From a bacterium (GTDB lineage: Bacteria > Sumerlaeota > Sumerlaeia > SLMS01 > JAHLLQ01): 64,000 nt of DNA. Position numbers and translations under genes: made by a program. Below the pieces are notes generated by a model. The model did not search any database, was not told the DNA's origin, and saw only the letters and a list, made by a program, of their open reading frames with translations. Positions 1 through 64,000 of this stretch are shown one piece after another; the first letter of the stretch is position 1; each line of letters starts with the position of its first letter. Location: assembly GCA_020444065.1 (NCBI GenBank), contig JAHLLQ010000003.1, positions 630,979 through 694,978 of the forward strand. The letters are read 5' to 3'.

Positions 1-678
1 ATTGTTGATCAATTGCACTCGCAGCCCAGTCGGCAGGTGAGCCTTCAACTCGCCGGCATCGATCAGTGCATCCTCCGGCTTTGCATCCGGCAACGCGACC
101 GTTCCCATGTAGTAGCGAAGATCGGATTCCCACGCCAGAATCCGATAGGCGGGCGCTTCGGGAACTTCAACGGGGCCGAGAATTGCCGAACCATCTTCCT
201 CAATCTCGACCGGCGCATTGATCCAGCGCACCACATTCGCCAGGTCCAGAGCGCTCTCCGGGCCGGCGCCTTCGCGGCCGGCTTCCACCCAGGAGTTGTA
301 CTCGGCCAGATCTTCCGCAGAGACTTCCGTGATGCCCACTTGTGCGCGCAGCGATTTGCGATCGGCTCCGCCGGAAGGAAGAAGCGTCGCCGTCAGACGC
401 AGAGCTTGCGGCTTCAACTCCGGCTTGGATTCTTCGTCGCGTCGCGCAGGTTCTGCTGTGGCGGATTCGGTCGGAGTGGCCGTCGGAGCGGCCGGCTCCT
501 GCGGAGTCGGCACTGGCGTGGCGACTGCCTGCGCTTGCGTGTGCGGCGTCGATATCACTCCGGAGCGTACCGTTTCATCCCCGCCGCCGGAGAACACCAA
601 GTAGAGCGCGGCGCTCAGGGCCAGAACCCCGAGCACCGCGTAAATCCAACCAGTCGATCCTCGCCGCTGTTCGCTCAC
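1..678 (-). CDS. Membrane-anchored hypothetical protein, 3' end outside window
   Basis: The reading frame is open from a GTG at 678 to the window edge (226 codons), so the C-terminus is missing. The GTG is chosen because AGGAGGAAG lies 6 bases upstream; no in-frame ATG is near. Residues about 8-28 form one hydrophobic segment, followed by a low-complexity stretch rich in Pro, Thr, Ala and Glu (about 40-80) and then a soluble region with no motif I recognise. The expected topology is a single-pass protein with an extracytoplasmic domain. It begins 15 bases after the stop of the gene at 694-1491 and is probably cotranscribed with it. Function unknown. Confidence 0.75.
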   Translation of the reverse strand, partial: MSEQRRGSTGWIYAVLGVLALSAALYLVFSGGGDETVRSGVISTPHTQAQAVATPVPTPQEPAAPTATPTESATAEPARRDEESKPELKPQALRLTATLLPSGGADRKSLRAQVGITEVSAEDLAEYNSWVEAGREGAGPESALDLANVVRWINAPVEIEEDGSAILGPVEVPEAPAYRILAWESDLRYYMGTVALPDAKPEDALIDAGELKAHLPTGLRVQLINN

Positions 679-693
679 GCTTTCTTCCTCCTG

Positions 694-1491
694 CTACTGG
701 GCAAGCGCCGGCTCGCCTGCATCGGCATCGCTCGTCGATGAGTCCGAATTCTGTTGTTGATACTGCATCTGGCGCTGTTGCTGGCGCTGCCAATCCTTGA
801 AGGCCTCGCGAATCACCATTTCGATGACGATGACCATCGGCCGCTCTTCCAGTTTGTCGCGATGCTGCAGAATCATGTCGATGTTGGCCTGTGGAATACC
901 CGAATCATCGAGATCACGTAGAGCGCGATCCAGGTTGATGTTCACGTCCGCGTTCTGGTTGTTCCGCAGTTCATCGTCGACCTTGTAAATCATCTCTGTG
1001 AGATTCTCCCACAGATCGATCATCTCCTCGTTCCCATTGTCGGCAGCGTACTTGATGGTCAGTAGGGTCGTTTCCGAGTAGTAATTGAACTCGATAGGAG
1101 ACATCTCCTGCTCGCGCATGATAAGGGCCACATCCGACATGGCCGGGGGCAGTTTCGTCATCGCTAGGCTGACCACATCGCCGAAGGAAAGATCCGCTTT
1201 GCGCTTTTCCTGGGCCGCCGCAACGATTTCGCCGATGGCCGGGATCTGCAGGAAACGGTCGACCGTCTTGTCGCGGACAATCAGGTAGGCCTCGAACCGA
1301 TCCGGATCCATGGATCTATCCTCCGGTGCATCGAACGGATAGTCCTCCTGCACCTGGTGGATCTCGTTTGCGGCCTGTTCGTATGCGTTCGCCATTCCCT
1401 TGATCTTCACGCCGACGAATACAGCCAGGCCGACAGCCAACACGATGAGAAGGAGCGCCAGGACGCCGCAACCGATCAGGAATTTCTTCAT
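694..1491 (-). CDS. Single-pass membrane protein of unknown function
   Basis: A 265-residue protein. The ATG at 1491 is preferred over one eight codons upstream because it starts a typical signal-anchor (MKKFLIG, then a long aliphatic helix to about residue 32) and has GGGAG upstream. The rest is soluble, acidic and mostly helical in composition. Residues near 245-255 are Gln/Arg-rich, followed by a Ser/Asp-rich tail. I recognise no family. The next gene, another anchored protein, follows after 15 bases with its own strong ribosome site, so the two probably form a small envelope operon. It is divergent from trpF. Confidence 0.75.
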   Translation of the reverse strand: MKKFLIGCGVLALLLIVLAVGLAVFVGVKIKGMANAYEQAANEIHQVQEDYPFDAPEDRSMDPDRFEAYLIVRDKTVDRFLQIPAIGEIVAAAQEKRKADLSFGDVVSLAMTKLPPAMSDVALIMREQEMSPIEFNYYSETTLLTIKYAADNGNEEMIDLWENLTEMIYKVDDELRNNQNADVNINLDRALRDLDDSGIPQANIDMILQHRDKLEERPMVIVIEMVIREAFKDWQRQQQRQMQYQQQNSDSSTSDADAGEPALAQ

Positions 1492-1720
1492 GGTCTCTAT
1501 CTCCCTTGGCCGCACGATTCGGTGCGACCATCTGTGAGTCTTCGGAGGGTTCGGACACCCTTACCCCTGATCTCCAGGGGGCGGCAAGAGTCATTGCGCC
1601 CTCCGGCGTGATGGCACAGACCGCCCGGAACTTCCCTTGAGCGACCTGCGCCCCTTGCTCCATTCTACGCATACACACGGGCCGATATTCATCCAATGGC
1701 CTGATTTGAAAGGATTTCGC

Positions 1721-2404
1721 ATGCTCCCAACCAGTTTCCCACCCCTCCTGAAAGGTTCTGCTCATGTCAAAGTATGTGGTCTGACGCGAGCGGAGGATGC
1801 GCAACTGGCCTTGGATCTGGGTGCGTCATTTATTGGTTTGATCTTCGCCGCCGAAAGCCCTCGTCGCGTCACACGAGAGCAAGCCAAGGCGGTTCTCGAT
1901 GGCCTTCGCACGTCCGAAGAGAACCCTGTTCTTCCCATCGGTGTGTTTGTTCATGAACCGATCGAAGAGATCGTCGACCTCGTTGAAACGTTGGGTCTGG
2001 CCGGCGTGCAGATGCACTCCGAGCGCTTGCCGGAAGAGATCGGTGTGGTTCCCGTGCCGGTCATTCAAGCCGTACGAGTTGGCGGGACAGAGAACGAAGA
2101 GGAGATTGAGACGGCGTTGAAGATCGGACCTGTGCTGCTGGATACGTTTGTGAAGGGCAAGATGGGCGGAACCGGCAAGACGTTCGATCATGCGATCGCG
2201 CAGCCATTCCTTGGCCAGGGTGCAGTGTTCATTGCCGGCGGATTGAATCCGGAGAATATCGGCTCGATCGTTTCGGAGTTCCGAACCCGTGGCGCGTTGC
2301 CCTACGCATTCGATGTTTCGAGCGGCCTGGAAGAAAGCCCAGGCGTGAAGTCGCCGGAGAAGATGCGGAAGTTCTTTGCGGAAGTGGAGCGTGCTCTGCA
2401 GTAG
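1721..2404 (+). CDS. trpF: Phosphoribosylanthranilate isomerase
   Basis: A 227-residue (beta/alpha)8 enzyme of cytoplasmic tryptophan synthesis that converts N-(5'-phosphoribosyl)anthranilate to CdRP. The family hallmarks are visible: KVCGLTR near the N-terminus with the catalytic Cys, FIGLIFAAESPRRV with its conserved Ser-Pro-Arg, the LLDT catalytic Asp segment, and the C-terminal phosphate-binding ...FIAGGLNPENI and AFDVSSGLE motifs. The ATG at 1721 is chosen because AAAGGA lies about 7 bases before it; longer in-frame starts add non-homologous residues. No other trp gene is adjacent, so the pathway is dispersed in this genome. It converges on the transporter gene ending at 2428. Confidence 0.95.
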   Translation: MLPTSFPPLLKGSAHVKVCGLTRAEDAQLALDLGASFIGLIFAAESPRRVTREQAKAVLDGLRTSEENPVLPIGVFVHEPIEEIVDLVETLGLAGVQMHSERLPEEIGVVPVPVIQAVRVGGTENEEEIETALKIGPVLLDTFVKGKMGGTGKTFDHAIAQPFLGQGAVFIAGGLNPENIGSIVSEFRTRGALPYAFDVSSGLEESPGVKSPEKMRKFFAEVERALQ

Positions 2405-2427
2405 GCACAAACAGAGCCGCTCCCCAC

Positions 2428-4041
2428 TTACGTTCCACCCAAGGCCTTCAACGCGAGTCCCAGAATTTGTGACAGAATCGTGACGAGGATCAACGCCACC
2501 GGATACACCGTAGCGTAGGCGACCGCGGGCACGTCTGAGTCGGCGGCGTTGCTCGCGACGCCGAGGCCCGGCGTGCTGGTCATGCCGCCGCAAATCGCGC
2601 CCAGCGTGCTCAAGATGTCGAGTTTCAGGACCCAGCGCGCGAAGATGTAGGAAGCGGCCAGCGGAACCGCGGCGATCACAACGCCTGCGATGAAGAGCTG
2701 GACCCCTTGTGCCTTCAACACCTCGACGAAGTTCGCCCCTGCCTTCGTCCCAGCCCCCGCAAGGAAGAAGATCAGGCCCATTTCGCGGATGAAGATTTTG
2801 GCTGCCAGCGGCATGCGGAAGGACAGCGGACCGATGCGCCCGAAGTGACCGACGATCAGTGCTGCAAACAGGGGGCCGCCGGCCATGCCGAGCGCAACGC
2901 GCAACTCGCCGGGGAACGGCAATGGAATGAGGCCGATCGCCACACCGACCGCCAGTCCCAGCGACAACGGCAGGAAACGTGTTTCCTGCAGGCGGCGCTC
3001 CTGGTGACCGACCAGCGGCATGAAGCGCTGGCAATCAGCGCTATCGCCCACGATGCGAATCGTATCGCCGAATTCCAGGGTCGACGAACCGGTCGGTACC
3101 ATCTCGATCTCGTCGCGCCACAACCGCGTGACGACGATGCCGTAGCGCTCGCGAATGTGCAGTTCATCCAGGCGCTTGCCGGCCACGGCGTCTTCGCTCA
3201 CAATCAGCGTGTGCGACACGATGTTCGACGGCGGCTCTTCAACATTCTCAATCTGTGGGCCTATCAGCATCTCAAGCTTGTGCAGATTGTCGTCGGTGCC
3301 GATTGCGCGCACGCGATCGCCCAACTGCAGTTCCGCTTCGTTGCGAGCGGGGATTGTGTGTCCGAGCTTCGTGATGCGTGAAATGGCCGTTGTCGTCAGG
3401 TGGGCGGAGGACAGTTCGTCGACCGTTTTGCCGTGCAACTGTGGGTTCTTCATTTCGAGCCACACGACCTTGACGCCCGGTCCCTTCATCTTGCGTTCGA
3501 CCTCTTTCGCTTCCTTTTTCAGATCGATTCGCAGGAAACGCGGCATCAACTGAACGAACAGCACGACACCCACGACGCCGAATGGATAGGCGACACCATA
3601 ACCGACGGAGACGTTCGGATCCTTCAGGGCTTCAAGCGCGGCGGCCAGGCCCGGCGTCGTCGTCAACGATCCGGTGTACAGACCCGTAGAGAGCGCGGCG
3701 CCGAAGTGGAAAATCATTTCCATTGCAACCGTCGCAGCGAAGCCCGCAGCCAGCGTCACAATAGCCAGCATGGCAAACGCGATTCCCCGGCTTCGGAAGG
3801 CCTTGAAGAAGCGCGGCCCTGCTTGCAGGCCGACGGCGTAGACGAATAGCGCCACGCCAAGCGTCGTAATCGCTCCCGGGATTGCGATCCCGAAGTGCCC
3901 AAACACCAGCGCCACAAACAGAACGCCCGACGCGCCGAGAGACACACCTCGGATGCTGAGGTTGCCGATCAAGGTGCCCAGAAGGATGATGAGAAACAGA
4001 GAAAGGGTGGTGTTGCCCTGCAAAAACTCGATGACGTTCAA
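2428..4041 (-). CDS. AspT/YidE-family transporter with paired RCK_C domains
   Basis: A 537-residue inner-membrane transporter. It shows the AspT/YidE/YbjL architecture: an N-terminal half of about five membrane helices containing GVALFVYAVGLQAGP, two TrkA-C (RCK_C) domains at about 190-265 and 282-355, then a second homologous membrane half (about 360-537) with GLIFFLAGAGTKAG and GAICGGMTSTPGLG. The two halves are an internal duplication typical of the family, whose known members exchange amino acids or dicarboxylates; the substrate here cannot be read from sequence. The start is a TTG at 4041 with no clear Shine-Dalgarno and no in-frame ATG nearby, so the exact start is uncertain. It stands alone. 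Confidence 0.88.
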   Translation of the reverse strand: MNVIEFLQGNTTLSLFLIILLGTLIGNLSIRGVSLGASGVLFVALVFGHFGIAIPGAITTLGVALFVYAVGLQAGPRFFKAFRSRGIAFAMLAIVTLAAGFAATVAMEMIFHFGAALSTGLYTGSLTTTPGLAAALEALKDPNVSVGYGVAYPFGVVGVVLFVQLMPRFLRIDLKKEAKEVERKMKGPGVKVVWLEMKNPQLHGKTVDELSSAHLTTTAISRITKLGHTIPARNEAELQLGDRVRAIGTDDNLHKLEMLIGPQIENVEEPPSNIVSHTLIVSEDAVAGKRLDELHIRERYGIVVTRLWRDEIEMVPTGSSTLEFGDTIRIVGDSADCQRFMPLVGHQERRLQETRFLPLSLGLAVGVAIGLIPLPFPGELRVALGMAGGPLFAALIVGHFGRIGPLSFRMPLAAKIFIREMGLIFFLAGAGTKAGANFVEVLKAQGVQLFIAGVVIAAVPLAASYIFARWVLKLDILSTLGAICGGMTSTPGLGVASNAADSDVPAVAYATVYPVALILVTILSQILGLALKALGGT

Positions 4042-4447
4042 GGGAGGAGAGGAAACTCCAAGAGGGTTTTCAGCGGCGGCCTGTCCTTCTCGCGGCCGAC
4101 GCGTATCGATAGTGCATTTCGGGGCACGGGTGCAATCCCTGACCTGGACATCATCGGTCCAAAATCACCGCTTTGTCGCCATTCGGACGCTCTAAATCGG
4201 CAGATTAAGCGTTTGCGAATGTTTTCCCTTGCCAGGGGGGCCGCGGCCGCCGACCCTCCGTCCGTCGTTGTTCTGACGTATGATTGATGCAGGTTCTGCT
4301 TTCTTCCCCTTCCTCACTCCTGCGTACCGCTCTCCTCCCCCGAATTCCGGGTTCCGTCTTCGCGCCTGCGCGATGCGGCTGGCGAGCACCTGAACCAGTC
4401 GCCATTCGCACTGAAGACAAAATCCCCGGAAGGACTCTTCCACATAT
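4042..4447. other. Divergent intergenic region between transporter and helicase
   Basis: About 400 bases that must carry promoters for both flanking genes. I see no tRNA, repeat or convincing small gene. The long leader ahead of the helicase is compatible with post-transcriptional control, as is known for some DEAD-box genes, but I see no specific structure that proves it. Confidence 0.4.
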
Positions 4448-5680
4448 ATGACGTTTACTGAAATGCACCTCGACCCCCGCTGTCTCCGAATTCTTGAGAA
4501 GCAGGGGATCACCACACCTACGCCCATCCAGGAACAGGCAATTCCCGTCGCTTTGAGTGGTCGGGACTTGATCGCCATCGCGCAAACTGGAACGGGCAAG
4601 ACGCTCGCCTTTGGATTGCCCGCGCTTGCTCGGCTTGAAAACACCCCCCGCGGCCACACGGGCATGCTCGTGCTGGCCCCCACACGCGAACTTGCGCAGC
4701 AAGTCCACGACGTACTCGCGCCTCTTGCGCGTGCCATGAAGCTGACCAGCGCCTGTATCTACGGCGGTGTCGGCATGGCTCCCCAGGAGCAGGCCCTGCG
4801 CCGCGGCGTCAGCATTGTCGTCGCCACGCCCGGACGGCTGCTCGATCACATCCAGCGCCGCAACACGCGCTTCAGCAAGATCTCGGAGCTCGTCCTGGAC
4901 GAGGCTGATCGCATGCTCGACATGGGCTTCCTGCCGGACATTCGCCGGATCATGGCGGAACTGCCTGCGCAGCGCCAGACGATGATGTTCTCCGCCACGT
5001 TCCCTGACGAAATCGCCAATCTGACCAAGTCGATGCAGAACAACCCCCACCGGATTGAAATCGGCGCTGTTGCTCAGCCCGTGGATGCGGTGCACCAGAC
5101 GATGTACGCCGTCGCCCGGGACCAGAAGTCCGAACTGCTGGCCGATATTCTTCGAGAGAAGGATGTCACCTCGACGGTCGTGTTCGTTCGCACCAAGCGC
5201 TCGACCGATCGCGTTGCCAAGACGCTGGAGCGCCAGGGCTACCGCGCGGCCGCGATTCACGGCGGCTACACGCAGAACCGCCGCCAGCGCGCAATCGATG
5301 GCTTCCGCAAGGGGCGCCACAAGATCCTGGTCGCCACCGACGTCGCCGCACGTGGCCTGGACGTGAAGGGCATCTCTCACGTGATCAACTACGACCTTCC
5401 GGCAACCTCGGACGACTACGTCCATCGGATCGGCCGCACCGCCCGCGCAAGCGCTACAGGTAATGCCATTACGTTCGTCTGTCCCGACGAAGGCCGCGAT
5501 TTGGCGCTGCTCGAGCGGGCTATCGGTCGCCAGATCGAACGGATTTCGTGGGATGGCGAGGCCATGCTCGATTACCAGGCATCCTCGGTTCGCAGGCGCC
5601 GGCCGGCACCTGCGCCCGCCAGGAAGAGCTTCAAGCCCAAGGGCCAACGCCGCTCGGACAATCGCCCTCGTCGCTACTAA
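4448..5680 (+). CDS. DEAD-box ATP-dependent RNA helicase, RhlE-like
   Basis: A 410-residue cytoplasmic RNA helicase. Motifs appear in order: Q motif (TTPTPIQEQAIP, about 22-33), Walker A AQTGTGKT (45-52), PTRELA (78-83), TPGR, DEAD at about 150, SAT, then in the second RecA domain ARGLDVKG and HRIGRTAR. The tail after about residue 385 is a short basic Arg/Lys/Pro extension, as in RhlE-type enzymes that use it to hold RNA. It likely acts in rRNA maturation or mRNA turnover. A GGAAGGA lies about 13 bases before the chosen ATG, which is longer spacing than usual. An intrinsic terminator follows at 5705, so the gene is monocistronic. Confidence 0.93.
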   Translation: MTFTEMHLDPRCLRILEKQGITTPTPIQEQAIPVALSGRDLIAIAQTGTGKTLAFGLPALARLENTPRGHTGMLVLAPTRELAQQVHDVLAPLARAMKLTSACIYGGVGMAPQEQALRRGVSIVVATPGRLLDHIQRRNTRFSKISELVLDEADRMLDMGFLPDIRRIMAELPAQRQTMMFSATFPDEIANLTKSMQNNPHRIEIGAVAQPVDAVHQTMYAVARDQKSELLADILREKDVTSTVVFVRTKRSTDRVAKTLERQGYRAAAIHGGYTQNRRQRAIDGFRKGRHKILVATDVAARGLDVKGISHVINYDLPATSDDYVHRIGRTARASATGNAITFVCPDEGRDLALLERAIGRQIERISWDGEAMLDYQASSVRRRRPAPAPARKSFKPKGQRRSDNRPRRY

Positions 5681-5704
5681 GCCGACCAACATCGCAATCA
5701 TTCT

Positions 5705-5737
5705 CCCGGCGCCCACCCAGGCGCCGGGATTTCTTTT
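5705..5737 (+). terminator. Rho-independent terminator after helicase
   Basis: Perfect 9-bp stem CCCGGCGCC / GGCGCCGGG with a 6-base loop, followed by ATTTCTTTT. It lies 25 bases after the helicase stop. Confidence 0.85.
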
Positions 5738-5806
5738 GGGGCTCCCGGAACCGGCGAGAACTGGCGTGGTGGCGGTCAAAGTCCTTGTCTTTCACGGACT
5801 CGCTGT

Positions 5807-5842
5807 CCGACTCTCAGAGTCGTCCTCGCACCCGAGAGTCGG
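5807..5842 (+). other. Inverted repeat in leader of the peptide-binding protein gene
   Basis: CCGACTCTC and GAGAGTCGG form a perfect 9-bp stem with an 18-base loop, ending 30 bases before the start codon of the OppA-like gene. No T-run follows, so it is not a terminator; it may be an mRNA leader hairpin or a protein-binding site. Confidence 0.4.
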
Positions 5843-5872
5843 GGACTGAACACTACTGAAGGACGGGCATCT

Positions 5873-7558
5873 ATGAAACTCACGCGCCTTTTCGGGCTAC
5901 TTATGATCGGAATGCTGGTGGCCTGCTCGCCCCAGGAAGCCGGTGATAATGGCGGTGGCTCCTCGGAATCCGCTAACGCCGGACAGCAAAATGAGCGCAC
6001 GTTCCCGCCTGCGCCAAAGGGCACCATCCGCATCAATCTTGGCGCCGAGCCTTTCAGCCTCGATCCCAACACCGCCAACGACATCCCGTCCTCAAAGGTC
6101 ATTCGTCACCTGCAGGAGGGGCTGATTCGATTGGACGGCGACGCGCAGCCGAAACCTGCCGTCGCGGAGAGTTGGGAGCACGACGATGCCTACAAGGTCT
6201 GGACGTTCCATTTGCGTGACGGGATGACCTGGACGAATGGCGATCCAGTCGTGGCCGGTGATTTCGTGTTTGCCCTGCGGCGAATTCTGACGCCCGCGAC
6301 CCAGGCGCAGTATGCGCAGATGGTCTTCGGTTTCCTCGAAGGTGGCCGCGAGTTCTATTCATCCAACGGTGAAGATGACGAGAACTTCGGTGCTCGGGCG
6401 ATCGACGATCACACGCTGGAGATTCGTCTGACGGCGCCGACGCCGTTCTTCCCGACTGTTGTGAACCACCCGAGCTGGTACGCGCTGAATCGTCGCGCCG
6501 TGGAAGCGAACGGCGATCGCTGGGCATTGAGCGCAGACACTTATGTTGGAAACGGTCCGTACATTCTGGAAGACTGGGCGCCGAAGGATCGCATCATCGT
6601 CACGAAGAATCCGAACTACTACGGGGCGGACGAAGTGAATTTTGATAAGATCGTGTTCCGCATGATCGAGAGCGAATCCACCGCGCTCGCTGCCTTCGAA
6701 GCCGGCGATCTCGATATCATCGATCGCATCCCTCTGCCGGAAGTGAAGCGCCTGCGCGAGACGCCCGAGTGGGCCGCTCCGCCGTACCTGGGCTGCTACT
6801 ACGTCTGCTACAACGTGACCGAGCCACCGTTCGACGATCTGGCGCTGCGCAAGGCGTTCTCGCTGACAATCAATCGCGATATGATCGTGAACAAGCTGAC
6901 GCGGCGCGGCGAAACACCCGCCACCGGTTACGTACCGGAGGGCATTCCTCTTCCGAACGGGAAGGACTATCGCGAGGTTGCTCCGAAGTTCATTCCGACG
7001 GGCGATTTTGCGAAGAATCTCGCCGAGGCCAAGCGCATACTGGCCGAGGCTGGATACGGAAATGGCAAATCGATTCCGCGCGTGTCCTACCTGTATAATA
7101 CAGCGGACGAGCACAAAATCATTGCCGAAGCGATGCAGGCGGTGTGGCAGGTATCGCTTGGCGCGAACGTCGATCTGGTGAATGTTGAATGGAAGGTCAA
7201 AATCGATCGCGGCAATACTCAGGATTACGAGTTCATGCGCTCCGGTTGGATCGGTGACTATCTGGATCCGATGACATTCCTGGATATTTTCGAAACCGGC
7301 GGCGGCAACAACGATGCGGGTTATTCAAATCCGCGTTACGACGAATTGCTCGAGAAGGCGCGCCAGGAGACGAATCCAGACAAGCGCCTCGAGTACATGA
7401 TCGAGTTGGAACGAATTCTGGTCGAAGAGGATTGTGTCGTCGCGCCGATCTATTTCTATCGCGAACCCTTCCTGATTCGCACAGACGTCAAGGACTGGGT
7501 GCGCAACGCGCTTGGCGACCTGGACGTTTCGCGCGCCTATCGAGTGGGGGAGACGTAA
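5873..7558 (+). CDS. Peptide ABC transporter substrate-binding lipoprotein (OppA family, SBP_bac_5)
   Basis: A 561-residue exported lipoprotein. The N-terminus is a lipoprotein signal with lipobox LVAC (Cys about residue 19) followed by a Gly/Ser/Asn-rich linker. The mature part is a class C (family 5) solute-binding protein: EPFSLDPNTAND near the start, the YVGNGPYILEDW signature near 225, and typical lobe sequences such as YVCYNVTEPPFDD and ALRKAFSLTINRD. Family members bind oligopeptides and feed an Opp permease. No permease or ATPase gene lies next to it, so it is an orphan receptor here. The start has GAAGGA 9 bases upstream. Confidence 0.92.
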   Translation: MKLTRLFGLLMIGMLVACSPQEAGDNGGGSSESANAGQQNERTFPPAPKGTIRINLGAEPFSLDPNTANDIPSSKVIRHLQEGLIRLDGDAQPKPAVAESWEHDDAYKVWTFHLRDGMTWTNGDPVVAGDFVFALRRILTPATQAQYAQMVFGFLEGGREFYSSNGEDDENFGARAIDDHTLEIRLTAPTPFFPTVVNHPSWYALNRRAVEANGDRWALSADTYVGNGPYILEDWAPKDRIIVTKNPNYYGADEVNFDKIVFRMIESESTALAAFEAGDLDIIDRIPLPEVKRLRETPEWAAPPYLGCYYVCYNVTEPPFDDLALRKAFSLTINRDMIVNKLTRRGETPATGYVPEGIPLPNGKDYREVAPKFIPTGDFAKNLAEAKRILAEAGYGNGKSIPRVSYLYNTADEHKIIAEAMQAVWQVSLGANVDLVNVEWKVKIDRGNTQDYEFMRSGWIGDYLDPMTFLDIFETGGGNNDAGYSNPRYDELLEKARQETNPDKRLEYMIELERILVEEDCVVAPIYFYREPFLIRTDVKDWVRNALGDLDVSRAYRVGET

Positions 7559-7591
7559 AAGAGGGACGGAGGCCTTCGTGTTCTTGTTGTT

Positions 7592-8084
7592 GCACCCCTT
7601 CAGGGTGCCTGAGTTCCACGAATCGCACACCCAGGGTGGCGCTCACGTTGTTCGCTGACCCTGGGCTATCTGATGTGGAATCCCGTTGGGATTCAAAGAT
7701 GGCGACGCCAAGTGCATTCTGGCGATTAGTCCGATGGACTCGAACATCCGGAAATCCAAGGCAAGTGGATGCTCCTCCCTGGGATGGGTACCCCAGGCTA
7801 TCTGATTTGTAGTTACGTTGGGATCTCGGTTTGCGGGCGGGCCGCATACTCTGTCGATAAGTCCGAAGGACTTGAACATCCAGAAGCTATGGGCAAGCAA
7901 ACCCTCCGCCCTGGGACAACTGGCTCCAGGCTGTGTGACGTGGAATCCCTCTGGGATTCTGTTAAGCCTGCGGGCGGACTGTTCTACTGACAAGTCCGAA
8001 CGACTTGAACATCCGACAGCCCAGGGCAAGCGAATGCGCCGCCCTGGGGCACCGGGCCCGTCAATCTGCACGCTGAAGGCGTGC
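7592..8084. repeat. Composite palindromic repeat cluster 1 (REP/BIME-like)
   Basis: This non-coding stretch is built from at least three repeated hairpin types. X is of the form AAGTCCGAA.GACTT followed by GAACATC, or in reverse TGGAATCCC..TGGGATTC. L is GCCCAGGGCAAGCG...GCCCTGGG. Z is GCACGCTGAAGGCGTGC followed by AAC. Copies appear as Z'-L'-X', X-L-X', X-L-X' and X-L-Z across about 490 bases. The same elements flank the Y1 transposase at 33.4-34.0 kb and recur at 40.06-40.31 kb. The compensated stem changes between copies suggest that structure is conserved. It fills most of the gap between the OppA-like gene and the thioredoxin gene. Confidence 0.8.
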
Positions 8085-8112
8085 AACAGGGTCAGATCTG
8101 GTCTAATTCACT

Positions 8113-8652
8113 CTATTTGTTTTTGGGAAGATGCTTCTCAACAAGCGCCTCGAGTTCCTCTTCGTGCAGGGGCTCGAGCCGTGCTTCGAGTTGGTTCCCT
8201 TCGCGGTCGTAAATGAACGTCGCGGGCAACGCGCCGGACCATTCTTTCGAGAACGCATAGATCAGCTTGTCGGGATCTGCGCTGACGACGAAGTTGGGAT
8301 AGGGAATCCCCTTCTTCTTCAGGAACGGGGGGACTGTTTCTTGCCATTCATTGGGAAAGTCCGCAGAAAGGCCGACGAATAGCACGCCTTCGTCTTTGTA
8401 CTCGTTCGATACCGCCACGAAGCCAGGCAGTTCCGCGACGCACGGTGCACACCACGTTGCCCAGAAGTTCACGACCAGCAGGTCGTGATCGTGACCAGCC
8501 AGCAGCGCCTCGATTTCGTCCATATGGATCAATGCCGATTCGCCCGCCGCGGGCAGCGTCACCGTCGGCGACGTCGGCGAATCATCCGCCTGCGCCAAAC
8601 CGGGCAGGAACAAGATCGTAGCCAGTGCAAGAATCGCGAGCGGGCGCAGCAT
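8113..8652 (-). CDS. TlpA-like exported thioredoxin-fold protein
   Basis: A 179-residue protein with a Sec signal peptide (about 1-21, ending GLAQA) and a thioredoxin fold. The active site WCAPC is at about residues 67-71 after VVNFWAT, and the cis-proline segment is ALPATF. Members of the TlpA/ResA group act outside the cytoplasm, reducing disulfides of apocytochromes or other envelope proteins. The ATG at 8652 is chosen because it begins the signal peptide and has GGAG 9 bases upstream. It lies 84 bases downstream of the cysteine-repeat redoxin gene on the same strand, so the two probably form one redox operon. That partnership is inferred. Confidence 0.88.
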   Translation of the reverse strand: MLRPLAILALATILFLPGLAQADDSPTSPTVTLPAAGESALIHMDEIEALLAGHDHDLLVVNFWATWCAPCVAELPGFVAVSNEYKDEGVLFVGLSADFPNEWQETVPPFLKKKGIPYPNFVVSADPDKLIYAFSKEWSGALPATFIYDREGNQLEARLEPLHEEELEALVEKHLPKNK

Positions 8653-8736
8653 ATCGAGAACTCCGGGGAAGATGTGAAAAGGCGCCCGGACGGCAATTGC
8701 CGATCCGGGCGCCAGAGACTTACGTACCTTCGGCAA

Positions 8737-9693
8737 TCAGCTCTTGGTGGGGCGGACGCCGCGGGCGTACTTCAGGCCGCAGCCGAACGCGCGGGTTTCC
8801 TTCACGCTCGGTGCATTGCCGGCCAGCAGATCGTTCACAGCGTTCTCGACGTAGGACTTCAACTCGCCGTCCTCGTTGAACTTTCCGCTGTCGAACGCGC
8901 CATGGTACTGAACATTCATGTTGCCATCCAGCACGAAGACTTCCGGTGTGCGGGAAGCGCCGAACTTCGCGGCGATCTGGCTGTCCTTGTTCTCCAGAAC
9001 GGGGAACGGCTTCGACTTGGCGTGCTCAGCCAGGTCAGCCGAGGCGTTGTTAATGCCGGAGTCGATGGCGACCACGTTCACGCCCTTCGCTGCATAGTCC
9101 TTCTGGAACTGCGCGATGCGATCCTGGGCTTCCTTCACGTACGGGCATTCCTGGTTCCAGAAGATCACGACGGTGGCCTTCTCGCCGGCGACGGACTTGA
9201 AGTCAACCGACTCGCCGGTGGCGGCGTTCGTCAGCGAGAAATCTTCGACCTGCGAACCGAGGCGGTACGGGCTGGCGGCTGTGTTCTTGACCATCTGATG
9301 GGCGTGCTCGCGCATCATCTCGCCCTTGCCTTCGAGGCTCTTCATTCCGGCCTTCATGTCCGCGCTGCAGCAATCGGCCTTCGCCTTGCCTTCAGCACAC
9401 TCGCCAGCCTTCATTCCCTCGGCACAACAAGCGCCTTTTTCCTTACCTTCGGGACATTCGCCCGCCTTCTCTTTGCACTCGGCGCTGCAGTCGCCCTTCA
9501 TCTTGCCTTCGGCACACTCGGCGGCTTTTTCTTTGCACGCCGCGCTGCAGGCCGACTTGCTCATGCCCTCAGCACATTGGGCTGCCTTCTCTTTGCATGC
9601 GGCCCCTTCTCCATCGCCGTGGCCGTCGGCCAGGGCAACGCTGCCCATCGTCATCAGGGCTGCCATCAACAGTACGCTTAGTTTCCGAACCAT
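8737..9693 (-). CDS. Exported redoxin with N-terminal cysteine-repeat domain
   Basis: A 318-residue protein. Residues 1-23 form a signal peptide. Residues 33-109 carry 13 cysteines with a 20-residue period (C-x6-C-x8-C-x3), rich in Lys, Glu, Gly and Ala. From about 145 there is an AhpC/TSA-like redoxin domain with FWNQECPYVKEA (Cys about 183), a single-Cys active site, and TPEVFVLD as the cis-proline region. A last Cys (about 305, FGCGLKY) could be the resolving partner. This redoxin type is known in several phyla; the repeat domain in front is unusual and suggests metal binding or disulfide relay (inference). ATG at 9693 and GTG one codon earlier are both possible; AGGAG is upstream. Confidence 0.85.
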   Translation of the reverse strand: MVRKLSVLLMAALMTMGSVALADGHGDGEGAACKEKAAQCAEGMSKSACSAACKEKAAECAEGKMKGDCSAECKEKAGECPEGKEKGACCAEGMKAGECAEGKAKADCCSADMKAGMKSLEGKGEMMREHAHQMVKNTAASPYRLGSQVEDFSLTNAATGESVDFKSVAGEKATVVIFWNQECPYVKEAQDRIAQFQKDYAAKGVNVVAIDSGINNASADLAEHAKSKPFPVLENKDSQIAAKFGASRTPEVFVLDGNMNVQYHGAFDSGKFNEDGELKSYVENAVNDLLAGNAPSVKETRAFGCGLKYARGVRPTKS

Positions 9694-9971
9694 CACTTAG
9701 ACTCCTCTGTCTGGGTGTTTCTTCCGGACTGTTCCGGGCAGTAGAATTCTGCTTGGGGGACGATGGAGCAAAATTCCGGCCGAATCATGCCTATATCCGC
9801 AAGTTCAACAATCAGAACATTAAGAACCGGGGCTTGCGCCCGATTCGACCATCAACAGACACTTGTCTTTGGCTCGAAAACCGGCTGGCTGCCTGCTTTT
9901 CGCCGCCAAAGAGGCTTGAGTCCGATCCTGGACGGCAGCGATTCTCTCACCAGAACCCCCGGGAGACGACG

Positions 9972-10724
9972 ATGGGTCGCATTGCCTCCAAGATTGTTGT
10001 CCGCTCGCTCGCGCTGGGCGCCTTTGTCGCACTGGTTTCCTCTGCGGCCGCCACCCTCGGCGATCCGCCGCCCGAGGGCTCCTCATCCACAAACTTCATG
10101 CTGACCATTGCCTTCGGCCTGATCGTTCTTCTCGGCATTGGCGCGATTCTCCTGGTGCTGATGAAGACGAAGCGCCAATTGGAGGTCCGTGACCGCGACA
10201 TGGAGGCTGCCGAGCAGGCCTTCGAGAAAAGCGTCCTGCGACAGCTCGGTCTGATGGAGGAGCCTGCGGCGGAGGAAGAACGCTGGATCAAGATCGAGAA
10301 CGAACAGCCCCTGCCAGAGCCCGGCGAGCAACCGGTCCCCATGTACCCCCCGGAGCGGCCGCCTACACCCCCAGCCACTGGACCGGGCCGTTTCGACGCA
10401 CCGCCCCAGGATCTCGATGAACTTGTGCGCCGCCTATCGACTTTAAAGGTCATCACCGATCTGGAAGGTCGCGTGCCCCTGGCGGTTCCGCCAGACGGGC
10501 TGATCTATCGTCTTTGCAAGGGCGGCCTTGTGCTGCTTTTGCCGCGGATGGAGTCCGAAGCCGCGATCGCCCACATGACAAAGCGCTTCGATATGGTCAT
10601 TGCCATGACCGGCAGCGGGGATGTGGTCGTGTTGTCTCGCCTGCAGAATCGCCTGGCGGAGCTGATGGAAAGCCCCGGCGATTTCGACCAGAATCTGGGG
10701 CACCTGCTCGGCAAGAAGCCTTGA
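9972..10724 (+). CDS. Two-helix membrane protein of unknown function
   Basis: A 250-residue protein. The ATG at 9972 follows GGGAGACGACG and begins a signal-like helix (about 8-27). A second hydrophobic segment at about 38-60 (TIAFGLIVLLGIGAILLVL) is followed by a charged helical stretch, a Pro-rich linker (about 105-140) and a soluble C-terminal domain of about 100 residues. I recognise no family. The topology suggests a cytoplasmic C-terminal domain tethered to the inner membrane. The DinB-like gene starts 63 bases downstream on the same strand; a functional link is not evident. Confidence 0.7.
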   Translation: MGRIASKIVVRSLALGAFVALVSSAAATLGDPPPEGSSSTNFMLTIAFGLIVLLGIGAILLVLMKTKRQLEVRDRDMEAAEQAFEKSVLRQLGLMEEPAAEEERWIKIENEQPLPEPGEQPVPMYPPERPPTPPATGPGRFDAPPQDLDELVRRLSTLKVITDLEGRVPLAVPPDGLIYRLCKGGLVLLLPRMESEAAIAHMTKRFDMVIAMTGSGDVVVLSRLQNRLAELMESPGDFDQNLGHLLGKKP

Positions 10725-10787
10725 CCCCCCGATAAGCACAAAACTTGCACAGAGCGGTGGAAATCTTTCCCACCGAGGAGACTACGT

Positions 10788-11297
10788 ATGGCTCTGGAAA
10801 TCACCGGCGAGATGTTCCGCCCCGTGGCCGAACGCATGATGGAAGCAATCGAGCTGATCCCCGAGGAGCAGCGCGACTTCAAGATCTGGGAGGGCACCTT
10901 CAAGGACGCAGAGGGCAACGATGCGCCGATGGCCGCCATGACCCCCGCCGAACTGGCCGCCGACGTGGTCAACGCCATGACGTTCTTCTGTGCCATCGCT
11001 AATGGCGAGATGGAGCTCACCCCGGATAGCTTCGCCAACGTCCGGACAAGCCGCGATGAGCTGGCATCCAAGCCCCTCGAGGAGATCGCCGCCATCGGGC
11101 GCGAGAAGGCCGATTGGGCTGTCCGTCAGATCGATGCGTTGACCCGCGAGCAACTGAGCGAGACGGTCAACGGTCCGCGCGGACCCATGCCCGCCCGCAC
11201 GATGGCGATGCTGGAATTTCTGCACCTGATCCACCATCGCGCCCAACTCTACACGGTGCTGCGCGCGCTGGGCGTGACCCCTCCCGGCCTCCTGTAA
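10788..11297 (+). CDS. DinB-like four-helix protein
   Basis: A 169-residue soluble protein with the DinB/YfiT four-helix-bundle pattern. The C-terminal helix carries HLIHHRAQLYTVLRALGVTPP, the most conserved part of the family, which supplies metal-binding His residues. The first metal-binding His expected in the second helix is not obvious: the aligned region reads NAMTFFCAIANGE. The metal site may therefore be incomplete or use Cys. Known members are metal-dependent thiol transferases (for example with bacillithiol or mycothiol) or uncharacterised. The start has GAGGAG about 9 bases upstream. Confidence 0.75.
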   Translation: MALEITGEMFRPVAERMMEAIELIPEEQRDFKIWEGTFKDAEGNDAPMAAMTPAELAADVVNAMTFFCAIANGEMELTPDSFANVRTSRDELASKPLEEIAAIGREKADWAVRQIDALTREQLSETVNGPRGPMPARTMAMLEFLHLIHHRAQLYTVLRALGVTPPGLL

Positions 11298-11325
11298 GCC
11301 ACCTTCCCCCGGCAGGATTCATGCT

Positions 11326-11366
11326 TTGGTTCTCTTCGAGGAACGAGATCGCCTCAAGAGAACCAA
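11326..11366 (+). promoter_or_regulatory. Strong hairpin covering the ribosome site of the next gene
   Basis: TTGGTTCTCTT (11326-11336) pairs perfectly with AAGAGAACCAA (11356-11366), and an inner GAGG/CCTC (11338-11341 with 11352-11355) extends the stem to 15 bp with one bulged C. The 3' arm ends 3 bases before the ATG at 11370 and contains the only purine-rich Shine-Dalgarno candidate (AAGAG). The fold should therefore block translation unless opened. An operator for a dimeric repressor is an alternative reading. Confidence 0.55.
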
Positions 11367-11369
11367 CGC

Positions 11370-11948
11370 ATGGCCTTTCTGCTCCTGAAGCCCCGCCGCC
11401 GCAGTTGGGCGACTCCCGAAGTCGCCGAGGATTCCACGCAGGTGTACCGGTGGCCGGCATTGATCGATCGCCTGACTTGGATTGTACCGCTTGTATCGAT
11501 CGGTGTTATGGTCGGTGGTCTTGCACTCATTCGCGACAGTCTCTCGCAATCCAATCTCGCCGAGCTGACGACGGGTCTCCTGATGATTGTCGCGGCCGGC
11601 GGGTCGCTCGTTCTTCTTCTGATCTCCCACCTGACGTTGGCTCGCGAGATCCGCTTCACACGCGATCGGCTTGTGATTCACCAGACGGGACGCGAGCCCG
11701 TTGTGCTTGCCTACTCCAACTACCAGCGCAGTTGGGTCGTCGACCTCAGCCATCAGGATTCTGTGCGCTTTATCGTCTTTCATGGGAACCGCGGATGCAC
11801 GGTGCTGTCTCCGCCGGATTGGTTTCTGACGGGCTTGATGGAGATCGTTCGCATTCAGCATGAAGAAGGCTGGTACGATCCGCAGTCGGAACGCATGGAC
11901 GCGTTCGCGCATGACTTCCGCGAGGCCGATTCATCCTCAACGATTTAA
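11370..11948 (+). CDS. Two-helix membrane protein, PH-like soluble tail
   Basis: A 192-residue protein of unknown function. Two hydrophobic segments (about 35-56 and 66-90) are separated by a short loop. The remaining 100 residues contain IRFTRDRLVIHQ and a beta-rich pattern reminiscent of small bacterial PH-like domains, but I cannot assign the family. The start at 11370 is buried just behind the strong hairpin at 11326-11366, so translation may be structurally controlled. It stands between the DinB-like gene (72 bases upstream) and the pseudopilin gene, with no clear functional tie to either. Confidence 0.7.
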   Translation: MAFLLLKPRRRSWATPEVAEDSTQVYRWPALIDRLTWIVPLVSIGVMVGGLALIRDSLSQSNLAELTTGLLMIVAAGGSLVLLLISHLTLAREIRFTRDRLVIHQTGREPVVLAYSNYQRSWVVDLSHQDSVRFIVFHGNRGCTVLSPPDWFLTGLMEIVRIQHEEGWYDPQSERMDAFAHDFREADSSSTI

Positions 11949-12102
11949 CACAGATCGCCAAACGAATTAAGACACTGCGTTTGCGAACTCTTTTTAGATC
12001 GCTAATTCTCTCTTAACAACTTCGAATTACTCCTCCGGCCGCAGCCTGAGAAACGCCGCGCGCATTGTCGCGCCCGACTCACAATTCCGGAGGTTCTCCG
12101 AA

Positions 12103-12879
12103 ATGCGTTCTGCCCGCAGCCCCAAAGGTTTCACTCTCATCGAGCTACTCATCGTGGTCGCGATCATTGCGATCCTCGCCGCCATCGCCGTTCCCAACTT
12201 CCTCGAAGCCCAGACGCGAAGCAAAGTCGCCCGCACGCAGAACGATCTGCGCACGCAGGCCACCGCCATGGAATCGTACTTCGTGGACTACAATTCCTAC
12301 ACACGCGACAGCGATTCGTCGCTCGACCAGATCGACGTCGGCCCCGACGCTCTCAACCCGAACAGCGCCGTCTTTCCGCGTTGTGCGAATGGCGCTCTGC
12401 AGCTCACCACGCCGATCGCTTACATGACGACACTGTTGCACGACCCATTCGTGACGCAGGTTGCTATCGAAGGCGCCGGTGCGCAGGGATACCGCATTGG
12501 TTCCGGCTCCTGGTCATACGGCGCGTGGGACGGTGGACAGGCCCCGCCCAACCAGGATGACCACCAGGACTCTCACCTGACGTTCCCCGTGACTGGTCCC
12601 GTGCCTGCGTACGTAATGATCGGCGTTGGCCCGGATGGCGCGCGCGCCCGCATGGGATACAAGAACTTCCCGTTCATGTCGATGTACGAGGGCGGGGCCA
12701 GCACGGCTCTTCGCCCCGGCAAAGAACAGCCCCTTTGCTACACCAGCTACGATCCGACGAACGGCACCGTGTCGCTTGGCGACATTTACCGCTTCGGCGG
12801 CATGTATACCTCTGGCCGCTTCATGCTGGACGGCGAGACAATCGGCGCCCAGACGTCGCCTGGATCGCCCGTTTGGTAA
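12103..12879 (+). CDS. Type II/IV pseudopilin-like protein with N-methylation site
   Basis: A 258-residue protein with a prepilin leader: basic MRSARSPKG, then the peptidase cleavage point G|F and FTLIELLIVVAIIAILAAIA with Glu at +5. It is followed by PNFLEAQTRSKVARTQNDL, the classic start of the GspG-like alpha1-C helix. The C-terminal 200 residues are Gly/Tyr/Asp-rich and longer than in GspG (about 140 total). After processing by PilD-type peptidase it should assemble in a pilus or pseudopilus. No secretion machinery is adjacent, so it is an orphan pilin. CGGAGG lies about 11 bases upstream of the ATG. A terminator follows at 12943. Confidence 0.88.
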   Translation: MRSARSPKGFTLIELLIVVAIIAILAAIAVPNFLEAQTRSKVARTQNDLRTQATAMESYFVDYNSYTRDSDSSLDQIDVGPDALNPNSAVFPRCANGALQLTTPIAYMTTLLHDPFVTQVAIEGAGAQGYRIGSGSWSYGAWDGGQAPPNQDDHQDSHLTFPVTGPVPAYVMIGVGPDGARARMGYKNFPFMSMYEGGASTALRPGKEQPLCYTSYDPTNGTVSLGDIYRFGGMYTSGRFMLDGETIGAQTSPGSPVW

Positions 12880-12942
12880 GTTTACTCTGCTCCAGGTAGT
12901 TTGTCCCGTTCCCCTGCGGGACAGGCGCTTTCACCCTCGTGT

Positions 12943-12985
12943 GCTCCCTCCCGGTCTTGCAGGCGCCGGGAGGGTCGCACTTTTC
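12943..12985 (+). terminator. Terminator after pseudopilin gene
   Basis: CCCTCCCGG pairs with CCGGGAGGG (9 bp perfect, extended by TGC/GCA after a small internal bulge) and is followed by CTTTTC. It sits in the convergent gap and may serve both directions; the T-run favours the plus strand. Confidence 0.7.
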
Positions 12986-14540
12986 AGCTGGGTTTGCGCG
13001 CGACCAGGAAGTAATCCTGCGGCCCGTACAGCAGCGTGTTGAGCCGATCGAAGTTTGCCTGCGATGCCGGATCGCCCGCGCGTACGAGGCGTTCGTGCTC
13101 GGGCACTTCGCTGATCTCTTTCGTCTCGACATGACGCAGGCCGACGACTTCGCAAAGCAACTGCAGCATTTGCGGGAAGACGAGCTTCTCGTGCGACAAG
13201 TCGAGATGGAACCACTTGTGCGCCATCAGCGTGTTCGGGTTCAGCGTCTCGAGAATCAAGATTCCGCCGGGGGCAAGAGCTCGCCGTGCGGCACGCAGGA
13301 ACAGCAGGAGTGTCGGCGGTTCCAGGTGCTCGACGAACTGGAATGCCGTGATTGCGCTCCAATGATCTTCAGGGCCTTCGGACAAGTAGGCGATACCGTC
13401 GCCGATTTCGATCGGCAACTTCTTGTCGCGTCCGTATTTCGCCATCGCAGGATTAATGTCGATGCCCTTCGCGGCGAATCCGCCTTCGACAAGCATTGCC
13501 AGGAAGATTCCATCGCCGCACGCCACGTCGAGAACGCTCGGTGTAGATTCGAAGTCCTGGCTTTCGAGATGTCGTCGAATCAATTGCAGGTACTTCGTTT
13601 GGCGACGGCGGAGATCCTCTTCTTCGCCGCGGAACTGGCGTTGGAAGCGCAAGTACGCCAGATCGAGCTGGTGCTGCACGAGTGGGGACAGCCCCTTCTG
13701 TTCCACGATCGTGTCGGCCGCAGACATCGAAGGACGCGACAGTGGCGGCGCGGTCTTTTGCTTCGCGACGCGCTCTTCCAGCTTCTCGAGATGATCGACC
13801 AGCTTGCTCAACGATTCCGAATTCGTGATCAGACGCGCGCGCACTTCGCGCAGATCTTCCTGAACCTTCCAGGCCATCTGCCGAGTGTCTTCTAACTCGT
13901 CGCGCATCGACTCCATGCCCTTCCAGATGCCGAGATCGCCGTCTCGCGCTTCTGTTCGCGCCTGCTCGAGGCGAGCGTTCATGTCCTCGAACGCCTTCCA
14001 GATACCCTGGATGTTGTCACTCAACTGCGTCTGCAAATTTTCCAGCGACGCACGCATCTGGTGATTGTCGGCGTTCAGGCGCATCTGCAGGTCTTCCCGC
14101 AATTGCTCGACCGTGCCTGACAATTCCTTGTGAAACTCATCGAGTTCCCGAATGCTGCGCTTGTGCATGCTCGACATGTCGCGCGACAGTCGATCCACGT
14201 GATCTGCCAGCGACTCGATTGCCAGCGTGTTCAGTTCGTTATACGTGTGCTGTCGGCGCGCGATCGGCGCCATCAGGCGCAGAATCACCTTCTTGAAGAA
14301 CTGCAGCCGAGACCCGGCGACCGGGCGACTGACTTCCTGGACACGCCGCATTTCAGGCAGTGTGGAGCCGGCGAATTCTGCGGCTGCCGATGGGAGCTCT
14401 TCCTCTTCCGCCCCGCCGTCAGGCGGAGTCAGCAGAAGCGTTTCTTCCATCGACTCGTCCGGCTCTGCCTGCGAGGAGCCGTCGCCTTTTACGAAGTTTT
14501 CGATGTTTCTTGCGAGTTGCTGCGGATCATAGTCTGCCAC
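12984..14540 (-). CDS. Coiled-coil SAM-dependent methyltransferase, polysaccharide-type
   Basis: A 518-residue cytoplasmic protein. Residues about 1-75 are acidic and disordered-looking. Residues about 95-265 are a long heptad-rich coiled coil. The C-terminal 190 residues are a class I methyltransferase with motif I VLDVACGDGIFLA (about 336-347), acidic GIDINPAM, and FVEHLEPP. The start is a GTG at 14540 with GGGAGGAGAA directly upstream; this overlaps the end of the ATPase gene by 52 bases, so translation is probably coupled. Coiled-coil methyltransferases next to Wzt-type ATPases are known to cap polysaccharide chains and set their length (WbdD model). That role is inferred here. Confidence 0.82.
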   Translation of the reverse strand: MADYDPQQLARNIENFVKGDGSSQAEPDESMEETLLLTPPDGGAEEEELPSAAAEFAGSTLPEMRRVQEVSRPVAGSRLQFFKKVILRLMAPIARRQHTYNELNTLAIESLADHVDRLSRDMSSMHKRSIRELDEFHKELSGTVEQLREDLQMRLNADNHQMRASLENLQTQLSDNIQGIWKAFEDMNARLEQARTEARDGDLGIWKGMESMRDELEDTRQMAWKVQEDLREVRARLITNSESLSKLVDHLEKLEERVAKQKTAPPLSRPSMSAADTIVEQKGLSPLVQHQLDLAYLRFQRQFRGEEEDLRRRQTKYLQLIRRHLESQDFESTPSVLDVACGDGIFLAMLVEGGFAAKGIDINPAMAKYGRDKKLPIEIGDGIAYLSEGPEDHWSAITAFQFVEHLEPPTLLLFLRAARRALAPGGILILETLNPNTLMAHKWFHLDLSHEKLVFPQMLQLLCEVVGLRHVETKEISEVPEHERLVRAGDPASQANFDRLNTLLYGPQDYFLVARKPS

Positions 14541-16243
14541 GTCGGATTCTCCTCCCAATCAGGGATTGTACGGATCGCGTAAATGGCGACGCCAAGCTCG
14601 CGCGGTGTGCGTCCAGGAACACAATCCTCCATGGGTTGGAAGGGCGGGTCGACGACAATCTCGAAGATTCCCAACCGTCCGATCGCTTCCTGGGGCAGCA
14701 GGAATTCGACGACCGATCGCTCCTTCTCGAGCTGCACCTCGCCGATCGCCCCGAATTCCTGGGAGTGCAGGCGGACCTTGACGTCGCTCGGGCCACCTTC
14801 CCGGGCAAACGCGCCGATCGCCAGTTCCATTCGGTTGTGCTCCGGCCGGAAGACGAAGACTGCCTCGTCCGCCGTCCACCGGAACGGTCCGTCCGGCGCT
14901 TCTTCCAGGGCATAGAAGCCGCGCAGAAAGGGCGACGGCACGTGCGCGCCGGGCAGCAGGGGATCGGCCACTTCGGAGAAGACCTCCGCCAGCGCCGCGC
15001 GAATATCGCCCGCCGAACTGGTCGAGCGTTCTGCAGAAAGCTGGGGTGCCAGTCGCACCATGCCGGACCACTTGTTCTTCTCCGCCGAGCGTACCCGGAA
15101 CAGCGCAAAGCGGTCGGACCAATCGTAGCATTCTTCCAGGTGGGTTTCGTCCTGGTGAACGGCGACCGTCAGCGTGTACTCGCCTTCTCCCAGTTCCAAT
15201 GGAATCTCGGCCGTGACTTCGACGGATTCACCCGGCTGGAACGAGCCCAGTTGCAAGTCCTGCAACGCCGTGTTGGTTCCGAACACATCGAGCCCGAGAC
15301 GGTTCTTGATCAGGAAACCCACGGTCGGATTCTCGACCGGCGCAAAGAAGAGAACTCTCATGCGCAGCGACATGGCGCTGCCGGGCGTGAAGATCTCCGT
15401 TGGTTCGCCGCGCGAATCCAGAAGCGACAATCGCGTGACCAGCGCCTGGAATGTGCCCGAACGCCGCGGGCCATCATCCACACTATCGTGCGAGCGATGG
15501 ATCCGCATCTCGACGTTTCCTTCACCCTTCGAAGCCAACAACGCGTTGTACTCGTCGAGCACATCCGAGGGGAGACCGCGACTGATCACGCGACCTTGTT
15601 CGAGCAGAATCGCCTCGTCGCACAATGTCGAAACGGCGGAGGGATCGTGACTGACAAACAGGATCGTCGTGCCCGCTTCGCGAAAGCGCCGGATGCGGCG
15701 GATGCACTTCTGCGCGAAGCGCGCATCGCCGACGGAAAGCGCTTCGTCCACGATCAGCACCTTCGGATTCACAGATGCGGCGATCGAGAAGCCCAGTCTG
15801 ACGATCATGCCCGAGGAATACGTCCGGATTGGCTGATCGATGAAACCGCCCAATTCGGAGAAGTCGATGATCTCGCGTTCGTGCTCGCGGATTTCATCCG
15901 CGGAAAGGCCGAGCATCTGACCATTCACCCAGATGTTCTGGCGGCCTGTGAATTCCGGATGAAATCCGGTGCCGAGCTCCAGCAGCGCCGCCACCCGCCC
16001 CTGCACGTCAATGCTGCCGGTCGTGGGGATCAGCGTTCCGGTAATCAGCTTCAGCAACGTCGACTTGCCCGCGCCATTCGGCCCGATGATTCCGAACGTT
16101 CGCCCGTTCGGAACCGCAAGGTCGATGTCGCGCAGCGCCCAGAATTCCTGATGCCGGGGGCCGAAACCGGCCCACTCCAGCATGCGGTCCGCCGGGCGCC
16201 GGTAGAGTCGAAACTTCTTGCTGACGTTTTGAATTGTGATCAT
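14489..16243 (-). CDS. Polysaccharide ABC exporter ATPase with Wzt C-terminal domain
   Basis: A 584-residue ATPase. Walker A GPNGAGKST is at 54-62, the degenerate signature YSSGM at 142-146 and Walker B VLIVDEAL at about 162-169, all as in KpsT/Wzt. Residues after about 250 form a beta-rich extension containing a Wzt_C-like domain that in O9a/O12-type systems binds the non-reducing end of the polysaccharide. A second, unusual region (about 400-584) follows, making it longer than E. coli Wzt (about 430). The permease (Wzm) that should partner it is not in this window. It is coupled to the methyltransferase downstream. Confidence 0.9.
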   Translation of the reverse strand: MITIQNVSKKFRLYRRPADRMLEWAGFGPRHQEFWALRDIDLAVPNGRTFGIIGPNGAGKSTLLKLITGTLIPTTGSIDVQGRVAALLELGTGFHPEFTGRQNIWVNGQMLGLSADEIREHEREIIDFSELGGFIDQPIRTYSSGMIVRLGFSIAASVNPKVLIVDEALSVGDARFAQKCIRRIRRFREAGTTILFVSHDPSAVSTLCDEAILLEQGRVISRGLPSDVLDEYNALLASKGEGNVEMRIHRSHDSVDDGPRRSGTFQALVTRLSLLDSRGEPTEIFTPGSAMSLRMRVLFFAPVENPTVGFLIKNRLGLDVFGTNTALQDLQLGSFQPGESVEVTAEIPLELGEGEYTLTVAVHQDETHLEECYDWSDRFALFRVRSAEKNKWSGMVRLAPQLSAERSTSSAGDIRAALAEVFSEVADPLLPGAHVPSPFLRGFYALEEAPDGPFRWTADEAVFVFRPEHNRMELAIGAFAREGGPSDVKVRLHSQEFGAIGEVQLEKERSVVEFLLPQEAIGRLGIFEIVVDPPFQPMEDCVPGRTPRELGVAIYAIRTIPDWEENPTWQTMIRSNSQETSKTS

Positions 16244-16272
16244 GAACGCGGGCGCCTTTGACCGGCCGCTGA

Positions 16273-16830
16273 CTACTCGCTTTTATCCAGCTTCTTCTTC
16301 AATTCTGCCAACTGAGATTGCCAGGAGTTCGTGGACTCCGACTTCTCATCCGCCGCTTCTTCGCCGGCGCCCAGCTTCACGCGTTCTTTGCGAACGGGAC
16401 AGAAGTTGCCATCCTCCAACTCGCAAGCGGGCAAGTAAGGCAGGTTGACCAGCAATTCCTCGCGCAACTGGGACAATGGATAGACTACCTCGCCGCGGTA
16501 GTACAGCTTCTCGTCGTCCTTATCCAGCCCCTCGGCTTCTTCCGTCCCGGCCGGCGGACGCTTCAGGAAGACCAGGTTGACGTTGGCTTCCAATGGGATG
16601 CGCAGTTCGTACAGGCAACGCACGCATTCCGCCACTGCGGACGTGCGAACCGTTCCGCGCACGCCCACGCTATCCTTACCCACCAGGCGCGCTGTGATGG
16701 CGACCTCGATGGGCTGGTCGAACCGGAATTCCGGATCTTCGGCAATTTCGAACTGGGCGGGCGTCATCTTCGCCGACAGCTCCATCGGGCCGTGATGAAG
16801 TTGCTCGACTTCAATCGTCAGAACAGGCAT
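16273..16830 (-). CDS. YceD/DUF177-like protein
   Basis: A 185-residue cytoplasmic protein. The ATG at 16830 follows GAGGAGGAA at 9 bases; an upstream extension of 36 codons is not supported. The family pattern is visible: RGTVRTSAVAECVRCL, a central acidic loop, then a C-terminal CELEDGNFCP. The four Cys (CVRC and C-x7-C) resemble a zinc site seen in some family members. YceD proteins are linked to 23S rRNA and ribosome biogenesis and usually precede rpmF; here rpmF is absent downstream and the next gene is the Wzt-like ATPase, 29 bases away. Confidence 0.8.
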   Translation of the reverse strand: MPVLTIEVEQLHHGPMELSAKMTPAQFEIAEDPEFRFDQPIEVAITARLVGKDSVGVRGTVRTSAVAECVRCLYELRIPLEANVNLVFLKRPPAGTEEAEGLDKDDEKLYYRGEVVYPLSQLREELLVNLPYLPACELEDGNFCPVRKERVKLGAGEEAADEKSESTNSWQSQLAELKKKLDKSE

Positions 16831-16972
16831 CTGCGGTTCCTCCTCGAACCTGGGTGGAGGCTCGGAAAGTCGGGGGCTTCCCGTCAATGGACGTTTTGGC
16901 GCCGTCCCTTCGTTGACGGCACACCCACCGTCGGGCATAGTCCTTCTTCAAACTCCCCGGAGGCCTCTCGCC

Positions 16973-17689
16973 ATGCCCCTGCCCGATGACATTCAGTGGA
17001 TCTTCTTCGATCTCGACGAGACGCTTTGGGATCACTCCTCTGCGTCGAAGTTTGCCCTGCGCGCCGCCTGCGAGAAGCACGGATGCGACTTCGACGAATT
17101 CATGCCCATCTTCCACGAAGCGAATCGGGCCCTGTGGGAACAACTCGCCCACGGCAGCATCGACGTGGCGACGCTCCGCATCCAGCGCTTTCGCGATACG
17201 CTGCGTGAAATCCTCGCAAACGGGGAAGTCGGCCGCCCCGATCAGATGAGCGAGGATTACCTCTCCATCTACCTCTCGCGCGAAAGCGAACTCCCAGGTG
17301 CTTCTGAAGTCCTCCGCGAGGCCGCGCGCATCGGCCGTGTCGCGGTCCTGACCAACGCGCCGCACGAAACGCAGGATATCAAGCTCTCGCATCTCGATGC
17401 GCGGCACTGCGTGGAGTGGATGCTGACGATCGACGAAACCCAATGCCTGAAGCCCCGTCCCGAGTTTTTTGAAATGGCCGAGAAGCGCGCCGGCCATCCC
17501 CAGCCCGAACAGATCCTCTACGTGGGCGATTCTTGGAGCAGCGATATTCAGCCCAGCCACGAACGCGGCTGGCATTGCGTCTGGATCAGCCGCGGACACG
17601 ACTTGCCGGAGGAACTCGACCGTCTTCTGGTTGTGCCGACGATCGCCGATTTACTGCCGCACCTGCAGCAGTGGCAGAGGACTCAGTAG
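16973..17689 (+). CDS. HAD-superfamily hydrolase, pyrimidine nucleotidase-like
   Basis: A 238-residue soluble phosphatase. HAD motif I FFDLDETLWD (nucleophile Asp about 13, acid/base Asp about 15), motif II LTNAP, the motif III Lys near CLKPRPEFF and motif IV YVGDSWSSDI are all present. A helical cap lies between motifs I and II (C1 cap). The YjjG/PynA-like subgroup dephosphorylates nucleoside monophosphates or small sugar phosphates; the substrate is not determinable. The ATG at 16973 is set by GGAGG 9 bases upstream. The 3' end overlaps the convergent gene by 7 bases. Confidence 0.88.
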   Translation: MPLPDDIQWIFFDLDETLWDHSSASKFALRAACEKHGCDFDEFMPIFHEANRALWEQLAHGSIDVATLRIQRFRDTLREILANGEVGRPDQMSEDYLSIYLSRESELPGASEVLREAARIGRVAVLTNAPHETQDIKLSHLDARHCVEWMLTIDETQCLKPRPEFFEMAEKRAGHPQPEQILYVGDSWSSDIQPSHERGWHCVWISRGHDLPEELDRLLVVPTIADLLPHLQQWQRTQ

Positions 17690-18198
17690 TAGATCCCGTG
17701 CGCCTGGTAGTAGTTTCGCACATCCTGGCTGCCAGCAAAGACAACGATCAGAATCCCCAGCGTCATCGAAACCGGATTGCAGTCGAGAATCGCCCCGATC
17801 AAGAGGGCGCCGACCAGTCGGTTCGGTGGCAACTTGTCGTTGTTCAGCATCTGAATGCCGAGTGTGAGGGACCAGATTCCGGCCACGATTTCCAGAACCC
17901 ACGGAATCCAAATGCAAAGCGAACTGACCGCCCAGATCAGTGCCGAGAGCGTGCTGAAGATGCCGCCGACCAGATAGAGCACGGCGATCGCCGTCACCAT
18001 GCCTGGTTTGGCGCCCGCTGCGTACTGTGCGGGGGGCACGTTCCCTTGCGCAGGGGGCAGTGCGTTGGGAATCGGGTTCGCATACCCGGGAGGCGGCGGC
18101 GCGGCGGGCTGCTGAGGTCCGGTCCCACCTACGGGCTTGGGAGGCATGCCTCCTCCCTCGGGGGGCGGTGGATAGGATGGATGCTGGTTATCGGACAT
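17683..18198 (-). CDS. Proline-rich multi-pass membrane protein
   Basis: A 171-residue protein with a Pro/Gly-rich cytoplasmic N-terminus (about 1-63, with PPPPEGGG and APPPPGYANP stretches) and then three or four hydrophobic helices (about 67-160). The layout is like small DUF4190/DUF4870-type bacterial membrane proteins, but I cannot assign it. The start at 18198 is supported by GGAGGG 6 bases upstream; upstream in-frame codons are not. It is divergent from queD. The function is unknown. Confidence 0.7.
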   Translation of the reverse strand: MSDNQHPSYPPPPEGGGMPPKPVGGTGPQQPAAPPPPGYANPIPNALPPAQGNVPPAQYAAGAKPGMVTAIAVLYLVGGIFSTLSALIWAVSSLCIWIPWVLEIVAGIWSLTLGIQMLNNDKLPPNRLVGALLIGAILDCNPVSMTLGILIVVFAGSQDVRNYYQAHGIYY

Positions 18199-18389
18199 AA
18201 ATTTCCCTCCGACGCGATTTGTACCCTCTACGGCCAAGTCTTCGCTTTCTTCACAAATCCTATGATTTCCAGGTTTCGCCGGGGCCGACGGGCGGGGCAA
18301 GATGAAGCGCACATCGGGATGGCACTGCTTTGGCAAGAAACGAAGCCCAGCAGGAGTATTAACACACCAGACAGGAATGAACACTCGTT

Positions 18390-18827
18390 ATGGAAAGAAT
18401 CGTCGTCCACGCCAAATTCCACACCGGCCACCGCCAACTCGGCTACCCGGGCAAGTGTCGCTTTGTCCACGGCCACACCTGGCGCGGAACGATCCGCGTC
18501 GAATGCGACGAGTTCCCGCGCGACGAGCTGGACATGGCATTGGACTTCGGAGATCTGAAGAAGATCATGCGCCAGTTCGATCACAAGATGATCGTCGTCC
18601 CCGGCGACAAGGCCTTCAACGATCCGGAGATCTTCGAGCAGGAAGGCGTCGTCGTTATTCCCGGCAAGGGACCGAGCGTTGAGAACGTCGCCGCCTTCAT
18701 CTACGATGGCGTCGTGGCGCACATCACCGAGAAGTACCCCGATCACGGTATTGCCTACACCATCACCGTCGAGATCCAGGAAACGGAGAATAACTTCTTC
18801 GCGATGGAGAAGTCAGCGACCGTCTGA
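18390..18827 (+). CDS. queD: 6-carboxytetrahydropterin synthase (QueD/PTPS family)
   Basis: A 145-residue enzyme that converts dihydroneopterin triphosphate to 6-carboxy-tetrahydropterin, the second step of queuosine/7-deazapurine synthesis. The zinc ligands are seen as FHTGH and FVHGHTW. The catalytic Cys lies in YPGKCRF just before HGH, and FDHKMIVV with the late Glu (EIQETENN) completes the site. The length is slightly above E. coli QueD (120), through a loop with IPGKGPSVEN. The neighbours are unrelated, so the other que genes are elsewhere. The Shine-Dalgarno is weak. A 10-bp inverted repeat lies just downstream. Confidence 0.9.
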   Translation: MERIVVHAKFHTGHRQLGYPGKCRFVHGHTWRGTIRVECDEFPRDELDMALDFGDLKKIMRQFDHKMIVVPGDKAFNDPEIFEQEGVVVIPGKGPSVENVAAFIYDGVVAHITEKYPDHGIAYTITVEIQETENNFFAMEKSATV

Positions 18828-18844
18828 GGGCGCCTAAAAACACA

Positions 18845-18915
18845 ACCACCCCGGATTCGCGCGACTTCTCATGCACTGAGCAGGCAGAGTTGATTGCGAC
18901 GCGTTCCGGGGTGGT
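18845..18915. other. Long-loop inverted repeat downstream of queD
   Basis: ACCACCCCGG (18845-18854) and CCGGGGTGGT (18906-18915) are exact inverted copies separated by 51 bases that can form smaller inner stems. There is no T-run, so a simple terminator is unlikely. It may be a structured 3' end shared by the convergent queD and DUF2892 transcripts. Confidence 0.4.
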
Positions 18916-18947
18916 AATCTATTGTGATCCCCCGTGAGGGATGCGGG

Positions 18948-19136
18948 TCAAGCTCCCTTGCGCACTTTCTGAAGAATGATCTCCAGCGGACAGAAGTGCG
19001 TGAAGGCCGACTGAAGCAGGTTCAATCCGACGAACGCCGTGAAGAGCAGAAACCACGGGCTGACGAAGTACGCCAGCGCGAGGCTCACTAACACGAATGT
19101 TCCGGCAACTGCACGGATGATGTTCTCATTGGTCAT
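18948..19136 (-). CDS. DUF2892 (YgaP-like transmembrane) protein
   Basis: A 62-residue protein with two membrane helices. It matches the DUF2892 pattern: N-terminal MTNENIIRAVAGTFVL, a short loop, WFLLFTAFVGLNLLQSAFTHFCPLEIILQ with the hallmark FCPL. The domain is found alone or fused to rhodanese domains (YgaP) and is repeatedly linked to sulfur handling. It is the last gene of the arsR-RND-hlyD operon, 18 bases after hlyD. Its presence here hints that the pump responds to sulfur species or thiols; that is inference. Confidence 0.88.
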   Translation of the reverse strand: MTNENIIRAVAGTFVLVSLALAYFVSPWFLLFTAFVGLNLLQSAFTHFCPLEIILQKVRKGA

Positions 19137-19154
19137 GGTTCGATCCTCTTTCTG

Positions 19155-20210
19155 CTACTGCACTTTCGGGGCAATGCGTTCCGCCGCGGTCAGGCCGCTC
19201 AGGACCTCAACCCGCGAGTCTTCTTCCATCCCCGTGCGAACAAACCGCCGCACGAGGTCGCCCTGCTCCTCGACCAACACAAACTCAAGCTGTCCTACGC
19301 GCGCGATCGCCGACTGCGGCACATACAGGCGATCGACTTCGCCCGTGGGGATCAGCAACCGTCCGAACATTCCGGGGTAAAGGTTCTCCACCGGCGGCAG
19401 CGAGACCTTCACCAGGAATGAGCGCGAGCCGCTCTGCGACTGCGGAACAATCTCGTCCACCTCGCCGGCGGCCGTCTGGTTTAGCGCATCGATGCGCACA
19501 TCGAGCTGATCGCCCGTTGCCAGCTTCGTCGCCAGCGATTCGCGGACGTCTGCTTCCAGCCGAAGGCTCTTCGGATCGTACAGCTTCACGATCGATTGGC
19601 CGGGCGTGACCGTATCGCCAGGTTCTGCATAGCGATCGATCACACGTCCTGTGATCGGCGACTTGATTGTCGCGTAGGATAGCGACGCCTCGGCTTCATC
19701 CATGCCGCGTTCTGCGCGAGCGACTTCCGCCTGCAGCGCCTTGTAGTCGGCTTGCGCGCGATCCAGTTCCGACTCGGACGCAACGCCTTGCTCGAAGAGC
19801 GCCTGCTTGCGCTCGAACTCGCTCTTTGCGTCGTCCAGCTTCGCCTGTGCGGCCATGACGCTCTTCTCGGCCTGCCGAACGCGCGCAACAAGGTCGCGGT
19901 CGTCGAGGGTGATCAGAACGTCGCCTTCTTCCACGCGATCGCCGGACCGCACGTTGATGGAAACGATCGATGCCGTAATGCGTGGCGACACGGAGGTCTC
20001 GTTCTTCGCCCGCATCGTTCCCGTCGCCTGCTCGATCACCGGCTCCTGGACGTGTTCCACGGCGACGGTTTCGTCAGCCGCGGCGCGAATTGGCGGAGCG
20101 ACGTGCTCCGGCGCCACCGACGGCGTGAACCAGCCCGCCAGGTAACCCATCACTGCGCCCAGGAATGCCAGGGCCAGCAGTACAACGATGATTCGCCCGA
20201 GCATCTTCAT
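19155..20210 (-). CDS. RND efflux periplasmic adaptor (HlyD/MFP family)
   Basis: A 351-residue membrane-fusion protein. It has an N-terminal anchor (about 5-27), a biotinyl-lipoyl-like half (INVRSGDRVEEGDVLITLDDRDL near 85-105), an alpha-helical hairpin (about 110-175), then SYATIKSPITGRVIDRYAEPGD completing the lipoyl domain, and a beta-barrel/membrane-proximal domain. It bridges the RND permease to an outer-membrane channel, which is not encoded here. Its ATG overlaps the permease stop (ATGA), showing tight coupling. Confidence 0.92.
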   Translation of the reverse strand: MKMLGRIIVVLLALAFLGAVMGYLAGWFTPSVAPEHVAPPIRAAADETVAVEHVQEPVIEQATGTMRAKNETSVSPRITASIVSINVRSGDRVEEGDVLITLDDRDLVARVRQAEKSVMAAQAKLDDAKSEFERKQALFEQGVASESELDRAQADYKALQAEVARAERGMDEAEASLSYATIKSPITGRVIDRYAEPGDTVTPGQSIVKLYDPKSLRLEADVRESLATKLATGDQLDVRIDALNQTAAGEVDEIVPQSQSGSRSFLVKVSLPPVENLYPGMFGRLLIPTGEVDRLYVPQSAIARVGQLEFVLVEEQGDLVRRFVRTGMEEDSRVEVLSGLTAAERIAPKVQ

Positions 20211-23200
20211 TCTTCTTCCTTCCTTTCAACCGGAAGGCCGTGGCCTTCCTTGCGTCCGTAGACCAGGTAGTAAACCACTGGAATCACCGCCAACGTGAAC
20301 AACGTTGAAGCAGCGATGCCAAAGATGATCGACCACGCCAGGCCATTGAAGATCGGATCCAGCGTAATGACCAGGTTGCCGAGCAACGTCGTGCCGGCCG
20401 TCAGGAACACCGGGCGCATGCGGATGGCTCCGGCTTGCACCAGTGCTTCTTCAAGTTCCATACCTTCGCGCAATGCTTGATGGATGAATTCCACGAGGAT
20501 GAGCGAGTTACGAACAACGATGCCGGCGAGCGCGATCATGCCGATCATCGCTGTTGCCGTGAAGAACGTCGGATTCGGGAATCCGCCGAATTCTTCCGGG
20601 CCCGGCCCAATGGAATTCAGCAGCCAGAATCCTGGCATGATGCCGATCATCGTCAGTGGAATCGCGGTCATGATAATCAATGAAATCACGCCGGAGCCCG
20701 TCTGGATCATCAGGACAACCATGATGCCGAGCAGCGCCGCGCCGAACGCGATGCCGAGGTCGCGGAACACACGCAGCGTGATCTTCCACTCGCCTTCGCC
20801 GTTCCACTTCGCATTCACGTCCGATGGCAGATCCCAAGGAATGCCGCTGCCGCGCACGAGGTAGTTGCGGCCCTCCAGCGGAATGTCGACGGCCTCGGTG
20901 CGGCCCTTGTCGGCCATTACGTCGAGGATCGCATCGGCCGGCGCACGACCAGCCAGTTCCGCGAATACGTACGAAACACGCTTCAGGTTCTTGTGGTAGA
21001 TCGTTTTGTCTTCAACCGTCTGTTGGAACTCGCCGATCTCGCCCAATTGCACAAGCGGCTGGGGCGCATCGACGAGCCCGCCGTTCTGGCGCTGCTTCAC
21101 AATGCCGGGACGCCCGCGCACGAACAACGTCAGCACATCGTGTGGCGTCGAGCGTCGATCGACCGGGAGCTGCAGGCGAATCGGCAGCGGGTTCGCTTCC
21201 GACGGGATTTCCAGGTCGCTGGCGACCATACCATCGATGGCAAGGTTCACCGTGCCCGAAATGTCCTCTGTGGCCACGCCGGAAAGCGATGCCTTCTCTT
21301 TATCAGTCACGAAGATCAGCTTCTTCTGATCGGCTTCGACCGACGTGTCGATGTCCACCACGAGCGGTTCCTTCTTCAGGCGGTCCGCCAGAGTGAACGC
21401 TGCCTCTTCGATCTGCTCGTAGGGTGTGGCCGGCTCGCCGTACAGCTCCACGGTCACTGTTGAAATCACGGGAGGTCCGGGCGGCACCTCGACCAGCTTG
21501 ATGTTCGCCCCTTCTCGTTCGGAGATCGCATCGATGTCCTTGCGAATGCGCAGGATCAAGTCGTGCGACTGATGCTTGCGCTGCGTCTTGTCCAGCAGCG
21601 TCACACGCAGATCGGCGACGTTTCCACCATGCCGCAAGTAATAGTGCCGCACCATGCCATTGAAATCGATCGGCGAGGAAAGGCCTACGAAGCCGGCGAA
21701 CTCGACGACTTCCGGAACCTCGCGTAAGTAGTCAGACACGGCCTGCGTCACCGCTTGCGTGCGTTCCAGCGTCGTGCCTTCCGGCATATCAACGATGACC
21801 TGGAATTCGTTCTTGTTGTCGAACGGCAGCAGCTTCAGCGGAACCAGTCGGAACGCGGGCAGCGCCGCCGAAGCGAAGAATGCGATGACGACAATGCCGA
21901 CGAAGAGCCAGGCGCGTTTGCGTGACTTCACAAGGGGTCGCACGAAGAGATTGTAAATCTTGTAGAGCATCGTGTTGCGGATATCCCACTTCTGGTCATG
22001 AGCCTTGGGTCGCAACAGCTTCATCGACATCCATGGCGTGATCAGGAACGCCACGAAGGTACTCATCACGACGGCCAGCGGAACATTTGCCGCCATCGGT
22101 CCCATGTACGGTCCCATCATGCCCGTAATGAATGACATCGGGATGAAGGACAACACGATGGCGATCGTGGACATGATCAGCGCGTTGCGCACTTCCTGGA
22201 TTGCCAGCAGTACCGACTTGCGCTTCTTGTATTTGCCCATCGTCAGGTAGCGATCGATGTTGTCGATACCTGTGATTGGATCGTCGACGAGCAGACCGAG
22301 CGCCAGGATCAGGGCAAACAGAGTCACACGATTGATCGTATAACCCGTCAGCATATTCAAACCCAACGTCGCGCCGTAGCAGATCGGAACGGCTAGGCCA
22401 ACAACCAGCGCGGCGCGCCAGCCCATCACCACGCCGATGAAGATCACGACTGTGATGATCGCGACGAGAAGGCTCGAAACCAGATCATTCACCTTCTGGT
22501 TCGCCGTCTCGCCGTAGTTGCGAATGATGCGATAGTGAACTTCCGGCGGGAACAACTCGTCGTCGAGTTGCTTCATCATTTCGACGACGTCGTTCGCGAC
22601 CCAAACGGCGTTGGAGCCTTTGCGCTTCGCGACAGACAGCGCCACGGCGGGGTAGATGCCCGTCTTCGGATCGTTTTCACCACTCGCCGCGCCGAAGCCC
22701 ATCCACGTGTAATTGTCTGGCTCGATCGGGCCGTCGATCACCGTGGCGACTTCGTTCAGATACACCGGCACGCCGTCGACCACATTGACGACGGCATTTC
22801 CCAACTCTGTCGCATTGTGGAAGAACTCGCCCGTCTCGATCAGAATTGCCTCGTCCATCCGATCAATCTGGCCGGCGGGCAATTCATCATTCGAAACTTG
22901 CAGCGCCCACGCCACGTCCATTGGAGTCGTGCGGCGCGCGGCCAGGGCTTCCGGATTGAGCTCCACACGGATCTCACGTGGACGGCCACCGGTCACCTCG
23001 ACGCGGTTCGTGTTCTGAATGCTGTGTAGCTTCAGAACCACTTCTTCCGCGAGGCGGCGCAATTCATGGTCGCCGGTCTTCTCCGGGTCCTCGCTCCACA
23101 ACATCGCGATCACAATTGGAACGTCATCCACCTCCAATGGCTTCACAACCCAGCCGGAGACAGAGGATGGAACCTTGTCCGAGTTCGAGTGAATCTGATT

Positions 23201-23584
23201 ATAGATTTTGACCAGCGAATCCTCGCGGTCCTCGCCCACGTAAAAGCGCACGGTCACGACCGATTGGCCCGGCCGTGACATGGAGTACACGTACTCCACG
23301 CCGTCGATCTGGTAGAGCAGGTTCTCGAGAGGAGTCGAGATCTGGCGCTCAACCTGCTCGGCGCTCAGTCCCGGTGCAGTCACGAACACATCCGCAAGAG
23401 GAACCACGATCTGCGGTTCCTCCTCGCGGGGGATGATGTAGAGAGCGATGATCCCGGCGGCGAGCGCAAGGAAGCCAAGGATGGCCGGACCGAAACCGGT
23501 CAGGAATGACGCGACAACTTTCGAGCCCCAATCCAGGCGTTCCTGCGGCTCGCCCTCCGGAGACGGCGCTGCCTTCTCACTCAT
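20207..23584 (-). CDS. Efflux RND transporter permease (AcrB/CusA superfamily)
   Basis: An 1125-residue inner-membrane proton antiporter with the duplicated RND plan: TM1 (about 30-52), a large periplasmic loop, TM2-6 around 365-560, a second periplasmic loop, TM8-12 around 925-1110. The TM4 region LALGLLVDDPITGIDNI carries the paired Asp used in proton relay (the usual VDDAIVVVEN with substitutions). Length and sequence fit the broad-substrate class seen outside Proteobacteria rather than CusA: I see no Met-rich metal path. It is preceded by arsR with a 4-base overlap and followed by hlyD with a 4-base overlap. Confidence 0.93.
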   Translation of the reverse strand: MSEKAAPSPEGEPQERLDWGSKVVASFLTGFGPAILGFLALAAGIIALYIIPREEEPQIVVPLADVFVTAPGLSAEQVERQISTPLENLLYQIDGVEYVYSMSRPGQSVVTVRFYVGEDREDSLVKIYNQIHSNSDKVPSSVSGWVVKPLEVDDVPIVIAMLWSEDPEKTGDHELRRLAEEVVLKLHSIQNTNRVEVTGGRPREIRVELNPEALAARRTTPMDVAWALQVSNDELPAGQIDRMDEAILIETGEFFHNATELGNAVVNVVDGVPVYLNEVATVIDGPIEPDNYTWMGFGAASGENDPKTGIYPAVALSVAKRKGSNAVWVANDVVEMMKQLDDELFPPEVHYRIIRNYGETANQKVNDLVSSLLVAIITVVIFIGVVMGWRAALVVGLAVPICYGATLGLNMLTGYTINRVTLFALILALGLLVDDPITGIDNIDRYLTMGKYKKRKSVLLAIQEVRNALIMSTIAIVLSFIPMSFITGMMGPYMGPMAANVPLAVVMSTFVAFLITPWMSMKLLRPKAHDQKWDIRNTMLYKIYNLFVRPLVKSRKRAWLFVGIVVIAFFASAALPAFRLVPLKLLPFDNKNEFQVIVDMPEGTTLERTQAVTQAVSDYLREVPEVVEFAGFVGLSSPIDFNGMVRHYYLRHGGNVADLRVTLLDKTQRKHQSHDLILRIRKDIDAISEREGANIKLVEVPPGPPVISTVTVELYGEPATPYEQIEEAAFTLADRLKKEPLVVDIDTSVEADQKKLIFVTDKEKASLSGVATEDISGTVNLAIDGMVASDLEIPSEANPLPIRLQLPVDRRSTPHDVLTLFVRGRPGIVKQRQNGGLVDAPQPLVQLGEIGEFQQTVEDKTIYHKNLKRVSYVFAELAGRAPADAILDVMADKGRTEAVDIPLEGRNYLVRGSGIPWDLPSDVNAKWNGEGEWKITLRVFRDLGIAFGAALLGIMVVLMIQTGSGVISLIIMTAIPLTMIGIMPGFWLLNSIGPGPEEFGGFPNPTFFTATAMIGMIALAGIVVRNSLILVEFIHQALREGMELEEALVQAGAIRMRPVFLTAGTTLLGNLVITLDPIFNGLAWSIIFGIAASTLFTLAVIPVVYYLVYGRKEGHGLPVERKEEE

Positions 23585-23931
23585 ACGTGCGCTTCCTCCG
23601 CCGCGTGCAGCTCGGCGGAGAACGCATTACGATCCTTGTTGATCCGGTTCAGGACAGTTTCCTCAAGCAGATCGCACAGATCGCAGAGCCGCGGGTCACG
23701 AATCTGGTAAAGGACCAGCGTTCCCCGACGCTCCGTTGATACGACACCCGCACGACGCAGGATCCCAAGGTGCTTCGACACCGTCGGCTGAGACACGCCG
23801 GTCTCCTCCACGATGTCTTTGACGCAGTGGGCCTCAAAGCGGATGAAGTCCAGAATCTGGAGCCGAAGGGGATCGGCCAGGGCCTTCAGATGAGCAGCAA
23901 TGATGTGGAATGCTTCGCAGTTGTTAATAGT
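23581..23931 (-). CDS. ArsR/SmtB-family repressor of the efflux operon
   Basis: A 116-residue winged-helix regulator. The HTH reads CVKDIVEETGVSQPTVSKHLGILRRAGVV, with the wing RRGTLVLYQI. Cys lie at about 37 (start of alpha3) and 84 and 87 (LCDLC, start of alpha5). Those are positions where family members bind metals (ArsR/CadC, alpha5 sites) or sense persulfides (BigR/SqrR/YgaV, two-Cys), but the spacing matches neither class exactly. The ATG at 23931 is preferred: the operator palindrome lies 25 bases upstream, whereas longer starts would run through it. Its stop overlaps the RND start (ATGA), so it controls the operon it heads. Confidence 0.88.
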   Translation of the reverse strand, partial: TINNCEAFHIIAAHLKALADPLRLQILDFIRFEAHCVKDIVEETGVSQPTVSKHLGILRRAGVVSTERRGTLVLYQIRDPRLCDLCDLLEETVLNRINKDRNAFSAELHAAEEAHV

Positions 23932-23952
23932 CATCTCAGTTATTCCCATAGT

Positions 23953-23993
23953 GTTATATTGCAATATTGCCTACACAGGCGTGCCGGGGTCAA
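23953..23993 (-). promoter_or_regulatory. Promoter/operator of the arsR-RND operon
   Basis: A perfect 12-bp palindrome ATATTGCAATAT lies at 23956-23967. It overlaps a -10 candidate TATAAC (23953-23958, minus strand), and TTGACC at 23988-23993 is a possible -35 for an alternative -10 (GCAATA, 17-base spacing). AT-rich palindromes over the -10 are typical ArsR-family operators, so autoregulation is likely. Confidence 0.55.
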
Positions 23994-24175
23994 GCCAAAA
24001 GCTCTATACCCGAAAAAACAGGCGTGGATACCTGGCTTACGCCAGGATCGGCTTCAGGTTCAGGTTCGTCGGAATCGGCCTGTGGGACCCTTGCACAGTC
24101 CCAGGCGTTCTCTCCTCCACGAGAGTCCTCCCTCTCGTCACAATGACCCCGATGGCGGGGCGGTTCCTCCGCGTC

Positions 24176-26431
24176 TCAGTACATCATCCAGGTGTCAGCC
24201 GCGCCCGCCGGTGGCTCCAGCGTCGCGATCCAGTCCCGAATCAGTTGCACGCCCTCCTCGTCCACTCGGCTCGTTCCGAGCGGTGGCATGCGGTTCATCG
24301 AATCCAGGGTCTCCATGCGCTCGACCAATACTGAGCGGTCCGGGTCTCCGGATGCGATAATCCGTGCATCGGTGATGCCCAAGTCCCCGCGGTCCGGCAC
24401 CATGTCGATGGCGGCCATTTCCGCGTTTGTGATCTCCCATCTCAGGTCCAGCACGGTTGGTGCTGTGCCACCGGGAATGTGGCACATCGAGCAATTTGCG
24501 GCCAGGTAGGCTCTCGCTCGGTCCTGCAGCGTTCCCTCCGTTCCTTTCGCCCGCGGCATGGCGGGCAGATTCGCCGGATCGTCCGGCAGTGCTTCCGTGA
24601 ACAGTGAAATGTGATCGTACGTCCGCAACTGGTTGTCGACGATTCCCGAGTTCGGGAACTCGAAGTTCCAGTTCATTTGCGGCGTATTCAGCCCCAGCGC
24701 TCCATTGGCCGCATCCGTGTGGCATTGCAGGCACTGGTTCCGATTTGGGTATTCCCACGAGTAGGCGAATGAATCGCCGTTCTTGTCGGTAATCATGAAG
24801 GGGCGGGACTTGCTGCCGGTCAGAAGCGTTGCGTCCGTTTCCGCCTCGTTCCACTCGTAGGAGAACCCGTGCCACGCGCCGCCATTGCGAATCAGCAAAC
24901 GCGTCTCGATGCGCTGGAGCGTGCCGGCTGGATCGCGTTCGTCCAGGGACAGCAGAAAGTTCTTCACCAAAATCGATTGTTCCGGAAAGTCCCAACCGCG
25001 GTACTGCTGATAGCCCATCTGCTCCAGGCCCGGCATTGCGAAGTAGCGTTCCTTCTCCGCATTGTCCGACCACAGGCGCGTGCTGGGCTCGTAAGCAATG
25101 ATGCCGGAAGTCGTGAGGTCCTCACCGCTGCCGACGGCCAGCAGCGCAGGCATGTCGCTCAGCTTCGTCGGGAAGTCCGTGGTTCCGCCGGGCGTCGCGG
25201 GGCGCAGCACGTAGATTTTGCCGAAGTAGTCCAGCACATAGACCTCACCGTCCGATCCCTGGCCAAACGCCGTCGGCGTGATGCCGGAGTTCTCGACCAG
25301 CGTATACGGCCCGGCGGTCACATTCTCGCCGTCGTACTTCAGGCCGAAGATCCGGCCGCTGCCGTAGTCGGCGTAGATGTAGGTCCCATACAGGTCCGGC
25401 ACGTCCGTGCCGTAATACACGTAGCCGCCCGTCACGGACAAATCGCCGTCCGCGTGGGGATACTCGGCGATCGGCAGGGTCAGACCGGTCTGGTCGCAAG
25501 TCGTTGTCGAGGGCGGATAGCAGTGCGTGCCCTCCATGATGTTCCAGCCACAGTTTGCGCCGGATTCGATGATGTCGATTTCTTCCCATGCGCCCTGCCC
25601 GACGTCGCCGGCGTACAGCAGACCCGTGACCGGATCGAAACTCATTCGGAACGGGTTGCGCAGACCGTATGCGAAGATCTCTTCACGCGCACCGGCCGGG
25701 CCGGCGCCCGCGTAGAACGGATTGTCCGGCGGAATGGCGTAGGGCTTTCCTGCGTCCGGCGTCCCCAGGACATCGATGCGCAGGATCGTACCCAGGAGTG
25801 TTGTCGGATCCTGGCCGTTGTTATAAGTGTCCCCGCCGCCGCCGCCATCCCCCAGCGACACATACAGCATGTCGTCCGGGCCGAACACGAGCATCCCGCC
25901 GTTGTGGTTAGTCGCGGGCTGCGGGACGGAGAGCAGAATCTCCTCCGTCGAGGGGTCGACCGAATTGTCTGTCGGATCGTCGTTCGTGAAGCGTGAGACC
26001 CGCGACGTGCCTGGATAGGACCCGTTCCACGAGTAGTACACGTAGAACTCGCCCGTCGTTGCGTAGTCCGGGTCGAAGGCGAGACCGAGCAGGCCTTCTT
26101 CGCCGGAGTTCCGTACGCGATCGGCAATGTCAAGGAATGGGGTCGTAGACGTGGGATTACCGGACTTATTAAAGACCGAAATCACTCCGCCCTGGCTGAC
26201 GTGGAACAGGCGACCGGAACCGTCCGGGGCCTCCACCAGCAGCACCGAGTAGGTGAATGAAAGATCGGGGAACGCCTCGACCAGTTGCATCGTCCCGGGA
26301 TTGTCGTTTGGAAGCGAATCGATCAGCAGAGACGTGTTCTCCACCCGCGTATCGATGCCGTACGGCTGGGCGCTTACCCAGCCGGCGACGCAGCACATCG
26401 ATGCAGCGAGCAGAGTCTTCAGTCTCAACAT
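24176..26431 (-). CDS. PQQ-dependent sugar dehydrogenase fused to dihaem cytochrome c domain
   Basis: A 751-residue exported protein with a signal peptide (about 1-21, VSAQ). Residues about 40-410 match the soluble glucose/aldose (GSDH, YliI-like) beta-propeller: GEEGLLGLAFDPDY, HNGGMLVFGPDDMLYVSLGDGG, GDVGQGAWEEIDII. Residues after about 425 match the SO_2930-type dihaem c cytochromes: a region with YEPSTRLWSDNAEKERYF, then two haem sites CLQCH (about 566) and CSMCH (about 647), and a C-terminal MPPLG. The fusion would pass electrons from sugar oxidation straight to haem in the periplasm. GGAGGAGG precedes the ATG. No PQQ synthesis genes are nearby. Confidence 0.9.
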   Translation of the reverse strand: MLRLKTLLAASMCCVAGWVSAQPYGIDTRVENTSLLIDSLPNDNPGTMQLVEAFPDLSFTYSVLLVEAPDGSGRLFHVSQGGVISVFNKSGNPTSTTPFLDIADRVRNSGEEGLLGLAFDPDYATTGEFYVYYSWNGSYPGTSRVSRFTNDDPTDNSVDPSTEEILLSVPQPATNHNGGMLVFGPDDMLYVSLGDGGGGGDTYNNGQDPTTLLGTILRIDVLGTPDAGKPYAIPPDNPFYAGAGPAGAREEIFAYGLRNPFRMSFDPVTGLLYAGDVGQGAWEEIDIIESGANCGWNIMEGTHCYPPSTTTCDQTGLTLPIAEYPHADGDLSVTGGYVYYGTDVPDLYGTYIYADYGSGRIFGLKYDGENVTAGPYTLVENSGITPTAFGQGSDGEVYVLDYFGKIYVLRPATPGGTTDFPTKLSDMPALLAVGSGEDLTTSGIIAYEPSTRLWSDNAEKERYFAMPGLEQMGYQQYRGWDFPEQSILVKNFLLSLDERDPAGTLQRIETRLLIRNGGAWHGFSYEWNEAETDATLLTGSKSRPFMITDKNGDSFAYSWEYPNRNQCLQCHTDAANGALGLNTPQMNWNFEFPNSGIVDNQLRTYDHISLFTEALPDDPANLPAMPRAKGTEGTLQDRARAYLAANCSMCHIPGGTAPTVLDLRWEITNAEMAAIDMVPDRGDLGITDARIIASGDPDRSVLVERMETLDSMNRMPPLGTSRVDEEGVQLIRDWIATLEPPAGAADTWMMY

Positions 26432-26478
26432 TCTCGGCCTCCTCCTCCCGGGGTGGCGTGAATGAGTCTACGGCGCGA

Positions 26479-28275
26479 TCAGACGTCGACGCCGATGGCG
26501 TTCAAGAACTCCTTCTGGAACTGCGGCTTGCGCTCGTTCAATTGCCTCAAGGCCGCGCGCACGCCGTCTTCGTCCTGCTGCTTCTCGGCGGCCAGGAAGA
26601 AGTAGAACTTGATCTTCGGCTCGGTGCCGCTCGGGCGGGCGATGGCCTTCGATCCGTCTTCGAGATCGAACAGAACAACGTCGCTCGATGGTTGATCCAC
26701 CGTGCCAATCTCTTCGCCCGTCTGGCCGTCGTAGATCTTGCCTACGTCGATGCGCGTGCGGCGGACGACCTTGTCGGAGCCGATCGCCTTCGGCGGATCG
26801 TTGCGAATCCGATCCATGATCGCCTTGATCTTGCCGGCGCCTTCCTGGCCCGGCATCACGACCGACTTCTGCCACTCCACACGCGGCTCGAACCGCAGGT
26901 AGAGGTTCTCGAGATAGTCGATCAGCGTCATGCCTTCACTCTTTGCCCAGGCAGCCATTTCGGCGACGACGCAACTGGCCACGATACCGTCCTTATCGCG
27001 ACAGTGACCGCCGATCATGTAACCGTAGGACTCCTCGGTTCCGTAGAGGAACTCGACTTCCGGATCCTCGGCTTCCCACTGGCGAATCTGGCGGGCGATC
27101 CACTTGAATCCTGTCAGCACCAGCGGGCAAAGCGCGCCGTGGCTTTCGGCAACTTCCTGGACCAGCGGCGACGTGACGATCGTCGTCACGGTGCCCGGTT
27201 TCTTCGGCATGCGGCCGGTGCGCTTGTGCTGAGCCAGAACGAAATCGCAGGCCATTGCACTCAGTTGATTGCCGGTGACGAGGACATACTCACCGTTGTG
27301 CTGCACGGCGATGCCGAGGCGATCCGCGTCCGGGTCGGTCGCCAGAACGAGCTCTCCACGAACCTTCTTGGCCAGTTCGATAGCACGGCCGAGCGCGGCG
27401 CCTTCTTCCGGATTCGGCGACGCCGCCGTCGGGAAATTCCCATCCGGCTTCATCTGCTCTTCCTCGGGGAAGACTTCGGTGAAACCCCATCCGCGCAGCG
27501 CGCGCACGGCCATCGTCGACCCGACGCCGTGCAGCGGCGTGTAGACGACACGCAGTCCGGAGTTTTTGCAAAGCTCGGGCGAGAACTGCTGGCGCTTCAC
27601 GGCTGCCAGGTAGGCATCTTCCAGATCCTCGCCGATAATCTTGATCATGCCCTTGGCGATGCCTTCCTGGAAGTCCATCGTCTGGACCTGGCTCATGTCC
27701 GTGATCTTGGCGACCTCGGCGATGATGCCCTTATCGTGGGGCGGCACGACCTGCGAGCCGTCATCCCAGTAAACTTTGTAGCCGTTGTATTCCTTCGGGT
27801 TGTGGCTGGCCGTGACCATGATGCCCGTGTGGCAGCCCAGTTCCTTGCACACGAACGAAGTAAACGGCGTGGGGCGCAGTTCGCGCGTGATGTGAACGAT
27901 GATGCCGTTCGCAGCCAGCACCGCCGCGGCCGTCTCTGCGAATTCCCGCGAGAAGTTGCGGCAGTCGTGCGAGATCGCCGCGCGCAAGGGGCCGGGCTTT
28001 GTTGCGTTTTCTTTGACGTAGTTGGCCAGGCCCTGAGTGGCCCAGCTCACGATCGTTTCGTTCATGCGGTTGGTGCCGGCGCCTACCACGCCGCGCAGTC
28101 CGCCCGTTCCGAATTCCAACGTCCGGTAAAAGCGATCTTCCAACTCCGCCACATCGCCGGCGTCGACCAAAGCCTGGATTTCGCCGCGCGTCTTTGCGTC
28201 GAACTTGTCCGACGTCCACTCCTCGACGCGCTGCGCGATTTCGGGTTTGGAAAAGTTCAATTCCTGAATCGTCAT
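26479..28275 (-). CDS. Phosphoglucomutase/phosphomannomutase (alpha-D-phosphohexomutase)
   Basis: A 598-residue cytoplasmic enzyme that interconverts hexose 1- and 6-phosphates. All four landmarks are present: the phosphoserine loop VTASHNPKEYNGYKVY, the metal loop DPDADRLGI, the sugar-binding EESYGYMIG, and the C-terminal phosphate-binding RPSGTEPKIKFYF. Length and N-terminal sequence (PEIAQRVEEW) fit the PgcA-type long form found in Firmicutes and many other phyla. It would supply glucose 1-phosphate for nucleotide-sugar synthesis, in keeping with the glycan genes elsewhere in the window. It is 47 bases upstream of the PQQ dehydrogenase gene on the same strand. Confidence 0.94.
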   Translation of the reverse strand: MTIQELNFSKPEIAQRVEEWTSDKFDAKTRGEIQALVDAGDVAELEDRFYRTLEFGTGGLRGVVGAGTNRMNETIVSWATQGLANYVKENATKPGPLRAAISHDCRNFSREFAETAAAVLAANGIIVHITRELRPTPFTSFVCKELGCHTGIMVTASHNPKEYNGYKVYWDDGSQVVPPHDKGIIAEVAKITDMSQVQTMDFQEGIAKGMIKIIGEDLEDAYLAAVKRQQFSPELCKNSGLRVVYTPLHGVGSTMAVRALRGWGFTEVFPEEEQMKPDGNFPTAASPNPEEGAALGRAIELAKKVRGELVLATDPDADRLGIAVQHNGEYVLVTGNQLSAMACDFVLAQHKRTGRMPKKPGTVTTIVTSPLVQEVAESHGALCPLVLTGFKWIARQIRQWEAEDPEVEFLYGTEESYGYMIGGHCRDKDGIVASCVVAEMAAWAKSEGMTLIDYLENLYLRFEPRVEWQKSVVMPGQEGAGKIKAIMDRIRNDPPKAIGSDKVVRRTRIDVGKIYDGQTGEEIGTVDQPSSDVVLFDLEDGSKAIARPSGTEPKIKFYFFLAAEKQQDEDGVRAALRQLNERKPQFQKEFLNAIGVDV

Positions 28276-28602
28276 GGTTCCCAGTGTATCCTTAAGTATT
28301 CCGAGGGGTTATCTATCCTTCGATGCCAATATCGAGATTTGCCGCAATGCGAAAACCCACCCCTTTAAACTTGGCAACCGCCGCGCCCTCAATGGTTTTC
28401 GGGAGGATGCCGTTCAGGATGGACTTAATAGACAAGTGGCATTCGGAATCCCAGCTCCCCTCTCAAGCGGGACTAACTTGTCACATAGGAGCATATCGTC
28501 GCCGCAGGAGCAAGAGGCGTTCGCACTCCCGGCCCAGAAATCGACAGAGGGTGGCGTCTCCCGCCCATTGACACCCTGCCGCTTTCGGCACCAACTACCG
28601 CC
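28276..28602. other. Divergent intergenic region
   Basis: About 330 bases between the phosphohexomutase and the radical-SAM-like gene. It contains several short open frames with no signal of coding, and a TTGACA at about 28575 too close to the downstream ATG to serve as a normal -35. I see no RNA gene or repeat. Confidence 0.35.
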
Positions 28603-29436
28603 ATGCGACTGGCCCTGATCATCCCCGAATCCACCGCCGATTTCCCGCCCCTCGAAGCGGGCCACCTGGCCGCTTACGTCAAGGCCCACTGCTGGTGGAT
28701 CGAGGCCAGCTTGCAAGGAACAGCCGAGGATCTCCCGGCCGCCGATCTTGCCGTAGAAGTAGGCATATTCGACGATCTGCATGCTGCGGCGCGTGTCGGC
28801 GTCGGCCCGGAAGGAGCCCGGGCGCTCCTGGAAGCCGTCCGGCTCTTCAACGACAAAAAGAGCCCCTCCCCCGAGGAGCTCGAGGGCATCCCCGGGCTTC
28901 GTTGGCGACGCGACGGCAAGGCCGTGATCAATCCTGGCACTGGCGGTCTTGAGATCGTCGATAGCCTGCCGCCCGCGGATCGCGAGCTGATCGGCGACGA
29001 CGATCCCAAGATTGCGCACATGCAGTCTCACCATTGCGGCCACCCCTTCTCGCCGCGGCGCCTCGTGGATGAGGTGGCTGCCATCCGGAAGCACCAGAAC
29101 CCCGAGAGCATTCGCATTGTGGACGACCGGCTGGTTGGCGATCCGGCTCGCTGGAGCGAGTTCGCCCGTCGCCTCCACGGGCGCGGCCTTCACAAAGGAA
29201 TCGTCTTCCGTGCCGCCGTTCAGCCGGACCGGATCACGCCGCGGGTGGCCCGGGAATTGGCCGCCGTGAACTTCCGCATGCTCGATTGGACCACGCGCGA
29301 TTCCAAGGCCGAGCGCCTCTGCCTGCGGGCTCGAGCGCGGCGGAGCGAGGCCGACGCCGCCCGCCTGCAGCGTCAGCTTGACCGCCTTCTCGGCTCTCGG
29401 CTCGTTCGCATCGCGGATCGTTTTCGCCGCAAGTGA
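28603..29436 (+). CDS. B12-binding/radical SAM-like protein lacking the FeS cysteines
   Basis: A 277-residue protein. The first half ends in GIPGLRWRRDGKAVINP and VDSLPPADREL, the connector that precedes the radical SAM barrel in cobalamin-binding radical SAM enzymes. The region from about 150 (RRLVDEVAAIRKH, IRIVDDRLVGDPARW, FRAAVQPDRITPRVARELAAVNF) follows the order of the barrel core. Where CxxxCxxC should stand the sequence is HMQSHHCGHPFS, with only one Cys, so a [4Fe-4S] cluster cannot be held in the normal way. The B12-binding DxHxxG motif is also not seen. It may be a non-catalytic paralogue. The length is about half of a full enzyme. No Shine-Dalgarno is clear. Confidence 0.6.
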   Translation: MRLALIIPESTADFPPLEAGHLAAYVKAHCWWIEASLQGTAEDLPAADLAVEVGIFDDLHAAARVGVGPEGARALLEAVRLFNDKKSPSPEELEGIPGLRWRRDGKAVINPGTGGLEIVDSLPPADRELIGDDDPKIAHMQSHHCGHPFSPRRLVDEVAAIRKHQNPESIRIVDDRLVGDPARWSEFARRLHGRGLHKGIVFRAAVQPDRITPRVARELAAVNFRMLDWTTRDSKAERLCLRARARRSEADAARLQRQLDRLLGSRLVRIADRFRRK

Positions 29437-29499
29437 AGGCTTGCGCCGCCCCAGATCATCATCTCATGTAAATCACAATCCCGAGATCGGAGGCGGATC

Positions 29500-30801
29500 A
29501 TGCGTCCAGTTCTTCTCGCATTGTGCATCACCCTGCTGAGCGGCCTCGCGCCGGCCATGCCCTACAGCCCTGCGGGGGCCACTTTGATCAACGGCAAGAC
29601 GCGGGAAGAGCGCATCAAGGAGCACGAGGAGCGCGTGCGCGGCATCATTGAAGAGCGACGCCTGCAGCGCCTCGCAGAAGGCGATGCCGTTTCGACCGCG
29701 ACAGCCGAACCGGTACTGCCCGATTTGCCTCCTCGGCCGATCCCGCAGGCGCCCCTTCCGATGACTGAGGAAGACTTGCAGGCAGATCCAGCCCTGCAGG
29801 GCGGTGTCGAAGCGTTGATCGATCGGGTGCGCTTCGTCCCAAAACCCGTTGCGATCGATGGTATTGAAGTCACTTTGCCCGCGTACGTGGATGATGTGCA
29901 GATCGAGGGCCTGCCTCCGATGCGGCTCGATGTGATCCGCGCCGAAGCCATCGTTCAGGCCGGCGATTTTCGTTGGATTGTGTCCAGCGACGGCACCACG
30001 CGGCCGATGACGATCGGCGAACTGGATCTCATCCGCCGCCGCCACCTGGATGAGCTAAAATCCTGGGGACCGCCCGCGACGGCGATGTTCCGGCAGGCCA
30101 AGGTCGAGCAGGTTTGCCAGGTTCTCGCCAATGCCGCCGGGGTGAGAATCGACGTGGATCCATCGCTCGCCGGGCGACGTGTCAGTGTGGTGCAGAAGGA
30201 TGTGCCGACGGGCACGATTCTTCGCAATATCTGCCTCAAAGAAGGATGGACTTTCGATCTGACTGAGGGGGGCGCGCTGCTTCGAGCCTATCCCTTGGCT
30301 CCTGATCTGAATAGAGCTCTGTCACAGGAATGTACCTTGATCTCGATTGATGCCGACAAGGCCGTCATCGGCACAATCGAGGGGCCAATGGAGGTCACTG
30401 TCGGTGCAAGGATCCCCATCCCGCTCATTGGTGGGGGAGCTTTCCTGGCGGAAGTCGTTGCTGTGCGTCCGGAGCGCTACGAGGTGGAATTTCGCCTCGG
30501 GGACAAGACCGCGTGGATCGTCGGGTTTCCGGACAAGTACGCCAATGCACCCGTTACAGCAATCTTTCAGGAGGCCCAAATCCGCCAGATCCTGATGGTG
30601 ATCGGCAACTCGGTCCCCGGGCTCACGATCGCAGTGGATGATAACCTTGGGCTGACTCGCGCGTCCATCGTCCTGAAGGACAAGCCGGCGCGCGAGGTCT
30701 TGGGAATACTCGCTCGCACGACTCGCCTGTCCTATCGTTGGACAGGCCCGGACCGCCTGGTCTTTGGCGAACCGGAGGACCTGGCAAAGCTGGGGGAATG
30801 A
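29500..30801 (+). CDS. Exported protein with two STN/secretin-N-like domains
   Basis: A 433-residue protein with a signal peptide (about 1-19, LAPAMP). After a charged and Pro-rich N-terminal third come two related modules. One is at about 203-270 (FRQAKVEQVCQVLANAAGVRIDVDPSL ... VPTGTILRNICLKEGWTF). The other is at about 352-425 (FQEAQIRQILMVIGNSVPGLTIAVDDNL ... KPAREVLGILARTTRLSYRW). This is the beta-alpha-beta plan of STN domains that start secretins (PilQ/GspD) and TonB transducers. No secretin barrel follows, so it cannot form a pore itself; it may dock on a secretin or signal across the periplasm. GGAGG lies about 7 bases before the ATG. Confidence 0.65.
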   Translation: MRPVLLALCITLLSGLAPAMPYSPAGATLINGKTREERIKEHEERVRGIIEERRLQRLAEGDAVSTATAEPVLPDLPPRPIPQAPLPMTEEDLQADPALQGGVEALIDRVRFVPKPVAIDGIEVTLPAYVDDVQIEGLPPMRLDVIRAEAIVQAGDFRWIVSSDGTTRPMTIGELDLIRRRHLDELKSWGPPATAMFRQAKVEQVCQVLANAAGVRIDVDPSLAGRRVSVVQKDVPTGTILRNICLKEGWTFDLTEGGALLRAYPLAPDLNRALSQECTLISIDADKAVIGTIEGPMEVTVGARIPIPLIGGGAFLAEVVAVRPERYEVEFRLGDKTAWIVGFPDKYANAPVTAIFQEAQIRQILMVIGNSVPGLTIAVDDNLGLTRASIVLKDKPAREVLGILARTTRLSYRWTGPDRLVFGEPEDLAKLGE

Positions 30802-30878
30802 CCTGATTTAGGGTCCGGGGCCGCACAAGGCCCTTGCATGTTACTTCTGGAACGTTTGTTGTTGTGAGGACGCACAGA

Positions 30879-30910
30879 GCGCCCGGGCCATGAAAACATT
30901 GCCTGGGCGC
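30879..30910 (+). other. GC-rich hairpin between STN-like gene and vanZ
   Basis: GCGCCCGGGC and GCCTGGGCGC pair over 10 bp (one G-U) around a 12-base loop. No T-run follows, so it is at best a weak terminator; it lies 44 bases before the vanZ-like start. Confidence 0.4.
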
Positions 30911-30953
30911 GACTGAACCTTGCGATTCGGCATCAGGATTGGGGAAAAACCGG

Positions 30954-31484
30954 ATGGCCACGCCCTCAAAGCGCTCCCGATGGGTTCTCATCTCCCTGAC
31001 CGTCTTCTTCCTGGCGGCCGCCTTGTCCTGGGGATATGTGACCGAGCGTCTGACGAGCGCGCCGTATCTCTCCATCGCCAATCTGGAGCGCGAAGTTTCT
31101 TCCCGCGTTCTGCCGGACGTGATTCTGCGCAATCGCCCCAAGAACATGGATCAGTACCAGCACTTCCTCTTCTACCTGCCGTTTGGGCTGCTGGCGGGAA
31201 TTGGCGCCGAACTGGCCCGCGGGTGGTGGCGGGGGAGCGCCCGAGATCGACTCCGGTGGCTGACGCTCCCCGTGCTGGGGCTATGCGCGCTCGGCTGGGC
31301 GGGACTCGACGAGTGGCAGCAGCGCGATCTGCCCGACCGCGTTGCGTCCTGGGGAGACCTGTCGGCCGGGTGGCTTGGGATTGTTGCCGGGATTGCGTTG
31401 TACGTGTTGGTGATCTGGTTCCTGAGCCGACGTCGCGAAAAGCGAGAAGCTCTGGCTACCGCTCAGGACGTGCAGAGCGGATAG
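30954..31484 (+). CDS. VanZ-like membrane protein
   Basis: A 176-residue protein with four predicted membrane helices (about 10-30, 72-90, 102-120, 140-165). The family hallmark DEWQQ...PDRVASWGDLSAGWLGIVAG is intact, as is the N-terminal pairing with DQYQHFLFYLPFG. VanZ-family proteins are integral membrane proteins; the founding member raises teicoplanin resistance, and most others are uncharacterised. The ATG at 30954 is preferred, with GGGGA upstream, over a TTG five codons earlier. The 3' end overlaps the convergent nucleotidyltransferase gene by 22 bases. Confidence 0.85.
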   Translation: MATPSKRSRWVLISLTVFFLAAALSWGYVTERLTSAPYLSIANLEREVSSRVLPDVILRNRPKNMDQYQHFLFYLPFGLLAGIGAELARGWWRGSARDRLRWLTLPVLGLCALGWAGLDEWQQRDLPDRVASWGDLSAGWLGIVAGIALYVLVIWFLSRRREKREALATAQDVQSG

Positions 31485-32194
31485 ACCTCGTTCCGGGCGC
31501 GATCCAGGTCCTCCGGGAAATCGATTTCCGTCCAGGGAGTGCCATCGACAGGGATGGCGTTGAAGGTCGCCTTGCCAAAGAGCAGGGCGATGCCTTTCGG
31601 TGCCCACGCCTTCTGGCCGCCCGTCATCAGGTGAACGCGCGCGTGCTTGAAAAAGAGCCCCGACGTCTCGGCGCTGAGTTTGATGAGGCCGACGTTCTCG
31701 CCCATCTGTGGTCCCGGAGCCAATTCCTTTGAGATTGCGGTCACCACCCCATTCTCTGCCTGAACCTTCATTTCCTCTTCGCCAAGATCGCTGTCGAAAT
31801 CCACCAGGATCGCATTCGGTGCGGGATCGTTCAGTAGCTTCTTGAGCAGCGACGGGTGAAACAGCACGTCGGAGTTTACAATCAGGGCGCCCTTGCGCGC
31901 CGCCTGTTCCGCCAGCCCGAGCGAGTACAGGCTGTTCGTCGTTGCGAAGTCCGGATTGTGGTACGTCACCACGCGGCGTTCGCGAAGGTGTTCTTTCACC
32001 GCGTCGGCCTTGAAGCCCGTCACGATCGAGATCTTCTCGATGCCGGCTGCTTCGAGCTGGCGAATCTGAAAGTCGAGCAACGTTTCCGGGCCCATGTCGA
32101 TCAGGGCCTTCGAAGCGCCTTCATCGTTTGGGCTCAGTCGCTTGCCCTGGCCCGCAGCCAGGATGATCGCATTGTTGATAACGGGAGAAGTCAC
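31463..32194 (-). CDS. NTP-transferase, phosphocholine cytidylyltransferase-like (LicC type)
   Basis: A 243-residue cytoplasmic nucleotidyltransferase. The N-terminal AIILAAGQGKRL binds the nucleotide, KALIDMGPETLLDF follows, and FATTNSLYSLGLAEQ with VNSDVLFHP matches the LicC/choline-phosphate cytidylyltransferase branch rather than glucose-1-phosphate enzymes. It would make a CDP-activated alcohol or sugar. It starts with GTG at 32194, overlapping the upstream stop (GTGA), and is therefore coupled to the CDP-glycerol-transferase-like gene, which plausibly uses its product. Confidence 0.85.
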   Translation of the reverse strand: MTSPVINNAIILAAGQGKRLSPNDEGASKALIDMGPETLLDFQIRQLEAAGIEKISIVTGFKADAVKEHLRERRVVTYHNPDFATTNSLYSLGLAEQAARKGALIVNSDVLFHPSLLKKLLNDPAPNAILVDFDSDLGEEEMKVQAENGVVTAISKELAPGPQMGENVGLIKLSAETSGLFFKHARVHLMTGGQKAWAPKGIALLFGKATFNAIPVDGTPWTEIDFPEDLDRARNEVYPLCTS

Positions 32195-33249
32195 GGCGGG
32201 GTCAGCTCCAGCAGGTTCAGGATCGCCCGATGGGCGGCGTCGGTTGCCTGGCCGGGGTTGTAGAAGTAATCCGCAGCCGCCGCCCGACGGATTTCGCTGT
32301 GCGTGCCGGGATCGGACAACGCCGCGGTAATTGCTGCGGGAACGTCCTCCGGCCTCTGCACCACAACCCCAGTTTTCCGACCCCACGTATCAAGGTCAAT
32401 GCTTTGCTCGTATTTTTCAAACAGCTCCGGCACGTCCATGAACAGGATCGGTCGATCGCGCAGCAGAAACTCGTTCGCTGTCGATGAAGCATCGCTGATC
32501 AACAAGTCGGCCGTTGCCAGGAACGGTACGATATCGCGCTCTCGAATCCACGTCCACGGGGCGTTGGCCTCTTGCTGATCGGCCAGCCACGCACCCCAGT
32601 CGCGTCGATTGCGCGCCGGATCCAGGCACCAGTCGTGCAACTTAAGCAGCAATGTCACGTCGCCCATGCCACCGACAGCCCGGAGGATTTCCTCGCCCAT
32701 CGTGTTCAGCGACGCCTCTTTGCGCCACGTCGGAGCGTATAGAACCACGGGCTTGTCGGTCGGCAATCCGCGGGAGGAAAGCACCTCGTCGCGCACGAAT
32801 TCACCGTTCACGATCGGATCGGTCTTCGGCATCCCGATATTGACCATGCGCGGATCGTCTTCGGTCAGGATCCCGCGTTTCACGAATTGATTGCGCTGAT
32901 ACGGGCCAATCAGGAAAGCGTGATCGTAGTCGCGAATCTGCTCGCTGTAGGCTTTGCCCTTGAACGAGATGCCGTGAAAAACGTGGACCTTCTTGCGAGC
33001 GCGCTTACCGACGATACGCATGTCGGGGCTGACGTAGAGGTCGTACTTCTTCCATCGCGCGGTCGTTTTGGAAACGAGCCGCTGCGGATCGACGCCCATG
33101 CCTTCATAGAGCGCGCGCACATCCTGCCCTTCTTCGCCGACTGCGAAGATGTCGAGGCGAACGCGCTCGTCCGCGAGCAACCGCCCCGCCACGCGCGCGA
33201 ACATCAAGTAATTCATCGGGGCTTTGCTGAAGAGGAGGATGTGTTTCAT
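32191..33249 (-). CDS. CDP-glycerol glycerophosphotransferase-like protein (TagB/TagF family)
   Basis: A 352-residue protein. The family pattern is clear: VHVFHGISFKGKAY (the HG...K segment), VVLYAPTWRKEAS, LLKLHDW, LISDASSTANEFLLRDRPILFMD. TagB/TagF enzymes transfer glycerol phosphate from CDP-glycerol to build teichoic-acid-like polymers; in Gram-negatives, relatives decorate capsules or O-antigens with polyol phosphates. It lacks the N-terminal membrane segment of some members. The overlapping cytidylyltransferase gene downstream supports a two-step polyol- or choline-phosphate modification (inference). The ribosome site is weak. Confidence 0.87.
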   Translation of the reverse strand: MKHILLFSKAPMNYLMFARVAGRLLADERVRLDIFAVGEEGQDVRALYEGMGVDPQRLVSKTTARWKKYDLYVSPDMRIVGKRARKKVHVFHGISFKGKAYSEQIRDYDHAFLIGPYQRNQFVKRGILTEDDPRMVNIGMPKTDPIVNGEFVRDEVLSSRGLPTDKPVVLYAPTWRKEASLNTMGEEILRAVGGMGDVTLLLKLHDWCLDPARNRRDWGAWLADQQEANAPWTWIRERDIVPFLATADLLISDASSTANEFLLRDRPILFMDVPELFEKYEQSIDLDTWGRKTGVVVQRPEDVPAAITAALSDPGTHSEIRRAAAADYFYNPGQATDAAHRAILNLLELTPP

Positions 33250-33345
33250 GGTTTCGCCGCTTGCTCTGCTGTGATTACTGCCGACTCCCCTCTGGGAGCT
33301 TGGCTTGAGGCCTGCCTCGAGACCTGCATTCGTCCTATCCGATTA

Positions 33346-33443
33346 GAATCCCAAAGGGATTCGACAACCGATAGCCCAGGGCGAGCGAAGCGACGCCCTG
33401 GGGAAAAGGTCCCAACACCCCGCACCCTGAAGGGGTGCAACAT
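33346..33443. repeat. Composite palindromic repeat, left flank of transposase
   Basis: From outside to inside: GAATCCC AAA GGGATTC (33346-33362), GCCCAGGGC...GCCCTGGGG (33374-33403), GCACCC TGAA GGGGTGC (33422-33438). The last element ends a few bases from the transposase stop codon. The same X-L-Z order is found in the clusters at 7.6-8.1 kb and 40.1-40.3 kb. Confidence 0.8.
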
Positions 33444-33445
33444 CG

Positions 33446-33901
33446 TCAATCCCACACGTATCTTTCGTCGTACTGCACCTCATACAACTCCAACAACCTT
33501 CGCAGTTCTTCCTGAAATGAGACCTTCTTATGATGCTCCATTTGAGTCCGAATGTACTCCTTCAGCTTCGCCGTGTGGGCAGGACTGATAGAGAACGCGG
33601 CATATCCCGACTGCCAATGGAAGTCCTTGGCGTTGCGGAACTCCCGCTTCAACCACTTCGAGCTTTCCTTCTTCGCGTCTCTGACCAGATCCCTCAGTCT
33701 GGCGTTCTGCGATAGCGCGAAAAAGATGTGAACGTGATCCGTTGCTCCGCCGACTTGAAATGCCGGGCATTCGAGATTCCGGCAGGCGCCTGCAAGATAC
33801 GCGTGGAGTCGCTGGCGCTCTTCTTCCGACTGAAACCAGGGCCGGCGTCCTTTGGTCGAGAACACCAGGTGCACGTAATTCTGGACCAGGGACTGAGGCA
33901 T
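33446..33901 (-). CDS. IS200/IS605-like Y1 transposase (REP-associated type)
   Basis: A 151-residue HUH single-strand transposase. The HxH motif is DHVHIFF (His 56 and 58). The catalytic Tyr candidate is Tyr 116 in LKEYIRTQ, followed by EHHKKVSFQEEL and the C-terminal YDERYVW of this IS200-like group. The length is full and no frameshift is seen, so it may be active. AAGGAG stands 7 bases before the ATG. There is no TnpB. Instead of ordinary IS200 subterminal hairpins it is bracketed by inverted copies of the composite repeats that also occur elsewhere in the window without a transposase. That is the arrangement of RAYT/REP systems. Confidence 0.9.
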   Translation of the reverse strand: MPQSLVQNYVHLVFSTKGRRPWFQSEEERQRLHAYLAGACRNLECPAFQVGGATDHVHIFFALSQNARLRDLVRDAKKESSKWLKREFRNAKDFHWQSGYAAFSISPAHTAKLKEYIRTQMEHHKKVSFQEELRRLLELYEVQYDERYVWD

Positions 33902-33926
33902 GCCGGGACTCCTTCGGAACTGTCTT

Positions 33927-34051
33927 GAGCCCTTTCAGGGCTCGATGCCTCCATCGGATGGAACCCGGGGCGCCGCTTCCGCCTTCGCTGAAGCTCCGGC
34001 GGACGAGCCGCTTTGCCCCGGGCTATCGAATGTCAAAGCCCTTCGGGCTTT
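33927..34051. repeat. Composite palindromic repeat, right flank of transposase
   Basis: From inside to outside: GAGCCC TTTCA GGGCTC (33927-33943), CCCGGGGC...GCCCCGGG (33964-34022, long loop with its own stem), AAAGCCC TTC GGGCTTT (34035-34051). This is the left flank in inverted order with different bases but the same stem plan. Confidence 0.75.
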
Positions 34052-34140
34052 TGGTCCATGCGTGGTTATCGAGAAGCCATTGTGGCGCTTGGTCTGGCGG
34101 AGTGGCGGGAATCTGATTCGTGCTCGTCACTCGCCACTAA

Positions 34141-34560
34141 TCAAAACACCTCGCCGTCTGCGAACCACAGGGCCAATTCCTTCTCGGCTGCTTCGGGGCT
34201 GTCGGAACCGTGCACGACGTTTTCGGTCATGAACGTGCAGAAGTCCCCGCGGATCGAACCGGGCACGGCATTGACCGGATTCGTGGCCCCCATCATGTTG
34301 CGGACGTGCGCGATGGCGTTTTCGCCACGCACGGCCATGGCCACGATCGGGCCGCCCGTCATGAAGGCCTTCAGGTCGGGATAAAACGGCTTCTCGACGT
34401 GCGCGGCATAGTGCTTGTCCGCGAGCGAATCGCTCATGCGCAGCATCTTCATGCCGGCGACTTCCAGACCTTTGCGCTCAAAGCGTCCGGTGACTTCGCC
34501 AATCAGGCCGCGACGCACGCCATCCGGCTTGATCAAGACCAACGTTGTTTCGACTGCCAT
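34141..34560 (-). CDS. ndk: Nucleoside diphosphate kinase
   Basis: A 139-residue enzyme that balances NTP and dNTP pools by phosphate transfer from ATP. The full family pattern is present: TLVLIKPDGVRRGLIG, the MTGGPIVAMAVRG segment, MMGATNP, GSIRGDF and the catalytic His in NVVHGSDS. The ATG at 34560 lies 6 bases after the stop of the large membrane protein gene, whose final codons contain the CGGAG ribosome site, so the two are coupled. A housekeeping gene placed last behind a glycan-type membrane protein is unusual but does not imply a shared role. Confidence 0.96.
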   Translation of the reverse strand: MAVETTLVLIKPDGVRRGLIGEVTGRFERKGLEVAGMKMLRMSDSLADKHYAAHVEKPFYPDLKAFMTGGPIVAMAVRGENAIAHVRNMMGATNPVNAVPGSIRGDFCTFMTENVVHGSDSPEAAEKELALWFADGEVF

Positions 34561-34566
34561 GTTTGC

Positions 34567-37530
34567 TTACTCCGTTTCTGAGTTTGAATCTTCTTTCTTT
34601 GTCTCCGTCCCCTTTTCCTGCTCAAGCCTCAGGCGCAACGCATTCAGCTTCGTCTTCAGCGCCGGGCTTGTCGGTCGCTGCAATTTGGCTAACTTCTCGA
34701 ACCCTTCCACAGCCTGCTCCCACCTCTGAGCGCGCTCGGCGATACTCGCGTAATCGCTCCACGCACGTGGGTCGTCCGGATTGCGCTCCGTCGCTTCGCG
34801 GGCGATTTCCTGCGCGCGCATCGAATCATTCAGTCGCTGCTCGTACAGGTACGCCAAGTGGTAGTACAGCGAGTTGTCTTTCGAGTCCAGGTAGAGTAGC
34901 GCCTGCTCGAGTGTCTCTGCCGCTTCCTCGAACTCACCTTGCTGTTCGTGCAGCTCGGATTTCACCTTCAGAAGGCCCGTGTTCTCAGGGCTCTTCTTCA
35001 ATGTTTGCTCAAGCACATCCGTCGCGAGCTTGGCGTCGTTGTGGCTACGCGCCAACGTCACGATGCGTCGGATCAGGTTTTCGTCGGAGTAGAATCGCTC
35101 CGCCATCTTCACGACCATCTTGCGCGTTTCATCATCGATCTTCGCGCCGTCTTTGGTCGTCTCTTCATAGAGCTTCATCACCAGGTACGGCATGCGCGGA
35201 TTGCGTCGAATGGCGCCCTTGAGACGCGCAATCTGTGTATCCTTCGAGACCGTCTTCGGAACGTCCTTGCGGCGATAGATGTGGTTCCAGACGTCGCCCG
35301 GCTGCTTGATTCCGCGCCAGTCTTCTTCGTAATCCTGGAAGCCGGGATGTTGCGTCGCATACATCACGGCGTCCGGATAGGCGCGTCCCCAAACGTCCGG
35401 CCCCTTGCCGTTGTGGAGCATGAAGACAATGATATACTCCGGCTTCACTTCCTCCATGATGTAGCGCGTGTTGCGATCCCACATGCGCTCCATGTAGCGA
35501 CGATTCGCTTCCTCGTGGAGTTGCTTCTCCTGATCCGGTTTCGGATCGACGATGTTGCGGTCCTTGAGAATCGAGCGATAGATCTCCTCGCGCGAGATCA
35601 AAGGCTCCCCGCCGAATGTCTCATCGCGAACGCTCGGCGCATCCGCCAAGTATTTGTCGGTCAAACCATCGACGTCGACGAGGTTGAGGTGTTCGGCAAA
35701 CCACATCGGCTGGCCGATATCGCTCATCAGAATCCACGCATCATCCTGTGTATTCAGCAGCAGATAGTCTGCGATTTCACCCAGCGGACCGGCGAAGCTC
35801 TTTGCATAGTTCGCCTTGATCGCATCCCAGGAATACCAATCGCCACTCTTCTTCAGCCACATAGGGTCCTTGCCGAAGATATAGACCGTATTGATCTTCG
35901 CCTGCTCGAAGGCCGTCGACAGAGCCATCACGGCGAAGAATGCCCCGACGGGCCACACGGCCAGGCGCGCCGGCCAGCGCCGCCCCCAGTTTCGTTCCAT
36001 CAGCTCCTGCCAAAGGCCGATTGCCACGGCGACACTCAGCGCCAGCCACGGCAGCACGATCTGGAAGAACCGGAATCCCGGCATCCAATCGCCGCCCACG
36101 TGATGGATAAAGTACGCCTGCATTGCGATGGGCACGAGGATCAGCATTGCGACGCGTGCTCGCCAGATAGCGACGCATAGCAGCAGCGCTCCCAGCCAAA
36201 GATTGAACCACGCCCAGTTGTTCACCGGCCCGCCACTCAGCAGATACAGCAACCGATCGCGCACCATCGACTCGTAACGCGGATCGTCTTTCGACAGCTC
36301 AGAAATTGGTTTCGGCGTTGTCGATGGACGATCCCATCCCGCCTGGTTGAAGTAGTAGTTGTAAAGGTGCGAGTGCCCGCGTTCGTAGTTGATTTGATCG
36401 CGCCCAAGTTTGGCATACACCGTGTTCGGGAAGATGTCTCCGAAGTACGCAACCTTCCACGTGAAGTAGCTGCCGAAGACGATCGCCGCGATTGCGCCCC
36501 ACCATGCGAAGCGCACCCAACGCGTCTCCATACGGAGCACTTGCCACAGCCCCCACAGGCCGAGCGGCGACAGGAAGAACAAGCTGTCGATGCGAGTCAT
36601 CGCGGCCAGCGCCGCCAGCAGTGGACTGATCAACCAGCGCCGGCCGTCTTTCATTTCCAGGAAGAAGTAATAGTACGACCAGAAGACCAGCAGAACTTGA
36701 AGCAGCGTTTCAAGTCCCTGTACCGCCCAGAACTGGAAGTGTGCGTTTGTTGCCAAGATGAATGCCGGCAGCAGGTTGAAGACATCGTCTCGACCGCGCA
36801 GTGCGGCGGCGAATCTCCATGCGACGAACATCGTCCCGATGCCGCACAGAATTCCGAGCACCTTCGCTGCGAACATGGCTCCGATGCCCAGAACCAGCGC
36901 GATAGCGATGAAGATCATCCACAGGAAATTCGTGTAGCCTTCGACGCGCATTCCATCCGGGTTGAAGCGCAACCCATGGCCGTGAATCAGATTATCGCTG
37001 AATCGAAACGTAATGTACGAATCGTCGATGATCGAAGGCCAGTAGTACGAGATTCCCGCCAGGTAGATCCCCGCACAGACCAGAAAGACGAGACCAAGGT
37101 ACCACGTCGTCGGGCGTCGCCAGCATTCGAGCGCACCCACGCCGAGATCGCGAACCGAGTACAGTTTGCCTCCGCGCTTCTGTGCGCCGCGGAACTTCGC
37201 CCACCACTTGCGGAGCGGCGACTCGACCCAGTCGCCCTTGGGGTGCGGCTTCGGATGCGGGGCAGGCGGGAGCAACTCGGCTGGGTTGCGGCGGACCTTT
37301 GGCGCCTCCGCCGCAGCAGTCGCGGGCTCATCCGAGACGGGCTCAGCGACTTGTTCTTCCGCAGGTTCCAGAGAGGCAGCGGGCTCTGGCGTTGGCTCGG
37401 CCGGAGGCTTCGGCTCGGATTGTTCGTCAGCAGACCGGGCGAGCGCCCCTTCGAGCGGCGCATCGTCGGTCGAACCGCCGTCGTCGAAACGGCCGAATGC
37501 TTGATTTTTCTGGTCCTGGGAATCAGACAC
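34567..37530 (-). CDS. GT-C-like membrane glycosyltransferase with C-terminal TPR domain
   Basis: A 987-residue protein. Residues 1-125 are acidic and Pro-rich. About ten membrane helices lie between 140 and 580. The first outer loop contains IIDDSYITFRFSDNLIHGHGL and RVEGYTNFLWM, the conserved start of polyprenyl-phosphate-sugar dependent GT-C enzymes of the AftB-like group (Asp-Asp catalytic). Residues about 600-780 are a large extracytoplasmic domain, and about 820-960 carry TPR-like helical repeats. It probably adds a sugar from a lipid-linked donor to an envelope acceptor. The donor and acceptor are unknown. It is coupled to ndk downstream. Confidence 0.8.
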   Translation of the reverse strand: MSDSQDQKNQAFGRFDDGGSTDDAPLEGALARSADEQSEPKPPAEPTPEPAASLEPAEEQVAEPVSDEPATAAAEAPKVRRNPAELLPPAPHPKPHPKGDWVESPLRKWWAKFRGAQKRGGKLYSVRDLGVGALECWRRPTTWYLGLVFLVCAGIYLAGISYYWPSIIDDSYITFRFSDNLIHGHGLRFNPDGMRVEGYTNFLWMIFIAIALVLGIGAMFAAKVLGILCGIGTMFVAWRFAAALRGRDDVFNLLPAFILATNAHFQFWAVQGLETLLQVLLVFWSYYYFFLEMKDGRRWLISPLLAALAAMTRIDSLFFLSPLGLWGLWQVLRMETRWVRFAWWGAIAAIVFGSYFTWKVAYFGDIFPNTVYAKLGRDQINYERGHSHLYNYYFNQAGWDRPSTTPKPISELSKDDPRYESMVRDRLLYLLSGGPVNNWAWFNLWLGALLLCVAIWRARVAMLILVPIAMQAYFIHHVGGDWMPGFRFFQIVLPWLALSVAVAIGLWQELMERNWGRRWPARLAVWPVGAFFAVMALSTAFEQAKINTVYIFGKDPMWLKKSGDWYSWDAIKANYAKSFAGPLGEIADYLLLNTQDDAWILMSDIGQPMWFAEHLNLVDVDGLTDKYLADAPSVRDETFGGEPLISREEIYRSILKDRNIVDPKPDQEKQLHEEANRRYMERMWDRNTRYIMEEVKPEYIIVFMLHNGKGPDVWGRAYPDAVMYATQHPGFQDYEEDWRGIKQPGDVWNHIYRRKDVPKTVSKDTQIARLKGAIRRNPRMPYLVMKLYEETTKDGAKIDDETRKMVVKMAERFYSDENLIRRIVTLARSHNDAKLATDVLEQTLKKSPENTGLLKVKSELHEQQGEFEEAAETLEQALLYLDSKDNSLYYHLAYLYEQRLNDSMRAQEIAREATERNPDDPRAWSDYASIAERAQRWEQAVEGFEKLAKLQRPTSPALKTKLNALRLRLEQEKGTETKKEDSNSETE

Positions 37531-37616
37531 GATGCCTTGCCGCGCAACGACTTGGAGTCAATTCGGGCTACCCCAACCGACTACCCCCCAAGCCGTCAAG
37601 CGGTGAGACGCGCGGA

Positions 37617-37982
37617 CTACCCCAACTCCAGGGTCGACCATCCAGCCGAAGCCACCTGGCGATGCAGGCGGCGAAAATCCGCATCGGCATCATGGAACGG
37701 CCACCGCCTCGGGAATTCGATCCGCACGTGGGGGTCGCAGAAGAACTCCACGAACGGAGGTTTGCCGGTTGATCGGCGCCATCCCACGCCAAAGCTCTCC
37801 GACAGATCCGTTTCCCGCGTGATCAGGGGGAAATCCTCCGAGTCCACCAGGAATCGCTTCCAGTTGCGGTTGCATTCCGCGAAATCGACAAACCTTTCGC
37901 GTCCGAAATCATCCATGACCCGGATGCCAACCGATGTGAATTCAATAATATGCGCACCTTTTGAAAGACCTGAGACCAACAT
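37617..37982 (-). CDS. Small hypothetical protein
   Basis: A 121-residue soluble protein rich in Phe, Arg and Trp with no signal peptide or membrane helix. AGGGG lies 9 bases before the ATG. The sequence (FTSVGIRVMDDFGRERFVDFAECNRNW) suggests a compact beta-rich domain, but I recognise no family. It is 86 bases upstream of the GT-C gene on the same strand and could share its transcript. Coding is supported mainly by the ribosome site and codon pattern. Confidence 0.5.
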   Translation of the reverse strand: MLVSGLSKGAHIIEFTSVGIRVMDDFGRERFVDFAECNRNWKRFLVDSEDFPLITRETDLSESFGVGWRRSTGKPPFVEFFCDPHVRIEFPRRWPFHDADADFRRLHRQVASAGWSTLELG

Positions 37983-38244
37983 CAGACAATCCCCTGGGAT
38001 GGGCTCCGCGACGACATCTGTCCATAACTATTGAACAGGCGTGGAAATTTGGCAACTCAAAAATCGAAGAAAGTCATCACAACCCCTGAATTCCCCCAAA
38101 TCCTCCTGTCCTGTACGCCGCGACACGCCTCGAAATCCCCTTTCCATTGACAGGCCCGCCTCACGTTCCTGCATATCCTTCCGCGCGTTGCGCCCGCCAG
38201 GGGCGCCCCGACGCTTTGAACTCCTCCACAAAGAAGGTGCTACT

Positions 38245-38808
38245 ATGCCGCCCATTGAACCTGCCAAGGTCCGGCCGGGAAACAAACTGGTCGTCGACGG
38301 CGACATCTATGAAGTGATCGAATTCGCCCACACGAAGCCCGGCAAAGGCCAGGCGTTCGTCAAATGCAAGATCAAGAATCTCCAGAACGGCCGTGTGCTC
38401 GAGAAGACCTGGAAGATCGGTGAAATGCTCGAAACCGCCGACTTCCAGAAGCACACCTGCCAGTTCCTTTACAGCGATCCCGATGGCTACAATTTCATGG
38501 ACCTCGGCTCTTACGAGCAGTTCTTCCTGCCCGAGGACATGCTGGGCTACGGCGCCAAGTTCCTGCAGCCCGACGCCGAAGTGATCGTCTCCTTCTGGGA
38601 AGGCCGTCCGATCGGCGTGGAGCTTCCCCCGAAGGCCGTCTTCGAAGTCACCGATACCGTCGAAGCTGTGAAGGGCAACACCGCCAACGCGATTACCAAG
38701 GACGCCACGATTGAAACGGGCCACGTCCTGCAGGTGCCGCCCTTCATCAAGATCGGCGAGAAGATCGTCGTCAGCACCGAGACGGGCGAGTACGTCGAGC
38801 GCGCCTGA
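38245..38808 (+). CDS. efp: Translation elongation factor P
   Basis: A 187-residue protein of standard length that relieves ribosome stalling at polyproline. All three beta-barrel domains are present. The domain I loop HTKPGKGQAF carries the Lys that can be modified. The family C-terminal signature PPFIKIGEKIVVSTETGEYVER is intact. The ATG at 38245 is chosen on homology and AAGG upstream; a longer frame is not supported. The gene fits a genome with many Pro-rich linkers. A hairpin lies between it and the glycosyltransferase gene. Confidence 0.96.
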   Translation: MPPIEPAKVRPGNKLVVDGDIYEVIEFAHTKPGKGQAFVKCKIKNLQNGRVLEKTWKIGEMLETADFQKHTCQFLYSDPDGYNFMDLGSYEQFFLPEDMLGYGAKFLQPDAEVIVSFWEGRPIGVELPPKAVFEVTDTVEAVKGNTANAITKDATIETGHVLQVPPFIKIGEKIVVSTETGEYVERA

Positions 38809-38833
38809 TCGCGCCTCTGCCCTCAGACCTTGC

Positions 38834-38896
38834 GGCCGCCGCTTTCAGCCGGTACGATCTCTGCATCGACTGGTAAGAGCGGCGGCCTTGCCCTTT
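38834..38896 (+). terminator. Terminator-like hairpin after efp
   Basis: GGCCGCCGCT (38834-38843) pairs with AGCGGCGGCC (38878-38887), 10 bp, loop 34 bases, followed by TTGCCCTTT. It lies immediately before the glycosyltransferase start at 38902, so it may attenuate read-through. Confidence 0.45.
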
Positions 38897-38901
38897 AATC
38901 T

Positions 38902-40038
38902 ATGAGCACACTGACCATCGGCTACGATGCATCCAGCACCCTGGCGCCCCGAAGCGGCATTGGCCGCTCGGCGCTGCAACTCCTGCGTGCCATGGTCGAG
39001 GCCGACGACGAGCGTTTTCAGTTCCGCGTGCTCTTGAACTCGCTCCGCCGGTCGCCCGGGCCGGAGCACGATTTCCTCAAAACTCCCCGCGTGAAGGTCC
39101 TCCGGAAACGCCGCCCCGGCGGCATGCTCGTTCAGGCCTGGCGCCAGGGCAAAGGCCCGGCCGTCGAGGATTTGCTCGGTCCAAACATCGACCTCTTCCA
39201 CGCGCCGGCGTCGTACATTCCCCCCGCCAGATCAGCGCGTCGCGTGATTACGGTGCACGACCTGTCGTTCATCGACGAACCACCGGAGCAGTTGGAGAAA
39301 CTCGGCGGCGCCTACTTCCGCGAGACTTTCCCGAAGTTTCTGCCGCAGTGCGATCTGATCGCGACACCCAGCGCCTTCGTGCGCGAGCAGGTCATTGATC
39401 GCTACGGCATTTCCGCCGATCGCGTGGAAGTTGTCCCTTGGGGCATCGACCGCGAGCTCTTCCGGCCGGCCAGCGAACCCGAGGTGGAACGCGCGCGGCA
39501 CGCTGCAATAACGCCACCGGATTACATCCTCGCCGTCAGCGACCACATGCCGCGAAAGCGCATCGGACTGATGTTGGACGTTTACGCGCGCCTGCGTGAG
39601 CTTGAACCCGGCACGCCGAAGCTCGCCGTGCTCGGCTGGCGCGGCCGCCCCCCCCAGGAACTGCGCGAGCGCCCCGAGCTGCACAAGAACGTCCTCGTCC
39701 TGCGCTCCGTCCCCGACGAGCACCTGGCGGGACTATACAGCGGCGCCATCGCCACGTTTATCACTTCCGGGCACGAAGGCTTCGGCTTTCCGGTTCTTGA
39801 GGCGCAGGCCTGCGGCTCGCCGGTCGTTTGCGGACGAAACAGCGCACTGGCCGAGATCGGAGGCGACGGTGTTGCCTTCGTCGAAGGCGCCGATGTCGAC
39901 GCCTGGGCAGAAGCGCTGCGCACGCTGGTCTTCGACCAGGAAGCCCACGACGCCCAGCGCGCCGTTGGCCTACAGCACGCCGCCGAGTTCACCTGGGCTG
40001 CCGCCGGCCGCAAGATGCTCGACCTGTACGCGCGATAG
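38902..40038 (+). CDS. Glycosyltransferase family 4 (GT-B fold)
   Basis: A 378-residue cytoplasmic GT-B transferase. The N-terminal half starts with IGYDASSTLAPRSGIGRSALQLL (acceptor side). The C-terminal half has VVPWGIDRELFRP, YILAVSDHMPRKR and the nucleotide-sugar signature HEGFGFPVLEAQACGSPVVCG with its E-x7-E spacing. It likely uses a UDP- or GDP-sugar in lipopolysaccharide or exopolysaccharide assembly. No Shine-Dalgarno is evident: the region before the ATG is the 3' side of a hairpin, so its expression may be low or structurally controlled. Confidence 0.9.
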   Translation: MSTLTIGYDASSTLAPRSGIGRSALQLLRAMVEADDERFQFRVLLNSLRRSPGPEHDFLKTPRVKVLRKRRPGGMLVQAWRQGKGPAVEDLLGPNIDLFHAPASYIPPARSARRVITVHDLSFIDEPPEQLEKLGGAYFRETFPKFLPQCDLIATPSAFVREQVIDRYGISADRVEVVPWGIDRELFRPASEPEVERARHAAITPPDYILAVSDHMPRKRIGLMLDVYARLRELEPGTPKLAVLGWRGRPPQELRERPELHKNVLVLRSVPDEHLAGLYSGAIATFITSGHEGFGFPVLEAQACGSPVVCGRNSALAEIGGDGVAFVEGADVDAWAEALRTLVFDQEAHDAQRAVGLQHAAEFTWAAAGRKMLDLYAR

Positions 40039-40063
40039 ATCGCCAGCCCCATTCTCCGACAAG

Positions 40064-40306
40064 GAGTCCCAACGGGACTCAACGTAGCAGCCCAAGGCGA
40101 AAGAAACCGAGCAGCGCAACTTGGCGCCCGACGCCTGCTCGGACTTCGCCGGGCCCCACGATAACTTGATGTTTGCATTGGAGAGAGTCCCAACGGGACT
40201 CAACATACATAGCCCAGGGCAAGCGCCTGTACCGCCGATAAGGCGGAACGGGAAGCGCCGCCCTGGGTAACCGAACGCGAATCCCCGCGCGCTGAAAGTG
40301 CGCAAC
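40064..40306. repeat. Composite palindromic repeat cluster 3
   Basis: Two X elements GAGTCCC AAC GGGACTC (40064-40080 and 40185-40201) are each followed by CAAC and an L element, GCCCAAGGC... (diverged) and GCCCAGGGCAAGCG...GCCCTGGG (40212-40267). A Z element GCGCGC TGAAA GTGCGC is at about 40288-40304. These fill the convergent gap between the glycosyltransferase and yraN. No transposase is adjacent. Confidence 0.8.
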
Positions 40307-40330
40307 ATCAGGGTGCCAAGACGCCCCCGC

Positions 40331-40828
40331 CTACCCCTCGCTGCTTTTCTGCAGCACATCCTCCAGGCAATCCAACTGCGGCCGGCGGGGATCCATCGGA
40401 TTCGGCGTCACCAACAATACGTCGAAACGATACGGAGGGTGCGGCTTCGGCAATCTCCGCAAGTACGCCATCGCCGCCGAACGGAAGTGGCGCTTGCGCA
40501 GCGAATCCCGAACGGCCGCCAGCGGGTCCGGGTTCTTCGGATCGCGCAACTTGACCTCGACGAACACCAACGTTTCCTTCTCGCGCACCACCAGGTCGAG
40601 CTCACCGCCCCCGCCGTGCCAATTACGCGACAGGATCGCCGCGCCTCGCCGGTGGAAGTAATGCCACGCGGCCCATTCTTCGCCCCACGCGCCGGCCTGC
40701 GGAGCCGACCACGACGGATCGAACGCTCCCGGCCGCCGGCCGAGACGTTCCACAACGCGTCCGATCATTGCCCCCACATTCATGGCGGGATTGGACGCGA
40801 CCTCGGAAACCGGAGCAAGCCCAGCCAT
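40331..40828 (-). CDS. yraN: YraN/UPF0102 family endonuclease-like protein
   Basis: A 165-residue protein of the restriction-endonuclease-like fold. GAWGEEWAAWHYFHRRGAAILSRNWH, then GELDLVVREKETLVFVEVKLR gives the PD-(D/E)xK-like core (E...D...ExK). VRDSLRKRHFRSAAMAYLRR follows, and PYRFDVLLV ends the core. The family is widespread and probably handles Holliday junctions or repair, but the role is unsettled. The start at 40828 has GGAGG unusually close (3 bases); an ATG at 40783 is a possible alternative. Confidence 0.87.
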   Translation of the reverse strand: MAGLAPVSEVASNPAMNVGAMIGRVVERLGRRPGAFDPSWSAPQAGAWGEEWAAWHYFHRRGAAILSRNWHGGGGELDLVVREKETLVFVEVKLRDPKNPDPLAAVRDSLRKRHFRSAAMAYLRRLPKPHPPYRFDVLLVTPNPMDPRRPQLDCLEDVLQKSSEG

Positions 40829-40887
40829 TCGCCTCCGCTTTGCGCTTGACGGGCCGGGGGGGACTTGAACACCTTAACCGCCCCCGA

Positions 40888-40964
40888 GGTGCGGTACCCA
40901 AGTGGCTTAAGGGGGAGGTCTGCAAAACCTCTATTCGCCGGTTCGAATCCGGCCCGCACCTCCA
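40888..40964 (+). tRNA. tRNA-Cys (GCA), copy 1
   Basis: Acceptor GGTGCGG pairs with CCGCACC, discriminator T, encoded CCA. The anticodon arm GAGGT-CTGCAAA-ACCTC reads anticodon GCA. The T arm is GCCGG-TTCGAAT-CCGGC. The D arm is CCC...GGG with GG in the loop, and the variable loop is TATTC. U73 is the cysteine identity base. A terminator follows at 40994. Confidence 0.95.
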
Positions 40965-40993
40965 CACAGAATTCGTTTCACTGCGCTTATGCG

Positions 40994-41030
40994 ACGCGAC
41001 CCAGTTTTCTCCGGGTCGCGTTCTTCGTTT
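40994..41030 (+). terminator. Terminator after tRNA-Cys copy 1
   Basis: ACGCGACCC pairs with GGGTCGCGT (9 bp), a 10-base loop, followed by TCTTCGTTT. It lies 30 bases after the tRNA. Confidence 0.7.
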
Positions 41031-41171
41031 GGGGTGCGCAAACGGGATGCGCGACTCACTTGTGCAGTCTGCGTCCGGCCAAGAAGAGTCCTACACCGCC
41101 AGCTCGGAGTCGTACTCGGCACACGACCTGTCCCCGGCAATATGCCAAAGCGACACCTGGTTATCTTTTGC

Positions 41172-41242
41172 CTTGCTACCTGTTCATCTGCGAGCTAGGC
41201 AACAGGAGCGCGGCTTGTCACGCCAGTTCACTTGGAGAGGGA
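41172..41242 (+). repeat. Shared leader block, copy A
   Basis: About 80% identical by eye over 70 bases to copy B (43634-43702). It runs from CTTGCTACCTGTTCATC to TTGGAGAGGGA. In copy B the final GGAGAGGGA is the ribosome site of the beta-helix gene. In copy A the aligned start codon reads AAG, and the real gene starts about 120 bases further on. Confidence 0.65.
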
Positions 41243-41372
41243 TTTGGCTGCTCAAGCGGCCGGACCGTTCCGGATGTACCAGGGATCAGTTCGGAAGATC
41301 GACAATTCCAATGACTGCGGTAGCGCCGGAGGTTGGCGGCCGCGGCGATTCAGTTGCTGGGAGGGCAATGAA

Positions 41373-43478
41373 ATGCGCCGACTTTATCTTCTTCTGTTTA
41401 CCCTGCTTGTATTCAGCCCGCTGACGGCCTTGGGGCAGGTGACAATCTCGACGACCAATATCCAGGGCGACCCCTGTGCTCCCAACGGCTTCTGGTCCGT
41501 GGATATTGCAGTCTCCGGCAACACAGGCCCCAACATTGCCGCCTACAGTCTGAGAATTTACTATGATCCGGCATCGACCCTGCCGACGGCTATCAGTGAC
41601 GTTGGCCTGGGCGGCTATCCGCCCGGCTTCAACCACGGTGGCGATCCGGTCGCCGATGCAGAGGGGACATATATGGGGTTCGACTCGCTTGGCAACTACT
41701 CTTCGACGCAGCAGAATCCTGTGCTGTGCAGGATCCTATTCACCAACACGGCATCGCCCGCTGGCAGCTACAGTGTGGAAGTTGCCCCCGACACGCCAAA
41801 CGTCCCCCTGATTAATGTGGATTTTCAGCCGATCTCGGTTGGGATCTACGACAACACACTGACAGACCCGGTCGGGGGGGCAACACCCACCCCCACGCCC
41901 TCGGGCTCACCGGCGCTCACGATCTCGACGGTCAATATCCAGGGCGATCCCTACGCCCCCAATGCCTCGTGGTCTGTGGATGTTGCGGTCTCCAGAAACA
42001 CAGGACCCGCCATCGCCTCATACGCGCTGAGGATCTACTATGATCCGGCGTCGACGCTGCCGATAGCCATCAGCGACGTCGCCCTGGGCGGCTATCCACC
42101 CGTCTTCAACCACGGTGGCGATCCGGTCACCGATGCACAGGGAACATATATGGGATTCGAATCGCTTGGCGATCACTCCTCAACGCAACTGAATCCTGTG
42201 CTGTGCCGGATCCTGTTCTCCAACACGGCCTCGCCGGCGGCCAGCTACAGCGTGAGAGTTGCCCCCGATCCGCCAGACTTTCCACTTCTTAGTCCATACG
42301 GTTCACCGATCTCCGTGGGGACCTACGACAACTCACTGACCGACCCAATCGGGGACGCAACGCCCACACCAACGTCCACGCCGACGGCCAGTCCGACGCC
42401 GATCGAGTTCACGTTCGTCGGCAGTCGCGAGGGCTGGGAACCCTTCGGCATTCCGCCATACTCGGCGCCAGACTTCAGCAGTTCGCCGGCCGACCCGGGG
42501 ACATTGAGCATGACGGCCACCTCGAATACGGATCAGGCGGGTGTGTGGCAGTCGCCGGCATTCGAGTTGGTTACGCCCGACCTTGTGTCTGCGCGCCGGG
42601 ACACGATTCCGTTGGCGGCGGCCGTGCCTGATGGCTCCGCTGTCTTTGCGGCGACCTATCGGGTGCTGACCGATGAAGCGGATCCGACGCTGGTACCACA
42701 GATTCGTCTGCGCGCGACGGCCGTGAACGCTCAGCAATCGGAAGTGCTGGCCATCGAATCGAACTACGACGCTGCTTACTCGGCCACGCCGGCCGGCACG
42801 GATTACACGTTGATGTTCCAGCCGCCGGCCAGCAGCCCGATCTTCAGCCTGCACTTCGATATGCTGAACTTCTATCCGCTGGATTCGCCATCGGCCCAGG
42901 TGCAGCTCGAGACCGTTTCGGTCGAGCCGGTGTCGGACACGACCTTCATCAGTCCCTGGTCCGAACGCGTCTACGACTTCGTGGGCGACCAGGACGGCTG
43001 GGATTCCTACACGGTGCCGGGCGAGTATGCGGAACCGACGTTCTCCTACGATCAGGCAAACAGCCGGCTGGGAATCGGCGTCGGTGAGTCGCCGGACTTC
43101 CAGTTCGGTTTCTGGGGATCGACGCTGGAGCCCTCGAACAATGTCGCCATCGAGGCGGGTCGCATGTACTACGCGGTGTTCACGGTGGAGACGGACATCG
43201 CCGAGCCGCGCCAGGTGCCTGAATTCCGCCTGCGCCTGACCGAGTCGCGTTTCCGTGCCGGTCAGTTCACCAGCGTAGCAGCCACGGGCACAGCCCCGAA
43301 CGTCCCGACTCCGGATTCGCCGCGGGAGTACACGGTGTACTTCCCGGCGGGTTACGGGACGGGCTTCGAGCTGCTCTGCTGCTTTGACATGCGGGTCGAC
43401 CCGCAAATCCAGTCGCTGAACGTCGGCGACTCGATTTACCTTTCGCGTGTGGAGGTGTTCTCCGTGCCGGCGCCGTAA
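41373..43478 (+). CDS. Secreted protein with two cohesin-like domains and two C-terminal beta modules
   Basis: A 701-residue protein with a signal peptide (about 1-22, LTALGQ). Two near-identical domains (about 23-165 and 183-325, roughly 80% identical) have the cohesin plan: WSVDIAVSGNTGP, AYSLRIYYDPASTLP, and a late VLCRILFTNTASPAGSYSVEV. Each ends in a PTPT-type linker. Two further related beta modules start at FVGSREGWEPF and FVGDQDGWDSY and end at VEVFSVPAP. There is no membrane anchor, so it is released or held by partners. The dockerin-like protein 2 kb downstream is a plausible ligand (inference). GGGAGGG lies 7 bases before the ATG at 41373. Confidence 0.75.
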   Translation: MRRLYLLLFTLLVFSPLTALGQVTISTTNIQGDPCAPNGFWSVDIAVSGNTGPNIAAYSLRIYYDPASTLPTAISDVGLGGYPPGFNHGGDPVADAEGTYMGFDSLGNYSSTQQNPVLCRILFTNTASPAGSYSVEVAPDTPNVPLINVDFQPISVGIYDNTLTDPVGGATPTPTPSGSPALTISTVNIQGDPYAPNASWSVDVAVSRNTGPAIASYALRIYYDPASTLPIAISDVALGGYPPVFNHGGDPVTDAQGTYMGFESLGDHSSTQLNPVLCRILFSNTASPAASYSVRVAPDPPDFPLLSPYGSPISVGTYDNSLTDPIGDATPTPTSTPTASPTPIEFTFVGSREGWEPFGIPPYSAPDFSSSPADPGTLSMTATSNTDQAGVWQSPAFELVTPDLVSARRDTIPLAAAVPDGSAVFAATYRVLTDEADPTLVPQIRLRATAVNAQQSEVLAIESNYDAAYSATPAGTDYTLMFQPPASSPIFSLHFDMLNFYPLDSPSAQVQLETVSVEPVSDTTFISPWSERVYDFVGDQDGWDSYTVPGEYAEPTFSYDQANSRLGIGVGESPDFQFGFWGSTLEPSNNVAIEAGRMYYAVFTVETDIAEPRQVPEFRLRLTESRFRAGQFTSVAATGTAPNVPTPDSPREYTVYFPAGYGTGFELLCCFDMRVDPQIQSLNVGDSIYLSRVEVFSVPAP

Positions 43479-43607
43479 AAGCGGGACAGAGGACTGCAAA
43501 CACGCGATGAAGATGCGGCGACCGTGCTGCAATTCGCGCGTTTCTTATGCGTCCAGGCGACACCTCGGAATCGGAATGTCGGCATAGACTAATCTCTCCG
43601 ACATGCT

Positions 43608-43635
43608 AAAAAGACATGTGATCATGTTTTTGTCT
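43608..43635. other. AT-rich hairpin before the beta-helix gene
   Basis: AAAAA-G-ACATG, a TGAT loop, CATGT-TTTT form a 9-bp stem with one bulge. With its T-run it could terminate the cohesin-like gene; its position just before leader block B also suits a regulatory site. Confidence 0.4.
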
Positions 43636-43702
43636 TGCCACCCGTTCATCCACGCGCTACACAAAGAGAGCGCTGCTTGTCAGGCTACTTCTCGGAGAGG
43701 GA
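43634..43702 (+). repeat. Shared leader block, copy B
   Basis: Counterpart of the block at 41172-41242. It includes the GGAGAGGGAGGG ribosome site used by the beta-helix gene at 43713. Confidence 0.65.
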
Positions 43703-43712
43703 GGGTATTCTC

Positions 43713-45092
43713 ATGTCGCGTCGAGTTTACCTCTTTGCACTGCTACTTCTGTTCGCCATGACGTCGGTTGTCCCTGCTGCGAACATTTTCAACTATCAAG
43801 GGCACCTGAAGAAGGATGGTGCGAACTACACCGGCACAGCCGATTTCTACTTCGCGATCTATCGCAAGGACGGTCCGACCGAGACGTTCCTTTGGGTCAA
43901 TGACGGTGGAGATTTGGGCACTTTGCCTCCGACCGGAGCGGTCCCTGTGACCGTGGAAGATGGGCAGTTCTCCCTCGACATTGGGGATACGACGCTCACG
44001 AACATGTCCGCCCTCCCGTCGACGCTTTTCAACGAGCAAGCTCACCTCTTCATGCGCGTGTGGGTGGACGCCGGCGAGGGAATCGAGCAGTTGAACCCCG
44101 ACCGGGCCATTCACCTGGGACCCGGATTTGGCTATGAGTCTGAGGACGGGCTCGTCATCTATGTCGACGACGCTTCGGGCAATGACATGTACTCCGGTCT
44201 GACCCCGGGGCGCGCAAAGAAGACGATCCAGGCCGCCGTTGACGCCCTGCCACCTGTTCTTACTGGCGAGACGATCATCCAGATCGCTGACGGGACCTAT
44301 ACCGAGACTGTATTGATGTTCGGCATCTTGATTTCCGGGGATTCGGCTTCGTTGACCGTTCAGAAGGACCCATCCACGACAGGCGATGTCATTCTCCACC
44401 CCAGTTCCGTCAGGGCAATCAGAGTAGATGGTTGCGCCACAAATCGAATCAAATTCGTCGACATCACCGTGCAGGGAAGCGGGACTGGCGCGGGAATCGT
44501 CACTTACGGATCAACCGTTGGGCTTTATGGCTGCACTTTTGGGAATCTGGCGAATGGGATATTCGCCGATCGCGGAAGCGACTTCCTGATCATTGATTGC
44601 ACAGTCGATGATAATACGATCGGCATGAACTTCCAGAACGGCACTTACGCGATTGTTAAGAACTCCATTGTCGATCACACGACCCAGAACGCAATCAAGA
44701 TCATGTATTCCAGCACCGTGGAACTGTACGACACGACTGCGCAAAACTCAGGGATGTCCGGAATATACACAGACAGTTCGCGGGTCCACTTATGGGATTG
44801 CGTGTTGAACAACAACGGTACGGCGGGAACGGGACACGGTCTTTACTGCTTCTCCAACGCTTTTGCTACGACCTCTCGCATGACATCCAGCAACAACAAT
44901 GGAGCCGGCGTCTGTGCCCAGCGGGGCGGATATGTTCTCTTGGGTGAGGCTCCCATCAATATCACGGGAAACAATTACGGCCTACAGGGACTCAGCCGCG
45001 GAACCATCGAGTACTATAGCGGACGCGTCATCTTCAGCGGCAATGGAACGAATCAGCAGACCAGCTCCGATGGGATGATTATCGTCAACTAG
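43713..45092 (+). CDS. Secreted right-handed parallel beta-helix protein
   Basis: A 459-residue protein with a signal peptide (about 1-22, VVPAAN). Residues about 23-145 are a domain starting FNYQGHLKKDGANYTGTADFYFAIY, a pattern common at the head of exported tail-fibre-like proteins. VYVDDASGNDMYSGLTPGRAKKTIQAAVDAL is the usual entry into a right-handed beta-helix. From about 205 to the end short rungs repeat (GCTFGNL, DCTVDDN, NSIVDHT, DTTAQNS, DCVLNNNG). Such folds act as polysaccharide lyases or adhesins; no catalytic set is recognised. The start is set by GGAGGG 7 bases upstream. Confidence 0.8.
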   Translation: MSRRVYLFALLLLFAMTSVVPAANIFNYQGHLKKDGANYTGTADFYFAIYRKDGPTETFLWVNDGGDLGTLPPTGAVPVTVEDGQFSLDIGDTTLTNMSALPSTLFNEQAHLFMRVWVDAGEGIEQLNPDRAIHLGPGFGYESEDGLVIYVDDASGNDMYSGLTPGRAKKTIQAAVDALPPVLTGETIIQIADGTYTETVLMFGILISGDSASLTVQKDPSTTGDVILHPSSVRAIRVDGCATNRIKFVDITVQGSGTGAGIVTYGSTVGLYGCTFGNLANGIFADRGSDFLIIDCTVDDNTIGMNFQNGTYAIVKNSIVDHTTQNAIKIMYSSTVELYDTTAQNSGMSGIYTDSSRVHLWDCVLNNNGTAGTGHGLYCFSNAFATTSRMTSSNNNGAGVCAQRGGYVLLGEAPINITGNNYGLQGLSRGTIEYYSGRVIFSGNGTNQQTSSDGMIIVN

Positions 45093-45178
45093 ACTGCGCT
45101 TCCCGCTTGTTCGCGGATCCGCGCTCGGATGCTAGTCATCATCAACACAGCGAAGACGAAGGATGAGGAGGTATATCC

Positions 45179-45601
45179 ATGCGGCAACTAATCCCATCGG
45201 TTCGAGCAATAGCCCTCATGGTTTGCGTGGCGGCTTTGTCCGTCGGCGCGGCCATGGCAGAGCTTTCCGTGAGCGACACTTCCATCGATTACGGAGGAGG
45301 TACCATTGAATCGTCGACGCTCACCGTGACGAGCTCGGTAACTCTTGTCGAGGGCGCTGCCGGAAGTTCTTCTTCCTCTTATGCGATCGTGGATGAAACG
45401 GCGATTTCTGATCCCCTCGCCGCCGGAGACGAGGATCGTGATGGTCACGTCACGCTGGCTGAAATGAACGCCGCTGTCGTTGCTTTTCGCGGACTGGCCC
45501 CTTGTCCATCATCCGCAGATGCAAATTCGGACGGCGTGATCTCGGTGGAGGAACTCAACGCCGTCGTATTGGAGTACCGGGCAAGCCTTTCAAGCGAGTA
45601 A
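45179..45601 (+). CDS. Small secreted protein with dockerin-like paired EF-hand loops
   Basis: A 140-residue protein with a signal peptide (about 1-27, GAAMAE), a Ser/Thr-rich middle, and a C-terminal 60-residue domain. That domain holds two calcium loops, DEDRDGHVTLAEMNAAVVAFRG and DANSDGVISVEELNAVVLEYRA (each split here for reading), spaced as in type I dockerins. Dockerins bind cohesins. The cohesin-like protein encoded upstream makes a local pair possible. It has no catalytic domain, so it may act as an adaptor. GAGGAGG stands 7 bases before the ATG. Confidence 0.78.
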   Translation: MRQLIPSVRAIALMVCVAALSVGAAMAELSVSDTSIDYGGGTIESSTLTVTSSVTLVEGAAGSSSSSYAIVDETAISDPLAAGDEDRDGHVTLAEMNAAVVAFRGLAPCPSSADANSDGVISVEELNAVVLEYRASLSSE

Positions 45602-45671
45602 GGCGATTGCACGTGGAGAACGGTTGGAAGTCGCCTGCCAGACCTCTCTTCTCCAGTTCGGTAGTGCGTGA

Positions 45672-46355
45672 CTAATCTTCTTCCTGACTCTGTTCGACCG
45701 GCACGATGATCTCGTTTCTCCGCAGCAGTGGGGGAGTAAAGGGCGCGTCGTAGTAGTAGATGGTCGGTTCGCCCACCGGCTCCCAGTCCGTCGACGCGGC
45801 CAGGGCGGCTTGAAGTTCCTCTTGTCGCCGATCTATGTCCTCCTGAGAGGGGGCGCCGGAGAACCGCAGGACCGCGACAGTCTGGGGCGGCAGCGTGATC
45901 AATTGAAGGCGCGAATCCACAGGCGCCGGTGCCGTCTCCATTGTGTACTCGGCCGGAAGGAAGAACTTCATCGTCATCGTGGACTCTTCCCCGGATTCGT
46001 TGACTTCCACGGGCACCGTCATGGCGATCTTCTCACTCCTTGGTTCCTCGACTTCAACCGGCACCGTCATATCTATCTTCTGCTGAACCCGATTCTCGCC
46101 GCTGATATATCTAAATAGAACGCGAAAAGCCGAATTATCGTCACCTCGATCGGAAGTAACGGGAACGGTTGCTTCGATCGCCAGGCGCTCGCCGTACTCT
46201 CGCACCTCAAACGGCGCCTCTTGCGGTGCCAGAGTCTTGTACTCCGGTTCTTCGTAGATGCTGCGGATGCCCAGGGCGCCGGCGGCGATCGCGCAACCGG
46301 ATGTCGCCAAGGCGCCGGCGATGAGCACAGCGAATTTGATACGAGTAAATGACAT
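45672..46355 (-). CDS. SOUL-family haem-binding-like lipoprotein
   Basis: A 227-residue protein with a lipobox ATSGC (Cys about 21). The SOUL/HBP pattern is intact: EEPEYKTLAPQEAPFEVREYG, FRYISGEN, KIDMTVPVEVE, KIAMTVPVEV (the doubled MTVPV motif), MKFFLPAEY, and LPPQTVAVLRFSG. SOUL proteins bind haem or porphyrins with modest affinity; bacterial members are often lipid-anchored and of unknown role. It is divergent from the TRL-like pair. Confidence 0.88.
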   Translation of the reverse strand: MSFTRIKFAVLIAGALATSGCAIAAGALGIRSIYEEPEYKTLAPQEAPFEVREYGERLAIEATVPVTSDRGDDNSAFRVLFRYISGENRVQQKIDMTVPVEVEEPRSEKIAMTVPVEVNESGEESTMTMKFFLPAEYTMETAPAPVDSRLQLITLPPQTVAVLRFSGAPSQEDIDRRQEELQAALAASTDWEPVGEPTIYYYDAPFTPPLLRRNEIIVPVEQSQEED

Positions 46356-46516
46356 GTGGCTCCCCGTTGTGTCCGGATTTTGCTTGAAGGATAGAGCAAA
46401 GCCTAGACCAATGCGGTTCGTGAGGAAGCAATAAACGTGTGTTTCTGTTCATGTGCCCCGCTCTATAGGTGGGGCTTCGATTAGAGCCCATATTGATCGC
46501 ACCAAGGAGATTCTCG

Positions 46517-46840
46517 ATGAAGAAGCGTTCCCTGATGAGTTTGATTCTCGCCATTGGCTTGGTGAGCCTACTTGGAGGTTGTGTGTTTGCCCCGGTGGTC
46601 CCGCCGCGGGGTATTCTCTACAACGACCAGACTTCGCCGTTGTTCCCGGGCGGCACGCCTGGCGAGAAGATCGGCAAGGCCTCCTCCCACAATATCCTCT
46701 TTCTGGTGGGGTGGGGCGACTCGGGTATGGCGCGGGCAATCGAGAACGGCGGTATTCAGCGCGTCAATCACACGGACTACCGCATCCAGAATTACATGCT
46801 TTTCTATCAGCGCTATACAACGATCGTTCATGGAGAGTGA
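46517..46840 (+). CDS. TRL-like family lipoprotein 1
   Basis: A 107-residue lipoprotein (lipobox LLGGC, Cys about 22). The mature part follows the TRL-like family: GILYNDQTSP, GEKIGKASSHNILFLVGWGDSGMARAIENGGI (shown in parts: GWGDSGMARAIENGGI), RVNHTDYR, and YQRYTTIVHGE. AAGGAG lies 7 bases before the ATG at 46517. The next gene starts 3 bases after its stop and encodes a relative, so the pair is an operon and perhaps a duplication. The role is unknown; TRL proteins are short exported lipoproteins in several phyla. Confidence 0.8.
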   Translation: MKKRSLMSLILAIGLVSLLGGCVFAPVVPPRGILYNDQTSPLFPGGTPGEKIGKASSHNILFLVGWGDSGMARAIENGGIQRVNHTDYRIQNYMLFYQRYTTIVHGE

Positions 46841-46843
46841 CCC

Positions 46844-47278
46844 ATGGTTGCTCTTGCGAAACGACTTAGCGGGCCTCTGCCGAGAGCCATTCTCATGGCG
46901 GGATCGGCGATGCTGTTCGTCGGGTGCACCGGCGCCCGGGTGGGCGTCGAATTGCCCTCCGCAATGATATACCGCGATACAACGGCACCGATGACCATTG
47001 ATCGGGATCGTCGAACGGGCGCCCCAACGGAGATCCCGGAGACTCTGAATGTGGGAAGGTCACAGTCCTATCAGTTGGATTTCAGCGTGCCCGGGATTGA
47101 TTGGACGCGTGGCTTCAGCATCGGATGGGGGGATATGTCTCTCGAGACAGCCTTGCGTGAAGGGAACCTGGAGTCTGTTACCTATGCCGATGGACGGCAG
47201 CTTCAGATTCTGCGGATCTTCACAAAGGCCCAGATCATCGCATACGGACCACCGGAGGGGTCTTCGTCGCAGCAATGA
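46844..47278 (+). CDS. TRL-like family lipoprotein 2
   Basis: A 144-residue lipoprotein (lipobox LFVGC, Cys about 28). It shares the plan of the preceding protein: AMIYRDTTAPM, then GFSIGWGDMSLETALREGNLESV, and ILRIFTKAQIIAYGP. It has an insert of about 25 residues (RDRRTGAPTEIPETLN). It is coupled to lipoprotein 1 through GGAGAG overlapping the previous stop. The two may form a complex in the same membrane leaflet (inference). Confidence 0.75.
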   Translation: MVALAKRLSGPLPRAILMAGSAMLFVGCTGARVGVELPSAMIYRDTTAPMTIDRDRRTGAPTEIPETLNVGRSQSYQLDFSVPGIDWTRGFSIGWGDMSLETALREGNLESVTYADGRQLQILRIFTKAQIIAYGPPEGSSSQQ

Positions 47279-47424
47279 TCGGTTGACCCGAGGCAGGTGA
47301 TCTCACTTCCCACAGCCAATGCTGCTGCATGATGGATCATGCCCAATATTAACGCTTTGCCGTGAATGCTCCTGCCGCCGGTGCGTAGAACTCCACAAGC
47401 ACATCAAATCAAGGCGGCTAAACG

Positions 47425-48156
47425 ATGATATCTAGGCTGCGTAGTTTCAGGACGACCCTCTGGGCGGTTATCGCCCTTCCAGTTCTCTTTATTGTGGGGT
47501 GCAACATGAACGTTGGCGTGAACTCCAATATCAAGATCGCCGCCGGGGCGAAGGTGACCCAGGGCAGCTCTACCGTGAATGGAAACATCGACATTGGCGA
47601 CAGCGCCGCCGTTTCTCAGGGGAACTTCCGAACGGTGAATGGCAACATCCGGATTGGTTCCTCTGTGACGATGCAGGATGCCGAAACGGTCAACGGCTAC
47701 GTCAAGGTGGGGGAGGCGTCGGTGACGGGCAGCCTGAGCACCGTGAACGGCGACATCACGCTGGCCGATGGGGTTGTCGTGAATGGATCACTGCGGACGG
47801 TGAACGGGGAAGTCGAAACCGGAGCGAAGTCCGTCGTGAAAGGCGATATCACGACGGTGAATGGGACGATCACGCTGGACAGCTCCACCGTCGAAGGTGG
47901 GTTGAAGAACGTGAACGGCGGGATGGAACTGAAGAATGGCACCGTTGTGAACGGTGACCTCATCGTTGAAGACACAACAAAGCCGAAGACCCACGATCCC
48001 ATAATCATCATCGGCCCGGATTGCGAAGTGAAGGGGTCGCTGATCTTCAAGCGCAAGGTCGTGCTCTATGTCCACGACTCCGCGAAGGTCGGCCCCATCG
48101 AAGGCGCCGAACCCATCGCGTACTCCGAGGATGAGCCGCCCGAGAACGCGGAGTAA
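47425..48156 (+). CDS. VNG-repeat lipoprotein, bactofilin-like beta solenoid
   Basis: A 243-residue lipoprotein (lipobox FIVGC, Cys about 26). Residues about 45-185 consist of about eight repeats of 17-20 residues, each with STVNGNI, RTVNGNI, ETVNGYV, STVNGDI, RTVNGEV, TTVNGTI, KNVNGGM or TVVNGDL. The pattern predicts a beta solenoid like bactofilins or DUF4097-type adhesins. The C-terminal 55 residues (IIIIGPDCEVKGSLIFKRKV...) cap it and end acidic. A lipid-anchored, polymer-like solenoid at the cell surface or periplasmic face is likely. AAGG is about 10 bases before the ATG. Confidence 0.78.
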   Translation: MISRLRSFRTTLWAVIALPVLFIVGCNMNVGVNSNIKIAAGAKVTQGSSTVNGNIDIGDSAAVSQGNFRTVNGNIRIGSSVTMQDAETVNGYVKVGEASVTGSLSTVNGDITLADGVVVNGSLRTVNGEVETGAKSVVKGDITTVNGTITLDSSTVEGGLKNVNGGMELKNGTVVNGDLIVEDTTKPKTHDPIIIIGPDCEVKGSLIFKRKVVLYVHDSAKVGPIEGAEPIAYSEDEPPENAE

Positions 48157-48164
48157 CGCGGCGC

Positions 48165-48629
48165 CTACAATCCGGTCAGACTGACAATCTCCTCAACAAT
48201 CTCGCTCGACGACTTCGCTGTCGTATCGAGGCGCGCGTCGCAGTCGATGGTGTCCATGGATTGCTTCGCGCGCTCCAGCATTCCGACGACCGGCGGCGGC
48301 ACCTTGCCACCCGTGCGCGGCGCGAAGCGTTCCTTCAGCGTCTCGATATCGGCTGTGAAGCCGAAGCGACGTACGTGCGGCTTCGAAGCGAGCTCTGGAA
48401 TTTCCGGAGTTGGATTCGTGACGACGTAGATGATGTTGCTGCCCTTTGCAGCAGGGGAATCGGCTGCCGCGCAGAGCTTCTCCACAAAAGCCCTCCAGGC
48501 TTCGGTCTCATTCTTCGCGAGGCGAAGGTAGTCCTTGCCCGTCGAAATCTCTGCCTGGCACCGCTCGGCAATCGCATCGGCGGCGGTGGATTTGCCCGAA
48601 CAGCTGGGCCCAAAGAAAATCAAGAGCAT
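48165..48629 (-). CDS. P-loop kinase-like protein
   Basis: A 154-residue soluble protein with Walker A GPSCSGKST at the N-terminus, as in gluconate, shikimate or adenylate-type small kinases. After about 80 residues comes RRFGFTADIETLKERFAPRTGGKVPP, in the place of the lid or anticodon-like arginines. The specific substrate is not evident. It converges on the VNG-repeat gene, only 8 bases separating the stops. Confidence 0.75.
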   Translation of the reverse strand: MLLIFFGPSCSGKSTAADAIAERCQAEISTGKDYLRLAKNETEAWRAFVEKLCAAADSPAAKGSNIIYVVTNPTPEIPELASKPHVRRFGFTADIETLKERFAPRTGGKVPPPVVGMLERAKQSMDTIDCDARLDTTAKSSSEIVEEIVSLTGL

Positions 48630-48828
48630 CTCGCGCTCCCCCCGTGTCTTGCTGCAAACTTATCCATTTGATGAATCCCGAAACCTGATGCCGCAGACCG
48701 GCGCGGAGCAAGCAGAACCAGTCCTGATTCGACATCTGACGCTTCGAGCTTTCCTTGACGGCCGGGCATGCCTTGGGCCGCACTTCGAGAGTGCGTGGTT
48801 CTCACAACATGGCCGGCGGAGAGGTTCC

Positions 48829-49908
48829 ATGAAATTCATGATCTTATTCGGGCTCGGGATGTTGCTGCTGACCGCCCCGGCGCGTGCCTGCACGGCGTTC
48901 TGTATGGATGGTCCCGACGGGCCGGTCTATGCGTGCAACTTCGACATGATGGTTCCAGCCGATGGGCTCGTCGTAGTGAACAAGCGCGGACTGGCAAAAC
49001 AGAGCTATCGACCCGGTACGACAGGAAAGACGGCGAAGTGGACGTCGAAGTGTGGCAGTGTCTCCTTCAGTATGGCCGGGCGAGAGTACGCATGGAGCGG
49101 GATGAACGAGGCCGGACTCTGCCTGACGACGCTCGAGTTGAAGGGATCGGAATACCCGGGGGCGGACGAGCGTCCGCCTTTCGATGTCGGTGCGTGGGCG
49201 CAGTATCTTCTCGATACATGCGGCACCGTCGAGGAAGCGATCGAAGCCAACAAGCACACCCGCCTGGTCGATGACGGCGATTCGCCGTGTCACTTGTTTG
49301 TGATCGACGGAACGGGCCAAGGGGCCGCGTTCGAGTGGCACGATGGGGAGTTCGTTTGCTACACCGGCGACGACTTCCCCGTTCGAGCGATGACGAACAT
49401 TGCCTACGACCGCGCCGTCGAGTCCTTGGAGCGCGGCGGCCCGAAATGGTGGTGGTCGAACCCGGGCGGGTCGGCGGAGCGCTTCATGACCGCGGCAAAC
49501 CGAATGACGGCCTTCGATCCTGAGACACAGACGGCCGCGCCGGATTACGCGATCGAGACACTTGCCGGTCCGTGCCTGGCATCCAACACCAAGTGGAGCG
49601 TTGTGTTCGATGTGGCCAACAAGAAGGTCTGGTGGGGAACTTCTCGGAATCCGAAGCTGAAGTACTTCACCTTCGACGCGTTCGACTTCTCATGCGATAC
49701 GCCGACGATGATTTTGGATGTTCATGCACCACTGGAAGGAAACGTTGACCAGGCCTTCAAGCCGTACGATCGCCAAGTGAATCTGCGCACGTTCCGCCTC
49801 TGTCTCGATCGATTGGGAATCCAGGTTTCACAGGCTGATGCGGAAAGCCTGATGAGTTCCTACGAGAGTTTCACCTGCGCATCCGAGGACGAAGCGACTG
49901 AAGAGTAA
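48829..49908 (+). CDS. Exported linear amide C-N hydrolase (choloylglycine/penicillin V acylase-like Ntn)
   Basis: A 359-residue protein. The signal peptide is residues 1-20 (LLTAPARA) and the mature protein should begin with Cys 21 of CTAFCM, the Ntn nucleophile. The family pocket CNFDMM, GMNEAGLCLTTLEL and SNTKWSVVFD (place of the conserved Asn/Arg) follow. Thus signal peptidase cleavage would itself activate the enzyme. Relatives cleave bile-acid conjugates, penicillin V or N-acyl homoserine lactones; the substrate is unknown. GGAGAGG is 6 bases before the ATG at 48829. A terminator follows at 49923. Confidence 0.88.
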   Translation: MKFMILFGLGMLLLTAPARACTAFCMDGPDGPVYACNFDMMVPADGLVVVNKRGLAKQSYRPGTTGKTAKWTSKCGSVSFSMAGREYAWSGMNEAGLCLTTLELKGSEYPGADERPPFDVGAWAQYLLDTCGTVEEAIEANKHTRLVDDGDSPCHLFVIDGTGQGAAFEWHDGEFVCYTGDDFPVRAMTNIAYDRAVESLERGGPKWWWSNPGGSAERFMTAANRMTAFDPETQTAAPDYAIETLAGPCLASNTKWSVVFDVANKKVWWGTSRNPKLKYFTFDAFDFSCDTPTMILDVHAPLEGNVDQAFKPYDRQVNLRTFRLCLDRLGIQVSQADAESLMSSYESFTCASEDEATEE

Positions 49909-49922
49909 GTGCACCGAATGCA

Positions 49923-49959
49923 GAACGCCCTCCCGTATTTCGCGGGAGGGCGTTCTCTT
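49923..49959 (+). terminator. Strong hairpin terminator, probably bidirectional
   Basis: GAACGCCCTCCCG pairs perfectly with CGGGAGGGCGTTC (13 bp) around a 7-base loop, then TCTT. It separates the convergent Ntn hydrolase gene and the three-gene secreted operon. Confidence 0.8.
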
Positions 49960-49977
49960 ACCGAGCCTGCAACTTCG

Positions 49978-52011
49978 TCAATACAGCATCCAACCAATGC
50001 CGCGGATGACATCGTCTGGGATCAGCGGGTTGTTGCCATTGTCTTGTTCCTCGCCGTTGTTCAACCCATCGCCATCCGGATTGTCGAACTGATTCTGGTT
50101 CAGATTGCCGAAGTAGAAGAACTCCCAATCGTCATCCAGCGTATCGTTGTCCGAATCGTTGATCGGCGGCAGGGGAGCAAGGCCGCGGCTAACGACTTCC
50201 GTCACGAACGCATGCAACGGATCGCCGCCGCAATGATCGCGATCGATGATCGTGCGCAGAACAACCGGCGTTCCATCGACAAACGTTTCGACCAGGCCAC
50301 GCAGGCGGTATGTGTCGCCGCCGACATCCAGCAAGAACCCGAACTCGTCGTGCGTGATTGTGCCGCTCAGTTCCGTCCAGCCGGGGGGCAGTGCATTGAA
50401 GAAGGCGTCGACTTGCGTTTCCACCGGCGCGATGTTCGCCGTGCGAACGCCTTGCGGAATGTCTTCTGCATCGACCGGGCGCCCTGCAAAGTGATCTGAC
50501 AGCAGTTCCATCATCGAGCGGCTTTGCGGCGTTGTGTAGAAGCGGAAGTAATCGGCCACGAGGTCGATCATCTCTGTCGTCACCGCGCCGGAGACATCTG
50601 CGTAAAGCGCCACCTCATCGCGTCCGGCCGCCAATGTCGAAACCAACGAACCGGCGGGGCCCTTGCCTGCCTCGCCCGGGACGAAGATCGCTCCGTCGCC
50701 TTCCTGCAATTCGTAGTAGCGATTGAGCAGCAGCGCCTCCGCCGTGGTCCGCGGATCGATCAGCGCGTTCGCCTGCTCGTCGTAGATGGCGGCTTCGTAG
50801 GCGGTGCGATAGGACGTCACCCACGTATTCAGGTCCGATGCATCGGCGCAGAACGACATCGTGTCGATGCAGAGTGTCTTCGGCGATTGCACGGCCAGCA
50901 ACTGGCGGCCACTGCCATCGAGAGCCAGCGCCTGGTAGTAGCGGAACTGCTCGCCGGACGTGCGCAGATCGAACGTGCCGTCGGAATCGTGCGGTGAACC
51001 GGCCGCCGTGCCACCGGGCGTAATGACCTGGACGCTCCAATTCGTGGGCGTCGGCTTGCCCGGTGTCGGGCTGCCCGGTGGGGGAGTGCCACCCGCGGCC
51101 GAGTCGGAGATCGTCCCGGTGCGGTGAATCTCGACGGTGGACAGGCTGGGCGCCGCGGGGAAGTCCTCCGCATCGTCATCGGCCGTTCCGCGAAGCGTTT
51201 CGTCGTAGTCCGACCAATTGTCGCCGTCTGTGTCGACGAACAGCGGCGCGATCGACATCGGGGCGATCGTCGTGGCACCGCGGATCACTTCGTCGAAGTC
51301 GTTTCGGCCGTTGTCGTTTGCATCGCCTTCGGGTTCGAGGGGATTGAGCGTCAGTTCCACCTCGAGGCGATCCGGAATCTGATCGGCGTCTTGGTCGAGA
51401 CAATCGGGAAACTGCACATCGTACGTCGCGGCCTTCAAAGGTCCGGTAACATTTAGGGTCTCACCCTGATACTCAATCGTCGTGTCGCCCGTGATGTAGA
51501 TCGGCTGTCCCGTGTATGCTTCGAAGGGCGCGCCATCGATGGAGAACTTGATCACTGCCGTTGCGTCGCGCGCGACAAAAGTCACCGGCTGGGTTGTCTG
51601 GTAACTTCCCTGCGGCGGATCGATGCGAACGCCGAGAGGATCGTAGACACCGACCGATCCGAAGAACGCCAACGAACGACGCGAATCGACCTGGTTGACC
51701 GAGATGTGATATTGATCGGCGGGCAGCGGCAGTTCCTGATTCACTGTCTGAGGCGTGCCCATCAGGAATCCGAGCAATGCATCCGTATCGCTTGTTTGAA
51801 CTTCCACAGAAAACCCATCGTACACACCGACGGATTCCGTATATCCGGGAACCGTGTGTGCAACGATCGCGTACGGATCGTCCGTCGTCAGCGGATCGCT
51901 GTCGTAGAAAACGACATTCGCAACCGGAGAATCGGCCACGGCAAGTCCCGATACGAAGAGTGCGCCGAGCAGGCAAGTGGAGCGATGAAGCGAGCGTTTG
52001 GCTTTTCTCAT
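49978..52011 (-). CDS. Secreted protein with chitobiase-C-like and thrombospondin type 3 domains (third gene of operon)
   Basis: A 677-residue protein with a signal peptide (about 1-26, GLAVADS). A beta domain at about 130-200 reads IDPPQGSYQTTQPVTFVARDATAVIKFSIDG (in parts), like the chitobiase/FN3_7 fold. Calcium-type acidic repeats follow (DCLDQDADQIPDRLEVE, DANDNGRNDFDE, DTDGDNWSDYDE), then a PGSPTPGKPTP linker, a 250-residue unrecognised domain, and a last calcium repeat DSDNDTLDDDWEFFYFGNL ... DGDGLNNGEE. The C-terminus WMLY is not a known sorting signal. It is 17 bases downstream of the second gene, so cotranscribed. Confidence 0.7.
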   Translation of the reverse strand: MRKAKRSLHRSTCLLGALFVSGLAVADSPVANVVFYDSDPLTTDDPYAIVAHTVPGYTESVGVYDGFSVEVQTSDTDALLGFLMGTPQTVNQELPLPADQYHISVNQVDSRRSLAFFGSVGVYDPLGVRIDPPQGSYQTTQPVTFVARDATAVIKFSIDGAPFEAYTGQPIYITGDTTIEYQGETLNVTGPLKAATYDVQFPDCLDQDADQIPDRLEVELTLNPLEPEGDANDNGRNDFDEVIRGATTIAPMSIAPLFVDTDGDNWSDYDETLRGTADDDAEDFPAAPSLSTVEIHRTGTISDSAAGGTPPPGSPTPGKPTPTNWSVQVITPGGTAAGSPHDSDGTFDLRTSGEQFRYYQALALDGSGRQLLAVQSPKTLCIDTMSFCADASDLNTWVTSYRTAYEAAIYDEQANALIDPRTTAEALLLNRYYELQEGDGAIFVPGEAGKGPAGSLVSTLAAGRDEVALYADVSGAVTTEMIDLVADYFRFYTTPQSRSMMELLSDHFAGRPVDAEDIPQGVRTANIAPVETQVDAFFNALPPGWTELSGTITHDEFGFLLDVGGDTYRLRGLVETFVDGTPVVLRTIIDRDHCGGDPLHAFVTEVVSRGLAPLPPINDSDNDTLDDDWEFFYFGNLNQNQFDNPDGDGLNNGEEQDNGNNPLIPDDVIRGIGWMLY

Positions 52012-52028
52012 TGCGTTGCGTCTCCGTG

Positions 52029-54992
52029 TCAGCGGCCCGGGATGACGGCGATGCCCTCGATGGGCCCCACCAGGCTCGTAATTTCGTTATTATCCGGGTC
52101 GAACCCCATGAAGTAATAATCGTAAGTCGCGCCCTGGACGAGACCCGAGTTGTCAATGAAGTAGACGCCGTTCAAGCCCTGCGTGACAGACTCGATCGTG
52201 AAGAATGCATCATCGAGCAGGTCCGCCACGTAGTTCACTTCGGTGATGAACGGTGAAACGGCCACGAACGGTGTGTTCGGCTTATCGGTGCGCTTGCGCC
52301 AGACCATCACGGGCGGCTCGGGATAGTAACCGCCGCCCACGCCGGCCTCCTGGCTGGGAATGCTGTAGAGCACCAGCATCGCACCGCCATGCTCGGAAGT
52401 GAAGTACGCCTTGTTGTAGCTGCCGCGCGCCATCACCGGCGGCATCGGGCGCGGTGCCCAACGCAAGCCGGTGAACTCCGGCGATTGGAATGCATTGGAT
52501 GCGCCCCAGTTCAGCGGCAACGACTTCGTGGCGAAGCGGCTTGTTCCCGCCATCGTCACGGCTTCCACGAGAACGTAATAGTCTTCCGATGTGCTGATCG
52601 CGGTCCCATCGCGGTCGATGCTGTCGACCAGCGCAGAGTATTCGCGCAGCGATTCGTTGTAGGTCAGATCGCTGACGGCCAACTCGACGGCCTTGTCGGG
52701 ATCGGGCAGTCCATCGGGACTCGACAGAAAGTGCACGCGGTAGAAGAGGATGCCCGACTTCGGGCCGGTCCACTTCAACGAAGCTTTCGGATTTCCGGGC
52801 AGGCCGGATGCGGCGACGGACTTCAGAACTGGCGTCGGAATATCGCCCAGGAACAGAATGCGGGCGGGCAGATAGAACGGCGGACCCGGGTTGCCGTGCT
52901 TGTCCATGGCAACGACGCTGTACTTCACGTCGGCCAGGCCCTCGGGATGGTAGGGATCGACGAGATCCAACGTCGCCCCATCGCAAGGCGTTTCATTCAC
53001 GAGTTGATAAGTCGACCCACCATCGACGCTGCGATACAGTCGCAACGACTCGACGTCGCCACTGCACGGGAACGTGAGTTTGAACGGTGGAATGTCCCCC
53101 CCGGGGATCGCCGTGATGATCTTGCCCGGAACGAGCGGCGCCTGGTCGCAGATTTGTTCGGAACCGCGCGCCGTCATCGTGATTGTGTAGACTTCACGCG
53201 TCGAACCTGGCATCCAATCTGGCGGTGGTGCAACGTCAACGGATTCCGTGCGGCCATCGATTGTAAAGACCTTGAAGCGATAGGTTGGGATGTCGTTCTG
53301 GTCCACAACATCTTCAATCACGTCGCCGGAAACGTACGTGCCGACGTTGCCGAAGACAACCGGCCCAAGCGGAACAACTTCATCCGCGATCCCGGGCAGT
53401 CCCGGGTACACGCGCGAGATGTGAACGCGATCGAAGATCGGATCTTCCTTCACCAGCAAGAACGCCGGGCGCCAGATTTCCTCGCGGCCGGTCGATTCGG
53501 CTTCGCGCGTGCCCTGGACGCTGATCGAGGTAAGCGACGTGCAAATCAGCGATGCGCGTCCGGGAGACGGGCCGACGACATCGTCAATCGCGGCGTAAGT
53601 CGGCGGAGAGAGCGGACTCTCGTTGCCGGAGTCATCAACCGCCGACAGGCAATACCAGTATCCACGGGCAAAGTCGGCAGAGGAAACTTCCTTGTCGTCG
53701 TGCATTGCGTGCGTCGGTGTCGGATCGCCTTCAGGAGAAGGCACTTCCGCAATCAGGCCTTCAGTCAGGCCATTGATGTCGGGGAACGGCGTGTTCTTGC
53801 CCGTGTGCCCGTAATCCTGGAATCTATACAGGCGATAGAGTACTGTCTCGCCGCCTTGATGTGGCCAGCGAGCGCGCAGGTACGGCGTGCCGTCCTCCAA
53901 CTGCTCCGGGAAGACATTCAGTCCGCGTGGAACGGCAGGCGGTACGGTATCGCGAACGACCGCCTGAAGCGGATCGCTCGGGTAACCTTCCTGGCCCAGC
54001 AGATCGCGCGCGACGACCCAGTACGTATAAACATGTCCGACTGGAAGAAGATCCGCATCGTCTGCTGTATCGCTCCATTCGCCCTCATCGACGTAGACAT
54101 AGGACTGATCGGGGGGCGTGTCCGGCATTGGGGACGGAGCAAGAATCGGATTGTCGTTGATACGTTCAACTTCGTTCTGAACATCCTCGAAGAACTCGCC
54201 GGGTTGCAGCGCGCGATTCAGACGATACACGTTGTAGCCAAACGTCAGCGGGCGTTCGTCGACTGATAGCGGTGCGGCCCAATCGAGGTAAATGCGTTGG
54301 TTGTTGTTCACCGAGGGGCTCACTTGGTCGCGGCTGATCAGGGAGACCTCCTTCAGTTCCTGCGGCGGTGCGAGCACATCGGGCTGGCTGGCATCGATGG
54401 TCACCTTGCCCAACGCATTCACGGCATTGCCGGACGCGTTGCCCTCCCAAAGCTCGTACAGGAACGGTCCGTCGAGAGGATCGACGAAATCGAGGTAGCC
54501 GTGGCCTTCGACCAGAGCGAATCCGTAGTTGATCTGCTCCAGGAATTTCCGACGCAATTGGGCGTAGTCGGAAGCATCTTGTCCTTCGAGCAGATCGATC
54601 ACGCGCTGCGCGAATTCTTCCTTCGACGAACCGGCCGTGCCGTAGATGTCTTCCAGAATATGGCGCGCATCGAGCAGAATTGCATCTTCGCCCGGGCGAT
54701 AGAAGATGCTGGCGATCAAGGCTCCGTTGCGCGTGCTCTTCACCACGGAAATCTTGTGGCGCACGCCATCCTGGCCCGTGCGAAACAGCACCGTCGTTTG
54801 CGGATCGACAATCTCGTCGACCGCGTACCAACGCAGCAGAACGCGTTGTCCCCAATCTTCTTCGCCACCGACGATTCCCGTGAACACAAGCGGCGAAATC
54901 GTGGGTGGCGTATCCGCCTGGGGCTTCCCATGACCGAGCAGGAACAGGCCTGCCAGGAGGATGATCAGTACATGAAAGCGCGGCAATCGCAT
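52029..54992 (-). CDS. Large secreted protein with fibronectin type III-like repeats (second gene of operon)
   Basis: A 987-residue protein with a signal peptide (about 1-26, GHGKPQA). The body is a chain of FN3-like beta modules (QRIYLDWAAPLSVDERPLTFGYNVYRLN; YVYVDEGEW; VYTYWVVARDLLGQEGYPS; DTVPPAVPRGLNVFPEQLEDG; later YWYCLSAVDDSGNESPLSPP and KYSVVAMDKHGNPGPP), separated by linkers. No catalytic motif is seen. The ATG at 54992 is chosen because GGAGAAACC precedes it and it begins a signal peptide. It starts 19 bases after the first gene ends. Confidence 0.72.
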   Translation of the reverse strand: MRLPRFHVLIILLAGLFLLGHGKPQADTPPTISPLVFTGIVGGEEDWGQRVLLRWYAVDEIVDPQTTVLFRTGQDGVRHKISVVKSTRNGALIASIFYRPGEDAILLDARHILEDIYGTAGSSKEEFAQRVIDLLEGQDASDYAQLRRKFLEQINYGFALVEGHGYLDFVDPLDGPFLYELWEGNASGNAVNALGKVTIDASQPDVLAPPQELKEVSLISRDQVSPSVNNNQRIYLDWAAPLSVDERPLTFGYNVYRLNRALQPGEFFEDVQNEVERINDNPILAPSPMPDTPPDQSYVYVDEGEWSDTADDADLLPVGHVYTYWVVARDLLGQEGYPSDPLQAVVRDTVPPAVPRGLNVFPEQLEDGTPYLRARWPHQGGETVLYRLYRFQDYGHTGKNTPFPDINGLTEGLIAEVPSPEGDPTPTHAMHDDKEVSSADFARGYWYCLSAVDDSGNESPLSPPTYAAIDDVVGPSPGRASLICTSLTSISVQGTREAESTGREEIWRPAFLLVKEDPIFDRVHISRVYPGLPGIADEVVPLGPVVFGNVGTYVSGDVIEDVVDQNDIPTYRFKVFTIDGRTESVDVAPPPDWMPGSTREVYTITMTARGSEQICDQAPLVPGKIITAIPGGDIPPFKLTFPCSGDVESLRLYRSVDGGSTYQLVNETPCDGATLDLVDPYHPEGLADVKYSVVAMDKHGNPGPPFYLPARILFLGDIPTPVLKSVAASGLPGNPKASLKWTGPKSGILFYRVHFLSSPDGLPDPDKAVELAVSDLTYNESLREYSALVDSIDRDGTAISTSEDYYVLVEAVTMAGTSRFATKSLPLNWGASNAFQSPEFTGLRWAPRPMPPVMARGSYNKAYFTSEHGGAMLVLYSIPSQEAGVGGGYYPEPPVMVWRKRTDKPNTPFVAVSPFITEVNYVADLLDDAFFTIESVTQGLNGVYFIDNSGLVQGATYDYYFMGFDPDNNEITSLVGPIEGIAVIPGR

Positions 54993-55011
54993 GCGGTTTC
55001 TCCGTCTATTC

Positions 55012-58000
55012 TCAGAGGCTGCAGTCAGCATCGAGGTTGAAACTCCAGAAGTTGAGAGTTCGGTAAAGCACATCGGCGTACATCACGCAGGAGGCGCACC
55101 ACTTGTCGTTGAGGACGTCCTTCGGCTCAAACCAGGCTTCCGGTTCGCAGAATCCGAGTCCGCCGCCGAGCCAGGCGATGCCCTTCAGGAAATAGCCACC
55201 GTCTTCCTTGCCGCCGATCAGCGTCATCTTGCCCTTCGCACTGACCAGGCAGATGGCCTTGCCAACGACACCTGCCGTCAGCTTGCCGCCGAACGACGGG
55301 CCATCCAGAAGGAACCAGAAGCCCGCACCCACGTTGGCGCTCAGGCGCAGGAAACACCCATTATCCCACACGGGAATCACGGCCTCCGCGAACGAGTAGA
55401 TACCCGTGATCTCATCTTCCTTGAACGCGCCTTCGACTTCCGGATCGAGTGTCGTCAGCAACTCGATGCCGTTACACGTCTTGCCGAGGAAGATACCGCC
55501 CTGTGCGCTGCCGCCTTCAAAGACGACGCCACCCTTGAACGTGACGTAGATCTCGTTCAGGCCAACGGCCATCGCGAAGAACGGCGCGACAATGCGCACA
55601 GCTTCGAAGTCGATCGCTCCGGACGTTTCAATCTTGCCGCCCATATCGGACAGGAAGAACGGCAGGTCAGGTCCATCCTGGTTCAGGCGAAGCATGACCT
55701 GGATTTCTTCCGCCTTCAGGTCGCCGCGCGGAACACGCAATGGCACATCGAAGACTGCGATTTCTACCTTGATCGATTCCGCGCCGACTGGCGTACCGCA
55801 AACGGGTTTGTCTGAATCGTTCTTATGGCGCTCCATGTCGAGCGACGCGCGGAACTCGAAGCTGTCCGAGAACTCGAACGCAAACTCCGCATCAATGTGC
55901 AGTCGATCCAACGTTTGCCCGCCAAAGACGGCGTAGCCGCTGATCTCTGCAGCCGAAACGCCGACCACATCGTTCAATTGCTGCGTCACGTCGTTGATCG
56001 CCGAACCCGCAATATCCAAATAAGCCTTCACCTGATTGTTGAGCGTATCGAACAGGCCGTTCAGGATTTCCTGAACCTGCATTCGAAGAGGCTCGAAGAC
56101 CTGTGCGACGACCTGGTTTACTGCCTGGAAGAAGGCTGTGTTGTAGATCGTATCGACGACGAGTTGATTGACAACTTCCGGGTCCAGGTTACGAACCGTC
56201 GCAGCGTTCGAGTGAATCTCATTGGCCATGTCCTTCAGGCCTTGCTTCACTGTCGCGACCATCGCCGTAAAGTCGCCACCGCTGATCAGATTGTCGATCT
56301 CCTGCAGATTCGCGAGCTCTGCGCCTTCGCCGATCTGATTACGGAGTTCCTCAAGCTGCGGCTTGAGTTGCCCGTTGATCAGGTTATCGACAATATACGC
56401 GCGCGCTTCTTCAACATCGCCAAAGACCTGATCGATGCCGTCCGGCTCTGCCCCGGCCAGGTCGACAAGTGCAGCCAGAACCTGGTGCAATTGATCGATG
56501 TTAAGATTGTTGATCTTCGCTTCGATGTTCTCCAGGGCGGAGAGCATGCGATCGATCTGCATCACGAGCGGGCCGGTCCCCTTCGCGTACTCGGTCGCGA
56601 GATACGTATCGAGATCGGCCATCACTGTGTCGATGCGCGCATTCATCGCTGCCAGGTCGGCAGACGCGCCTTCGGCCTGGTCGCCGACATCGCGCAACTG
56701 ATTCACAAGATCGGTCACGATGGGACGCGTCACGTCGGCCATCGAGGAACGAATGGCTTCACCGAAGTTTCCGGAGAGCGCCTCGTTCAGATCGCCCATC
56801 CCATCCTTCAGCGGACCAAGCAACTCCTGCAGCACCGGATCGGTGAAGTCATCGAGCAGGCTGGAAAGGTTGATCGCGGGGAAGCCCTGATAGCCGGCAC
56901 CGAAGACGATCTCCGTATCGTCGCGCGTGATGCCGCGAACGCTGGAGGCAACACTCAGCACGACTAGATCGCGGTCCTTTTCTTCGCCTGGTGCTGTTGC
57001 AAATCGGCGTGCCACGTTATTGTAAGCGACGGGGTACTCGAGATCGACGATGCCGGCGAAACTCGACGAGACCACCGGACGCTGCGTCGGGCTGTCGGTG
57101 TATTCCTGGATCGAGGAAATGCCTGCCGGGAAACCATTGTGATCGGGATCGATGTCGACAGGGGGAGTCTCGGCGGCTTTGCGGCCATCGAACAGACGCG
57201 GAGTCGCGCCGATGTCCCACAACGCCGTCACCGGCGTCGCACCCCAGAAGGGCAACTTGATATCGCCGCGAACGACTGTGAGGCCGTTCAAGTTGTTTGT
57301 TCCATCCCAGGCTGAATAATACGCGGAACGAACCGTGAACGTGAACTCCTGCAGGTCGTTCGCCGGCTCGCCGAGCAACTCGACATCGCGAATGTCGCCG
57401 TTGCCTGCGAATTCCGTCTCCGCCAGCAGCGCCACGCCGAGTTCCGGAATCGTGTTCGTACTGGTTGTCTTGAGCGTACGCTTCGGAGTTCCGCCACAGA
57501 TCGACTCGGGCGGAGAGACGTCGACGAACTCAAGCGACGAGAAATCGAACGTTCTGTTCCAGTAAGCCAGCACGTTATCCGTGACATCGGCCAACTGCGC
57601 CGCGCCGGGCAGGCCGCAGGGCTCTAACTCGAGGTTTGTGAACGAGAGCTGTGTGTCCGACGGGAAAGGCAGAATAATCGCGCCGTTGATTTCGCTATCG
57701 AGGTGCTGGTGATTGTCGAGGAACGTGTTGTTGAATTTCGTGAGCACGGTTTCGTACTCGTTGAACAACATCAGCGGCGGAAGCGCGGCGACTGCTGCTT
57801 CGGAGGCGTCCAGCGTTCCGCTGATTCCGCCTTTGCGCACGTAGATCTTGCTGCCGCCATTGGACGATGTGAATGGTGCCGAGTTGCAGGCCAAATCCAC
57901 CGAGAACGAAACGCCCGACATCGCGGTTCGTCCAAGAGTGTACCCGGCATAGGAGCCATCGCCTTCAGCATACTCTTCTTCGCCGGACATGACCAGTGCT

Positions 58001-59178
58001 GCATCGTCATCGGCAGAATCGGTACGACCCGCAAGGAGGTACTCTGTCGGCAACGCATTCAGCGACGCTCCGGACGTCTTCCAACCGGGGAAGTACAACG
58101 AAGCATCTTCCTCCAGCGGACCGACTTCGTACGCGTCGAACGGGAATTCCATCGGCGCGGCGGCCGAATTGTCGATGGTTCCGAGTATCGCCCCATCCGG
58201 ACCGACCTCGAGTTCGCTGGGGCCGAAGAACTGCGGCGTGACGGCGTTGGGATCCGTGCAAATCTCGCCGCCGTAGCTCAGAAGGCCGCCGGCCGACGTC
58301 ACTGTGCCGGTCGTCAGTTGGCTATTGAGGAATGAAACTTCAAAGGAAACCGTGCCTGCCACAACGCCCTGCGGAAAGCCGGGCAGATGATTCTCCGCCG
58401 TATAATCCTCGATCAGTAACTGCAGGCCATCCGGATGCACGACGGCCAGGTTATTCACCGGCGTTGCGTAATACATCCATCCGCCATTGGCGGGGCGAGT
58501 GCCGGGGGACTTGTCGAACTCGTCCTTGAAGACATAGCGGACATCGTTCGCGCCCAGGGGAATCTGCAGGCCGTCAACGTCGGTGAACCACGCATTCCCG
58601 TTGGTCAGCAGCCAGAACGGATCGTTCTCCAACTTGAGGACATCCAGTTCTTCAGCGGCGAAGTTCCGAATACCAAGGTACCGCAATTCCTGGTCGAAGT
58701 TGCCGAAACCGAAGGGCAGCTTTTCCTCGCGGAACAACGGATCCGTCAGGCGTCGCTTCACGATTACGCCTTCAGGCAGTTGCAGCTCGAAGTCTGCCCT
58801 CGCGCCAAGCGACGAGAGCGTTGCTTTGGTCGTGTACCACGCCCAGTTTCCGGACGGCGACTTGTAGGGCTGCGGAAGATCGAAGGGCACACTGCCCGAG
58901 AAGACCTTGCCCGGATCGGAGGCGACGCCGGAGTGCGTGACCTCTAGTGTAACCGGCACATTTTCCAGGGCATCGCTCCACGAAATGGAACCTTTGAACG
59001 TCGTGCCGAGGTACGAATCGAACGACGTGATGTCCGCAAGGATGGCCTTGTCGGATTCACCGAACTGCAACTGGGTGAAAGGCTGTGCCTGCGTTCGATC
59101 GGGCAGGAATCCCAGCAGCAGTATTAGGAGTGCAATGGGTGGGAGAACCACCCGAGATGAAGAGGCATTCGTAACCAT
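55012..59178 (-). CDS. Very large secreted protein of unknown family (first gene of operon)
   Basis: A 1388-residue protein with a signal peptide (about 1-31, PDRTQAQ). The first 800 residues are beta-rich and acidic with no recognised domain. From about 815 to 1115 is a helical region (DPVLQELLGPLKDGMGD, LVNQLRDVGDQAEGASADLAAMNARI, IKVEIAVF after it) with long amphipathic helices. The last 270 residues are again beta-rich and Gly-rich, with six Cys (for example GKTCNG, CEPEAWFEP, WCASC). The start at 59178 (ATG) is preferred to a GTG 14 codons upstream, although its GGGAGAG is rather far (11 bases). I recognise no family. Confidence 0.7.
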   Translation of the reverse strand: MVTNASSSRVVLPPIALLILLLGFLPDRTQAQPFTQLQFGESDKAILADITSFDSYLGTTFKGSISWSDALENVPVTLEVTHSGVASDPGKVFSGSVPFDLPQPYKSPSGNWAWYTTKATLSSLGARADFELQLPEGVIVKRRLTDPLFREEKLPFGFGNFDQELRYLGIRNFAAEELDVLKLENDPFWLLTNGNAWFTDVDGLQIPLGANDVRYVFKDEFDKSPGTRPANGGWMYYATPVNNLAVVHPDGLQLLIEDYTAENHLPGFPQGVVAGTVSFEVSFLNSQLTTGTVTSAGGLLSYGGEICTDPNAVTPQFFGPSELEVGPDGAILGTIDNSAAAPMEFPFDAYEVGPLEEDASLYFPGWKTSGASLNALPTEYLLAGRTDSADDDAALVMSGEEEYAEGDGSYAGYTLGRTAMSGVSFSVDLACNSAPFTSSNGGSKIYVRKGGISGTLDASEAAVAALPPLMLFNEYETVLTKFNNTFLDNHQHLDSEINGAIILPFPSDTQLSFTNLELEPCGLPGAAQLADVTDNVLAYWNRTFDFSSLEFVDVSPPESICGGTPKRTLKTTSTNTIPELGVALLAETEFAGNGDIRDVELLGEPANDLQEFTFTVRSAYYSAWDGTNNLNGLTVVRGDIKLPFWGATPVTALWDIGATPRLFDGRKAAETPPVDIDPDHNGFPAGISSIQEYTDSPTQRPVVSSSFAGIVDLEYPVAYNNVARRFATAPGEEKDRDLVVLSVASSVRGITRDDTEIVFGAGYQGFPAINLSSLLDDFTDPVLQELLGPLKDGMGDLNEALSGNFGEAIRSSMADVTRPIVTDLVNQLRDVGDQAEGASADLAAMNARIDTVMADLDTYLATEYAKGTGPLVMQIDRMLSALENIEAKINNLNIDQLHQVLAALVDLAGAEPDGIDQVFGDVEEARAYIVDNLINGQLKPQLEELRNQIGEGAELANLQEIDNLISGGDFTAMVATVKQGLKDMANEIHSNAATVRNLDPEVVNQLVVDTIYNTAFFQAVNQVVAQVFEPLRMQVQEILNGLFDTLNNQVKAYLDIAGSAINDVTQQLNDVVGVSAAEISGYAVFGGQTLDRLHIDAEFAFEFSDSFEFRASLDMERHKNDSDKPVCGTPVGAESIKVEIAVFDVPLRVPRGDLKAEEIQVMLRLNQDGPDLPFFLSDMGGKIETSGAIDFEAVRIVAPFFAMAVGLNEIYVTFKGGVVFEGGSAQGGIFLGKTCNGIELLTTLDPEVEGAFKEDEITGIYSFAEAVIPVWDNGCFLRLSANVGAGFWFLLDGPSFGGKLTAGVVGKAICLVSAKGKMTLIGGKEDGGYFLKGIAWLGGGLGFCEPEAWFEPKDVLNDKWCASCVMYADVLYRTLNFWSFNLDADCSL

Positions 59179-59508
59179 TGCGGCACTGTCTCTCCCGAGA
59201 GAAATGGAAGCGCTATTCACTCAAGAGCGGCGGACTCACCGGTAGCTCCTCAATGAGGAAGGCCGGCAGAGAAAGGCACACCCATTGAGGACTCAATCGG
59301 CTTCGGGTTTCGGAGGGAAACCGGCTGAAATCGTGCGGGTAAACTCGGTTAAAGCACAGAATGTGCCCTCTCGTGTGCAAGAAGGCACGTTCTTTAGACC
59401 GTTAGGATGCAAGTCAAGTCATGCGTGTATTTCGCGCATCAGATCGGCTTGACGGTGGCGCAATCTCATTGACAGCGAACACGACCCTCCAGACATTTGC
59501 CTCCTCAA
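59179..59508. other. Intergenic region upstream of secreted operon and tRNA-Cys copy 2
   Basis: About 330 bases that must carry the promoter of the minus-strand operon and that of the tRNA. Apart from the tRNA promoter candidate I recognise nothing in it. It is less GC-rich around 59330-59430. Confidence 0.4.
59469..59497 (+). promoter_or_regulatory. Promoter candidate of tRNA-Cys copy 2
   Basis: Consensus TTGACA at 59469-59474, 17 bases, then GACATT at 59492-59497, with the tRNA starting 12 bases later. The -10 is a poor match, but spacing and position fit. Confidence 0.45.
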
Positions 59509-59582
59509 GGTGCGGTACCCAAGAGGCTAGGGAGAGGTCTGCAAAACCTCCAACGCGGGTTCGAATCCCGCCCGCACCTCCA
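59509..59582 (+). tRNA. tRNA-Cys (GCA), copy 2
   Basis: Acceptor GGTGCGG/CCGCACC, T discriminator and encoded CCA are the same as copy 1. Anticodon arm GAGGT-CTGCAAA-ACCTC reads GCA. The T arm GCGGG-TTCGAAT-CCCGC, the 9-base D loop and the CAAC variable loop differ from copy 1. Confidence 0.94.
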
Positions 59583-59891
59583 CTCCCTATATTTATCGAA
59601 TCATTAACCCTGTCGGTGCACCCGGTTCCCCGGAGTCCGCGATCGCGCAGTAGCCAGTCACGCCTTATGCATCCGCTTCGAACTGATAGCGACTCACCTG
59701 ACGTGTCCCCAGCGCCATCCAAGGCCCCGATCGACGCGTTCGAAGTACCTGACACACGCCTGGAGCGGCGCGGCGAGGCTGCCGAGGGATGATTTGGGAC
59801 TCCCAGAAGCCCTCTCAATGCACAAACCGCATTGACGAGCCCTGACCTCCCAACAGAGATTAGCGGTTAACTCTGCCGAGTAAGGTCATTG
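59583..59891. other. Intergenic region between tRNA-Cys copy 2 and sensor gene
   Basis: About 310 bases. An open frame runs through the tRNA and into this region, but it has no ribosome site or recognisable product. I see no repeat or clear terminator. Confidence 0.35.
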
Positions 59892-62800
59892 ATGCAGGCG
59901 GACTTCCCATCGCTGGTCTTCCTCACGACGGTGTACTTCGTCGCCGCCTCCGTCTTCCTGTATCTCTACACACTGCTGCGCCGGTACTACTTCCTCCTCT
60001 GGACGTCCGGCTGGCTGTGCCTCGTGGTCTGGTCACTGGCGAGGATCACCCTGCTGCGCGAGTCCGGCGACATGGGCCTCGATGCCGCCGCGGCCGCGAA
60101 GTTCGAACTTTGGGTCGAGGCGATCGGCGGCTACTTCCTCCTGACCGGGGTGCTGGTGACCCTGGCGGGCGTGTACCACTTCCTCAGACAGCGCGCGCCA
60201 ACCGAGATCATCCTCTGGGTCGCCGCCCCGCTTCTGCTCTTCACTGTCGTTGGGCCGATCGGGCTGGACCCGTTCCTGACAACGCTCGGGCTCTATCTCT
60301 TCATCGCACTGGCCACCTGCTGGATCGGCGTTCTGTTCCTCCATCGATGGACGGAAGCGCGGACATTCGGCCTCGGTCTGCTCGGAGCGGGGTTCTTCTT
60401 CTGGGGATTCCTGCGTCTTCTTTATCCGTTCGCATTCCACATGGACGAATTCGAGCCCCTCCGTCCCCAGTTTCCACATTTCGTTCTCCTTGCGGAGATT
60501 CCCTTCGCGCTGATCGTCTTTGCGATGACGATCGTCGTGGCGCTGGAGGAAATCCGCGAAGAGCTCGCGAACAGCGAAACTCGATTCCGCCAGTTCTTCG
60601 AGGGCGCCAGCGATCCGATCTTTCTCGTCGATCCGGAGACCGGTCGTATTCATGACGTGAACCCGCGCGGCTGTCGCCTTCTCGGCTATCATCGCGAGGA
60701 ACTGCTCGGCATGACGGTCCAGGACCTGGCCGCACCGGAACAGGGCACGTCTCCAGCCGGTCTACTGAGCAAACTCCGTCCCCGAAGCGCCGGATCTGAA
60801 ACCGTCCAGACTCATCACCGTCACCGCGACGGACGTTTGATCCCGATCAGCCTGACGCGTTCGCTAATCAAAGTCGGGGGGCGCGATCTGCTGCTGGTTC
60901 ACACGCGAGACATCAGCGATCTGCGTGCGCAGGAAATGCAACTCGCCAGCCGCATCAGCCAGTTGCAAGCCGTGCAGCGCGTGTCGACGGTTCTGACGCG
61001 GACGCTCAGCACCGACGAACTCTGCAGCCTGCTCTATGAGAACATCCAGGGGCTGTTCGTCCTCGATTTCTTTGCGATGGACGCACTCGACGATCGCACG
61101 AGTCGCCTCGAGAACCTCGCCACGATGCACATGGTGAACGGCGTCATGACGCGCGTGCCGCCCGGGCCGGTCGGCGCAGGTCTGGAGGACAACGACCTGC
61201 AGCACCTGCTCGAGGAACGCGAAGCCCGCCTTGTTACTCGCAAGCAGTCGAGCATCAGCGACGAGGACGATTTCCCCGATTGCTGTCTTTCGCTGGCGAT
61301 CGTGCCGATGGTGGCCGGCGATGAGTCCGTCGGGATGTTGTGCGCGGGCTCGCTGGTGGGGCATGCGTTCGATGGCAGCCAACTGGACCTTCTGCAGCAT
61401 ATCGCTTCGATCGCCGGCATCGCGCTCAAGAATGCGCAGTTGTACGAGTTCCAGCAGCAACAGGTCCGTCGCCAGAAGTTCCTGGCCGACCTCGGGCCTT
61501 CGCTCATCACGAATCTCGACGCGCTGCATGCCGCCTCGCTCGTCGCGGCAAACATGAAGAACTTCCTGGATCTCTCGGACATCGAGATCTGGCTGGTCTC
61601 CGACGACCTTAGTTCCGGCGCGCTCTATCGCGCTTACCCAAGCGGCCGGCCCGCTTCCATCAGTCTATCGTCGTCAAAGAGCAACACGCCGACGCACTTC
61701 GATATCATCACGGCGTGCTTCTCCAGCGGCCTGGCAATCGTCGAGAATGACTGTCGCGAGTCGCGCCTGATTCCCGAGGCATGGATTCAGGAGCGTGGAC
61801 TGAAGTCTTGCATGGCCGCGCCGATCATGGTCGGCGATCGTGCCGTCGGCATAATCCGGCTCGACGACTCGCGGCGCTACGGTCGCTTCCGGCCGGACGA
61901 TACGGAATTCGTCAAGCTCGTTGCACAGATTATGGCCTCCGCGCTCGAAGCCGCGCGCCTCTTCCAGCAGGTCCGCAGCAGCGAGCAGCGTTTCTCGCAA
62001 CTCGTCGAAGCGTCCTCCGTCGGCATCGTGATCCTGCGTGAGCGCATGCTCGACTTCGCCAACACGTACTTCCAGGAAATGCTCGAGTTGGCCGACACGC
62101 CCATCAATTCGCTCGCGATCTTCGAACTGATTCCGAGCGAGTTCGAGCCCCAGTGGCGCCGCGCGATCGAAGCCTGCGAAGAGGGCCGCGAGCAACGCCT
62201 CGAAGGCTGGATGCAGCGCAGTAACGGCAGCCGCATCTGGTGTGAGGTCATGATGACGATGATCGACTACGGCGGCGTGCGCGCCGTGCAGTTGCTTGTC
62301 GACGACGTGACCGAAAAGCGCGCCGCCCAGACGCAGCGCCAGAACGACATGCGCGTGCGCTCCATCGGTACCCTGACTGCCGGCATCGGCCAGGACTTCC
62401 AGTCCCTCTTCAGCGCCATCCTCGGCCACGTCGCGTTCCTCAAGATGCAGGGCTTCGGCGACGAGGCTTCCGAGCGAAGCATTCTCGCTGTGGAGGCTGC
62501 CATCCTGCGCGCGATGGACTTCACGCGCCAGCTCATGAACTTCGCCGAAACATCCGAGAGCGGCATCCAGCCGACCGACATCAATACGCTGATCATTCAG
62601 GCCTCGAAGTTGTTTGAAGGCATTCTGCCCGAACGTCCGCGCATGAAGTTCGACCTCGCGCCCAACCTGCCGAAGGTTCGCGGCAACGAAGAGCAACTCC
62701 GCCAAGCGTTCCTCAACCTGCTGCTGGCCGTTTCCGAGCGCGCAGGCGAAGGCAATACCATCGTCGTGCAGTCCATCTCCGAATTGCTCGACGAAGAGCG

Positions 62801-63107
62801 GGTGCGCGACAGCAGCGAACTCGAAGTCGGCCCCTACGTCACCGTGCTGGTCTCCGAGCGCCGTGGCGTGATCGACGCGCAGACCGCCGAGGCGCTGTTG
62901 ACATCCTCCGGGACCAGCGTCGGCCGCGGTGCGCTCGGTATGAGCGTGCTGATGAGTACTGTACGCTCGCACCAGGGCTGTATCGAAGTCCGGCGCGGCG
63001 GCACCGCTACCTCCATCGCCCTCATGGTCCCCGTGGACTCCGGCGTCCCAACCACCCCCGGCGCCCGCCTGCTGAGCGGAACGCTCACGCCCATGCCGAT
63101 GGAGTGA
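59892..63107 (+). CDS. Membrane PAS-GAF-GAF-PAS sensor with degenerate histidine kinase core
   Basis: A 1071-residue protein. Residues 1-215 hold about seven membrane helices. A PAS domain follows (about 225-340, FRQFFEGASDPIFLVDPETGRI), then two GAF-like domains (about 360-530 and 540-695), a second PAS (about 700-810) and a kinase-like C-terminus. The H-box reads GTLTAGIGQDFQSLFSAILGH, where the usual AHDFNN His is Gln (about 834). The N-box is NLLLAVSERA (second Asn lost), and the D-x-G-x-G loop is replaced by VSERRGV. Autophosphorylation is therefore not expected. It may be a pseudokinase that signals by binding. The ATG at 59892 has AAGG 6 bases upstream. Confidence 0.85.
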   Translation: MQADFPSLVFLTTVYFVAASVFLYLYTLLRRYYFLLWTSGWLCLVVWSLARITLLRESGDMGLDAAAAAKFELWVEAIGGYFLLTGVLVTLAGVYHFLRQRAPTEIILWVAAPLLLFTVVGPIGLDPFLTTLGLYLFIALATCWIGVLFLHRWTEARTFGLGLLGAGFFFWGFLRLLYPFAFHMDEFEPLRPQFPHFVLLAEIPFALIVFAMTIVVALEEIREELANSETRFRQFFEGASDPIFLVDPETGRIHDVNPRGCRLLGYHREELLGMTVQDLAAPEQGTSPAGLLSKLRPRSAGSETVQTHHRHRDGRLIPISLTRSLIKVGGRDLLLVHTRDISDLRAQEMQLASRISQLQAVQRVSTVLTRTLSTDELCSLLYENIQGLFVLDFFAMDALDDRTSRLENLATMHMVNGVMTRVPPGPVGAGLEDNDLQHLLEEREARLVTRKQSSISDEDDFPDCCLSLAIVPMVAGDESVGMLCAGSLVGHAFDGSQLDLLQHIASIAGIALKNAQLYEFQQQQVRRQKFLADLGPSLITNLDALHAASLVAANMKNFLDLSDIEIWLVSDDLSSGALYRAYPSGRPASISLSSSKSNTPTHFDIITACFSSGLAIVENDCRESRLIPEAWIQERGLKSCMAAPIMVGDRAVGIIRLDDSRRYGRFRPDDTEFVKLVAQIMASALEAARLFQQVRSSEQRFSQLVEASSVGIVILRERMLDFANTYFQEMLELADTPINSLAIFELIPSEFEPQWRRAIEACEEGREQRLEGWMQRSNGSRIWCEVMMTMIDYGGVRAVQLLVDDVTEKRAAQTQRQNDMRVRSIGTLTAGIGQDFQSLFSAILGHVAFLKMQGFGDEASERSILAVEAAILRAMDFTRQLMNFAETSESGIQPTDINTLIIQASKLFEGILPERPRMKFDLAPNLPKVRGNEEQLRQAFLNLLLAVSERAGEGNTIVVQSISELLDEERVRDSSELEVGPYVTVLVSERRGVIDAQTAEALLTSSGTSVGRGALGMSVLMSTVRSHQGCIEVRRGGTATSIALMVPVDSGVPTTPGARLLSGTLTPMPME

Positions 63108-63169
63108 AGAGCAGTGGCGAGTGGCAAGTGACGAGTTGATTTCGCTCTTGTCGAGCAGGGCGTGAGACA

Positions 63170-63580
63170 ATGGACGGAGAACCTCAAAAAACAACCAAGC
63201 TATGGCCGTCAAACGTGGTCGGCGCACTCATCTTCATGGGCGGTGCAGCGGCAGCGTTGTTCTTGCCCATGATTGCGTTTCGGCTGATCTTCAAGTACAG
63301 TCTGGCGCCGGCCTACGAGGGAATCGGCGCCGAAATGCCGCTGATTACGGCCTTGGCCTATCTGTCGACTCGCGGGGCATTCGTGGAGCTCTCCCTGATT
63401 CTGTTCGTGATCTCGACTATCTGTTACGCGTTCGCGCGCTTCCCCTGGCAACGTAGGGTCCTTCGGTGGGGGTGGATCCTGCTCGACACGGTGTCGTTTG
63501 TCTTTCTGACGACAGGGATCGCGGGAGCGTACTTCGTACTTAATATCCTGCAAGAACGCCTCGCATCAGGCGGACCGTGA
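63170..63580 (+). CDS. Small three-helix membrane protein
   Basis: A 136-residue protein with three or four hydrophobic segments (about 14-40, 68-88, 98-125). There is no recognised family. The ribosome site is weak (GGGCGTGAGACA before the ATG). It follows the sensor gene by 62 bases on the same strand and may be part of that transcript. Function unknown. Confidence 0.65.
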   Translation: MDGEPQKTTKLWPSNVVGALIFMGGAAAALFLPMIAFRLIFKYSLAPAYEGIGAEMPLITALAYLSTRGAFVELSLILFVISTICYAFARFPWQRRVLRWGWILLDTVSFVFLTTGIAGAYFVLNILQERLASGGP

Positions 63581-63743
63581 GACGGAGAGATGGAGGACCG
63601 CCCAACAAGGAGCGCGTTCGCTGAATCACCGGCACCAATCTGTGTTCATCCCATCCATCTGTGGCACATTCGCGCATTCTCCTTGCTGTTTGCGTCGACA
63701 TCGCTCAATCCACGTCAACAACCCGCGGGATGGAGGCAAAGAG

Positions 63744-64000
63744 GTGACCGCTAGAATCGCTACACTCCTGATTCTCCTGAATCTCGGAATCCTTGCGTTT
63801 GCCGCGCGAGATTTCTCCTCGACGTCTGAAGACGAGGTCGTTGCCGAGCGCTGCTATGATCTCATCGGTCCGGACCGACAGAATTTTCTCGTTCTACGGC
63901 TGCCTCTCGATGGCAAACAGGAATTTCCCTATGCCTGCTGTTTTCAGGAAACTGGTCCCTACTACGTCATCGACGGAATCAGCGTGTGGCTCTCTCCTGA
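63744..64000 (+). CDS. Exported or anchored protein, 3' end outside window
   Basis: A GTG at 63744 preceded by GGAGG at 7 bases opens a frame that stays open to the window end (85 codons). The N-terminus is a signal-like helix (RIATLLILLNLGILAFAA), followed by a region with VVAERCYDLIGPD and FPYACCFQETGPYYVIDG. Nothing else can be said. It lies 163 bases after the small membrane protein gene; that gap shows no feature. Confidence 0.6.
   Translation, partial: MTARIATLLILLNLGILAFAARDFSSTSEDEVVAERCYDLIGPDRQNFLVLRLPLDGKQEFPYACCFQETGPYYVIDGISVWLSP

Follow-up and report, generated by a model that had tools for sequence, protein, structure and literature searches.

Three adjacent genes for exported proteins, kept in order across two bacterial phyla, and a tryptophan-based C-terminal tag on one of their products

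Three adjacent genes, here named A, B and C, encode exported proteins that on genomic grounds almost certainly act together, because the genes are neighbours in a constant order at the places where they occur, in two phyla. They were studied in a window of 64,000 nucleotides, the whole stretch of DNA analysed, taken from a 5.2 Mb genome of the phylum Sumerlaeota, class Sumerlaeia. On balance, the best overall explanation appears to be a co-exported A-B-C assembly with a core of A and B and a variable, calcium-stabilised C. In addition, C ends in a short tryptophan-containing tag that recurs, in both phyla, on unrelated exported proteins.

The trio consists of three minus-strand open reading frames of 1388, 987 and 677 amino acids with intergenic gaps of 19 and 17 bases, each with its own signal peptide, exactly as the first-pass annotation had described it (Table 1). 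The N-termini of all three proteins showed a charged n-region, a hydrophobic core and an AxA-type cleavage site according to our own heuristic (not SignalP), which found no transmembrane segment after the signal peptide in A, B or C. The reading frame of A is open further, from a GTG at 59220. All three frames are also open at three further Sumerlaeia loci, with 43-57% identity, indicating that A, B and C are not chance open reading frames. Promoter and terminator scans at the trio gave matches no commoner than in shuffled sequences.

Table 1. Coordinates of the trio, its parts and related loci. Positions without a locus name are those of the window.
Feature	Position	Strand	Remarks
Gene A	55012..59178	-	1388 aa from ATG; exported; no known family; homologues in 12 genomes
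A signal peptide, residues 1-31	59086..59178	-	...TQA/QP cleavage; heuristic and by eye
A N-terminal beta-rich region, residues 36-770	56869..59073	-	Hydrophobic moments, 13 homologues; 26% identical between phyla
A helical region, residues 771-1077	55948..56868	-	Hydrophobic moments; 21% identical between phyla, lowest of A
A C-terminal beta domain, residues 1078-1388	55015..55947	-	41% identical between phyla, highest of A
GGAG, ribosome-binding-like site of B	55000..55003	-	Precedes B start
Gene B	52029..54992	-	987 aa; exported; weakly FN3-like; co-occurs with A
B signal peptide, residues 1-26	54915..54992	-	Heuristic and by eye
GGAG, ribosome-binding-like site of C	52022..52025	-	Precedes C start
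Gene C	49978..52011	-	677 aa; exported; CHB_HEX_C_1-like domain, calcium repeats, unnamed core, C-terminal tag
C signal peptide, residues 1-26	51934..52011	-	Heuristic and by eye
C CHB_HEX_C_1-like domain, residues 132-181	51469..51618	-	E 4.6e-4; 20.5 bits vs cut-off 22
C paired TSP3-type calcium repeats, residues 204-276	51184..51402	-	Invariant Asp across 13 homologues
C second TSP3-type repeat, residues 619-662	50026..50157	-	Sequence repeats
C-terminal tag of C, VIRGIGWMLY-COOH	49981..50010	-	Similar endings on unrelated exported proteins, both phyla
tRNA upstream of trio	59509-59579	+	
Second complete trio, own genome	L008:7150-18293 (G000:C9:15149-26292)		A 7150-11655, B 11669-14575, C 14592-18293
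Trio of G010	L009	-	A 12814-16950, B 9781-12807, C 7720-9774
Trio of G006	L011	-	End of A, B 7385-10444, C 4631-7336
Cousin three-gene exported operon	L199:6968-16103; L200:6346-15899	+; -	Genomes G387, G388

The first-pass annotation had taken the three genes to belong together outside any named system, and both their linkage and the lack of a confident family match for A supported this view. Fifteen A loci were found in 12 genomes; B adjoined A at all 15 and C adjoined B at 14, with the order A-B-C kept in both phyla. Homologues were not scattered singly, since B and C adjoined A wherever the contig sufficed, except at one of the three copies in genome G387 (L081:7389-15216), the sole A locus where C was missing after A-B. 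This exception suggested either that C is not strictly required or that this copy is decaying. A search of 61 relatives located A in three Sumerlaeota genomes, namely the own genome, G010 and G006. The A of contig C9 in the own genome was 44% identical to the window copy and that of G010 51%, the A of G006 was split over two contigs, and at all four loci the genes were separated by short spacers. Phylum-wide profile searches confined full-length A, B and C each to the identical three of 40 Sumerlaeota genomes; the others matched generic modules only (FN3-like, TSP3 and dockerin). A 386-genome sample added A in two further genomes, both from one family of a second phylum, where A was present in 9/14 genomes and B and full-length C in the same nine. 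B follows A at every A locus of this phylum, with short spacing and frequent overlaps. No third phylum with A emerged from a further sample, centred on the second phylum and overlapping the first sample, and the searched genomes number about 400 out of some 98,000. A pattern scan over contigs of 84,980 species, a method limited to close relatives that failed to pick up G006, returned G010 alone (JAUIJJ010000001.1, a MAG).

Beyond A, B and C, the loci had no neighbours in common except two pairs of unrelated common genes, and the unit is therefore confined to these three genes. Moreover, the pairwise identity matrices correlated (A-B, r = 0.98; B-C, 0.88; A-C, 0.82) and the unrooted trees were similar, a parallel divergence that is also expected for genes merely travelling together. 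Plasmids, phages and viral contigs gave no match to the trio, and a mobile or phage origin was rejected. The B of G386 (L079:11187-14109) and the A of G397 (L086:9629-14891) were split into several frames, probably through assembly errors or gene decay; MAG quality was uneven.

Hydrophobic periodicity averaged over 13 homologues bore out the beta/helical/beta plan proposed for A, with beta structure at about residues 1-770, alpha at about 781-1080 and beta at 1081-1388. Cys 1127, 1275, 1310, 1344, 1361 and 1386 were invariant in 13/13 A homologues and Cys 1235 was found in 12/13; these residues of the C-terminal domain fit a folded, disulphide-bonded domain outside the cytoplasm. No family for A was found in Pfam, NCBIfam or the PDB, and no confident match to a known enzyme or adhesin family was obtained. 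The sub-threshold matches lay within or overlapped the helical part, with the exception of a CARDB-like N-terminal stretch in some homologues. Matches to apolipophorin, GroEL and tape-measure proteins, all in or overlapping the helical part, were rejected as chance or composition. Internal repeats were not detected in A by hhalign. AlphaFold runs on two-sequence alignments reached a mean pLDDT of 39 for A 745-1388 and 32 for B, too low for fold search.

B is conserved and about 1000 residues long, most of them without family assignment. It had been described as an FN3-like chain, of which the likeness is fair and the chain found no support. Like FN3 domain proteins, 3/14 B homologues matched Pfam fn3 (PF00041) weakly, near residues 725-847 (best E 1.5e-4), but no match reached the curated cut-off and the window B gave none in Pfam.

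The proteins of the C family share a fixed core, which consists of the CHB_HEX_C_1-like domain, paired TSP3 repeats, about 300 unnamed residues and a further TSP3 repeat; the part at about residues 290-610 belongs to no family. For the chitobiase-C-like domain claimed for C, PF13290 (chitobiase C-terminal domain) scored just under the curated cut-off in the window copy. The claimed calcium repeats were corroborated as TSP3-type D-x-D-x-D repeats. TSP3 (PF18884) was found in 8/13 C homologues, with E values down to 2.7e-13 and the D-x-D-x-D-G pattern present, and its Asp columns were invariant in 13/13 homologues including the window, though window C itself gave no Pfam score for this repeat. 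Around this core the ends vary between loci and carry FG-GAP, dockerin, H_lectin or TSP3 modules, in contrast to the constant A and B. FG-GAP repeats occupy the N-terminus of C at several second-phylum loci and, weakly, in the C9 copy, an H-type lectin was matched in the C of G395, and dockerin type I was matched in the C of G006, contig C9 and G386. The C9 copy has an extra FG-GAP-like N-terminal part and a C-terminal TSP3-dockerin module. These dockerins recall cellulosome-type dockerin proteins, but profile searches found neither dockerin nor cohesin in window C, and the trio has no scaffoldin. Similarly, the calcium-repeat and propeller modules of C are shared with TSP3 and FG-GAP surface and matrix proteins, although such modules are generic and the core of C falls in no family.

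A cousin three-gene locus, reached through weak B matches in G387 and G388, resembles the trio in having an A-like and then a B-like gene, in that order, with export signals by heuristic. Its gene 1, of 1650-1798 aa, is similar to the beta-rich region of A (hhalign probability 78% over 526 columns; hmmsearch E 1.2e-6), and gene 2, of about 810 aa, to B (E 1.4e-51). However, gene 1 differs from A in that its opening region shows similarity (E 1.6e-27) to C-terminal sequence of some C proteins, and gene 3 (about 550 aa) is unrelated to C; judged by eye from its NCYGMS...GGHTMAV pattern, it looks like a cysteine peptidase. The A-like and B-like genes may therefore form the ancestral core, and the third partner could be exchanged.

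The tag at the end of window C follows a pattern of roughly V-x-x-W-x-[LIM]-[YFWR]-COOH (about VxxWxLY-COOH). C proteins end in GIGWMLY in the window, ESWVIF in G010, DAWLFY in G006, IDWLAY in G319 and FDWAMY in G182; neither A nor B has the tag, nor do many C homologues. Across 0.8 Mb of the own genome, a Trp at position -4 was present in 17/158 predicted exported proteins versus 5/404 others (Fisher p = 1.5e-6), with exported status assigned here and in all tag counts by our heuristic and genes called as greedy open reading frames. With the position fixed from this set, Trp at -4 occurred in 6/52 exported versus 2/93 others in G182 (p = 0.025) and in 1/48 versus 0/116 in G015, which is not significant alone. 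A looser pattern, picked after inspection of the sequences, matched 26/341 exported proteins versus 2/854 others in both phyla (rows summed by us) and 0/69 and 0/229 (0/298 in total) in 20 unrelated control genomes. The bearers belong to unrelated families, including a zinc carboxypeptidase, a CBM96/DNRLRE protein, a metalloprotease, a glucose/sorbosone dehydrogenase and a diheme cytochrome, with typical endings SVEGWQCY, DVEDWSIY, SVSDWSLY and NVAEWSLF. Tag sites are found in window C, at the end of window 24176-26431, in G000:C1 (L099-L138) and in G182 (L149-L158). The minus-strand gene at 24176-26431 encodes an exported protein in which a glucose/sorbosone-dehydrogenase-like domain is fused to a diheme cytochrome domain, and which ends in DTWMMY. 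A narrow open-access search of the literature found no description of the tag. The tag is possibly a previously undescribed sorting signal of exported proteins.

In the explanation that we favour, A, B and C would be co-exported and would build one large extracytoplasmic assembly, most likely located on the surface or within the matrix of these diderm bacteria; physical contact within one extracellular complex is probable. As a tentative division of roles, A would be the constant core, in which a beta-rich N-terminal part is followed by a helical stalk or coupling region and then by a disulphide-stabilised C-terminal beta domain carrying the shared function. B would be a constant partner that binds A, and C, stabilised by its calcium repeats, an outward or anchoring subunit whose propeller, lectin or dockerin end modules, swapped between organisms, would engage different ligands. 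A constant A/B with a changeable C is expected if C meets the outside. The tag, carried by C at several loci including the window and common to unrelated exported enzymes, would serve as an address for an envelope sorting route, and the untagged A and B may be carried along with C. The TSP3 and FG-GAP modules of C also occur in secreted enzymes, which counts against an assembly.

The domains of C could also be read as those of a secreted polysaccharide-binding, perhaps degradation-aiding system, in which chitobiase-like, lectin or dockerin modules of C hold the substrate and A and B act as scaffold or accessory proteins. The CHB_HEX_C_1-like domain in C, and H_lectin and dockerin in its homologues, are consistent with this reading, as is the described use of polysaccharide and chitin in Sumerlaeota (PMC8092238). 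However, profile searches found no catalytic family in A, B or C, and the neighbourhoods have no enzyme or transporter gene in common. CHB_HEX_C_1, moreover, occurs widely as a plain beta-sandwich, and we regard such a system as unlikely. That the three are independent exported proteins, merely co-transcribed for a common condition and forming no physical complex, is quite unlikely: the modular C could act alone, but the A-B linkage has no exception, the three diverged in parallel across two phyla and nothing else is shared at their loci.

A delivery or pore-forming device, with the helical part of A as shaft, tape measure or pore and C aiming it, appears very improbable. About 300 helical residues lie between the beta domains of A, and weak PHROGs tape-measure matches were obtained for it (E 5.5e-6); however, these reflect long helices generally, like the matches to apolipoprotein, designed bundles and DUF445. 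Furthermore, A has no conserved tail-like gene neighbours and no homologues in phages, the trio is absent from phages and viral contigs, and Pfam contains no matching toxin family. A three-part Tc-type toxin complex likewise found no support, with no Rhs or Tc Pfam domain in A, B or C. Regarding export, no Pfam or NCBIfam match to a type IX secretion C-terminal domain was found on C, and the SprA translocon family PF14349 was detected in 0/8 genomes, but also in 0/14 control genomes. Secretins, which sit in outer membranes, were present in 8/8 genomes tested.

Three 'hypothetical proteins' can now be tested as a single system. Its 9 kb have stayed together in two uncultivated phyla and pair a core protein without detectable family with a variable partner, which may determine the binding targets of the cell. 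A broader proposal, which we hold as doubtful, is that A-B-C would represent a bacterial surface apparatus of a class not described before, with a new core fold. This apparatus would occur in two candidate phyla, and a tryptophan-based C-terminal tag, itself undescribed, would direct its sorting. If this is true, the tag would point to a sorting route, so far unrecognised, that exported proteins of both phyla follow; it would offer a handle on that sorting and predict a list of further cargo.

A separate C-terminal module was observed in G016 (L045-L054), where at least 20 proteins carry a C-terminal TSP3-dockerin module and most of those read end in an NVPxLP-like sequence. Related modules also occur in G000 and G008, and the G016 module is possibly a second C-terminal address or part of a dockerin network.
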